Source: Nitrospirota bacterium | Lineage (GTDB): Bacteria > Nitrospirota > Thermodesulfovibrionia > Thermodesulfovibrionales > UBA6898 | DNA: 34,365 nt | Assembly (NCBI GenBank): GCA_004321925.1 | Contig: SCQH01000053.1 | Coordinates: 1-34,365, forward strand | Reading direction: 5' to 3' | Shown here: positions 1 through 34,365 of the stretch, piece by piece | Layout of the letters: each line of letters begins with the position of its first letter | How positions within the stretch are numbered: the stretch's first letter is position 1 | Position numbers and translations under genes: made by a program | Notes under the pieces: generated by a model | Databases searched by the model: none | Told to the model about the DNA's origin: nothing | What the model saw: only the letters and a program-made list of their open reading frames with translations

Positions 1-2214
1 CGCATGATCGAGGCCGCCAGCTTTAAGGTGGAAGAGGCCGCTCTCACGGGCGAATCCGAACCGGTTGAAAAAAATACTCGTGAGATCCGGGACGAGCACC
101 TCCCCATAGGCGACCGGACCAACATGGCCTACAAAGGAACGTTTGTGACCTCCGGACGCGGCGCCGGTATTATCACGGGAACCGGCATGGATACAGAGCT
201 TGGAAAGATCGCTGCACTGCTGCAGGAGGAAGAGGAGGTCAGGACACCTCTGCAGAAGAGGCTGGCCTCTTTCGGCAGAAAACTTGCCCTTGCCGTGCTT
301 GCCATATGTGCCACGGTGCTCGCCATCGGCATCCTGAGGGGGGAGCCGCCCCTGCTGATGCTGCTGACGGCGATCTCCCTTGCAGTCGCGGCTATCCCTG
401 AAGCGCTTCCCGCGGTCATTACCATATCGCTCGCCCTGGGCGCGAAGAAGCTGATCACGCAGCATGCGCTCATAAGAAAGCTGCCAGCGGTTGAAACGCT
501 CGGCTCGGTCACCTACATCTGTTCGGATAAAACAGGGACCCTGACGCTCAACCGGATGACGGTCGAGGAGATATGGGTCGACGGGGAACTCCTCAAGAGT
601 GAAGCGCTGAACCTGAATAAAGAAGGACAGTCCTCAGTCCCTGAGCACCGGTCACTGCTGTTCACTGCCCTTGCGTTGAGCAACGATGCCCAGACCGGCG
701 CTGATGGTTCTGTCCTGGGCGACCCCACCGAGATCGCACTGTATGAGATCGCAAAGAAGCAGGGTTTTGGGAAGCAAGAACTGGAGAAGGGCTTCCCGAG
801 AAAGGCCGAATTACCGTTCGATGCCGACAGGAAGTGTATGACGACCTTTCATGCGCGGCCCGAAGGAGGTTTTTATTCCTTTACCAAGGGGGCACTGGAT
901 GTTCTGATCGACAAGTCCACGGATATGCTGACGTCACAAGGACTGCGTCCCGTCGATGTTCAGGACCTCGACAGCGTACATACAAGGATGGCGGCGGACG
1001 GCCTGAGGGTCCTCTGCATAGCAATGAGAATATGGAACACCCTGCCGGATGATATGTCCCAAGAGCATGTCGAGACAGGCCTTACGATCCTGGGCCTGAC
1101 CGGCATGATGGATCCTCCCCGGGACGAGGCCAGGGAGGCTGTCTCTCTCTGCAAGGCAGCAGGGATAAAGGCCGTCATGATAACCGGTGACCATCCCATT
1201 ACCGCACGGGTGATAGCCGGGAGACTGGGTATTATCGAGGATGAATCAAAGGCGATCATCACCGGCAGGGAGCTTGAGAGGCTGTCTTTGGAGGAATTTG
1301 AGGAGAGGGTCGAGCATATCCGGGTGTATGCGCGGGTTGCCCCTGAGCAGAAGCTGAAGATAGTCAAGGCGCTCCAGGACAAAGGTCAGTTCGTTGCCAT
1401 GACCGGGGACGGGGTCAATGATGCACCCGCCTTAAAGAGGGCTGACATCGGTGTTGCCATGGGCATCACCGGCACGGATGTCTCCAAGGAGGCGGCGCAT
1501 ATGATACTCCTGGACGATAATTTCTCCACAATAGTAAAGGCGGTGAGGGAGGGGAGAAAGATCTATGACAATATCAGGAAGTTCATAAAGTATCTCCTCA
1601 CCACGAATTCGGGCGAGATATGGACCCTCTTTCTGGCACCGCTTGTAGGCCTGCCGATACCGCTTTTGCCGATCCATCTGCTCTGGATCAACCTGGTGAC
1701 GGATGGTCTTCCGGCCCTTGCCCTGTCGGCTGAACCGGCTGAGGGCGACGTCATGAGCAGACCGCCCCGGCATCCCAAAGAGAGCATCTTCAGCCACGGC
1801 CTCGGCGCCCATGCGATCTGGGTCGGTCTCCTCATGGGCGGGGTCGTTCTTTTTGTCCAGGCGTGGTCGATCAGGACAGGCCATGCCCACTGGCAGACCA
1901 TGGTATTTACGGTGCTCTGTCTGACCCAACTGGGTCATGTGCTTGCCATACGCTCGGAAAAGGAATCCTTGTTCAGGATGGGGTTGTTCACGAACAAATA
2001 TCTCCTGGGCGCAGTCGTCCTGACCTTTGCCCTGCAGATGGCGACGATCTATATCCCTGCGGCAAATACGATATTCAAGACAGAGCCCCTGACCCTGGCT
2101 GAGCTGAGCCTGACCCTTGCCCTGTCCTCTGTCGTCTTTATCGCGGTAGAGATAGAGAAACTCTTCAAGAGACGCCGGGCCAGACTGAACGGGGTGCCTG
2201 CAGTTCTCACGTAA
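1..2214 (+). CDS. Cation-transporting P-type ATPase, P2A (Ca2+-ATPase-like), 5'-truncated
   Basis: The reading frame is open to the first base, so the N-terminus lies outside the window. About 736 residues remain; full members are near 900, so the N-terminal cytoplasmic part, the first two helices and part of the actuator domain are missing. Counting from the first visible Met (base 4), the actuator motif TGES is at 15-18, the M4 motif PEALP at 132-136 and the phosphorylation motif DKTGT at 175-179 (Asp codon at 526). The hinge GDGVNDAPAL and an NLVTDGLPALAL stretch in M6 follow, then a hydrophobic C-terminal bundle. PEALP in M4 with N and D in M6 is the usual P2A ion-site pattern and argues against a heavy-metal P1B pump, which would have CPC or CPH. 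The protein would pump Ca2+ or a related cation across the inner membrane using ATP. Substrate is inferred from family only. A 167-nt gap separates it from the hydrogenase operon. Confidence 0.93.
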   Translation, partial: RMIEAASFKVEEAALTGESEPVEKNTREIRDEHLPIGDRTNMAYKGTFVTSGRGAGIITGTGMDTELGKIAALLQEEEEVRTPLQKRLASFGRKLALAVLAICATVLAIGILRGEPPLLMLLTAISLAVAAIPEALPAVITISLALGAKKLITQHALIRKLPAVETLGSVTYICSDKTGTLTLNRMTVEEIWVDGELLKSEALNLNKEGQSSVPEHRSLLFTALALSNDAQTGADGSVLGDPTEIALYEIAKKQGFGKQELEKGFPRKAELPFDADRKCMTTFHARPEGGFYSFTKGALDVLIDKSTDMLTSQGLRPVDVQDLDSVHTRMAADGLRVLCIAMRIWNTLPDDMSQEHVETGLTILGLTGMMDPPRDEAREAVSLCKAAGIKAVMITGDHPITARVIAGRLGIIEDESKAIITGRELERLSLEEFEERVEHIRVYARVAPEQKLKIVKALQDKGQFVAMTGDGVNDAPALKRADIGVAMGITGTDVSKEAAHMILLDDNFSTIVKAVREGRKIYDNIRKFIKYLLTTNSGEIWTLFLAPLVGLPIPLLPIHLLWINLVTDGLPALALSAEPAEGDVMSRPPRHPKESIFSHGLGAHAIWVGLLMGGVVLFVQAWSIRTGHAHWQTMVFTVLCLTQLGHVLAIRSEKESLFRMGLFTNKYLLGAVVLTFALQMATIYIPAANTIFKTEPLTLAELSLTLALSSVVFIAVEIEKLFKRRRARLNGVPAVLT

Positions 2215-2252
2215 AAAGCAGTGGAAATCAGGCCTCAGGTGTTGCGAACGTC

Positions 2253-2270
2253 AATAAGATATAATAAGAT
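2253..2270 (+). promoter_or_regulatory. Possible -10 element and direct repeat ahead of the hydrogenase operon
   Basis: The gap between the ATPase and the hydrogenase genes holds a perfect TATAAT at 2260-2265. It lies inside a direct repeat, AATAAGAT at 2253-2260 and again at 2263-2270, a 10-bp period. I find no convincing -35 at 16-18 nt, so this is only a weak promoter candidate, perhaps one that needs an activator bound to the repeat. A strong Shine-Dalgarno AGGAGG at 2366-2371 precedes the mvhG start. Confidence 0.25.
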
Positions 2271-2381
2271 GCTTATACGAAGAACTACACGTCTTGCCGG
2301 TGATGACCAGACCGGTCAGGCTGCAAAAGCCGGATCGATCGAAGATCATTTCTGATCGAAGCATCAGGAGGTTTCAGACAG

Positions 2382-3371
2382 ATGGCTGATAAACCGAAAC
2401 TCAGTATGTACTGGGCCGCGGCCTGCGGCGGCTGCGAGATAGCGCTCGTCAATCTCAACGAAAAGATCCTTGACGTGGATGCTGCCTTTGATTTCATGTT
2501 CTGTCCCTGCCTGCTTGATACAAAGAAAAAGGATATCGAGGCGCTGCCCGATGGCGCCATAGCGATCACGCTTTTTAACGGCGCCATCCGGACCGCCGAG
2601 AATGAGGAGATGGCCTGCCTCCTGAGAAAAAAATCGCAGACACTTATCGCGTTCGGCTCGTGTTCGGCTGAGGGCTGCATACCCGGCCTCGCAAATTTCC
2701 ATACCAGGGACGACCTGATGAAGGCTGTCTATCTCGATAATGCCACTATTGATAACCCCGGGAATATCATCCCGCGGCCCGAGACCGAGGTCGCAGAAGG
2801 CACGCTGCAGCTCCCCGCTTTCTACGACAGGGTGAGGACGCTGGCACAGGTGACCGACGTCGACTTCTTCATCCCGGGATGCCCTCCTGAGCCGCATCAG
2901 ATATGGAATGTGGTGAGTGCGGTCATTGCCGGCGCTCCGCTTCCGCCGAAGGGCGGTGTCCTCGGTGCCGGAAGGTCGGCCGTCTGTGAAGAGTGCGACA
3001 GGAAAAAAGAGGACAAAAAGATAGCAAAGCTGTTCAGGACGTATGAACTTGTCCCGGGGAAAGAGGCCTGCCTTCTTGAGCAGGGGCTGATATGCATGGG
3101 CATTGCCACCCGCGACGGCTGCGGGGCGCTCTGTCCGAAGGTGAACATGCCCTGCACCGGCTGCTATGGCCCTCCGGAAGGAGTGCTCGATCAGGGGGCC
3201 AAAATGGTCGCGGCGCTCGGTTCGATCATCGACATCGGCGACACAAAAGGTCTGGCGGAAGAGGAGATCTTCCGGAGGATCGATGCGGTCTTCGGTTCGA
3301 TCCCCGATTATGCCGGCATGTTCTATAAATACAGCCTGCCGGGCTCGATCCTGAAGGGGAGGATTTCATGA
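2382..3371 (+). CDS. mvhG: [NiFe] hydrogenase small subunit, MvhG/VhuG-like (group 3c)
   Basis: The electron-transfer subunit of a cytoplasmic [NiFe] hydrogenase, passing electrons from the active site through Fe-S clusters to MvhD and HdrA. The 329-residue protein opens with the proximal-cluster motif CGGCE (C15, C18) and continues with FGSC..GC (C94, C99) and PGCPPEP (C167). A Cys-rich C-terminal half (C202, C205, C230, C238, C247, C251, C258, C261) would bind further clusters. There is no Tat signal peptide, which fits a cytoplasmic group 3 enzyme and not a group 1 uptake enzyme. The ATG at 2382 has AGGAGG 10 nt upstream. Its stop overlaps the next start as ATGA, so the two subunits are translationally coupled. 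The 3c subgroup is inferred from the neighbouring large subunit, HdrA and MvhD. Confidence 0.9.
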   Translation: MADKPKLSMYWAAACGGCEIALVNLNEKILDVDAAFDFMFCPCLLDTKKKDIEALPDGAIAITLFNGAIRTAENEEMACLLRKKSQTLIAFGSCSAEGCIPGLANFHTRDDLMKAVYLDNATIDNPGNIIPRPETEVAEGTLQLPAFYDRVRTLAQVTDVDFFIPGCPPEPHQIWNVVSAVIAGAPLPPKGGVLGAGRSAVCEECDRKKEDKKIAKLFRTYELVPGKEACLLEQGLICMGIATRDGCGALCPKVNMPCTGCYGPPEGVLDQGAKMVAALGSIIDIGDTKGLAEEEIFRRIDAVFGSIPDYAGMFYKYSLPGSILKGRIS

Positions 3372-4852
3372 AAAAGATCAGCATCGATCCGATCACCCGC
3401 CTTGAGGGGCACGGCAAGATAGAGATCTTTCTGAACGAAGAGGGAGATGTTGCCAATACCTATTTCCAGGTGCCTGAGCTCAGGGGTTTTGAGAGGTTCT
3501 CGGTCGGGAGGCTTGCTGAAGATATGCCGGTGATCACCAACCGGATCTGCGGCGTCTGTCCTGAGGCCCACCATATGGCCTCGGTCAAGGCCCTGGACAT
3601 GCTTTTCGGTGTCGAACCGCCGCCTGCTGCAAAGAAGATACGGGAACTGCTCTATATGGCCTTCTTTGTGACCGACCATACGACCCACTTTTATGCGCTC
3701 GGCGGTCCTGATTTTATCATCGGCCCGGAAGCCCCGCCGTCCGAGAGGAACATACTCGGGGTTATCAGAAAGGTCGGACTTGACATAGGCAGGCAGGTGA
3801 TCGACTGCAGGGCGCGCAATCATCATGTGATCGAGATGCTCGGCGGACGGGGCGTCCATCTTGCCGGGGGACTCCCGGGGGGCTGGAGCAAGGCTGTTTC
3901 GGAGAATGAACGCAAAGAGATCGAGAAGGTCGCAAAGGAAAATATCGACTTTGCCTTGTTCTCACTCAAGATATTTGATGACCTTGTGCTGAAAAATAAG
4001 CAGTATCTCGAACTCGTGACCTCGGACGTGTATCTGCATAAGACCTATTCGATGGGTACGGTCGACGCTCAGAACCGGGCCAACTTTTACGACGGGGTGA
4101 TCAGGGTTGTGGACCCTGAAGGCAGGGAATTCGTCAGGTATCCTGCTTCCGACTATATGCAGCATATTGCCGAGAGGGTCGAGCCCTGGACCTACCTGAA
4201 ATTTCCCTATCTGAAGAATGTCGGCTGGAAGGGATTGGTGGACGGCATGGACAGCGGGGTCTACAGCGCCACGCCCCTTTCCCGGCTGAATGTCTCCGAC
4301 TCGATGGCGACCCCTCTGGCCCAGGAACATTTCGAGCGCATGTTCGAGGCGTTCGGCTCAAAGAAGATCGACGGCAGATATCAGCCGGTCCATCACCGCC
4401 TGGCAACCCATTGGGCAAGGCTGATCGAATTGCTCTATGCCTCCGAGCATATGCTGGAACTCAGCCAGGACCCGGAGATAACCTCGCCTGACGTCAGGCG
4501 CATACCTCAGGGGATCGCCGGGGTGGGTATCGGCTCGGTCGAGGCGCCGCGCGGAACACTCACGCACCACTATGTGAGTGATGAGAGGGGTGTGCTCACC
4601 AGTGTGAACCTGATCGTCGGGACAACGAACAATTATGCGCCGATGAGCATGTCGATCAAGCGGGCCGCCGAACGGCTTATTTCCAAAGGCAGGCTGGTGG
4701 AAGAAGGCATGCTGAACAAGATCGAGATGGCCTTCCGGCTTTATGATCCCTGCCTCTCCTGCGCAACCCATTTCCTCCCGGGGCAGATGCCTCTGAAGGT
4801 GGTCATCAGAAACAGCAGCGGCGAAATTGTCAGGACGCTGCAGAGAGATTGA
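3368..4852 (+). CDS. mvhA: [NiFe] hydrogenase large (catalytic) subunit, MvhA/VhuA-like
   Basis: The catalytic subunit, which holds the NiFe(CN)2CO site and splits or forms H2. The 494-residue protein has both nickel-ligand motifs: RICGVCPEAHH near the N-terminus (C61, C64) and DPCLSCATH near the C-terminus (C462, C465, H468). Twenty-six residues follow H468. This matches the family rule that a precursor tail is cut after the His once nickel is inserted, and the protease gene lies directly downstream. The N-terminal ISIDPITRLEGHGKIEI is typical of large subunits. The start overlaps the mvhG stop (ATGA) and the stop is 4 nt before the protease start. I see no missing catalytic residue, so the enzyme should be active. 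Confidence 0.94.
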   Translation: MKKISIDPITRLEGHGKIEIFLNEEGDVANTYFQVPELRGFERFSVGRLAEDMPVITNRICGVCPEAHHMASVKALDMLFGVEPPPAAKKIRELLYMAFFVTDHTTHFYALGGPDFIIGPEAPPSERNILGVIRKVGLDIGRQVIDCRARNHHVIEMLGGRGVHLAGGLPGGWSKAVSENERKEIEKVAKENIDFALFSLKIFDDLVLKNKQYLELVTSDVYLHKTYSMGTVDAQNRANFYDGVIRVVDPEGREFVRYPASDYMQHIAERVEPWTYLKFPYLKNVGWKGLVDGMDSGVYSATPLSRLNVSDSMATPLAQEHFERMFEAFGSKKIDGRYQPVHHRLATHWARLIELLYASEHMLELSQDPEITSPDVRRIPQGIAGVGIGSVEAPRGTLTHHYVSDERGVLTSVNLIVGTTNNYAPMSMSIKRAAERLISKGRLVEEGMLNKIEMAFRLYDPCLSCATHFLPGQMPLKVVIRNSSGEIVRTLQRD

Positions 4853-4856
4853 CCGG

Positions 4857-5363
4857 ATGAAAACAGTGGTCATAGGCCTGGGCAACCCGATCCTCACTGA
4901 CGACGGCGTCGGGATCAGGGTTTCGCGGATGATCAGAGACCTGCTGGCGCAGCAGCAGACTGCCGGGACAAGCGGCGACACCATAGATATCAAGGAGGTC
5001 TATGCCGGGGGTATCCGCCTGATGGACGCGATGACCGGCTATGACCGTGCCTGTATTGTCGATGCGATGGTGACGGGCAGGTTCAGGCCGGGTGAGGTGA
5101 GCGAGTTCGATCCGGCCGAGCTTTGCGGAACAAGGAACATTGTCTGCACGCATGACACAAATCTTTCGACTGCGCTTGAACTCGGCAGGATGCTCGGCCT
5201 TCATCTGCCCTCGGCGATCAAAATATGGGGGATAGAGGCCAGAGATGTGACCTCGTTCAGTGAGCAGCTGACAGATGAGATCGATTGCGCAGTGCCCGTT
5301 GCGGCCCGTGCGGTACTCAGCGAACTCCAGATAGATGCGGATGTCCGGGAGGCGATGCCATGA
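4857..5363 (+). CDS. Hydrogenase maturation endopeptidase (HyaD/HycI family)
   Basis: A nickel-dependent endopeptidase that removes the C-terminal tail of the large subunit after metal insertion. The 168-residue protein starts MKTVVIGLGNPILTDDGVG, the family signature. The metal ligands expected in this family fit an acidic residue in the DD pair (D15/D16), D69 in IVDA and H99 in CTHD. The ATG at 4857 is chosen over an in-frame upstream codon at 4827 because the signature begins exactly there and because 4827 would overlap mvhA by 26 nt. The stop overlaps the hdrA start (ATGA at 5360). Having the protease inside the operon between the catalytic subunit and HdrA points to a dedicated partner for this hydrogenase. 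Confidence 0.92.
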   Translation: MKTVVIGLGNPILTDDGVGIRVSRMIRDLLAQQQTAGTSGDTIDIKEVYAGGIRLMDAMTGYDRACIVDAMVTGRFRPGEVSEFDPAELCGTRNIVCTHDTNLSTALELGRMLGLHLPSAIKIWGIEARDVTSFSEQLTDEIDCAVPVAARAVLSELQIDADVREAMP

Positions 5364-7321
5364 AGACAGGTGTGTACTTCTGCAAGTGCGGAACAAACAT
5401 AGCGGATAAGATCGATGCGGTGAAGATCAGGGAGTCCCTGCTGCGGCAGGATCCCGGCATTCATTTCAGTACGGTGGATTTCATGTGCTCCGAGGAAGGC
5501 AAGGAGGCGGTGGCAAAGGACCTTGCTGAAAACCGCGTGGAACGTGTTGTCATTTCGGCCTGCTCTCCCCGGGATCACGAAACAACCTTCATGCGGGTGC
5601 TCTCGAAGGCCGGCCTGAACCCGTACCTGATGCAGATGGTGAATGTCCGCGAGCAGATCGCCTGGGTCACCGAAGACAGCGGCAGGGCGACCGACAAGGC
5701 AGACCGGTATATCCGTGCTGCGGTCAGGAGGGTGCAGCTGCATGATGCCCTGCAGAAGAAGGAGATCGACATATGCCCTGATGTCCTCGTCATAGGGGCG
5801 GGGCCTGCAGGGCTCAAGGCCGCGCTGAGCATTGCCGGTTCAGGCAGGAAGGTCGTGCTGGTCGAGAAGTCGCCGGTCATCGGCGGCCTGCCGGTCAGAT
5901 TCGAAGAGCTCTTCCCTACTATGGAATGCGGTCCCTGCATGCTTGAGCCGCTCCTGGGCGACGTACTGCATGGCGAATACGCTGAGAATATCGAACTGCT
6001 GACCATGGCCGAAGTGACCGGAGTTGTCGGTTCCTACGGGAACTTCGCTGCAAAGATCAGCCAGCGGCCGCGTTTTGTGGACATGCAGGTCTGCATCGGC
6101 TGTGCGGAATGCATCGAGCCCTGCCCGGTCAGCGCAAAGAACACCTTCAATAGCGGCATGAACGACCGCAAGGCCATCTCGTTCCCTTTTGCCGGGGCTC
6201 TGCCGAATGCCCCTTTTGTCGATGAAAAGCTCTGCATCGCCCTGCAGGGCGGAGAATGCAGGAAATGCCGGGAGGCCTGCCCGGTCGAGGGGGCCATTAT
6301 ATTTGACGACAGCGCGAAAGTGTTCGAGAGGAATATCGGCGCGATCATCGTGGCTGTCGGTTCTGATCTCTACGACTGCACAAAGCTGCCCCAGCTCGGA
6401 TACGGAAAGCTCGACAACATCCATACCAGCATGGAGTTTGAGCGGATCATGGCATCGAACGGCCCGACTGACGGTGAGATAAGGACAACAGCCGGGAATG
6501 CGCCGGCGAGTGTGGCCATCATCCACTGTGTCGGCAGCCTCGACCCGAAGCATAAGGAATACTGTTCGGGTGTCTGCTGCCAGTACGCCTTCAAGTTCAA
6601 TCACCTCATCGAGAAAAAACTGCCGGGCACCAGGGTCTGTCATTTTTACAAAGAACTGGTTATCCCGGGCAAGGACGAGTTTGGCCTCTACCACCAGGCG
6701 CGGTCGAATCCGCAGGCGACCTTCGTCAGGTACGACGACATACAAAACCTGTCAGTTGCCGGCGGCGCAGAAGGCACTATAATTCAGTATCAGGACAACT
6801 CCGGGAAGTCCGGAAGCGTGAAGGCCGACATGGTCATACTCTGTCCGGCGGTGGTCCCTGCGGAAGACTCGGGAAGGCTCGGTACGGTCCTTGAGGCGGG
6901 GCAGGACCGTGCCGGTTTTTTTGAGGAACTCCACGGACGCCTTGATTCCGCCCAGTCCAAGATCAGGGGGGTCTTTCTTGCCGGCACCTGCCAGTCGCCG
7001 ATGGATATTCAGAAGGCGATGAACCAGGGCATGGCTGCATCAGGGTATATCCTTTCAGGGCTTGTTGCGGGCAGGAAGCTCGAGATCCAGCCGGTCAACG
7101 CCGAGGTCGACGCCCGGCGGTGTTCGGGATGCAGGGTCTGCGTTGCCGTCTGTCCCTACACGGCGATATCCTTTGATCCTGAAAAGAAGGTCGCGGTCGT
7201 CAACGACGTGCTCTGCCAGGGCTGCGGCACGTGCGTCGCTGCATGTCCCTCAGCCGCTATCAAGGGCAATCATTATACCAATGCAGAAATACTCGCAGAG
7301 ATCGAAGAGGTGCTGAAATGA
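5360..7321 (+). CDS. hdrA: Heterodisulfide reductase subunit A-like FAD/Fe-S protein (HdrA)
   Basis: In the MvhADG-HdrABC complex, HdrA is the flavin subunit where electron bifurcation takes place. This 653-residue protein has the family order: an N-terminal HdrA domain (FCKCGTNIADKID, then SACSPRDHE at 66-74); an FAD-binding fold with GAGPAG at 146-151; an inserted ferredoxin region with C245/C248/C251/C255 and C292/C300/C303/C307; a second part of the flavin domain; and a C-terminal 2x[4Fe-4S] ferredoxin (C588/C591/C594/C598 and C619/C622/C625/C629). I chose ATG 5360, which overlaps the protease stop, because the open frame before it adds 25 residues with no family similarity. The downstream mvhD start also overlaps (ATGA). 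HdrB and HdrC are not encoded nearby, so the electron acceptor is unknown. Confidence 0.93.
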   Translation: MKTGVYFCKCGTNIADKIDAVKIRESLLRQDPGIHFSTVDFMCSEEGKEAVAKDLAENRVERVVISACSPRDHETTFMRVLSKAGLNPYLMQMVNVREQIAWVTEDSGRATDKADRYIRAAVRRVQLHDALQKKEIDICPDVLVIGAGPAGLKAALSIAGSGRKVVLVEKSPVIGGLPVRFEELFPTMECGPCMLEPLLGDVLHGEYAENIELLTMAEVTGVVGSYGNFAAKISQRPRFVDMQVCIGCAECIEPCPVSAKNTFNSGMNDRKAISFPFAGALPNAPFVDEKLCIALQGGECRKCREACPVEGAIIFDDSAKVFERNIGAIIVAVGSDLYDCTKLPQLGYGKLDNIHTSMEFERIMASNGPTDGEIRTTAGNAPASVAIIHCVGSLDPKHKEYCSGVCCQYAFKFNHLIEKKLPGTRVCHFYKELVIPGKDEFGLYHQARSNPQATFVRYDDIQNLSVAGGAEGTIIQYQDNSGKSGSVKADMVILCPAVVPAEDSGRLGTVLEAGQDRAGFFEELHGRLDSAQSKIRGVFLAGTCQSPMDIQKAMNQGMAASGYILSGLVAGRKLEIQPVNAEVDARRCSGCRVCVAVCPYTAISFDPEKKVAVVNDVLCQGCGTCVAACPSAAIKGNHYTNAEILAEIEEVLK

Positions 7322-7755
7322 CAGCAGACAAGACGGTGCGGGGCGATACGGCATTTGAACCGAAGATCATCGGGTTCCTCTGCAACTGGTGTTCCTATGC
7401 CGGCGCTGACAAGGCGGGGACGGCGCAGAGTCCATATCCACCCAATGTGAATGTTATCAGGGTGATGTGCAGCGGCAGGATAGACCCCCAGTTCGTGATG
7501 AAGGCCTTTGAGCAGGGCGCCGACGGGGTCATCATCCTGGCCTGCCATCCCGGCGACTGTCATTACAAAGAGGGCAACTACCGTGCGGCGCAGCGCTACC
7601 GGCTTCTGCTTCAGCTGCTTGAGCCCTTCGGCATTGAACGGGAGCGGTGCAGGTTCGATTTTGTCTCTGCAGGAGAGGGTGATAAGTTTGTGCAGGTCAT
7701 AACGGAGATGGTGGAGACGGTCAGGGCATTGGGACCGTTAATAATTCCTGCGTAA
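7318..7755 (+). CDS. mvhD: MvhD-type [2Fe-2S] electron-transfer subunit
   Basis: MvhD links the hydrogenase MvhAG to HdrA. The 145-residue protein shows the family Cys pattern: FLCNWCSYAGAD (C22, C25), RVMCSGRIDP (C51) and ACHPGDCHYKEGN (C76, C81). Family knowledge places a [2Fe-2S] cluster on such residues. The ATG at 7318 overlaps the hdrA stop (ATGA), and a longer in-frame extension from 7231 is rejected as an overlap artefact. With the four upstream genes this completes an MvhAGD-HdrA module. It is the last tightly coupled gene; a 46-nt gap follows. Confidence 0.92.
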   Translation: MTADKTVRGDTAFEPKIIGFLCNWCSYAGADKAGTAQSPYPPNVNVIRVMCSGRIDPQFVMKAFEQGADGVIILACHPGDCHYKEGNYRAAQRYRLLLQLLEPFGIERERCRFDFVSAGEGDKFVQVITEMVETVRALGPLIIPA

Positions 7756-7801
7756 CAGGCAAAAATCATGTATATTATAAAAAACTCAAGGAGGGATGTT
7801 A

Positions 7802-8023
7802 ATGCCATTATATACACTTGATGCACGGGGCCTGAAATGCCCCCAGCCGACCCTGAAGATCACTGCCCAGGCCGTCCGGATGAAGCCGGGAGATGTGCTG
7901 GAAGCAGTTGCAGACTGCCCGACCTTTGAAAAGGACGTCAGGGACTGGTGCACCCGCTCCCGGAAGGTACTGCTCTGGATCCGTGAGGAAAGCGGCGCAA
8001 AGAAATGCCAGATCCAGTTCTGA
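7802..8023 (+). CDS. tusA: TusA/SirA-family sulfur carrier protein
   Basis: A 73-residue protein of the TusA fold, which carries sulfur as a persulfide on a conserved Cys. The signature LDARGLKCPQPTLKI is present, with the active Cys in CPQP (C13). The ATG at 7802 lies 6 nt after AAGGAGGG (7788-7795); the in-frame ATG at 7796 touches the Shine-Dalgarno and is less likely. The C-terminal half (a WC motif, then WIREESGAKKCQIQF) fits the family. It sits 46 nt after mvhD and may be read through from that operon. In organisms with dissimilatory sulfur metabolism TusA often lies near hdr-like genes, so a sulfur-transfer role with the HdrA complex is plausible. A role in tRNA thiolation cannot be excluded. 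Confidence 0.88.
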   Translation: MPLYTLDARGLKCPQPTLKITAQAVRMKPGDVLEAVADCPTFEKDVRDWCTRSRKVLLWIREESGAKKCQIQF

Positions 8024-8136
8024 GATAACGGTCGCTGTCACCAGTCGGGGGGCACGCCCTGATCTGTTGTAAGCCTTACCGTCGGGCTGGGCTATTCTGC
8101 AGCCGTATTTTGAAGGGGGATTCAGGAAAGACAATC

Positions 8137-8658
8137 ATGGACGACAGAAGAAGAAATGACCTGATCATCGAAGAGCTGAGAAGGCGTAAAAGGAAAGAGG
8201 CAACCGTCGATGTAGAGGCGGAGAGCCTGAAGATCGTGATCTTTAGGCTCGGGGATGGTCTCTATGCCTTCCCGGGCGCCGATGTGAAGGAGATCCTGCC
8301 CTTCACGGACATGTCCCCTGTCCCGGGGGCGCCGGACTTCATCCCGGGCGTTATCAATAACCGGGGAGACATTGAGTCCGTCATCAGCCTCAACAAATAC
8401 CTGGGCCTTCCGGACAGCAACAGGACCGCAGCCAGCCGGATCGCCATGGCCTCGAAGGCCGGCGTGCGTTCCGGGGTCCTTGTGGATGCGGTGGTTGATG
8501 TTGCAGATGTGCCGCTCGATTCGATCAAACCGCCGCTGTCCACGCTCGACCCCGCGATAAAGGAACTGGTGACCGGGGAAATGATGTATAACGGGAGGAC
8601 CGTCGTGATGCTCGACATCGGACGCTTATTCGAAAAACTGGTTGTCCATGACGAATGA
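8137..8658 (+). CDS. cheW: CheW chemotaxis coupling protein
   Basis: The first gene of the chemosensory operon. CheW links receptors to CheA in the signalling array. After about 25 charged residues (a run rich in Arg, Lys and Glu), the CheW fold starts near IVIFRLGDGLYAFPGADVKEI and continues with PGAPDFIPGVINNRGDIESVISL, the most conserved CheW stretch, and ends with VVMLDIGRLFEKL. Length is 173 residues, in the family range. ATG 8137 follows CAGGAAAGAC; the alternative TTG at 8110 has no benefit. The next CheW-like gene overlaps its 3' end by 11 nt. Confidence 0.92.
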   Translation: MDDRRRNDLIIEELRRRKRKEATVDVEAESLKIVIFRLGDGLYAFPGADVKEILPFTDMSPVPGAPDFIPGVINNRGDIESVISLNKYLGLPDSNRTAASRIAMASKAGVRSGVLVDAVVDVADVPLDSIKPPLSTLDPAIKELVTGEMMYNGRTVVMLDIGRLFEKLVVHDE

Positions 8659-9088
8659 CGAAACAACAGGGGGTGGTGCTCTCCCCCCTGAGATGGACCT
8701 CCTTATGTTCACCGCGGCCGGCCTGAAAATGGCTGTTGACACTTTTGGGGTGGACTGCATCATGAGCTCTGAAGAGGCGCAGCAGCTGGGGGTCTCCTTC
8801 TCCACCTTGAACGAAATCTTTGGGTTCGGAAAAGAGGGCTCCCGGGCGGAGAAAACGGTTCTCCTGTATAAGACCGGGAACGAGGCCCGCGGGATCAGCG
8901 TCGACGGGCTCGATGCCATCATGACGGTTCCGACCGGGGCCATACAGCCCCTCCCCTGGCCCCTTTCGAATTTTGCCGGACCGCGGTTGTTCTGGGGCAT
9001 TGTCCAGCGCGGAAGCGATCTGGTCCTGCTCATTGATCTGTACCGGCTGAACGTCCTGAAATCATGCAATGCGGTGACAACCGCTTGA
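8648..9088 (+). CDS. Divergent CheW-like protein
   Basis: A 146-residue protein whose fold pattern matches a CheW domain: an N-terminal LLMFTAAGLKMAVDTFGVDCIM strand pair and a C-terminal LFWGIVQRGSDLVLLIDLYRL corresponding to the last CheW strand. The central PG.INNRG motif of ordinary CheW is missing, so it is a divergent member. The start ATG at 8648 overlaps the upstream cheW by 11 nt with a weak Shine-Dalgarno; TTG 8642 in the same frame is an alternative. Together with cheW it may give the array two non-equivalent adaptors. A CheV role is unlikely because there is no receiver domain. Confidence 0.75.
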   Translation: MTNDETTGGGALPPEMDLLMFTAAGLKMAVDTFGVDCIMSSEEAQQLGVSFSTLNEIFGFGKEGSRAEKTVLLYKTGNEARGISVDGLDAIMTVPTGAIQPLPWPLSNFAGPRLFWGIVQRGSDLVLLIDLYRLNVLKSCNAVTTA

Positions 9089-9106
9089 AAGAGAGGAAGA
9101 AAGAAC

Positions 9107-10342
9107 ATGTCTAAAATAGTATTTCTCAACAATGAAGCGACTTCGAAGGGCCAGCTCATGCTGCTGCTCATACTTCCGTTGGTCCTGGCCATCACGGCCT
9201 TCATGCTGCTTTCCCTGTCGGTGATCAAGACCGGCGGAGAAAAACATCTGGAGGCATACGAACAGGCCCTGCAGAGTGAGGGGAACGCAGCGGTCAGGCC
9301 GTTCCTGGACCGAAACGGGCTGATGGCCCGGGAGCAGGCCCTCTCCACCGAAATGTCCCGGCTCTTCATGAAGCGGGCACTCCTGCTGTCCGTCCTGCTC
9401 CTGCTCTGCACCGGATATATGATCAGCCGCCTTCAAAAAAGGTTCTATGACGACATTGAAAAGGCATCTGACATTGTCAGGAACATGGGCTCCTGTGCCG
9501 GTATGCTGTCCGTTACCGTCGAACAGTATGCGGCGATCTCCTCCGATGAGTCCGCATCAATATCGGAGATCACGTCAACGACAGAGGAGCTTTCCGCCTC
9601 TTCGACCCAGATCGCCGAGCATGCAAAAGCAGTGGTGGACACTGCCCAGAAGACCTGGGAGGACACGAAAAAGGGCGCCACGGCAATTGAATCGATGATG
9701 ATGAAGATGGCCGAGATACAGGGGGACAGTCAAAAGAGTGCCGAGGAGATCCTTGACCTCGGAAAAAAGTCCCGGGAGATCACGAAGGTCATGGAGATCA
9801 TCAACTCCATTGCCGATCATACGAAGCTGCTCGCCTTCAACGCAGCGCTTGAGGCGTCGAGCGCCGGCGAGGCGGGGAAACGCTTCGGGGTCGTTGCGGC
9901 CGAGATCCGCAGGCTTGCCGACAGCGTGACAGAGTCCACGGGCGAGATAGAGGGGAAGATCAACGAGATCCAGGAGGCGGTGAACAACCTGGCCGTTGCC
10001 TCGGAAAAGAGCTCTCGGGGTATCGAGCAGGGCATGGAGTTCTCCTCGCAGACGGCCTCGCTGCTTTCCGATATTGTTGAGGCCGCCCACACGACCATGG
10101 ACTCTGCCAAGCAGATATCTCTTTCCACGCAGCAGCAGAAGACGGCGAACAGCCAGGTCGTCATAGCCCTGCGCGAGATCATGCATGGCGCGAGCACGAC
10201 GTCTGCCTCTGTTGAATCGCTCAGCACCATAAGCTCTCAGCTGGCCGCGTTGTCCGAGAGCCTCGCCCAGATACTGAAAAAGCTCGGATATAAGGGCGAC
10301 GTATCACTGCCGGGACCGGCAGAGTGTGGAGTCAAGGCATAA
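9107..10342 (+). CDS. Methyl-accepting chemotaxis protein with a minimal periplasmic loop
   Basis: A 411-residue membrane receptor that controls CheA. Helix TM1 is about residues 16-39 and TM2 about 88-105, leaving only about 48 residues outside the membrane, too few for a usual ligand domain. No clear HAMP domain is seen. A long coiled-coil signalling domain follows; its hairpin tip (IADHTKLLAFNAALEASSAGE to FGVVAAEIRRLADSV, about 236-273) identifies the family. The usual Arg of the ARAGE motif is Ser here (SSAGE). The C-terminus lacks an NWETF-type pentapeptide tether for CheR and CheB. GAGAGGAAG at 9091-9099 precedes the ATG. It is probably the sole cognate receptor of this cluster, sensing through the membrane helices, a partner protein or the membrane state. 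Confidence 0.92.
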   Translation: MSKIVFLNNEATSKGQLMLLLILPLVLAITAFMLLSLSVIKTGGEKHLEAYEQALQSEGNAAVRPFLDRNGLMAREQALSTEMSRLFMKRALLLSVLLLLCTGYMISRLQKRFYDDIEKASDIVRNMGSCAGMLSVTVEQYAAISSDESASISEITSTTEELSASSTQIAEHAKAVVDTAQKTWEDTKKGATAIESMMMKMAEIQGDSQKSAEEILDLGKKSREITKVMEIINSIADHTKLLAFNAALEASSAGEAGKRFGVVAAEIRRLADSVTESTGEIEGKINEIQEAVNNLAVASEKSSRGIEQGMEFSSQTASLLSDIVEAAHTTMDSAKQISLSTQQQKTANSQVVIALREIMHGASTTSASVESLSTISSQLAALSESLAQILKKLGYKGDVSLPGPAECGVKA

Positions 10343-10345
10343 GGC

Positions 10346-11410
10346 ATGATGAAGAAGGTAGGCGTCCTCATTGTGGACGACAGTGTTCTGGTGAGGAACC
10401 TCATAAGGGCGATCATCGAGATGGACCCGGAAATGGAGGTCGTGGGCGAGGCGTCCAACGGTCTCGAGGCCATCGAGAGGGTGTGGGGCCTTCGTCCGGA
10501 CATCGTTACGATGGACATCGAAATGCCTGTCATGGACGGCCTCCAGGCCATCGAACGGATCATGGCGGAGAATGCCGTCCCGATCCTGGTGGTGACCTCC
10601 CGGGGCGATGCGAAGACCGCCTATGCCGCGATATCGAAAGGCGCTCTCGACCTTGTGCTGAAGCCCAGCCTTAACGCTGAGGCTGCACAGGAGTTTGGGG
10701 CAAAGCTCAAGCTTATGTCAAAGGTCAGGGTGGTAACGCATATTTCCGGGCGACGCGCACATATGCCTTCCGTTGCCGTAGAGACGCCGGACTTTGGTGA
10801 GGACCTGTCGGACCGGATAGTTGCCATCGCCTCATCTACGGGCGGGCCGGACGCCCTGTCCATTATTTTGTCGCGGCTGCCTGATAAGTTTCCCGTGCCG
10901 ATCGTGATCGCGCAGCACATCTCCGACGGCTTTGTGAGCGGTATGGTCGGCTGGCTCAAATCGCTCTCACGGGTCGGGATCAAGGTGGCTGCGGACGGGG
11001 AATATCTCAGGCCGGGCATGGCCTATGTATGCCCGCCGGAAAACCATATGCGGATCGACCACCTGAAAAGGATCATCTATGTTGCGAGACAGGAGAAGGA
11101 CATCTACCGGCCGTCCTGCGACATGCTGCTGGCGTCGGTGGCTGAAGCATTCGGCAATAAGGCAGTTGGTGTCATCCTCACCGGTATGGGGAGCGACGGG
11201 GTTGAGGGGATAAAGAGGATCAGGGAGGCGGGGGGCAGAACGATAGCCCAGAACGAGATGACCTCCATCATCTTCGGGATGCCGAAACTCGCGATCGAGA
11301 GCGGTTGTATCGACGCAGTGCTTCCGCTGGAGGCGATCAGCAGCGAAATAGCGCGGGCAGCGGCTGCGGACGTAAGGGGTCCTGCGGCCCGGGCGGGGTC
11401 ATGCAGCTGA
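10346..11410 (+). CDS. cheB: CheB receptor methylesterase / response regulator
   Basis: CheB removes methyl groups from receptor glutamates after phosphorylation by CheA. The 354-residue protein has an N-terminal receiver domain (acidic pair D11/D12, phosphoacceptor D57 in TMDIEMP, and Lys in LVLKPS) and a C-terminal methylesterase domain. The catalytic triad is visible: S164 in IASSTGG, H191 in IAQHIS and D284 in GMGSDG. Both domains look intact. ATG 10346 is followed by a second ATG at 10349 and either could be used. It overlaps cheR by 10 nt. Confidence 0.96.
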   Translation: MMKKVGVLIVDDSVLVRNLIRAIIEMDPEMEVVGEASNGLEAIERVWGLRPDIVTMDIEMPVMDGLQAIERIMAENAVPILVVTSRGDAKTAYAAISKGALDLVLKPSLNAEAAQEFGAKLKLMSKVRVVTHISGRRAHMPSVAVETPDFGEDLSDRIVAIASSTGGPDALSIILSRLPDKFPVPIVIAQHISDGFVSGMVGWLKSLSRVGIKVAADGEYLRPGMAYVCPPENHMRIDHLKRIIYVARQEKDIYRPSCDMLLASVAEAFGNKAVGVILTGMGSDGVEGIKRIREAGGRTIAQNEMTSIIFGMPKLAIESGCIDAVLPLEAISSEIARAAAADVRGPAARAGSCS

Positions 11411-12843
11411 AACCCTTTAAATGCCTGATCAGGGAGAAATGCGGGTTGTCGTTCGATGATTCCCGCGAGGCGATCCTGACCGAGGGGATCAAGTCGAGGC
11501 TGTCCCGGCGGGCACTCGCCTCACACGAGGAATACCTTGATCTCCTGGCCAGGGAACCGCATGAATTCAACAGTCTTCTGAACCTCATCACGGTCAACGA
11601 GACCTATTTCCTGCGGGAGTCGGTGCACTTTACCCTCCTCACCGAAAAACTGCTGCCGGACATGCTTGCAGGGAAGAAAGGCGGCAGGATCAAGATCGTC
11701 TGCGCGGGCTGTTCGACAGGCGAGGAGCCTTACTCGATCGCGATGGCGCTCATGATGAAGTTCGGTCCGGCATTCAGCAGATTGTTTTCCCTTGTCGCCT
11801 TTGATATTGATGAAGAGGCGCTCGGCAAGGCGAGGGCAGGCCTGTATCCCGGACATTCCTTCCGGGGTGTCCCGGACCACATACAAAAGGTTTTTTTCAG
11901 GGAACAGGGAAACGGCTTCAGGATCAATGACGCGGTCCGGGAGGGAGTGGAATTCCTGCGGCTGAACCTCTTTTCCGATTCGTATCCGGAGACGGTCATG
12001 AATGCAGACGTCATCTTCTACCGGAACGTCTCGATCTATTTTGAGCCCGGGGCCCAGCAGCGCATTTTCAGGAACCTGGCAGGCATGCTCAACGAAAAGG
12101 GCTATCTCTTTCTGAGCTCGGCAGAAACCTCCGTTCATGATATCGGGGTCCTCTCCCTTATTGAAATGGAGGGGATCTACCTCTATGGAAAAGGGGTTGC
12201 GGTTGAGATCGGGGAAAGAAGAAAACAGCCTGACGGCCGGCCTAAACCGTTTTCCGCCGCGCCGCCGGGGGTCCCCGGAGCAGCTGCCGCGGGAACGAAA
12301 CGCCCGGTAATAAGGAAAAAGGACGAACCGCACCAGGACTTTGACCGGGCTCTCGCCCTTGCCGGGGGCAAGAAGTATGACGATGCGCTGCAGCTTACCG
12401 AACGCATCATCGGCATGCAGCCCTCTTTCGTGAAGGCCCACATGCTGCGGGCCGGCATCCTGATCAACCTGCAGAGACTCGATGAGGCAGAAACAGTATG
12501 CCTCTGCGGCATGGGGCATGATCAGTGGAATCTCGAAGGACATCTCCTGCTCGGTCTGATAGCCCGGGCCCGGGGGGATGTGGAGGAGGCAAAAAAGAGG
12601 TTCAAAAAAGCGGTCTACGTCAAATCTTCCTGTTGGCTTGCCCACTTTTATCTCGCGGAGATCTACCGGGGTGAGGGCGACAGGCAGCCGGCATGCAGGG
12701 AGTTCGAGATCGTGATAAAGCTGTTGGAAGAAAAAGGTTTTTCTGAACACGGGCTTACGTTCTTTTCCCTGTCATTCCCGATGGAGCAGGTCGTGCATCT
12801 CTGTAGACATAACCTCGCTGAGATGAAACGCGGGAAGGCTTAG
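11401..12843 (+). CDS. cheR: CheR receptor methyltransferase with C-terminal TPR region
   Basis: CheR methylates receptor glutamates using S-adenosylmethionine. The 480-residue protein has the CheR N-terminal helical part, the SAM-binding motif CAGCSTGEEPYSIAM at 101-115 and YRNVSIYF at 207-214, where most CheR have CRNVLIYF. After a Pro/Ala linker (about 275-310), residues about 315-470 form TPR-like helical repeats (for example FDRALALAGGKKYDDALQL and AHFYLAEIYRGEGDRQPACREFE). CheR-TPR fusions are known in non-flagellar chemosensory systems, where the repeats mediate protein contacts. I chose ATG 11401, inside the cheB end; the frame stays open upstream to 11305 but has no CheR similarity. 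A 13-nt gap leads to cheA. Confidence 0.94.
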   Translation: MQLKPFKCLIREKCGLSFDDSREAILTEGIKSRLSRRALASHEEYLDLLAREPHEFNSLLNLITVNETYFLRESVHFTLLTEKLLPDMLAGKKGGRIKIVCAGCSTGEEPYSIAMALMMKFGPAFSRLFSLVAFDIDEEALGKARAGLYPGHSFRGVPDHIQKVFFREQGNGFRINDAVREGVEFLRLNLFSDSYPETVMNADVIFYRNVSIYFEPGAQQRIFRNLAGMLNEKGYLFLSSAETSVHDIGVLSLIEMEGIYLYGKGVAVEIGERRKQPDGRPKPFSAAPPGVPGAAAAGTKRPVIRKKDEPHQDFDRALALAGGKKYDDALQLTERIIGMQPSFVKAHMLRAGILINLQRLDEAETVCLCGMGHDQWNLEGHLLLGLIARARGDVEEAKKRFKKAVYVKSSCWLAHFYLAEIYRGEGDRQPACREFEIVIKLLEEKGFSEHGLTFFSLSFPMEQVVHLCRHNLAEMKRGKA

Positions 12844-12856
12844 CAGGGGGAACGGG

Positions 12857-15040
12857 ATGGCATTCGACGTCACAAAGTTCATCGCCAGGTTTGTGGAAGA
12901 AGCCCGCGACCACGTCGCGGCCCTCAACCGGGGCCTCGTCGAGCTGGAGAAGGACCCCGGCGACGGGGAAAATCTGAATGCGATCTTCCGGGCCGCGCAT
13001 ACCATCAAGGGCTCCTCGCGCATGCTGAAGCTGACGGACATAACCGAGGTGGCCCACACGCTGGAAGACGCACTCGGGGCGCTGCGTGACAAGCGGATCT
13101 CCCATACACGGGAGCTTGCAGAGCTTCTCTACCGGGGTGTTGACGCCCTGTCTGCAATGGTGGAAACGATGTCTGCCGGAGGGCAGATCAGCATGGACAA
13201 TGCCCCCCTCTGCGAGGCCCTTGCCCGGGCTGCCGCCGGGGCTCCGGCCACCGGCAGTGCGGGCCGGGAAGAAAATAAGGCAGCGCCTCTCAGTCGAGCG
13301 GTGGGCGTTGAGCCCCCGTCAGCGCAACAGGCAAAGCAGGTCTCCCCGGAGAGCATCCGGGTGAAGTCCGAAAAGCTCGACGACCTGATACGGCTGATGG
13401 GCGAGGTCGTATCCCATCAGAACAAGCTCAAACAGCGCATCGCCGACCTCAGCGTCCTGGAGCGGGAAGCGAAACAGACCCTCGACAGCTGCTCCCGGGC
13501 CTGCGAGGACAGATCCCTCGCTAATGCCCGGTCCCTGCATCTGGGACTCAAACAGCTCCTGTCCGTCATGCGGCAGGACAAGACCCTGCAGGACATACTC
13601 ACGGCAGAGTTCCAGGAAAAGGCCCTGATGCTGCGCATGGTGCCTCTTTCGACCATCTTCGATCCGCTGCACCGGCTCGTGCGCGACATCTCGACCTCTC
13701 TCGGCAAAGAGGTGGACTTTGAGATCGAGGGCGGCGGGATCGAACTGGATAAAAAAATGGTCGAGAAATTAAGCGATCCTCTCATGCATATGCTCAGAAA
13801 TTCGATAGACCATGGCATTGAGGAGCCGCAGGTCCGCCGGCAGACCGGCAAACCCGTAAAAGGGAAGGTGCGGCTGTCAGCGTCCTGCGATGCCGGCAAT
13901 ATCCTTATAGAGCTCTTCGACGACGGTGGGGGTATCTCTGCCGCAAAGATAAAGGAGAAGGCGCTGGCAAGAAAGATGTTCGAGGCGGCTGCCCTCGAAG
14001 GGATGCCTGAGCCGGCGCTGCTCGACCTGATCTTCCTGCCGGGCTTCAGTACCAGCGGCTTCATAACGGATATCTCCGGCAGGGGAGTCGGCATGGACGT
14101 GGTAAAGAGGAACATCGTCGAAGACCTTAAAGGGACCGTGCATCTCAGCACCAAAGAGGGGCAGGGCAGCATCTTCACGGTCAGGATCCCCATGACGCTT
14201 GCCATCATGCGGGTCCTCCTGGTCTCCTGCCGCGGAATAACGTGCGGCATCACGACGCACTATGTGACTGAGATCATCCGGGTGGAGAGGACGGAGATCA
14301 TCAGTGTTGTCGACCGCAAGGCGCTGCGGCTGCGTGAAGAGTTCATCCCGGTGACCGACATGGGAGATATCCTGAACTTCAGGCCCAACGGCGGGAAGCA
14401 GCCCGGGATGCTGCTGGTGCTTATTGTGCAGGTCGGGGCTGAAAAGACCGGCTTGATTGTGGATGCCGTTCTCGACGAGGAGGATATGGTGATCAAGTCC
14501 CTGCCCGACCACCTCAAGAGGGTGCAGCTGGTTTCGGGGGTCACCGTATCGGGAAGGAACGAGATCATCAACATCCTGAACATGCCGGCGCTCATGGAGG
14601 CTGCAAAGAGCGCCCGCGCCGGCCGGCCGGCCGGCCAGTCAGCAGAGGAGGCCGGACAGGAGATCAATATCCTGGTCGTCGACGACTCCATCAATACGCG
14701 GGAGATCGAAAAGAGCATCCTCGAGGCTTACGGCTACCGGGTGACCATCGCCGGTGACGGCATGGAGGCCCTCGACATGGCAGGCGGATCGAAATTCGAC
14801 CTGGTCATCACTGACGTGGAAATGCCGCGCCTCGACGGGTTTTCACTTACCGAGCGGCTGAGGTCCGACAGTTCCTACAAAGATGTGCCGATCATCATCG
14901 TGACGTCGAGGGAAAAGGATGAGGACAAGAAGCGGGGGATCAGTGTCGGGGCAGACGCCTACATCGTCAAAGGGGCGTTCGACCAGAGCAACCTTGTTGA
15001 AACCGTGCAGAATCTAATCGGAAAGGGAAAGGATATATGA
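12857..15040 (+). CDS. cheA: CheA histidine kinase with C-terminal receiver domain (hybrid CheA)
   Basis: The central kinase of the array. The 727-residue protein has one Hpt domain (phospho-His H48 in AAHTIKGSSRM), a low-complexity linker (about 110-160) in place of a P2 domain, a dimerisation helix region, and the kinase domain (N-box MLRNSIDHGIE at 312-322, G1 FDDGGGI at 354-360, GRGVGMDVVKRNI). A CheW-like domain follows, then a receiver domain from about 603 (VVDDSINTR, phosphoacceptor D653 in ITDVEMP, Lys in YIVKG). AGGGGGAACGGG precedes the ATG. The stop overlaps the next gene (ATGA). The operon has no stand-alone CheY, so the fused receiver and the following REC-PP2C protein are the likely phosphate acceptors. 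Confidence 0.96.
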   Translation: MAFDVTKFIARFVEEARDHVAALNRGLVELEKDPGDGENLNAIFRAAHTIKGSSRMLKLTDITEVAHTLEDALGALRDKRISHTRELAELLYRGVDALSAMVETMSAGGQISMDNAPLCEALARAAAGAPATGSAGREENKAAPLSRAVGVEPPSAQQAKQVSPESIRVKSEKLDDLIRLMGEVVSHQNKLKQRIADLSVLEREAKQTLDSCSRACEDRSLANARSLHLGLKQLLSVMRQDKTLQDILTAEFQEKALMLRMVPLSTIFDPLHRLVRDISTSLGKEVDFEIEGGGIELDKKMVEKLSDPLMHMLRNSIDHGIEEPQVRRQTGKPVKGKVRLSASCDAGNILIELFDDGGGISAAKIKEKALARKMFEAAALEGMPEPALLDLIFLPGFSTSGFITDISGRGVGMDVVKRNIVEDLKGTVHLSTKEGQGSIFTVRIPMTLAIMRVLLVSCRGITCGITTHYVTEIIRVERTEIISVVDRKALRLREEFIPVTDMGDILNFRPNGGKQPGMLLVLIVQVGAEKTGLIVDAVLDEEDMVIKSLPDHLKRVQLVSGVTVSGRNEIINILNMPALMEAAKSARAGRPAGQSAEEAGQEINILVVDDSINTREIEKSILEAYGYRVTIAGDGMEALDMAGGSKFDLVITDVEMPRLDGFSLTERLRSDSSYKDVPIIIVTSREKDEDKKRGISVGADAYIVKGAFDQSNLVETVQNLIGKGKDI

Positions 15041-16197
15041 AGCCTGATAACGGAAGCGTGAGCATCCTGGTGGCCGATGACGACCCGCTCGTGAGGGAGA
15101 TGCTGGCCATAATCCTGCAGGACGAGGGGTATAGGGTCGACACGGCAGAGAACGGCGCCGAGGCACTGAACAAGTTCAGCGCCGGGGACCCGATCAGCCT
15201 TATCGTGTCCGACATGAACATGCCTCAGCTCGACGGTATGGGCCTGATCAGAGCGGTCCGGGACGCGGGGGCTGATCTGCCGATCATCATCCTGACGGGG
15301 AACAGTGAAGTGACAACCGCCATCCAGGCGCTGAAGACCGGGGCCAGCGATTACATCCTGAAGGACGAAAATATTCAGGACACCATCGGCATTGCCGTGG
15401 AGAAGGCGCTCGAAAAGCATTATCTTAAAAAACAGAACCAGCAGCTTCAGGAGGAACTCGCCCGGAAGAACGAGAAGCTCGAACATGAAAAGGCCCTTGC
15501 CCAGAAGGTCCAGAAGAGCATCCTGCCGCGTGACCTCCGGTTTCAGGGGGTCGAGGTGGGCTCGTACTACCGGCCGTCAGACAAGATCGGCGGCGACTTT
15601 TTCGACGCCTGGGAGAACAGCGATAAGGTACACTTCCTGATAGGCGATGTGTCCGGCCACAGCACCTCATCGGCCCTGATCATGGCAGTCAGCAAAGGGA
15701 TCCTCCATTCCCTCGGGCATACCCTGAGCGATCCCCGGGAGATCGTCAGGACCGCCAACCGGATGATATGCAATATCGTCAGCGACAGCGGCATGTTTCT
15801 GACCCTGCTCTACGGCGTGCTCGACCGGACTACGGATGAGCTGACGGTCGTCTCTGCGGGGCATAATCCTGTTTTCCTGGTGAAAGATGCTGAGGTCACG
15901 AGCCTGGATTCGACGGGTTCGGTCATCGGCTGGGACCCCGAGGACACCTGGGATGCCACATCAGCTGTCCTTTCAGCCGGCTCAAGCCTTGTGCTCTATA
16001 CGGACGGTCTGACAGAGGTCAAGGACCAGGCCGGCGCGGAATTCGGCGAGAAGGGGTTGGAGGCCCTCCTCGGAGAGGCCCTGCCCGCAGGGGCGATGAT
16101 CACCAGGATCGTGCAGAACGTTGAGACCTTCTGCACAGGGGAGTTCCAGGACGACCTGACCCTGCTGATCCTGAGGCGGATGCCGGCGGATGGGTGA
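15037..16197 (+). CDS. Response regulator with PP2C/SpoIIE-type serine phosphatase output (RsbU/HsbR-like)
   Basis: A 386-residue protein: receiver domain 8-125 (D14-D16 acidic cluster, phosphoacceptor D59 in IVSDMNMP, Lys in YILKDE), a coiled coil about 126-162 (KKQNQQLQEELARKNEKLEH), and a SpoIIE/RsbU phosphatase domain 165-385. The metal-binding motifs all look intact: KIGGDFFD (D187, D190), GDVSGH (D204), SAGHNP, YTDGLTEV and FQDDLTLLIL. The expected role is to dephosphorylate a STAS protein, here the one encoded two genes downstream, under control of CheA. The start overlaps cheA (ATGA) and the end overlaps the next gene by 8 nt. Its layout is like P. aeruginosa HsbR without the fused kinase domain. 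Confidence 0.93.
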   Translation: MKPDNGSVSILVADDDPLVREMLAIILQDEGYRVDTAENGAEALNKFSAGDPISLIVSDMNMPQLDGMGLIRAVRDAGADLPIIILTGNSEVTTAIQALKTGASDYILKDENIQDTIGIAVEKALEKHYLKKQNQQLQEELARKNEKLEHEKALAQKVQKSILPRDLRFQGVEVGSYYRPSDKIGGDFFDAWENSDKVHFLIGDVSGHSTSSALIMAVSKGILHSLGHTLSDPREIVRTANRMICNIVSDSGMFLTLLYGVLDRTTDELTVVSAGHNPVFLVKDAEVTSLDSTGSVIGWDPEDTWDATSAVLSAGSSLVLYTDGLTEVKDQAGAEFGEKGLEALLGEALPAGAMITRIVQNVETFCTGEFQDDLTLLILRRMPADG

Positions 16198-16633
16198 TGC
16201 CGTGGTGAAGATGAAGATCGAGCCGACCTTCGAGAATGTTTCCGCGGTCCGGCTGGCAGTGCAGGATGTCTGCCGGAAACAGTATGGGTGGCCGGGGGCG
16301 GAACCGCTCATCGACGAACTGCTGATGGCGGCCACGGAGGCGATGAACAATGCGGTCGAGCATTCGGGTGCGAAGGAGGTGGAGATCGAGCTCATTGCAG
16401 GTGCCCGGCGGCTTGTCGTGCGCGTTTTGACGGCAGGGAAGCGTTTTGATCCCCCGTCGGAGGTTGCCTTCCCCGATCTGGATGGCCCCGGCGGTCTGCC
16501 CGAGGGAGGGTTTGGCCTCGCCATCATCAGGGAAATGGCCGATGCAGTACACTATGATTATTGTGATGGGAAAAATATAGTCACGCTGGAAAAAAATATT
16601 TCTGAGAACGAAGGAGGACAGGATGGAAATTAA
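16190..16633 (+). CDS. RsbW-like GHKL ATPase-fold protein with degraded ATP site
   Basis: A 147-residue single-domain protein of the anti-sigma-factor kinase type. The N-box is clear (EAMNNAVEHSG, with E50, N53 and N54), and a glycine-rich lid appears at 105-113 (EGGFGLAII). The G1 box should read like V.D.G.GFDP, but the sequence is VLTAGKRFDP: the Asp that contacts adenine is Thr81 and the second Gly is Arg85. It may therefore bind ATP poorly or act as a binding partner only. In partner-switch systems this protein phosphorylates or sequesters the STAS partner. It overlaps its neighbours on both sides. ATG 16190 is the earliest plausible start; ATG 16211 is also possible. Confidence 0.85.
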   Translation: MGDAVVKMKIEPTFENVSAVRLAVQDVCRKQYGWPGAEPLIDELLMAATEAMNNAVEHSGAKEVEIELIAGARRLVVRVLTAGKRFDPPSEVAFPDLDGPGGLPEGGFGLAIIREMADAVHYDYCDGKNIVTLEKNISENEGGQDGN

Positions 16634-16985
16634 AATTGGCATGGACGGAGATTTCGTGATCGCCGAGCTGTCGGGAGATCTTGTGGCAGGCACGGCAGAG
16701 CAGTTCAAGTCGCAGATGACGAAGCTTATGGAAAAGAACTTTCTGAACGTGGTCCTTGAACTGAGCAAGGTGAACTTCATGGACAGTTCCGGCCTGGGGG
16801 CCTGTATGGCGGCGCACAAGGCGTTCGCCGAAAAAAAGGGGACCCTCGTCTGCACAAAGCCGAGCGAGACCGTGGCCAAGGTCTTCCGCGTTACCCGGGC
16901 CGACCAGAAACTGAACATGGCAGGGACCCGGACCGAGGCGGTCATGTTCCTGCAGAACGCCGTGCAGAGCGGGAGGCAATCATGA
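16623..16985 (+). CDS. STAS-domain protein (anti-sigma factor antagonist / HsbA-like)
   Basis: A 120-residue single STAS domain. The phosphorylation motif VNFMDSSGLGA contains S55/S56 directly after D54, the site phosphorylated in SpoIIAA- and RsbV-type proteins. A very strong Shine-Dalgarno, AAGGAGGACAG at 16611-16621, lies inside the end of the ATPase-fold gene, so this protein may be made in excess over its neighbours. The stop overlaps the pilB-like start (ATGA). No sigma factor gene is in the window, so the target may instead be the motor ATPase or the diguanylate cyclase encoded next, by analogy with HsbA and HsbD in P. aeruginosa. Confidence 0.93.
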   Translation: MEIKIGMDGDFVIAELSGDLVAGTAEQFKSQMTKLMEKNFLNVVLELSKVNFMDSSGLGACMAAHKAFAEKKGTLVCTKPSETVAKVFRVTRADQKLNMAGTRTEAVMFLQNAVQSGRQS

Positions 16986-18727
16986 GGGAGCCGGGAAAGC
17001 TGGGAGAGATCCTGATCGAAAAGAAGATCATCACCACCGCGCAGCTCGAAGAGGCCCTGACAAAGATGCAGGAGCACTCTCTGCCGCTTGGCGAGATGCT
17101 GATCCAGTTGAGATTTGTCAGCGAACATATGATGCTCGACACCCTGAGCAAGCACCTCGGGGTCGATTTCCTGAACCTTGCGGAAAACGATTACCAGATA
17201 GTGGACAAAACGCTGTCGCGGGTGCTCCCCCTGGAGCTTTGCCAGAAGAGCAAGGTCCTGCCGGTCTTCCAGATCCTCGACGAGGACATCAGGGAACTGA
17301 CCCTTGCCATGGCCGATCCCTTTCAGGAGGAGGTCATCAACGAGGTCGCCTCGATCACGGAGTGCCGCGTCAACCCGGTTCTGGCGACGCAAGCGTCGAT
17401 CGAAGCCGGGATTTCCAAGCTGTATTCCATCAAGACCGATATCAAGATCGAAAAGTATTCCATGCAGAAGGGCGACGCCACGGCACTCGTCAACAGCATG
17501 CTTCAGAACGCGGTAAGGCTTGGCGCAAGCGATATCCACGTCGATCCTCACGAGAAAGAATGCTTTGTCCGGATGCGGATCGATGGTGTGCTTGAGGCTG
17601 TTTCCGTCTATCCGATCGCCATGCATGCCTCCGTCTCAACAAGGATAAAGGTGCTGGCAAGCGCGGCAAATTCGGTCATGAAGATCGAGGAGCGGCGGCT
17701 TCCGCAGGACGGGGCGATCGTGGGCAAGTTTGACGGACATCAGGTGGACTGCCGCGTATCGACGCTTCCCTCTATTTATGGGGAAAAGGTCGTCATCAGG
17801 ATATTCGATAAGGACAAGGCGGCCTACATCGGCCGCATCAGAGACCTGAAAATGTCTCCGCGCATGGAGCTCAAGTTCCGGCGGTGCGTGAGGCATCCAA
17901 GCGGGATCAACCTCGTCACCGGGCCGACCGGCAGCGGAAAGACGACGACACTGCATGCGGTGATCAACGAGATCAGCTCGGTCGGCATCAGCGTCGTGAC
18001 CGTTGAGGACCCGGTCGAATACCAGGCCGGCGGCTATGTGAACCAGAGTTCGCTCATCCCGGCAGCCGGCTACACCTATACCCGCGCCCTGCGGGCCATC
18101 ATGCGGCAGGACCCTGATGTCATCCTGATCGGCGAGGTCCGCGACCGTGAAACTGCCGAGATCGCGACCCAGGCAGCCCTGACAGGGCATCGTGTCTTTA
18201 CCACGCTCCATACCGACAATGCGGCCGGTTCATTCGCCCGCCTGATCGACATCGGGGTGGAACACTTCCTTGTCTCCTCCACGACGGTTTCATCCCTGAA
18301 TCAGCGCCTGATCCGGAAGGTCTGCACCAACTGCGCTGAAGAGCATGTCCCGACAAGGGTAGAGCTGGCCGACATCGGCATTGACGACGACGTGATAAAG
18401 GAGATCCTGGACAATCCCCAGCAGTTCAGCATGCGCCGGGGCACGGGCTGCAGCCAGTGCCGCAAGACCGGGTATCGGGGGAGACAGGGGGTCTATGAGC
18501 TGATCACGGTCACCCCGGAGATACGCGAACTCATTCACCGCAACAAGTCAACGGATGTGATCGCTACAACAGCCAGGGAAAAGGACAACGTCAATATGAT
18601 CTTCGAGGAAGGCCTGCGGCTCTTTCTGACCGGGGTCACCACCCTCGGGGAGATGCAGCACCTGCCTCGTGGTGATTATAAGATGAAGTCGGTTGCCGAG
18701 ATCCTGAAGGATTCAGAGATCCAGTGA
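16982..18727 (+). CDS. pilB: Type IV pilus / type II secretion assembly ATPase (PilB/GspE/MshE family)
   Basis: The cytoplasmic hexameric motor that powers pilus (or pseudopilus) extension. The 581-residue protein starts with an MshEN-like region of two 24-residue motifs (6-29 and 35-58, 5-residue spacer), then the ATPase: Walker A GPTGSGKTT at 314-322 (K320), Asp box VTVEDPVEY, Walker B LIGEVRDRETAEIA, His box TGHRVFTTLHTDNA and a zinc-binding tetracysteine (C448, C451, C490, C493). The last feature favours an assembly ATPase over the retraction ATPase PilT. The MshEN motifs lack several c-di-GMP-contact residues (see findings). Its ATG overlaps the STAS stop, placing a pilus motor at the end of a chemosensory operon. 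PilB versus GspE cannot be settled from sequence alone; the pilus genes downstream favour PilB. Confidence 0.9.
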   Translation: MREPGKLGEILIEKKIITTAQLEEALTKMQEHSLPLGEMLIQLRFVSEHMMLDTLSKHLGVDFLNLAENDYQIVDKTLSRVLPLELCQKSKVLPVFQILDEDIRELTLAMADPFQEEVINEVASITECRVNPVLATQASIEAGISKLYSIKTDIKIEKYSMQKGDATALVNSMLQNAVRLGASDIHVDPHEKECFVRMRIDGVLEAVSVYPIAMHASVSTRIKVLASAANSVMKIEERRLPQDGAIVGKFDGHQVDCRVSTLPSIYGEKVVIRIFDKDKAAYIGRIRDLKMSPRMELKFRRCVRHPSGINLVTGPTGSGKTTTLHAVINEISSVGISVVTVEDPVEYQAGGYVNQSSLIPAAGYTYTRALRAIMRQDPDVILIGEVRDRETAEIATQAALTGHRVFTTLHTDNAAGSFARLIDIGVEHFLVSSTTVSSLNQRLIRKVCTNCAEEHVPTRVELADIGIDDDVIKEILDNPQQFSMRRGTGCSQCRKTGYRGRQGVYELITVTPEIRELIHRNKSTDVIATTAREKDNVNMIFEEGLRLFLTGVTTLGEMQHLPRGDYKMKSVAEILKDSEIQ

Positions 18728-18857
18728 ACCGGGCGCGGGGAGAAACAGTGCCCGCTGTAAAGCCGGCACTCTGCCGGTGCATGCGGCAGCGCGGCTTGTT
18801 GCCCATGCAGCGGGGGACGCGTGAAACCTCTGCAGGAAGAGGAGAGTTCTTCCGGAC
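18728..18857 (+). promoter_or_regulatory. Structured leader between pilB and the GGDEF gene
   Basis: This 130-nt gap is rich in possible hairpins: ACAG/CTGT, CCGGCA-ctc-TGCCGG (about 18766-18780), and GGCA paired with TGCC farther on. A small stem, GGAAG at 18835-18839 with CTTCC at 18849-18853, holds the probable Shine-Dalgarno AGGAGAG in its loop. No T-run follows any stem, so a Rho-independent terminator is unlikely. It may control how much cyclase is made. No named riboswitch is assigned. Confidence 0.3.
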
Positions 18858-20510
18858 ATGACCCATCCTAACGAAACGGTCAGGGAAAAACTCAAAGGCC
18901 TGCGCAAGGTCTTTGAAGCCCAGCTTCCGGGGAAGATCCTGCAGATAGAAGGAGCCTGGGATGGGATGTTCCGTGACGGGTGGGACCCCCAAAAGGCCGA
19001 GGAGACGGCCCAATTGCTCCATACTCTTGCAGGCACCGCGGGCACCTTCGGTTACACTTCAGTGCGCGGAGCGGCCCGCGCTTTGGAGGCAATGCTCAGG
19101 ACGGCTGTTAAGGATGGCGTGGCCCCGTCAACCGGTGAACATCTCGCGGCGCTCAAGGCCGCCTGCGGCGAAACTGCCGTATCCCTGCCACTGCCGGCCC
19201 CGGCTGAGGCTGCCCCGGAGACTTCTCCGGACCAGCCTGACAGCGACGAGATATTTCTGGTCGATGCTGACCCTCTGTTCTGCACGTCTGTCGCAGACCA
19301 GCTCCGGTGCTATGGATACCGGGTCTCCACCTTCAGTTCGCATGCCGCCCTCAATGAGGCCCTGACGTCATCGGTCCCGCGGATCATTATCATGGACCTC
19401 TTCTTTCCTAAGGGCACTGCTGCCGGAGACAGCATCACCGGGATCCAGCAGGGACGCAAAACGCCTGTCCCGGTGATGTTCCTGTCAGACGGCAGTGATT
19501 TCAGCAGCCGGCTGGAGGCCGTGCGGTCGGGTGGTCATGCCTATTTCGTCAAGCCGGTGGATGTCGGCCGGATGGTCGACCGGCTTGATGTCCTGACGGC
19601 GCGAAGGCCCCGCGCTCCCTTCCGCATCCTGATCATAGACGACGAGCCGCTCCTGGCAGACTATCATGCGACCGTTCTGCGGCAGGCGGGCATGACGGCT
19701 GCCGTGGTCACCGAGCCTCAGCGGGCTATGGACTCTCTTATCGATTTCAGGCCTGAGTTGATCCTGATGGACGTCTACATGCCGGGCTGCAGCGGGATGG
19801 AACTGGCCAACCTGATACGGCAGGACGAAACGTACATCGATATCCCGATCGTCTACCTGTCTTCGGAAACGGATGTCAACCGCCAGCTTGCCGCCATGGG
19901 CCTGGGCGGTGACGATTTTCTCACGAAGCCCATTCAGCCCGACCATCTGATCACGTCGGTCTCGCTCCGCGCGGACCGGTATCGGACCCTGCGTTCTTTT
20001 ATGCTCTATGACGGCCTGACGGGGCTGTTGAACCATACAAAGACGAAGGAGCAGCTGGACATCGAGGTGTCCCGCGCCTTACGGCAGAAGACGGACCTTT
20101 CCTTTGCCATGATCGATATCGACCATTTCAAGTCGGTCAACGACACCCACGGTCACCCTGTCGGCGACCAGGTCATCAAGAGCCTGTCCCGCCTGCTGAA
20201 ACAGCGGCTGAGAACCACGGACACTATCGGCCGCTTCGGCGGTGAGGAGTTTGCGGTCATCCTGACGGACACCGACAAAGGGACGGCACAGAGGATCCTG
20301 AACGAGCTGCGGGAGGATTTTGCAAAGATCCGCCATACCAGCCGCGAAGGCCTTTTCCCGGTCACATTCAGCTGCGGAGTTGCCTGTCCTGCCCCGGGGG
20401 AAACCGGAGCTGAGCTGATCGAGAAGGCCGATAAGGCCCTCTACAGGGCCAAGATGTACGGCCGGAACCGGGTGGTCTGCGAAGAGCCCGGCGGGGCATC
20501 AACAGGATGA
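18858..20510 (+). CDS. Hpt-REC-REC-GGDEF diguanylate cyclase
   Basis: A 550-residue cytoplasmic signalling protein that should make c-di-GMP. Order: Hpt-like domain (about 10-105, H55 in LLHTLAGTAGTFGY), Ala/Pro linker, receiver 1 (131-248; D180 in IIMDLFF, Lys in YFVKPVD; the acidic pair is D-A-D, a slight deviation), receiver 2 (256-372; D261/D262, D305 in LMDVYMP, Lys in FLTKPI) and GGDEF (380-540). The active site reads GGEEF at 461-465. An inhibitory I-site RTTD (452-455) lies five residues before it, so the cyclase is probably active and product-inhibited. Shine-Dalgarno AGAGGAGAG lies 11 nt upstream of the ATG. It follows pilB after 130 nt and is likely a target of the same chemosensory pathway. 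Confidence 0.93.
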   Translation: MTHPNETVREKLKGLRKVFEAQLPGKILQIEGAWDGMFRDGWDPQKAEETAQLLHTLAGTAGTFGYTSVRGAARALEAMLRTAVKDGVAPSTGEHLAALKAACGETAVSLPLPAPAEAAPETSPDQPDSDEIFLVDADPLFCTSVADQLRCYGYRVSTFSSHAALNEALTSSVPRIIIMDLFFPKGTAAGDSITGIQQGRKTPVPVMFLSDGSDFSSRLEAVRSGGHAYFVKPVDVGRMVDRLDVLTARRPRAPFRILIIDDEPLLADYHATVLRQAGMTAAVVTEPQRAMDSLIDFRPELILMDVYMPGCSGMELANLIRQDETYIDIPIVYLSSETDVNRQLAAMGLGGDDFLTKPIQPDHLITSVSLRADRYRTLRSFMLYDGLTGLLNHTKTKEQLDIEVSRALRQKTDLSFAMIDIDHFKSVNDTHGHPVGDQVIKSLSRLLKQRLRTTDTIGRFGGEEFAVILTDTDKGTAQRILNELREDFAKIRHTSREGLFPVTFSCGVACPAPGETGAELIEKADKALYRAKMYGRNRVVCEEPGGASTG

Positions 20511-20574
20511 CAGAAACCATTGCCTTGTCACATAACCTCACCTCTGAGCATTCTCCTCATGGTAAAGGTATCAG

Positions 20575-20603
20575 TTGACAGTCCCGGTCCTATGAGCAAT
20601 AAT
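20575..20603 (+). promoter_or_regulatory. Strong sigma70-type promoter of the FmdE gene
   Basis: A perfect -35 (TTGACA, 20575-20580), a 17-nt spacer and a 5/6 -10 (AATAAT, 20598-20603). Transcription would begin near 20609-20611, at or next to the ATG at 20611. There is no Shine-Dalgarno ahead of that ATG, so the mRNA is predicted to be leaderless. Confidence 0.7.
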
Positions 20604-20610
20604 TTATAAA

Positions 20611-21228
20611 ATGAATAACAGGGAACAGGACAATAAGGATTTCGACAGACTCCTTGGTGAATCTGCAAGGATCCACGGACATCTCTGTCCCGGGCAGGTG
20701 CTCGGGGTGAAGATGTCGATGCTCGGGCTCCGGGAGATCGGCATCTCCGATCCGAAGGGAAAAGACAGAAAGAGCCTCATCGTTTTTGTCGAGATGGACC
20801 GGTGCGCTACCGATGCGGTGCAGTCTGTCACCGGCTGCAGCCTCGGCCACAGGACCATGAAATTCATGGATTACGGCAAGATGGCCGCGACCTTCCTGAA
20901 CCTTAAGACCGGAAAGGCTGTCCGGGTCATCGCAAAAGAGGAATCGAGGCAGCGTGCAAAGGGATATTTCCCTGAGATCGAAAACAAGTACACTGCCCAG
21001 CTTAAGGCGTACAAAATAATGCCTGATGCAGAGCTCTTTGATCTGATGGCGGTGACGGTCTCAATTCCGCCTGAGGACATGCCCGGCAGGCCGCTCGACC
21101 GAGTCACCTGTGATGCCTGCGGTGAACAGGTCCAGGACATGCGGGAAGTGTCAAAGGACGGCCGTACGCTCTGCAGACCCTGTGCCGGGCCGGGATATTA
21201 CACCAGGCCAAAATGTGATATTATTTGA
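20611..21228 (+). CDS. FmdE-family protein with C-terminal zinc ribbon
   Basis: A 205-residue protein of the FmdE family, named from the molybdenum formylmethanofuran dehydrogenase operon of methanogens; its biochemical role is not settled. The signature IHGHLCPGQVLG (H22, H24, C26) starts the core, with a second set of candidate ligands at C65, C76 and H80. A small C-terminal zinc ribbon has C167/C170 and C188/C191 (CDACGE...CRPCAG). The ATG at 20611 fits the usual distance to the HGHLCPG motif, and the next Met would cut into the core. It has no Shine-Dalgarno (see the promoter entry). Followed by a ModE-like regulator and a MoeA-like protein, it belongs to a molybdenum or tungsten-linked group. 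No formylmethanofuran dehydrogenase is present. Confidence 0.88.
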   Translation: MNNREQDNKDFDRLLGESARIHGHLCPGQVLGVKMSMLGLREIGISDPKGKDRKSLIVFVEMDRCATDAVQSVTGCSLGHRTMKFMDYGKMAATFLNLKTGKAVRVIAKEESRQRAKGYFPEIENKYTAQLKAYKIMPDAELFDLMAVTVSIPPEDMPGRPLDRVTCDACGEQVQDMREVSKDGRTLCRPCAGPGYYTRPKCDII

Positions 21229-21254
21229 TCAGCGTTATGCAATCAGTCCATAAC
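21225..21254 (+). promoter_or_regulatory. Putative promoter of the ModE-like gene
   Basis: TTGATC (21225-21230) and CATAAC (21249-21254) with an 18-nt spacer form a modest sigma70-like promoter. The -10 lies inside the right arm of the inverted repeat at 21233-21255, so a protein bound there would block RNA polymerase. The -35 overlaps the end of the FmdE gene. Confidence 0.4.
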
Positions 21255-21255
21255 G
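21233..21255. promoter_or_regulatory. Probable ModE-type operator
   Basis: A perfect inverted repeat, CGTTATG (21233-21239), 9 nt, CATAACG (21249-21255). The outer arms CGTTAT...ATAACG match the E. coli ModE box as I recall it. It lies 18 nt before the start codon of the ModE-like gene, so feedback control by molybdate status is the simplest reading. Confidence 0.65.
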
Positions 21256-21273
21256 AAATACGGAGAGCTATTC

Positions 21274-21621
21274 ATGGAGATTAAATCAAAGCTCTGGATA
21301 GAGGTCGACGGCAGGCCGGTCTTCGGCAGGGGCCGGAGGTTCCTGCTGGAGGCCATTGACCGGTACGGCTCCATCAATCAGGCGTCAAAGGAGATAAACA
21401 TCTCCTACAGGAAGGCCTGGGGCTATATCAAGGCGATGGAGGAGAGGCTCGGTTTTAAACTGATCGAACGACAGACCGGAGGGAAGAACGGGGGCGGCGC
21501 CATCCTTACCGGAGAGGCACGGGTATTTTTGAAAAATTATGCTGCAGTTGAAAAAGGGATGCAGGAACTCGTTGATAAACGGTTCGAATCCATATTCAGG
21601 CCGAAAATGAAGATAAAATGA
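21274..21621 (+). CDS. modE: ModE-like molybdenum transcriptional regulator, DNA-binding domain only
   Basis: A 115-residue protein matching the N-terminal winged-helix domain of ModE: GSINQASKEINISYRKAWGYIKAMEERLGFKLIER, then a Gly-rich wing (TGGKNGGGA) and LTGEA. Full ModE (about 260 residues in E. coli) has two C-terminal molybdate-binding domains; these are absent here, as in many short ModE proteins. How it senses metal is therefore unknown; the flanking FmdE or MoeA-like proteins could take part. Shine-Dalgarno GGAGAG (21262-21267) precedes the ATG. The next gene starts 33 nt downstream. Confidence 0.88.
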   Translation: MEIKSKLWIEVDGRPVFGRGRRFLLEAIDRYGSINQASKEINISYRKAWGYIKAMEERLGFKLIERQTGGKNGGGAILTGEARVFLKNYAAVEKGMQELVDKRFESIFRPKMKIK

Positions 21622-21654
21622 GACAGTTTTTTTACAAACCCGTCAGGAGGACTT

Positions 21655-22944
21655 ATGTGTGATATATCTCAGGAAAATAAAAACCCGGGCGTAAGGAAGC
21701 TTCCTGCCAGAGAGGCGGTCGGTACCGTCCTTGCGCATGACATAACCGAGATACGTCCCGGCGAGTTCAAGGGACGGGCCTTTAAAAAAGGGCATATCAT
21801 CAGGGAAGAGGATGTCTGCCACCTGCAGCGGCTCGGCAAGGAAAACCTCTTTGTCCTGAATATCGCTGAGGATGAGATGCACGAGGATGACGCTGCCCAT
21901 GCCCTTGCGCAGGCGCTTATGGGGAAGGGCGTAAAGATCAAGGGAGAACCGAAAGAGGGCAAGATCAATATCGTTGCAGAGACCGACGGGCTCCTCACGG
22001 TCAATAAGGAGGCGCTCCTTGCCTTTAATATGCTCGGCGAGGTTATGTGTGCAACCCTGCATGACAATACAGTTGTCAGAAAAGGCCAGACGGTTGCGGC
22101 GACAAGGGCGATACCTCTGATCGTCAAAAAGAAGATCGTCGATGAAGCCGTAAAGCTCTGTGTAGGGGCGCAATTCATTGCGCCCGTTGTGGATATTTCC
22201 GTAGGGGCGCCGCTTGCTGCGCCCGGTATGCTGCAGGCGGGCATTATTTCGGTCAAGGATATCCGCAGGCCGAAGGCCGGTGTGGTCATCACCGGGAACG
22301 AGGTCTATTACGGCAGGATCAAGGACGCCTTTGGCCCGGTCATTTCAAAAAAGATCGAGGCGATCGGCGGCGAGATCGTCGGCACCTACTATGCACCTGA
22401 TGACGAGGCATTTATAGAGGCACGCCTCAGGGAGCTGATCCATGCCGGGGCCGATCTCCTCATTACGACCGGCGGCATGTCGGTCGACCCTGACGATGTC
22501 ACCCGGTTTGCGATACGCAACCTCGGCGCAACAGAGATAACCTACGGCTCAGCCGTCCTTCCCGGGGCAATGTTCCTCGTCGGGTATATAGCAAGGAATA
22601 CAGCAAAGAGCATAGAGCAAAGAGCAAAGAGCTTAACGGCAAAAGAAACGGCAAAGAGCATGGAACTCGGGTCAGAGAGTCCGGCATCAACGGAAGCATC
22701 AACCGATGACTCATGTATGTCTGGTATGGACTCTCTGCTCTCTGCTCCATGCTCTATGCCGATCCCCATCCTGGGGATCCCTGCCTGCGGGATGTATGCG
22801 GCGACCACGGTCTTCGACCTTGTACTTCCGCGCGTGCTTGCCGGTGAAATGATAGGCCGGAGGGAGCTTGCGGAGCTGGGGCATGGCGGTCTGTGCCTGA
22901 AATGCGAGGTCTGTCGTTATCCAGTCTGTCCGTTCGGGAAATGA
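21655..22944 (+). CDS. MoeA-like molybdopterin-binding protein with two repeat-derived insertions
   Basis: A 429-residue protein related to the MoeA/MogA molybdopterin-binding fold used in molybdenum cofactor synthesis. Conserved parts are VVITGNEVYYGRIKDAFGP, GADLLITTGGMSVDPDDVT and IPACGMYAATTVFDLVLPRVLAGE, ending with a Cys-rich tail (LCLKCEVCRYPVCPFGK) common in this subfamily. Two stretches do not look like family sequence. Residues about 170-191 come from two copies of a 24-nt palindromic repeat. Residues about 313-369 come from a longer inverted-repeat block placed just before the conserved IPILGIPACGMY strand. Both keep the frame, and no stop results. AGGAGG (21645-21650) precedes the ATG by 4 nt. 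The protein may still fold if both insertions form surface loops. Confidence 0.85.
   Translation: MCDISQENKNPGVRKLPAREAVGTVLAHDITEIRPGEFKGRAFKKGHIIREEDVCHLQRLGKENLFVLNIAEDEMHEDDAAHALAQALMGKGVKIKGEPKEGKINIVAETDGLLTVNKEALLAFNMLGEVMCATLHDNTVVRKGQTVAATRAIPLIVKKKIVDEAVKLCVGAQFIAPVVDISVGAPLAAPGMLQAGIISVKDIRRPKAGVVITGNEVYYGRIKDAFGPVISKKIEAIGGEIVGTYYAPDDEAFIEARLRELIHAGADLLITTGGMSVDPDDVTRFAIRNLGATEITYGSAVLPGAMFLVGYIARNTAKSIEQRAKSLTAKETAKSMELGSESPASTEASTDDSCMSGMDSLLSAPCSMPIPILGIPACGMYAATTVFDLVLPRVLAGEMIGRRELAELGHGGLCLKCEVCRYPVCPFGK
22162..22224. repeat. Two copies of a 24-nt palindromic repeat inside the MoeA-like gene
   Basis: Copies at 22162-22185 and 22201-22224 both begin GTAGGGGCGC and end GCGCCC. 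The first contains GGGCGCAAT-tc-ATTGCGCCC, a perfect 9-bp hairpin; the second has a 6-bp GGGCGC/GCGCCC stem. They are 39 nt apart, a multiple of three. They encode VGAQFIAP and VGAPLAAP, which look unrelated to the host protein family. The pattern resembles short dispersed GC-rich palindromes of other genomes. Confidence 0.8.
22610..22759. repeat. 150-nt inverted-repeat insertion inside the MoeA-like gene
   Basis: The left arm 22610-22632 (starting GCATAGAGCA) pairs with the right arm 22737-22759 (ending TGCTCTATGC) at 20 of 23 positions. An inner perfect pair, CAGAGAGTCC (22673-22682) and GGACTCTCTG (22728-22737), is nested inside. The left side also carries degenerate tandem AGCAAAGAGC units from about 22602. 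The block reads through in frame and codes for a Ser-, Ala- and Lys-rich stretch. Confidence 0.8.
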
Positions 22945-22972
22945 CCCGGTCTGTCCGGTCCGATACTCTCCG

Positions 22973-22994
22973 ACTATGTAATTGATTACATAGT
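22973..22994. promoter_or_regulatory. 22-bp palindrome upstream of the pilus operon
   Basis: Perfect 10-bp arms ACTATGTAAT and ATTACATAGT flank a 2-nt centre (TG). The palindrome is AT-rich in a GC-rich genome and has no T-run after it, so it looks like a protein-binding site and not a terminator. It lies about 80-100 bp upstream of the sigma54-type promoter, where an enhancer-binding protein would be expected. Confidence 0.6.
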
Positions 22995-23074
22995 TATGGT
23001 AAGTCAACTGCCGTGCCTTTCTGTCTTGTTATTTCAAAAAACCTTAAAATCAATAAGTTACGAGTAAGTATTAA

Positions 23075-23090
23075 TGGTATGCGACTTGCA
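23075..23090 (+). promoter_or_regulatory. Sigma54-type -24/-12 promoter of the PilY1 operon
   Basis: TGGTATGCGACTTGCA keeps the invariant GG (23076-23077) and GC (23088-23089) at the required 10-nt separation, plus the full TTGCA. Relative to the sigma54 consensus (TGGCACG, 4 nt, TTGCA), only two bases differ in the -24 block. Sigma54 control of pilin genes is known in Pseudomonas, Myxococcus and Geobacter. Confidence 0.55.
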
Positions 23091-23097
23091 TTTATTT

Positions 23098-23106
23098 TGA
23101 TATAAT
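23098..23106 (+). promoter_or_regulatory. Extended -10 promoter ahead of the pilus operon
   Basis: TG-A-TATAAT is a perfect extended -10 in an AT-rich stretch. No matching -35 is seen, which extended -10 promoters can tolerate. It overlaps the initiation region of the sigma54-type site at 23075-23090, so the two would compete or alternate. Confidence 0.5.
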
Positions 23107-23130
23107 GTTCTCATCTATCACAAACGGCAG

Positions 23131-23205
23131 ATGAAAAAACTATTATTAATGAGACAAACGGTGTCCTGCCATTGCGGCAGGCCATGCAGAAGGAGGGTCA
23201 GATGA
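23131..23205 (+). CDS. Possible 24-codon leader peptide
   Basis: A short frame (starting MKKLLLMRQTV and ending CRRRVR) runs from ATG 23131 to a TGA that overlaps the next start codon as ATGA, the same coupling seen between many genes here. It is rich in Arg and Cys and spans the hairpin at 23165-23181. No clear Shine-Dalgarno precedes it, so it may be chance. Confidence 0.2.
   Translation: MKKLLLMRQTVSCHCGRPCRRRVR
23165..23181 (+). promoter_or_regulatory. Hairpin in the 5' leader of the pilus operon
   Basis: CCTGCC and GGCAGG form a perfect 6-bp stem with a 5-nt loop, ending 9 nt before the Shine-Dalgarno AGGAGG at 23191-23196. It could affect translation or mRNA stability. No T-run follows. 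Confidence 0.4.
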
Positions 23206-23513
23206 AGAAGGTCATTTCCATGCTTTTGGTGCTGATTGTATTCGGGACCTGTGCGGTCGCATATGCAGCACCCGACTCACGACATAACTACTTCAACGGG
23301 ATCGTCGAATATATCGGGCCGACAACCATAATGGTCAGCGGTACGCAATTCAACCTTGCTCAGAAGGTGGATGTCCTTATCCAAGAGAGCAATAACGGCA
23401 TTATCAATAATCGTCCCGGCAGGATGGGCGACATTTCAAAGGGCAATTCAGTGACCGTCAAGGAAAGCGGCAATGTCGTCATCGAAATTACGATCGAGAG
23501 GTGGAAGAGATGA
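23202..23513 (+). CDS. Small exported protein of unknown function preceding PilY1
   Basis: A 103-residue protein with a clear signal peptide (MKKVISMLLVLIVFGTCAVAYA, probable cut after A22). The mature part (about 80 residues) appears to be all beta: FNGIVEYIGPTTIMVSGTQFNL, then VDVLIQ, then a basic turn (NNRPGRMGDISKG), then VTVKESGNVVIEITIERW. The pattern recalls small OB-like or DUF5666-like exported domains, but I cannot assign a family. ATG 23202 is chosen because AGGAGG lies 5 nt upstream and the signal peptide starts there. The stop overlaps the pilY1 start (ATGA), so it is made together with PilY1 and may assist it in the periplasm. Confidence 0.8.
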   Translation: MKKVISMLLVLIVFGTCAVAYAAPDSRHNYFNGIVEYIGPTTIMVSGTQFNLAQKVDVLIQESNNGIINNRPGRMGDISKGNSVTVKESGNVVIEITIERWKR

Positions 23514-26500
23514 AAACAGCATATCACATAAAAATGACCCTGGGCCTGCTTTTACTGGCCATCAGTCTTCTCCTGCCTTTTGGGCCTGAGGCAGCGGATG
23601 CTGCCGTGATGAACGACTACTGTATCGTACCTCCCTTTGTCTCACAGGCATCACCTCCCCTGGTCATGTTCGAGGTCGGCAGGGAGCATAAGCTCTATTA
23701 CGAGGCATACAACGACTCGGCAGACCTTGACGATGACGGCCTGCTCGACATCGACTATAAACATTCGATCGACTATTACGGCTATTTCGATCCGTATAAA
23801 TGTTATACCTTTTCATCAGGAATAGGCGGCGGCACCAATGCTACAGCCCAGTTCAACCCGATCCGGGTTACCACGGACAAGTTCTGCAGCGGCGCCATTG
23901 GCGAATGGAGCGGCAATGTCTTAAACTGGCTTACCATGTCACGCATGGATGTGCTCAAAAAGGTCCTCTACGGCGGCCGCAGGACAACTGACAACAATTC
24001 CGAGACCATCCTCGAAAGGGTCTATGTGCCGCAGGATGCCCATAGCTGGGGCAAGGAACTCACCGGCCGGCTCTGCCGGTATGCCGGCGTGCCTGACCTG
24101 ACCCATCCCCAATATACCTATTCCTGTGTCAATGACGGGGACTGTCTCACCGGGTATACCTGCGAAGACAAGTCCCTGCAGTTGATCGGGACCAATGCGG
24201 CTGACCCTCAGACTCCCTGTTCTTCTGCAGTGACGGTCAACTGGAATGCTACAGATAAGGTGGGGCTTGTCCTCTACGACCATGATCCTCTCCTCCCGGA
24301 TAATATAGCCCAGGGCAACACGAGCTCCGAACTTTTCGCTTCCTATGACCCTACCAAACTGGTCAGCTATAACCTGATAAGCGGGTTCGACAGTGTGGCA
24401 GGCGCCACCGGGCTTATCGATGCGCAAATCGACCACCGGGACAATTACAACTGGCTGGCAGTTGCAGAATTCAAGTTTACAACGAACGCCGAAAGAGGCG
24501 ACTGGTATTTTGCTGTTGACGGTGATGACGGCGTTGAGGTTGAGATCTTTTCGACGCCCACCACAGCAGCCACCACCGGTACTGTAGTGGCCTCCTACTA
24601 TGGGGGACATTCATCCTGTTTTGCAGCAGCCGGAGGGCCGAATGCCACCAGCACTAATTTCTGCCCCGGACAGGTCTTTGGCTTCAAGAACCTGCCGACA
24701 CGAAATGTATGGTGGAGGATCGTTGTCAGGCATACCGAAAAGGCAGGCCAGGATGGAGTAAGGCTCTGGTACAAAAAACCGGGTGCAGCAGCCTGGGCCC
24801 TTTTTAATTCAACGAACCTTGGTGCAGGCAATCTCAGGGCACCGACGATCACTGCCGCGAATAATTGCAGTATCAAGGCAGAGCAGTTTATCAAGAATGG
24901 TGTGCCTACCACCGGTTCGTCGCTGGCCAAGAGGCATCTCTTCTGCAGCACGACCCTTTCTGACGGCGGGACCTCGATATTGAGGAAGCTCGAAAACAGC
25001 AACAGCCGTATATGGAACTGGGCCTCAAAAGAACGGCCTGTCTGCGACTCTTCCCTTGGCGCCCCTGTCGATTTTGCGGTCAGGGTGAAGGTCTGCGACA
25101 CAGGGATCGGTGTTGAGTCGAACTGCAAGAGCTATACCGGGACCTACAAACCGACCGGCCTTCTCCAGAAGTACGGCGAGGGAGACGGCTCGAAGATCTG
25201 CTCGAAATATTTCTCGAAGGTCTGCAATGCTGATACTGACTGCACTGCGGCCAATAATGCCGGTGTTGACCTGGGCCTCTGCATCGACAAGAACCAGATG
25301 TATTTCGGCCTGATCACCGACTCCTACATCAAGAACCTCAGCGGCGGGGTGCTGCGCAAGAACGTCGGGTCCATCCTAGACGAGACGAACATCAATAACG
25401 GCATATTCCAGACCTCTGAGAACGTCCAGGGGAATATCATCATCACAATGGACCGCCTGACCACTATCGGATATAGCTATGCGAGCAATGCATATGACGC
25501 AGCATCCGGCGGCCCCTGCGGCTGGATCACGACCCGAGGACTGCAGGAGGGCGAATGCCGGATGTGGGGCAACCCTATCGGCGAGATGATGTACGAGGGC
25601 CTCAGGCATTTTGCCGGAAAGGCGACGCCGACACCTGAATTCACCTATGCAACACCTGCTGACTCAGGGGTGAACCTTTCGAAGCCTGCCTGGGGCTATC
25701 CCAAGGGTGCAACGACCCTGCAGCCCTATGAGATGTATCCGGCATGCTCGAAGCCCTTTATCCTGGTGATGAGCGATGTCAATACAAGCTATGACTCTGA
25801 CCAGATACCCGGCAGTTCCTTCAATAAGACCGACGGGACCAAGTTCACGGAGGATGTGGCCCTACCTCAACTCGGGCTCGGGGACACGGTTTCAAGCGGT
25901 CGTACGCTTCTGAACGAGCTGCTGAACACCATCGGCACGACCGAAGGCATCATCGGCAACAACTGGTTTGTCGGAGAGAACGGCACGACCAAGGATTTCA
26001 TGTGCACCTCCAAGCCGGTCACTGATTTTTCGCAGGTGAGGGGCATCTGTCCTGAAGAGCCGACGAAGCAGGGCAGCTACTACTCTGCGGCAGTCGCCTA
26101 TTATGGCCATACCCAGTTCAAGGCAAAGACCGGAAAGACGGACGTCGACACCTATGCCGTTGCCCTCTCCTCCCCGTTTGCCGACCTCAAGATCAAGACA
26201 AGTGTCGGTGAGGTGACCTTTGTGCCGATGGGGAAAACCGTCAGCGGCTGCCTGAGCGCGTATACAGCCTGCGCACAGAAATGCACCCTGACCTATGACG
26301 CAGCAGGACATGGCCTGTCGATATCGAACTGCGCGGCCAATGCCTACTGCCCGACCAACCAGATCGTTGACTTCTATGTTGACGATATCAGGTATGATGC
26401 CTCGAAGAATGTCATCTACGCCAAGTTCCGGATAAATTACGAAGACGTTGAACAGGGCGCCGACCATGACATGGATGCGATCGTCTCCTATGAGCTCTGC

Positions 26501-29500
26501 ACCCAGGCAGCGGTTGCTGCATCCCTGGGGTCCTGCACCGGCGCGCTCGGGCCGAACGATATCAAGATATCACTGGCTTCCGAGTACGCGGCCGGCTGCA
26601 TCGACCAGGCTCTCGGCTTCATCATATCCGGCGTGGGTACTGATGACGGGACCTACCTGCCGGTCAAGGACGCCGATATTGACAGTGACGGCAATAGTAA
26701 TGTATGTACTGCCAATAGCGGGTCTGACGGTGATACCCCTGGCGTGGTGGCAAACATGCAGTGCACCTGGTCAAAGACCTTTACTGCGACCGGCTCTGCT
26801 TCTGACCTGCTCAAAAGCCCGCTCTGGTATGCTGCCAAGTGGGGCGGCTTTGACGACAAGAACGGCGACAAGATCCCTGACTCTCCCTCTGAATGGGACG
26901 TTGACGGCAATGGTGTTCCGGACAACTATTTCCTGGTCGTCAACCCGCTGAAACTCGAAAGACAGCTCGAAAATGCCCTCCTGAGCATCCTCCGCAGGGC
27001 CTCTTCAGGAACTGCCGCTTCAGTTCTCGCCTCGGGCGAGGGCAGCGGCGCCAACATGATACAGGCCATATTCTATCCAAAGAGGATCACGGAAACGGTG
27101 AACAACACGGAGCTCGACTGGATAGGCACGCTCCAGAACTTCTGGTTCTTTGTCGACCCGGGCCTTGGCCGGAGCACGATCCGGGAGGATTCCGACCAGA
27201 ACATGACCATGGCGCTGGAATCAGATAAGATCGCCAAGTTCTTCTTCGACACGGCAGACCAGAGGACGAAGGCTTCCCTCTACTTAAGCGACAGCGCCGG
27301 CAATAAGGGGGCGCTCAGCGATACCGTCTTTATCGAGGATATGAAGAACCTCTGGGAGGCAGGCAGGAAGCTCTGGGCCATGGACCCGACAGGGAGAAAG
27401 ATCTATACCACCACGACCGGTGCCGCCAACAGCCAGATAGAGCTCGTTGCCGGCAATGCCTCTATCCGCGCCAAGATACTGGCGGCAAGCGATGCCGAGG
27501 CGGATAATGTCGTGAACTTTGTCCGGGGGACCGACATTGCCGGCCTGCGCACCCGGACCACGGGGCTCGACCTGAGCGTTCCGAAGAACAATAACATTAC
27601 CGATGCCGGGGAATCTCCAAAGGTCTGGAAGCTCGGAGATATCGTCAGTTCGACCCCGAAGATCGTGTCATGGCTGCCGCTCAACCGATATGACAAGACC
27701 TACAGTGATACGACCTACAAGCTGTATGTCAGCAGTCAGGACTACCGTTCGCGCGGCACGGTCTTTACCGGGGCCAATGACGGCATGCTCCATGCCTTTA
27801 ACCTCGGCATGCTTGAGGTCATCGATACCGGGACCTCCACAAAAGGCAAGCTCTGCGACAAGGCAGACGCGTCGTTTGATGCCGGCAGAGGAAAGTATGT
27901 CTGCTCAGGGTCCGCAAACAGGGACAATCTCGGCAAAGAGCAGTGGGCCTTTGTGCCGAAGAATGTCCTGCCCTACCTGAAGTATCTGGCGGACACGAAA
28001 TACTGTCATCTTTATTATGTCGACGCAACGCCGTTCATCCTTGATGCAAGCATCGGCATCCCCGCTGCCTGCACCGAGACCGACTACTGGAAATGTGCAA
28101 AGACCCAGGAGAGCTGGCGGACGATCCTGATCGGAAGCATGAGGCTCGGCGGCGCCTGCAGCAATGCAGTCTCTTCTCTGAGCGTGCAGACGCCGGCTGC
28201 CAACGAGGGCTTCTCGTCCTATTTCGCTCTCGATATAACCGATGCGGTCCAGCATCCCGATGATCTGGCCCTCTATCCTCCCAAGCTCCTCTGGGAGTTC
28301 ACTGACCCGACCCTCGGTTTTGCCACAGCAGGTCCGGCGGTCGTCAGGCTCAACTGGAGAACCCCTCCTGCAGTGGCCGGAGGGAAGAGCACGGCAGTCG
28401 ACGGGAATGCCAACAACGGGAAGTGGCATGTAGTCCTTGCCTCCGGCCCGACCGGCCCGATCGATACCTCCAAGCACCAGTTCAAGGGCTATTCCAACCA
28501 GCCCCTCAGGCTTTTTGTGCTTGACCTCAAGAGTGGGGCGCTGCTCCGGACGATCAATAGCGGCATCACAAATGCCTTTGCCGGCTCGCTGAACAACACC
28601 TCCTCTGACTTGGACAAGGACTATCAGGATGATGTAGTCTATATAGGGTATGTCAAGTCAGAAAAGGCTGTCCCTGATGCCAGCACCTACTGGTCTCAGG
28701 GCGGGGTCCTGAGACTCCTGACCATGGAGGACCTGGACGGTGATAATTTAATTACCACGGTAGGAGGCACAACAGGTTTGAACCCCGGCAACTGGGAAAC
28801 GAGCAGGCTGATAGATGATGTCGGGCCGGTGACCTCTGCCGTGACACATACCACCTTTGTCCCTACCGGCAATCTGCCAAGCAAGCCGACAGAGGCCTGG
28901 GCATTCTTCGGCACCGGGCGTTACTTCTTCCAGGGGGACGACCTCGGCTCACAGAGGGCCCTTTTCGGGCTTAAGGACCCTTGCCTCAATGCAGATTCCA
29001 GCATCGGGAATGTCCGCAGGATGCTGAATGTCGAAAAGGTTAAAGCTGCAACCCCCACCAGTCCCATCTGCAGGGACGGGGTGAATGCAGCCACCAGCGA
29101 GGAAAAGGTGAATTACTGCTCGAATGTCTATACCCCCTGCACCTGCGCAGTGGGGGTCACCTGCATGAACCTTGCTCCTACGAAGTGCGGAGACCTGTAT
29201 AACGCCACAGAGCCTATTGACCTTCCTTCCGTGGCAGGAAGACTGACGCTGAACGATATCGGGTGGTATATAAACCTCGAAAGCCCCAATAACTGCCAGG
29301 CATCCTCGAAGTGCTCTACCGATTCCGGTGAGTGCAACAGGACAGTGACAGCAGAACGGGTCATCACCGATCCCCTGGTCACACCGCAGGGAGGCCTCTT
29401 CTTTACGACCTTTGCGCCGAGCCAGGACATCTGCAAGTTCGGCGGAACCAGTTTTGTCTGGGCCCTGACCTATAACATGGGGAGTTCGTATCTGGCGGCA

Positions 29501-29779
29501 GGTGACCTTCTGTCGGCAGCCGGGACCCACCGGTCCGGCACCACAAAGGGCAAGGCCTTCCTGCAGGTCTCGACCGGCGAGATCGTGGATATTGATTTCG
29601 CCCAGTCCTTCGGCCATAAATATGCGACCAAGGGATCTTCAACCCCGGATGCGGGCACCTTCGAGATCTTCGGCAGGCGCAGCGACCCGATCCTCGGCAT
29701 GCCGCCGACCGGGCAGGGCCTGTCGGTCGAGATACCTCCGACGCCGATAGACAGGATCATGCATATAAGGAAAAAATGA
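23510..29779 (+). CDS. pilY1: PilY1-family pilus tip protein, very large, with PA14-like insertion
   Basis: A 2089-residue secreted protein; P. aeruginosa PilY1 is about 1160. PilY1 sits at the type IV pilus tip, where it aids pilus extension, adhesion and surface sensing. A signal peptide (about 1-32) is followed by conserved N-terminal PilY1 sequence (GEWSGNVLNWLTMSRMDVLKKVLYGG, 131-156). A PA14-like beta domain spans about 300-435 (WYFAVDGDDGVEVEI, then WWRIVVRHTEKAGQDGVRLWY). Cys-rich segments and a von Willebrand-like stretch (FILVMSDVNTSYDSD) follow. The C-terminal propeller has FVPKNVLPYLKYLAD, YCHLYYVDATPFI and WRTILIGSMRLGGAC. An EF-hand-like loop DLDKDYQDD starts at D1700, where PilY1 has its Ca2+ site; more Asp-rich loops lie near 72-82 and 1115-1140. 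ATG 23510 overlaps the previous stop, and the end overlaps the next gene. Confidence 0.93.
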   Translation: MKTAYHIKMTLGLLLLAISLLLPFGPEAADAAVMNDYCIVPPFVSQASPPLVMFEVGREHKLYYEAYNDSADLDDDGLLDIDYKHSIDYYGYFDPYKCYTFSSGIGGGTNATAQFNPIRVTTDKFCSGAIGEWSGNVLNWLTMSRMDVLKKVLYGGRRTTDNNSETILERVYVPQDAHSWGKELTGRLCRYAGVPDLTHPQYTYSCVNDGDCLTGYTCEDKSLQLIGTNAADPQTPCSSAVTVNWNATDKVGLVLYDHDPLLPDNIAQGNTSSELFASYDPTKLVSYNLISGFDSVAGATGLIDAQIDHRDNYNWLAVAEFKFTTNAERGDWYFAVDGDDGVEVEIFSTPTTAATTGTVVASYYGGHSSCFAAAGGPNATSTNFCPGQVFGFKNLPTRNVWWRIVVRHTEKAGQDGVRLWYKKPGAAAWALFNSTNLGAGNLRAPTITAANNCSIKAEQFIKNGVPTTGSSLAKRHLFCSTTLSDGGTSILRKLENSNSRIWNWASKERPVCDSSLGAPVDFAVRVKVCDTGIGVESNCKSYTGTYKPTGLLQKYGEGDGSKICSKYFSKVCNADTDCTAANNAGVDLGLCIDKNQMYFGLITDSYIKNLSGGVLRKNVGSILDETNINNGIFQTSENVQGNIIITMDRLTTIGYSYASNAYDAASGGPCGWITTRGLQEGECRMWGNPIGEMMYEGLRHFAGKATPTPEFTYATPADSGVNLSKPAWGYPKGATTLQPYEMYPACSKPFILVMSDVNTSYDSDQIPGSSFNKTDGTKFTEDVALPQLGLGDTVSSGRTLLNELLNTIGTTEGIIGNNWFVGENGTTKDFMCTSKPVTDFSQVRGICPEEPTKQGSYYSAAVAYYGHTQFKAKTGKTDVDTYAVALSSPFADLKIKTSVGEVTFVPMGKTVSGCLSAYTACAQKCTLTYDAAGHGLSISNCAANAYCPTNQIVDFYVDDIRYDASKNVIYAKFRINYEDVEQGADHDMDAIVSYELCTQAAVAASLGSCTGALGPNDIKISLASEYAAGCIDQALGFIISGVGTDDGTYLPVKDADIDSDGNSNVCTANSGSDGDTPGVVANMQCTWSKTFTATGSASDLLKSPLWYAAKWGGFDDKNGDKIPDSPSEWDVDGNGVPDNYFLVVNPLKLERQLENALLSILRRASSGTAASVLASGEGSGANMIQAIFYPKRITETVNNTELDWIGTLQNFWFFVDPGLGRSTIREDSDQNMTMALESDKIAKFFFDTADQRTKASLYLSDSAGNKGALSDTVFIEDMKNLWEAGRKLWAMDPTGRKIYTTTTGAANSQIELVAGNASIRAKILAASDAEADNVVNFVRGTDIAGLRTRTTGLDLSVPKNNNITDAGESPKVWKLGDIVSSTPKIVSWLPLNRYDKTYSDTTYKLYVSSQDYRSRGTVFTGANDGMLHAFNLGMLEVIDTGTSTKGKLCDKADASFDAGRGKYVCSGSANRDNLGKEQWAFVPKNVLPYLKYLADTKYCHLYYVDATPFILDASIGIPAACTETDYWKCAKTQESWRTILIGSMRLGGACSNAVSSLSVQTPAANEGFSSYFALDITDAVQHPDDLALYPPKLLWEFTDPTLGFATAGPAVVRLNWRTPPAVAGGKSTAVDGNANNGKWHVVLASGPTGPIDTSKHQFKGYSNQPLRLFVLDLKSGALLRTINSGITNAFAGSLNNTSSDLDKDYQDDVVYIGYVKSEKAVPDASTYWSQGGVLRLLTMEDLDGDNLITTVGGTTGLNPGNWETSRLIDDVGPVTSAVTHTTFVPTGNLPSKPTEAWAFFGTGRYFFQGDDLGSQRALFGLKDPCLNADSSIGNVRRMLNVEKVKAATPTSPICRDGVNAATSEEKVNYCSNVYTPCTCAVGVTCMNLAPTKCGDLYNATEPIDLPSVAGRLTLNDIGWYINLESPNNCQASSKCSTDSGECNRTVTAERVITDPLVTPQGGLFFTTFAPSQDICKFGGTSFVWALTYNMGSSYLAAGDLLSAAGTHRSGTTKGKAFLQVSTGEIVDIDFAQSFGHKYATKGSSTPDAGTFEIFGRRSDPILGMPPTGQGLSVEIPPTPIDRIMHIRKK

Positions 29780-30480
29780 ACAACAGGGGCGTGACATTAG
29801 TGGAGCTGATGATCGTTATCTCGGTCGTCAGCGTCCTCCTGGTCTCTCTGGGCATTTCGTATTTCGGCTGGAAAGGGAGATACGATGTCGAAAGGACTAT
29901 CAAGGCCGTCTATTCGTCCATGTCGGATGCCCGGACGCGGTCGATGCAGACGAACAGGACCTATTTTATGGATTTTTCTACCAACGGACAGCTTTACCGG
30001 ACAACAGATGATGACAGCAACGGGATTGCAAAGCTTGCCGATGGTGATGGCGTCTTCCAGCAACAGGCTGTCTGGACCGTTCCCCAGAATTCGCGGGGAT
30101 CGAACTGGGGCGCGGTTGCAGCCACGACCGATACGACGGTGACGCAGCTCTCAAAGGCGATCGACCTGCAGACGAGTGCTGCCTCACCGTTCGCAGGGCT
30201 GTTGACCGGCACTCCCAATCCCATAGCAGCAACGCCTTTATTGCCGGCAGGCACCGTAGCATTTAATAAAAGAGGCATGATAACCACACCACTTATCCCC
30301 GCGGTCCGGAATGACTCGAGCATATGCATTTTTACAGACTATGATAATAATGGTGTGTCGGATTATGACCCTGATTATGACTGCATCAATATAACCCAGT
30401 CGAAGCTCTATCTTGGTAAGCTGACAACCCAGAACACAGCAGGAGGTGTATGTGATCCTACGAACTGCATCTCAAAATAA
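29776..30480 (+). CDS. FimT/GspH-type minor pilin (prepilin-like)
   Basis: A 234-residue type IV prepilin. The leader MNNRG is cut by PilD before VTLVELMIVISVVSVLLVSL, with Glu at mature position 5. The downstream YDVERTIKAVYSSMSDARTRSMQTNRTY is typical of the FimT/FimU/GspH family, which lies near the pilus tip. The rest is a beta-rich globular head with Asp-rich turns (DDDSNGIAKLADGDG; DYDNNGVSDYDPDYD) that might bind Ca2+. It ends with two Cys (CDPTNC). The start overlaps the pilY1 stop (ATGA). It should act with PilV, PilW and PilX to start pilus assembly and place PilY1. Confidence 0.9.
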   Translation: MNNRGVTLVELMIVISVVSVLLVSLGISYFGWKGRYDVERTIKAVYSSMSDARTRSMQTNRTYFMDFSTNGQLYRTTDDDSNGIAKLADGDGVFQQQAVWTVPQNSRGSNWGAVAATTDTTVTQLSKAIDLQTSAASPFAGLLTGTPNPIAATPLLPAGTVAFNKRGMITTPLIPAVRNDSSICIFTDYDNNGVSDYDPDYDCINITQSKLYLGKLTTQNTAGGVCDPTNCISK

Positions 30481-30928
30481 AGAGACGGGTCAGGAGGGCG
30501 TTACCCTTGTTGAGGTGATGATCTCCCTCGTCATCCTGCTGGTGGTCTTTGTCGGACTGATCCAGACCTCGATCCTGAGTGTCGAGCATAATATGAGGAA
30601 TTCGGTGAGGGACGGCGCGGTCAATGAGGCGAATGAGACCATGACCCAGCTCAAGTCCAGGGACTATAGTGATCCGTGTCTTACTGATACGTTATTGGCG
30701 GTGGTGCAGCCGTTGCCCCTGGTATGCAACAATACCCCGGGATGGACCTCGGTCACCAGGACTGTCGGTAACTATCCGCAGGGATATGCAGTAGGCAAGA
30801 CAGTCACCAGGCTTGACCCGGCAACCGACCTCAGTAAACAGGTCATCGTACAGGTCAGATACACTTACCGGGATGACCCTGAAGTGCGCTATTCCATAAG
30901 CTCAACCATAAGGCAGAAACCAAAATGA
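30452..30928 (+). CDS. pilV: PilV-type minor pilin
   Basis: A 158-residue prepilin with a 16-residue leader ending EG, then VTLVEVMISLVILLVVFVGLIQTSI, with Glu at mature position 5. The pattern (VEVMISLVIL, then helix, then short beta head) is that of PilV/GspI. I choose the GTG at 30452 because AGGAGG (30441-30446) lies 5 nt upstream; GTG 30446 would overlap the Shine-Dalgarno, and ATG 30450 is out of frame and stops at once. The gene overlaps the end of the fimT-like gene by 29 nt. Its stop overlaps the pilW-like start (ATGA). Confidence 0.9.
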   Translation: MILRTASQNKETGQEGVTLVEVMISLVILLVVFVGLIQTSILSVEHNMRNSVRDGAVNEANETMTQLKSRDYSDPCLTDTLLAVVQPLPLVCNNTPGWTSVTRTVGNYPQGYAVGKTVTRLDPATDLSKQVIVQVRYTYRDDPEVRYSISSTIRQKPK

Positions 30929-32088
30929 TCAGGAGAATAAAGAAAGAAGAAGGCTTTACGATCGTTGAGCTGATGATCACGATGGTCATCTTTGTGCTTG
31001 CACTTGCGGCCTCCTCCCAGATGTTTGTCGGCATGCTCACGAACTTCAAGCAGCAGTCACGCATAGCAGAGTCTAACATAGAAGGCCTTGTCGGGCTTGA
31101 ACTGCTGCGCTATGACATCGAGCAGGCAGGCTTCGGTCTCTTCTGGGACATAAGCGGGGGAGCCTATGCCAATGAGGCAGCAGCGCCAGCCAATGTCTAT
31201 AACGATGCCCCGAACGGTGTGCCGCGGTCCTTTGTTCTGGGAGATAATCTTGCGCCTGCCACGACTGCTGACCCGGGGTTGAACAATTCCGATTACCTCG
31301 TCGTCAAGTCCACGAATGCTGCAACGAATGATGCTGCCCAGCGGTTCACCTACATCACAAAGAACCCCGGCCAGCCCAATATCCTCAGGGGATGGGGCAC
31401 CCTCGGCAACGAACAGATGGCCGGCGCTGATCATGTGGTGATCCTCGATCTGAACCAGAGGAGGCTCATCAACAGCGGGGGTTTTTCGGCACAGCTGAGC
31501 AACAACAATTTCTCATTCAACAGTGGCGCGAACCCGCCCACCTTTGCCTTTGAGCCGACGAGAGACGTGGACAATACCTTCCTTGTGTACGGCATCAAGA
31601 CGAATGCCGACGGCCTTGCCCCGAGAATGCCGTTCAACCGGGCAGACTATTATGTGCGGATCCCGGCAGCGGGCATGCCGCAGCGGTGTGCCCCTAATAC
31701 CGGCATGTTGTATAAGGCAACGGTAAATCACAGCAATGGGGCACTCACTGAGATGCCGATCATGGACTGTGTGGCGGATATGCAGGTGGTCTTTGCTATT
31801 GATAATACCCCGACAGACACGAATATCAATCCGGATCTTTTCGGGGCTATCCCTGCAGGCTATACTGCGCAGAACATACGGGACCAGGTGAAAGAGGTGA
31901 GGGTCTATATTGTCTCGCATGAAGGGCAGGCAGACGCCAATTATAATTTTGTGGGGCCAATTAATATCAATGACCGGGACCTCGGGAATTTCAAGGCCCT
32001 GACCGTGGGAACGGGTGCCCTGGAATTCTCGCCGAACTACCGGTGGAAAGTCCATAGAATGGTCCTGACCCCTTATAATCTGAGGTGA
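30925..32088 (+). CDS. pilW: PilW-type minor pilin
   Basis: A 387-residue prepilin, the length usual for PilW. The leader MIRRIKKEEG is followed by FTIVELMITMVIFVLALAASSQMF, Glu at mature position 5. The sequence RIAESNIEGLVGLELLRYDIEQAGFG is the conserved PilW stretch after the helix. The large C-terminal head is beta-rich. It overlaps pilV by 4 nt (ATGA) and ends 5 nt before the chosen pilX start. It is one of the four prepilins expected to form the priming complex beneath PilY1. Confidence 0.92.
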   Translation: MIRRIKKEEGFTIVELMITMVIFVLALAASSQMFVGMLTNFKQQSRIAESNIEGLVGLELLRYDIEQAGFGLFWDISGGAYANEAAAPANVYNDAPNGVPRSFVLGDNLAPATTADPGLNNSDYLVVKSTNAATNDAAQRFTYITKNPGQPNILRGWGTLGNEQMAGADHVVILDLNQRRLINSGGFSAQLSNNNFSFNSGANPPTFAFEPTRDVDNTFLVYGIKTNADGLAPRMPFNRADYYVRIPAAGMPQRCAPNTGMLYKATVNHSNGALTEMPIMDCVADMQVVFAIDNTPTDTNINPDLFGAIPAGYTAQNIRDQVKEVRVYIVSHEGQADANYNFVGPININDRDLGNFKALTVGTGALEFSPNYRWKVHRMVLTPYNLR

Positions 32089-32093
32089 TGATT

Positions 32094-32705
32094 ATGAAAA
32101 TAATAACAAATGAAAAGGGAGTCGCTCTGGTCATGGTCCTGATCTTTGCCCTGATCGGGCTTGCTGTTGTCTCGGGCATGATGTTCATGATCACACAGGG
32201 CACGATAATGTCGGGCTCGAACAAACAGTTCAGGTCTGCTGACGAAGCGGGGCTTGGCGGTACCGAGATCGCCGTGGAGTATATAAAGGGCAATGCTGTT
32301 CCGCCAATTGGTCTTCCCAATGTTGTCAGTGGAAACGTCCCTTGTCTGAGCGATAAGATCGGGATCTCCCGAGGCAGCTGGACCTCCTCAAGCTGGGTCA
32401 ACTGCGCAGGAATTGATATCTCCCTTGACCCAACGGCAGGTACTGATATGACGTATACCGTTACGGGCACTGAGCCCGGCACGACCTACACGGTCTTTAC
32501 CAAGATCGTGGACACGGTCAAGGGGAATACGGATGCCTCCGGTGTTGTTACGGGCGGAAAACTGGGTGGGGAGGCAGTGACAGCTTCCAATAGCGGCATT
32601 GTCACACCGCCGACCTATCCGTCGATGTACAGGGTCGAGGTGCAGACCCAGTCCATGCCAAATACCCGTGAGCGTTCCCGCTACTCGCTCCTCTATGCCT
32701 ATTAA
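32094..32705 (+). CDS. pilX: PilX-type minor pilin
   Basis: A 203-residue prepilin of the PilX/GspK group. The leader MKIITNEKG precedes VALVMVLIFALIGLAVVSGMMF; mature position 5 is Met, not Glu, a feature known for GspK-type tip pseudopilins. The region FRSADEAGLGGTEIAVEYIKG is typical of PilX. I choose ATG 32094, which has AGGTGA 5 nt upstream; in-frame GTG 32085 and ATG 32088 are alternatives that would add two or three residues. It follows pilW and precedes a lipoprotein by 7 nt. Confidence 0.88.
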   Translation: MKIITNEKGVALVMVLIFALIGLAVVSGMMFMITQGTIMSGSNKQFRSADEAGLGGTEIAVEYIKGNAVPPIGLPNVVSGNVPCLSDKIGISRGSWTSSSWVNCAGIDISLDPTAGTDMTYTVTGTEPGTTYTVFTKIVDTVKGNTDASGVVTGGKLGGEAVTASNSGIVTPPTYPSMYRVEVQTQSMPNTRERSRYSLLYAY

Positions 32706-32712
32706 CCGCTGC

Positions 32713-33645
32713 ATGAAGATGAAAGCGATCTTGATTGCGCTGGTGATCATTTCCCTGTCCGCCTGTTCTTCTGACAGGCCTGCCGGACAGGCTGGGCAGC
32801 AGACTCCCGGCCAACAGTCGCCGGGGACCACGGCCGGAGGAGGGCAGCAGCCCGGATCCGCCGGAGACAGTGCCGCGCTGGCATTGATGATAACACCCCC
32901 GGAGCCAATAAGGAATTCTACCCTGTTGCTTATCCCCCGGGGATTTAATATCGCGGAGGCCGAGATCGAATGGCTGGTCAACGGGGTCCGCGTTAAGACA
33001 CCTGACCCCCAGCAGTTTGTTGCCTCCAACATGAAAAAAGGTGAGACGATCCAGGCCCGGGCCACATCAAAAGGCACGGAGATCCTCTCGAACGTCGTGA
33101 GAATAAAGAATACCCCGCCTGAGCTGGCCGGCAAGGTAAAATTGCTCCCTGAGATCTTCAAGCCCGGCGACCTTCTGAGCGTCGAGGCGAAGGCCCTTGA
33201 TCCAGACGATGATGAGGTGATCATCCGGTACGAATGGACAAAGAACGGCGAAGCTGCAGGCAGTTCGAAAAAGATCGACACCCCTGTCAAACGCGACGAC
33301 AAGGTGGTCGTCGTGGTAACGCCCTGTGACAGTGAAGGCTGCGGCAAGCCCCTGACGATCAAGTCCACCCTGCGCAACCTGCCCCCGGTTATCGTCGTCG
33401 AAAAGCCGGTCTATCAGGGCAGGACCTACACGCTTGCCTTTAAGGCGACCGACCCGGACGGTGATCAGATCAGCTATTCCCTGAAGAATGCCCCGCAGGG
33501 CTGCTCGATAAATTCGACATCCGGCCTCATCACCTGGCATATCCCCGAGGGGTTCACTGCCAAGGGTTCCTACACGGCAGTTGCGAGCGATCCCAAAGGC
33601 GGCGAGGCATCCCAGGTCTTCACTTACGACTTCAGCCATAACTGA
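32713..33645 (+). CDS. Ig/cadherin-like repeat lipoprotein at the end of the pilus operon
   Basis: A 310-residue protein with a lipoprotein signal (MKMKAILIALVIISLSAC, lipobox LSAC, lipidated C18). A Gln/Pro/Gly-rich flexible linker runs to about residue 55. Two to three Ig-like beta domains follow: about 60-132, 135-222 (VEAKALDPDDDEVIIRYEW, a PKD-like strand) and 224-306 (FKATDPDGDQISYSLKNAPQG, then STSGLITWHIPEG), the last matching the putative-Ig (He_PIG-like) pattern. No recognised enzyme motif is present. It begins 7 nt after pilX with no strong Shine-Dalgarno, so it may be translated by coupling. ATG 32719 is also possible. It could anchor pilus tip components to a membrane or the cell wall; the role is inferred from position only. 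Confidence 0.85.
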   Translation: MKMKAILIALVIISLSACSSDRPAGQAGQQTPGQQSPGTTAGGGQQPGSAGDSAALALMITPPEPIRNSTLLLIPRGFNIAEAEIEWLVNGVRVKTPDPQQFVASNMKKGETIQARATSKGTEILSNVVRIKNTPPELAGKVKLLPEIFKPGDLLSVEAKALDPDDDEVIIRYEWTKNGEAAGSSKKIDTPVKRDDKVVVVVTPCDSEGCGKPLTIKSTLRNLPPVIVVEKPVYQGRTYTLAFKATDPDGDQISYSLKNAPQGCSINSTSGLITWHIPEGFTAKGSYTAVASDPKGGEASQVFTYDFSHN

Positions 33646-33772
33646 AATTCTCTCACTTTTAACACCTCCGTTCCTGTAAGATAACGCCCTCACGAAAGCT
33701 TTCTGGACACAAACGAATGGCGCTAGTGTAAGCACTTATTCCAAGTCAGTCATGCCCAGAGCCAAATAGGCC

Positions 33773-33842
33773 GTCATTCCACGGCTTGACCGGGGAATCC
33801 AGTCGTAGACCTATGGATGCCCCGGTCAAGCCGGAGCATGAC
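33773..33842. repeat. 70-bp imperfect inverted repeat (REP/MITE-like)
   Basis: Arms 33773-33801 and 33814-33842 pair at 25 of 29 positions around a 12-nt loop. The core CGGCTTGACCGGGG (33782-33795) and CCCCGGTCAAGCCG (33820-33833) is perfect over 14 bp. The outer ends are GTCAT and ATGAC. The layout resembles the dispersed GTCATTCC...ATGAC repeats found in many bacterial genomes. Confidence 0.85.
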
Positions 33843-33909
33843 AGTTAGTAACCCAGTGTTTTCCTTAATAGACCTACTGTTTGTGCTCAAGCAACGGAGC
33901 TGCCGGAGG

Positions 33910-33937
33910 ATGACAAGTTATCCCTTTCTGGTATAAT
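33910..33937 (+). promoter_or_regulatory. Promoter of the TPR-protein gene
   Basis: A -35 ATGACA (33910-33915, 5/6 to TTGACA), a 16-nt spacer and a perfect -10 TATAAT (33932-33937), with an extended TG at 33929-33930. Transcription would start near 33944, leaving a leader of about 32 nt with AAGGAG at 33961-33966. Confidence 0.7.
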
Positions 33938-33975
33938 TAAACATTCCTGAATGAAATAAAAAGGAGTTTATCGCA

Positions 33976-34365
33976 ATGAGATCATTGATTTATTTTGTGG
34001 TGTTTGTCGGCTCATTTTGCTGTCTGTCAGCTGTTTTTGCTGCCGAGTCGGGTCCGGAACAATATTTTGATATCGGCAACGGGTATTTTAATGAGGAGCA
34101 GTACGACAAGGCCATCACCGCCTACTCGAAGGCGCTCGAGCTGGCCCCCGGGCATGTCCTGGCCAGCTATAACCGCGGACTCTCCTATTACAAGACCGGC
34201 AGAAATGACCTGGCGATCGCAGACTACAGCATGGCGGTCTCAAACGGCTACGCAAAACCTGATATCTTCAGCAGCAGGGGGATCGCCTATCTCAAGACCG
34301 GACAGTACGGCCTTGCGGCAGAGGATTATACGAAGGTCATTGCCGCGAACCCGCGCTTTGCCGAG
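33976..34365 (+). CDS. Exported TPR-repeat protein, 3'-truncated by window end
   Basis: The frame is open to the last base, giving 130 visible residues. A signal peptide (MRSLIYFVVFVGSFCCLSAVFA, probable cut near A22/A23) is followed by tetratricopeptide repeats: YFDIGNGYFNEEQYDKAITAY, then LASYNRGLSYYKTGRNDLAIADY, then IFSSRGIAYLKTGQYGLAAEDY. The 34-residue spacing with Gly and Ala at the usual positions identifies the family. ATG 33976 follows AAGGAG by 9 nt and has its own promoter, so it is separate from the pilus operon. TPR proteins act as binding scaffolds, and this one would work in the periplasm or at a membrane. Partners cannot be told from the visible part. Confidence 0.88.
   Translation, partial: MRSLIYFVVFVGSFCCLSAVFAAESGPEQYFDIGNGYFNEEQYDKAITAYSKALELAPGHVLASYNRGLSYYKTGRNDLAIADYSMAVSNGYAKPDIFSSRGIAYLKTGQYGLAAEDYTKVIAANPRFAE

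Follow-up and report, generated by a model that had tools for sequence, protein, structure and literature searches.

A chemosensory operon of Nitrospirota joined by a partner switch to a divergent PilB paralogue, its candidate target

Background

The window analysed here, a 34,365-nucleotide stretch of DNA from a Nitrospirota bacterium, carries a set of chemosensory genes that runs on into genes for a partner switch, a PilB/GspE-type ATPase and a diguanylate cyclase, which raises the question of what such a pathway controls. In the Pil-Chp system a CheA-type kinase controls type IV pili, the output being the CheY-like PilG/PilH, and in the Wsp system a CheA-type kinase controls a REC-GGDEF cyclase, with WspR as output. 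In contrast to both, the operon described here interposes a REC-PP2C partner switch and encodes no CheY, no stand-alone receiver gene of the PilG/PilH type being found in it. SiaABCD of P. aeruginosa and Bgr of S. meliloti are modules of PP2C, kinase and switch protein that act on a diguanylate cyclase and not on a sigma factor, but unlike the present operon they have neither CheA input nor linkage to PilB.

Three other systems share parts with this locus. The P. aeruginosa HptB-HsbR-HsbA-HsbD pathway likewise combines a receiver-PP2C, a GHKL kinase domain, a single-domain phospho-Ser STAS protein and a diguanylate cyclase that bears on motility and biofilm (PMC5085249, PMC6482189). There, however, the three domains of HsbR form one protein, which receives its input from a free-standing Hpt (HptB); here REC-PP2C and RsbW are separate genes, CheA provides the input, the cyclase carries the Hpt as a fused domain, the genome has no FliG and PilB is the constant neighbour. 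Nostoc has chemosensory genes (Hmp) and a switch of the Rsb type (HmpU/HmpV/HmpW) whose output is a STAS protein, together with motility by type IV pili (PMC8256260, PMC6495340). Going by locus tags, its switch genes are located away from the che-like genes (PMC10581220), while here all stand in one operon that includes pilB. A PilB ATPase is functionally coupled to a chemosensory pathway in M. xanthus too; that PilB is a pilus assembly ATPase with c-di-GMP motifs acting upstream of Dif, and the accessible portion of the report describes no STAS switch (PMC5544727). Which protein such non-canonical STAS switches act on is an unsettled point, as for HmpV in the pilus motility of Nostoc (PMC8256260).

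Results

The block from CheW1 to PilB (8137-18727) comprises ten genes with intergenic gaps of -11 to +18 bp (successively -11, +18, +3, -10, +13, -4, -8, -11 and -4 bp), and ATGA overlaps occur at cheA/PP2C (15037) and STAS/pilB (16982). Pfam searches and the coordinates thus bore out the eleven genes with named domains, the tight packing and both overlaps on which the original prediction was built (Table 1). The Che system is complete (MCP, CheW, CheA, CheR and CheB), with the catalytic residues of CheA. An alternative TTG start at 8642 is possible for CheW2. In one relative (L054) the MCP has a HAMP domain and is accompanied by a separate binding-protein gene. A promoter and terminator scan returned the same counts as shuffled sequences. 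PilY1 and minor pilin genes at 23501-33645 are absent beside the cluster in three other genomes (G008, G014, G024), and were therefore taken as chance neighbours and not as members of the system.

Table 1. Genes of the chemosensory, partner-switch, PilB1 and cyclase cluster
Feature	Position	Strand	Evidence
CheW1 coupling protein	8137..8658	+	Pfam CheW 1.7e-28
CheW2, divergent CheW-like	8648..9088	+	Pfam CheW 8.8e-8; equivalent position in relatives
MCP receptor, very short sensor region, no HAMP	9107..10342	+	Pfam MCPsignal 1.9e-29 only
CheB methylesterase with receiver	10346..11410	+	Pfam; NCBIfam CheB above cut-off
CheR methyltransferase with C-terminal TPR	11401..12843	+	Pfam
CheA-REC hybrid kinase	12857..15040	+	Pfam; residue check
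REC-PP2C (SpoIIE-type) phosphatase	15037..16197	+	Pfam SpoIIE 2.1e-45, REC 8e-28; residue check
RsbW-like GHKL protein	16190..16633	+	Pfam HATPase_c_2 9.5e-21; fold match RsbW, SpoIIAB; motif check
Single-domain STAS protein, DSSG motif	16623..16985	+	Pfam STAS 3.2e-16
PilB1, divergent PilB/GspE-type ATPase	16982..18727	+	Pfam T2SSE 3.1e-108; motif scan; tree
Hpt-REC-REC-GGDEF diguanylate cyclase	18858..20510	+	Pfam; residue check

The window genes scanned include no flagellar, stand-alone cheY or sigma-factor gene, in agreement with the original prediction, and no anti-sigma gene either. FliG was moreover not found in the whole genome, which is 100% complete, and the bacterium is therefore probably without flagella.

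His48, the N, G1 and G2 boxes and the receiver Asp653 of CheA are invariant across 12 loci. The receiver Asp59 and the PP2C metal Asp residues of REC-PP2C are intact in the window copy, as are the metal-binding Asp residues in 14/14 orthologues. The receiver itself is intact in every CheA-linked copy and lost in two (L061 and L062), neither of which has CheA alongside. To judge from these residues, the predicted step from CheA to REC-PP2C would fit the family well. CheA also carries its own C-terminal receiver, which had not been mentioned before. More distant REC-PP2C matches (G623, G801 and G687) showed 34-36% identity and no adjoining STAS-PilB, and were therefore used as an outgroup instead of being counted as members; a further match, G309 (6.4e-46), was likewise assigned to it.

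The adjacency would have counted for little had it been unique to this genome, but the cluster linkage is kept in Nitrospirota and Desulfobacterota-type MAGs. The complete 11-gene order is present in this genome and five other Nitrospirota genomes; since the six belong to two families, the arrangement is not due to chance. The most durable link is that between STAS and PilB, not that between CheA and the cyclase. STAS is followed by PilB in all 17 loci in which its 3' side is visible: the PilB1 genes found lie directly after STAS without exception (13/13), and in four further loci a second PilB clade takes this place. The adjacency of STAS to one or other of two different PilB clades extends across phyla, whereas the presence of CheA, PP2C and the cyclase varies from locus to locus. 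PilB1 was detected in 9 of 396 Nitrospirota genomes, namely six quartet genomes and three that retain STAS-PilB1. In two relatives the RsbW-STAS-PilB1 triad stands next to a different chemosensory operon and there is no orthologous phosphatase; the triad is joined to a different CheA operon in L188 and L213 and has no orthologous REC-PP2C beside it in G029 and G255. In L063, Che genes are present, and STAS and PilB are absent. No PilB was found in the stretch read near five partner-switch loci outside the family.

PilB1 forms a distinct PilB clade in the tree (support 100/100) and scores 442.5 bits against the NCBIfam PilB equivalog TIGR02538, below the cut-off of 675.65. Its Walker A and B motifs, Asp and His boxes and tetracysteine fall in invariant alignment columns, and the C-terminal tail is conserved. 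It is one of six PilB/GspE-like ATPases in the genome and is not located among pilus or secretion genes, the PilC genes lying on contigs C5, C25, C64, C99 and C110 and none on the operon contig (C62). PilB1 is by its sequence a divergent paralogue, and no PilC adjoins it, so that its designation as a pilus motor cannot be taken at face value; it may have no role in pili at all. Its AlphaFold model (pLDDT 51) was too poor for use.

An MshEN domain was recognized at the N-terminus of PilB1 by Pfam MshEN and by NCBIfam NF053729 (58.4 bits; cut-off 38), which still scores it as c-di-GMP-binding. In MshEN receptors c-di-GMP is contacted by Arg, Gly and Gln of two motifs (PMC5013675). In PilB1, motif I is altered from R to K, G to K and Q to M, and motif II from R to P, G to R, L to M and Q to H; in the housekeeping PilB, 20 of the 22 motif positions are retained. 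With its motif eroded, PilB1 appears to be a poor candidate for a c-di-GMP reader.

Discussion

Gene order, conservation, intact catalytic residues and the linkage of STAS to PilB are features of the sequence itself, and because STAS and motor genes are adjacent across distant bacteria, the motor is the best candidate target of the switch. The proposal of PilB as a target accordingly gains weight from the 17 loci, with the caveat that gene adjacency can reflect co-expression only. Our preferred reading, held tentatively and at a little less than even weight, is that of a non-flagellar chemosensory pathway in which a partner switch replaces the CheY output and has a dedicated PilB paralogue as its target. 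The activity of CheA would be set by the receptor together with the CheW proteins, and CheA would phosphorylate the REC-PP2C receiver; the phosphorylated REC-PP2C would then strip the phosphate from Ser55 of STAS, and STAS would alternate between the RsbW-like protein and PilB1, its change of partner setting the extent to which PilB1 drives the type IV pilus machine. The cyclase would be a parallel output, most likely reached by phosphotransfer to its own Hpt/REC2 and not through STAS. We infer each of these phosphotransfers, together with the polarity of the switch, the binding of STAS to PilB1 and the effect on pili.

Alternatively, STAS might control a sigma or anti-sigma factor encoded elsewhere, PilB1 being merely co-transcribed and the regulon concerning pili. 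The Rsb and SpoIIA switches do act on sigma factors, the fold search with the RsbW-like protein returns RsbW and SpoIIAB, and in P. aeruginosa FlgM is a target of HsbA and RpoS one of HsbR (PMC5085249, PMC6482189). Yet the lack of any sigma or anti-sigma gene among the window genes scanned speaks against this explanation, and co-transcription alone fails to account for a STAS gene adjacent to two PilB clades across phyla; we consider it unlikely.

Another candidate target is the cyclase, one phosphorylation state of STAS turning on Hpt-REC-REC-GGDEF and c-di-GMP then affecting pili or matrix. Its gene starts 130 bp downstream of pilB, and in G003 (L034) its ATG overlaps the pilB stop, so the cyclase belongs to the operon; seven loci have it in the operon and two have it between CheA and PP2C, and Hpt His55, REC2 Asp305, GGEEF and the I-site RxxD are intact. 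The original prediction had free STAS binding PilB or the cyclase, on the HsbD model for the latter, whereas the precedent has the opposite polarity, HsbD binding phosphorylated HsbA (PMC5085249). Even in that form the explanation is quite unlikely, since several loci lack the cyclase or have it in another place (L056, L058, L188 and L190, which retain STAS-PilB, showed no such cyclase next to the switch), since PilB1 is a poor prospect for sensing the product, and since the intact REC2 offers a simpler input from CheA, through which the cyclase may be driven directly by phosphotransfer.

The kinase step of the switch had been assumed to be that of a standard RsbW. The adenine-binding Asp of the G1 box is, however, missing from the RsbW-like protein in 16/16 family members (the window copy has Thr) and present in 7/7 outside relatives, so that of the N, G1 and G2 boxes of a GHKL Ser kinase the second lacks its Asp and the kinase step is in doubt. 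It could be, then, that the protein is no longer a kinase and forms with STAS a regulatory scaffold on PilB1, tuned other than by Ser phosphorylation, as the two genomes without an orthologous phosphatase might also suggest. On the other hand, there is no variation in the G2 box or in Glu and Asn of the N box, nor in the presumed phospho-acceptor Ser55 of the STAS DSSG motif in the 13 family loci aligned; with the intact PP2C metal site, this suggests continued selection for phosphorylation and makes a scaffold distinctly improbable. The STAS protein scores above the cut-off of the NCBIfam anti-sigma antagonist superfamily.

A reverse flow, in which PilB1 reports the pilus state into the chemosensory system, would find a parallel in M. 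xanthus PilB, which signals upstream of Dif independently of its pilus assembly role (PMC5544727), and would suit a paralogue as divergent as PilB1, which has no adjoining PilC, but is very improbable given the invariant catalytic motifs of PilB1 and the full chain of receptor, CheA, receiver and phosphatase that points to STAS.

The original prediction is therefore partly supported: the adjacency, the fit of CheA with PP2C and PilB as a target were strengthened, whereas free STAS acting on the cyclase, a standard RsbW and PilB as a pilus motor were not. The best reading remains a route that leads from CheA through REC-PP2C and STAS to PilB1, a chemosensory pilus control of new form with direct STAS-PilB binding as its putative last step. 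Possible, if rather doubtful in all its parts together, is the fuller account of a PilB paralogue controlled by the array through direct STAS binding, in which STAS phosphorylation would be set by the CheA-driven REC-PP2C and an atypical GHKL kinase that binds nucleotide without the canonical G1 Asp, the partner switch acting on a pilus motor and not on a sigma factor.

Conclusions

A literature search with most subscription journals outside its scope returned no description of PilB combined with a partner switch and a chemosensory gene set, a result that speaks only weakly for novelty. That a conserved GHKL family has lost the G1 Asp throughout poses a clean biochemical question, namely how, or whether, such a kinase binds ATP. 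As a pilus-motor paralogue is the constant neighbour of STAS in all family loci read, the question of the target is reduced to one direct binding test. If the proposed pathway is true, partner switching would connect chemoreceptors with a pilus motor with no need of CheY, and a role would be found for PilB paralogues that lack a PilC of their own.

Organisation and distribution of the gene cluster

The window is an entire contig (C62) of a draft genome of 3.2 Mb, rated 100% complete, whose nearest named relatives are Thermodesulfovibrio-type Nitrospirota. All eleven genes of the original prediction, from a chemosensory set through a partner switch and a PilB ATPase to an Hpt-REC-REC-GGDEF cyclase, were confirmed by Pfam, and the ATGA overlaps that it had read at cheA/PP2C and STAS/pilB are present. 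From CheW1 to PilB, ten genes in all, the intergenic distances range from -11 to +18 bp; the cyclase gene follows pilB after 130 bp in the window and overlaps it in the related genome G003. The window CheA is a hybrid kinase with its own receiver, and the genome holds six long CheA-type reading frames (CheW-domain search; the other five taken as CheA by their length). FliG is absent from this 100%-complete genome.

The complete order, CheW-CheW-MCP-CheB-CheR-CheA-PP2C-RsbW-STAS-PilB-GGDEF, is also found in G003, G008, G014 and G024, all genomes of the window's family, and likewise in a genome of another family of the order (G046, locus L054). When 84,980 species genomes were scanned, further relatives came to light in MAGs that carry the labels Desulfobacterales, Geobacteraceae, Desulfuromonadales, Deltaproteobacteria and 'Proteobacteria'. 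Since the REC-PP2C phosphatase is present in only 6 of 396 Nitrospirota genomes, the system is rare and patchy; a seventh match, in G309, was an outgroup and was not counted. Within a 395-genome sample around G404, a close phosphatase orthologue was found only in G404, the sample centre.

Between the window cyclase and PilY1 lies a molybdenum-related group, and a PilY1-like/pilin-like group begins 3 kb downstream of the cyclase; the regions next to the cluster in G008, G014 and G024 showed no counterpart of the latter.

Coordinates of features in and around the cluster and at related loci
Locus	Position	Feature	Remarks
Window	2382-8023	NiFe hydrogenase subunits, HycI, HdrA-like, FlpD/MvhD, TusA-like gene	directly upstream of CheW1
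Window	20611-22944	FmdE-like with zinc finger, ModE-like HTH, molybdopterin-binding-domain protein	
Window	23501-33645	2092-aa PilY1-like protein, then pilin-like, PilW-like and Ig-domain genes	
L054	2956-4113	periplasmic binding protein gene	Peripla_BP_6; branched-chain-amino-acid type
L058	2767-3927	periplasmic binding protein gene	Peripla_BP_6; branched-chain-amino-acid type
L055	2715-3878	periplasmic binding protein gene	by position and N-terminal resemblance; branched-chain-amino-acid type
L056	11588-12352	RsbW-like protein with extra N-terminal STAS domain	
L190	5290-7571	hydrogenase subunits	Desulfobacterales MAG
L190	8161-9067	two STAS genes preceding PilB1	

STAS-PilB as the constant link

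The core link of the system is STAS-PilB, which is constant, while CheA, PP2C and the cyclase are mobile. In all 17 loci with a readable STAS 3' side the next gene is PilB; thirteen of these ATPases form the window-type clade (PilB1) and four another, each clade with 100/100 support, and both occur in tandem at L057. PilB1 is present in 9/396 Nitrospirota genomes, with STAS adjoining in every one. The cyclase is placed between CheA and PP2C at L057 and L059, and none of window type is adjacent at L056 or L058; CheA was not found at L060-L062, L060 carrying a PAS-HisKA-REC-Hpt hybrid kinase in its place. In genomes G029 and G255, RsbW-STAS-PilB1 follows a different operon, CheA-MCP-MCP-CheR-CheB (CheA identity 35-38%; in G255 with a CheD-like gene, by inspection), beginning about 100 bp downstream of cheB, and no orthologous phosphatase accompanies it. 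G402 has RsbW-STAS-STAS-PilB1 running divergently from the hydrogenase on the other side of the che operon. Outside the family, PilB was absent from the stretch read at five partner-switch loci (L039, L040/L141, L189, L208 and L209). A counter-example, L063, combines CheB-CheR-CheA and receiver proteins without STAS or PilB. Additional STAS domains or genes were seen at L056 and L190.

The Walker, Asp, His and tetracysteine motifs of PilB1 are preserved, and the protein has a conserved C-terminal tail, missing from the other STAS-adjacent clade; it scores 442.5 bits, below the PilB cut-off of 675.65. Five PilC and six PilB/GspE-like ATPases are encoded in the window's genome, of which the others lie, judging by neighbouring genes, in pilus or secretion operons, whereas PilB1 does not. 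Its MshEN motif lacks Arg, Gly and Gln contacts that PMC5013675 describes; the main PilB (contig C101) keeps 20/22 positions. Binding of c-di-GMP by PilB1 thus appears doubtful, if still conceivable because NCBIfam scores the domain as c-di-GMP-related (58.4 bits vs a cut-off of 38).

Conserved residues and the proposed switch

Window-type CheA keeps His48, its ATP boxes and its receiver at 12/12 loci where it occurs, and every CheA-linked locus with a full-length phosphatase retains both its receiver residues (D15, D16, D59, T87 and K109) and its PP2C metal Asp residues. At L061 and L062, which lack CheA, the phosphatase receiver is lost and the PP2C site retained. The pattern supports CheA, or the hybrid kinase in L060, as the phosphodonor. 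The STAS DSSG motif does not vary in 13 aligned family loci. In full-length cyclases Hpt His55, REC2, GGEEF and the I-site are intact; the REC1 acceptor region is variable.

Profile comparison (1.6e-19 for 6m36) and predicted fold (pLDDT 84.5) both link the RsbW-like protein to RsbW and SpoIIAB, the best fold matches being RsbV/RsbW complexes. In this protein the N and G2 boxes are conserved. The G1-box Asp, the adenine contact in GHKL proteins, is kept in 7/7 controls, but all 16 family members have Thr, Ser, Asn or Ala in its place, a change that the original prediction had not noted. ATP may thus be bound in another way, or kinase function may have been lost. Nevertheless, that the STAS Ser and the PP2C site are intact argues for a continuing role of phosphorylation in the switch.

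Most likely, the receptor, CheW and CheA would set the phosphorylation state of REC-PP2C, which would control STAS Ser55, and STAS would move between the RsbW-like protein and PilB1. We consider the step from CheA to PP2C highly probable; direct action of STAS on PilB1 is plausible and proposed only tentatively. The present cyclase could itself receive phosphate via Hpt and REC2, in the manner of Wsp or PleD-type systems. Phosphate might also be relayed from the CheA receiver by way of the cyclase Hpt to the receiver of PP2C, much as along the HptB route. The polarity of the STAS switch may run either way: in the Hsb system of P. aeruginosa it is HsbA-P that the cyclase binds, and HsbA without phosphate turns to FlgM (PMC5085249, PMC6482189).

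Input side and comparison with known systems

At L054, L055 and L058 a binding-protein gene lies between CheW2 and MCP, and the L054 MCP has a HAMP domain. The window and its near relatives lack this gene, and the MCP of this lineage has no HAMP; in the window itself the receptor is short. Much of the hydrogenase-HdrA-FlpD order found upstream of CheW1 also stands beside the che cluster in L034-L037, L054, L055 and L058. These genes adjoin the cluster in both phyla, a neighbourhood that might point to redox state or H2 as the input. Hydrogenase subunits of the Desulfobacterales MAG loci L190 and L055 are 69-78% identical to those of the window's genome, a likeness that suggests horizontal transfer or mis-binning.

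In function the Nostoc Hmp system comes closest, and its STAS target is not known (PMC8256260, PMC6495340). No description of the present gene combination was found in the literature searched; its individual parts are already known.
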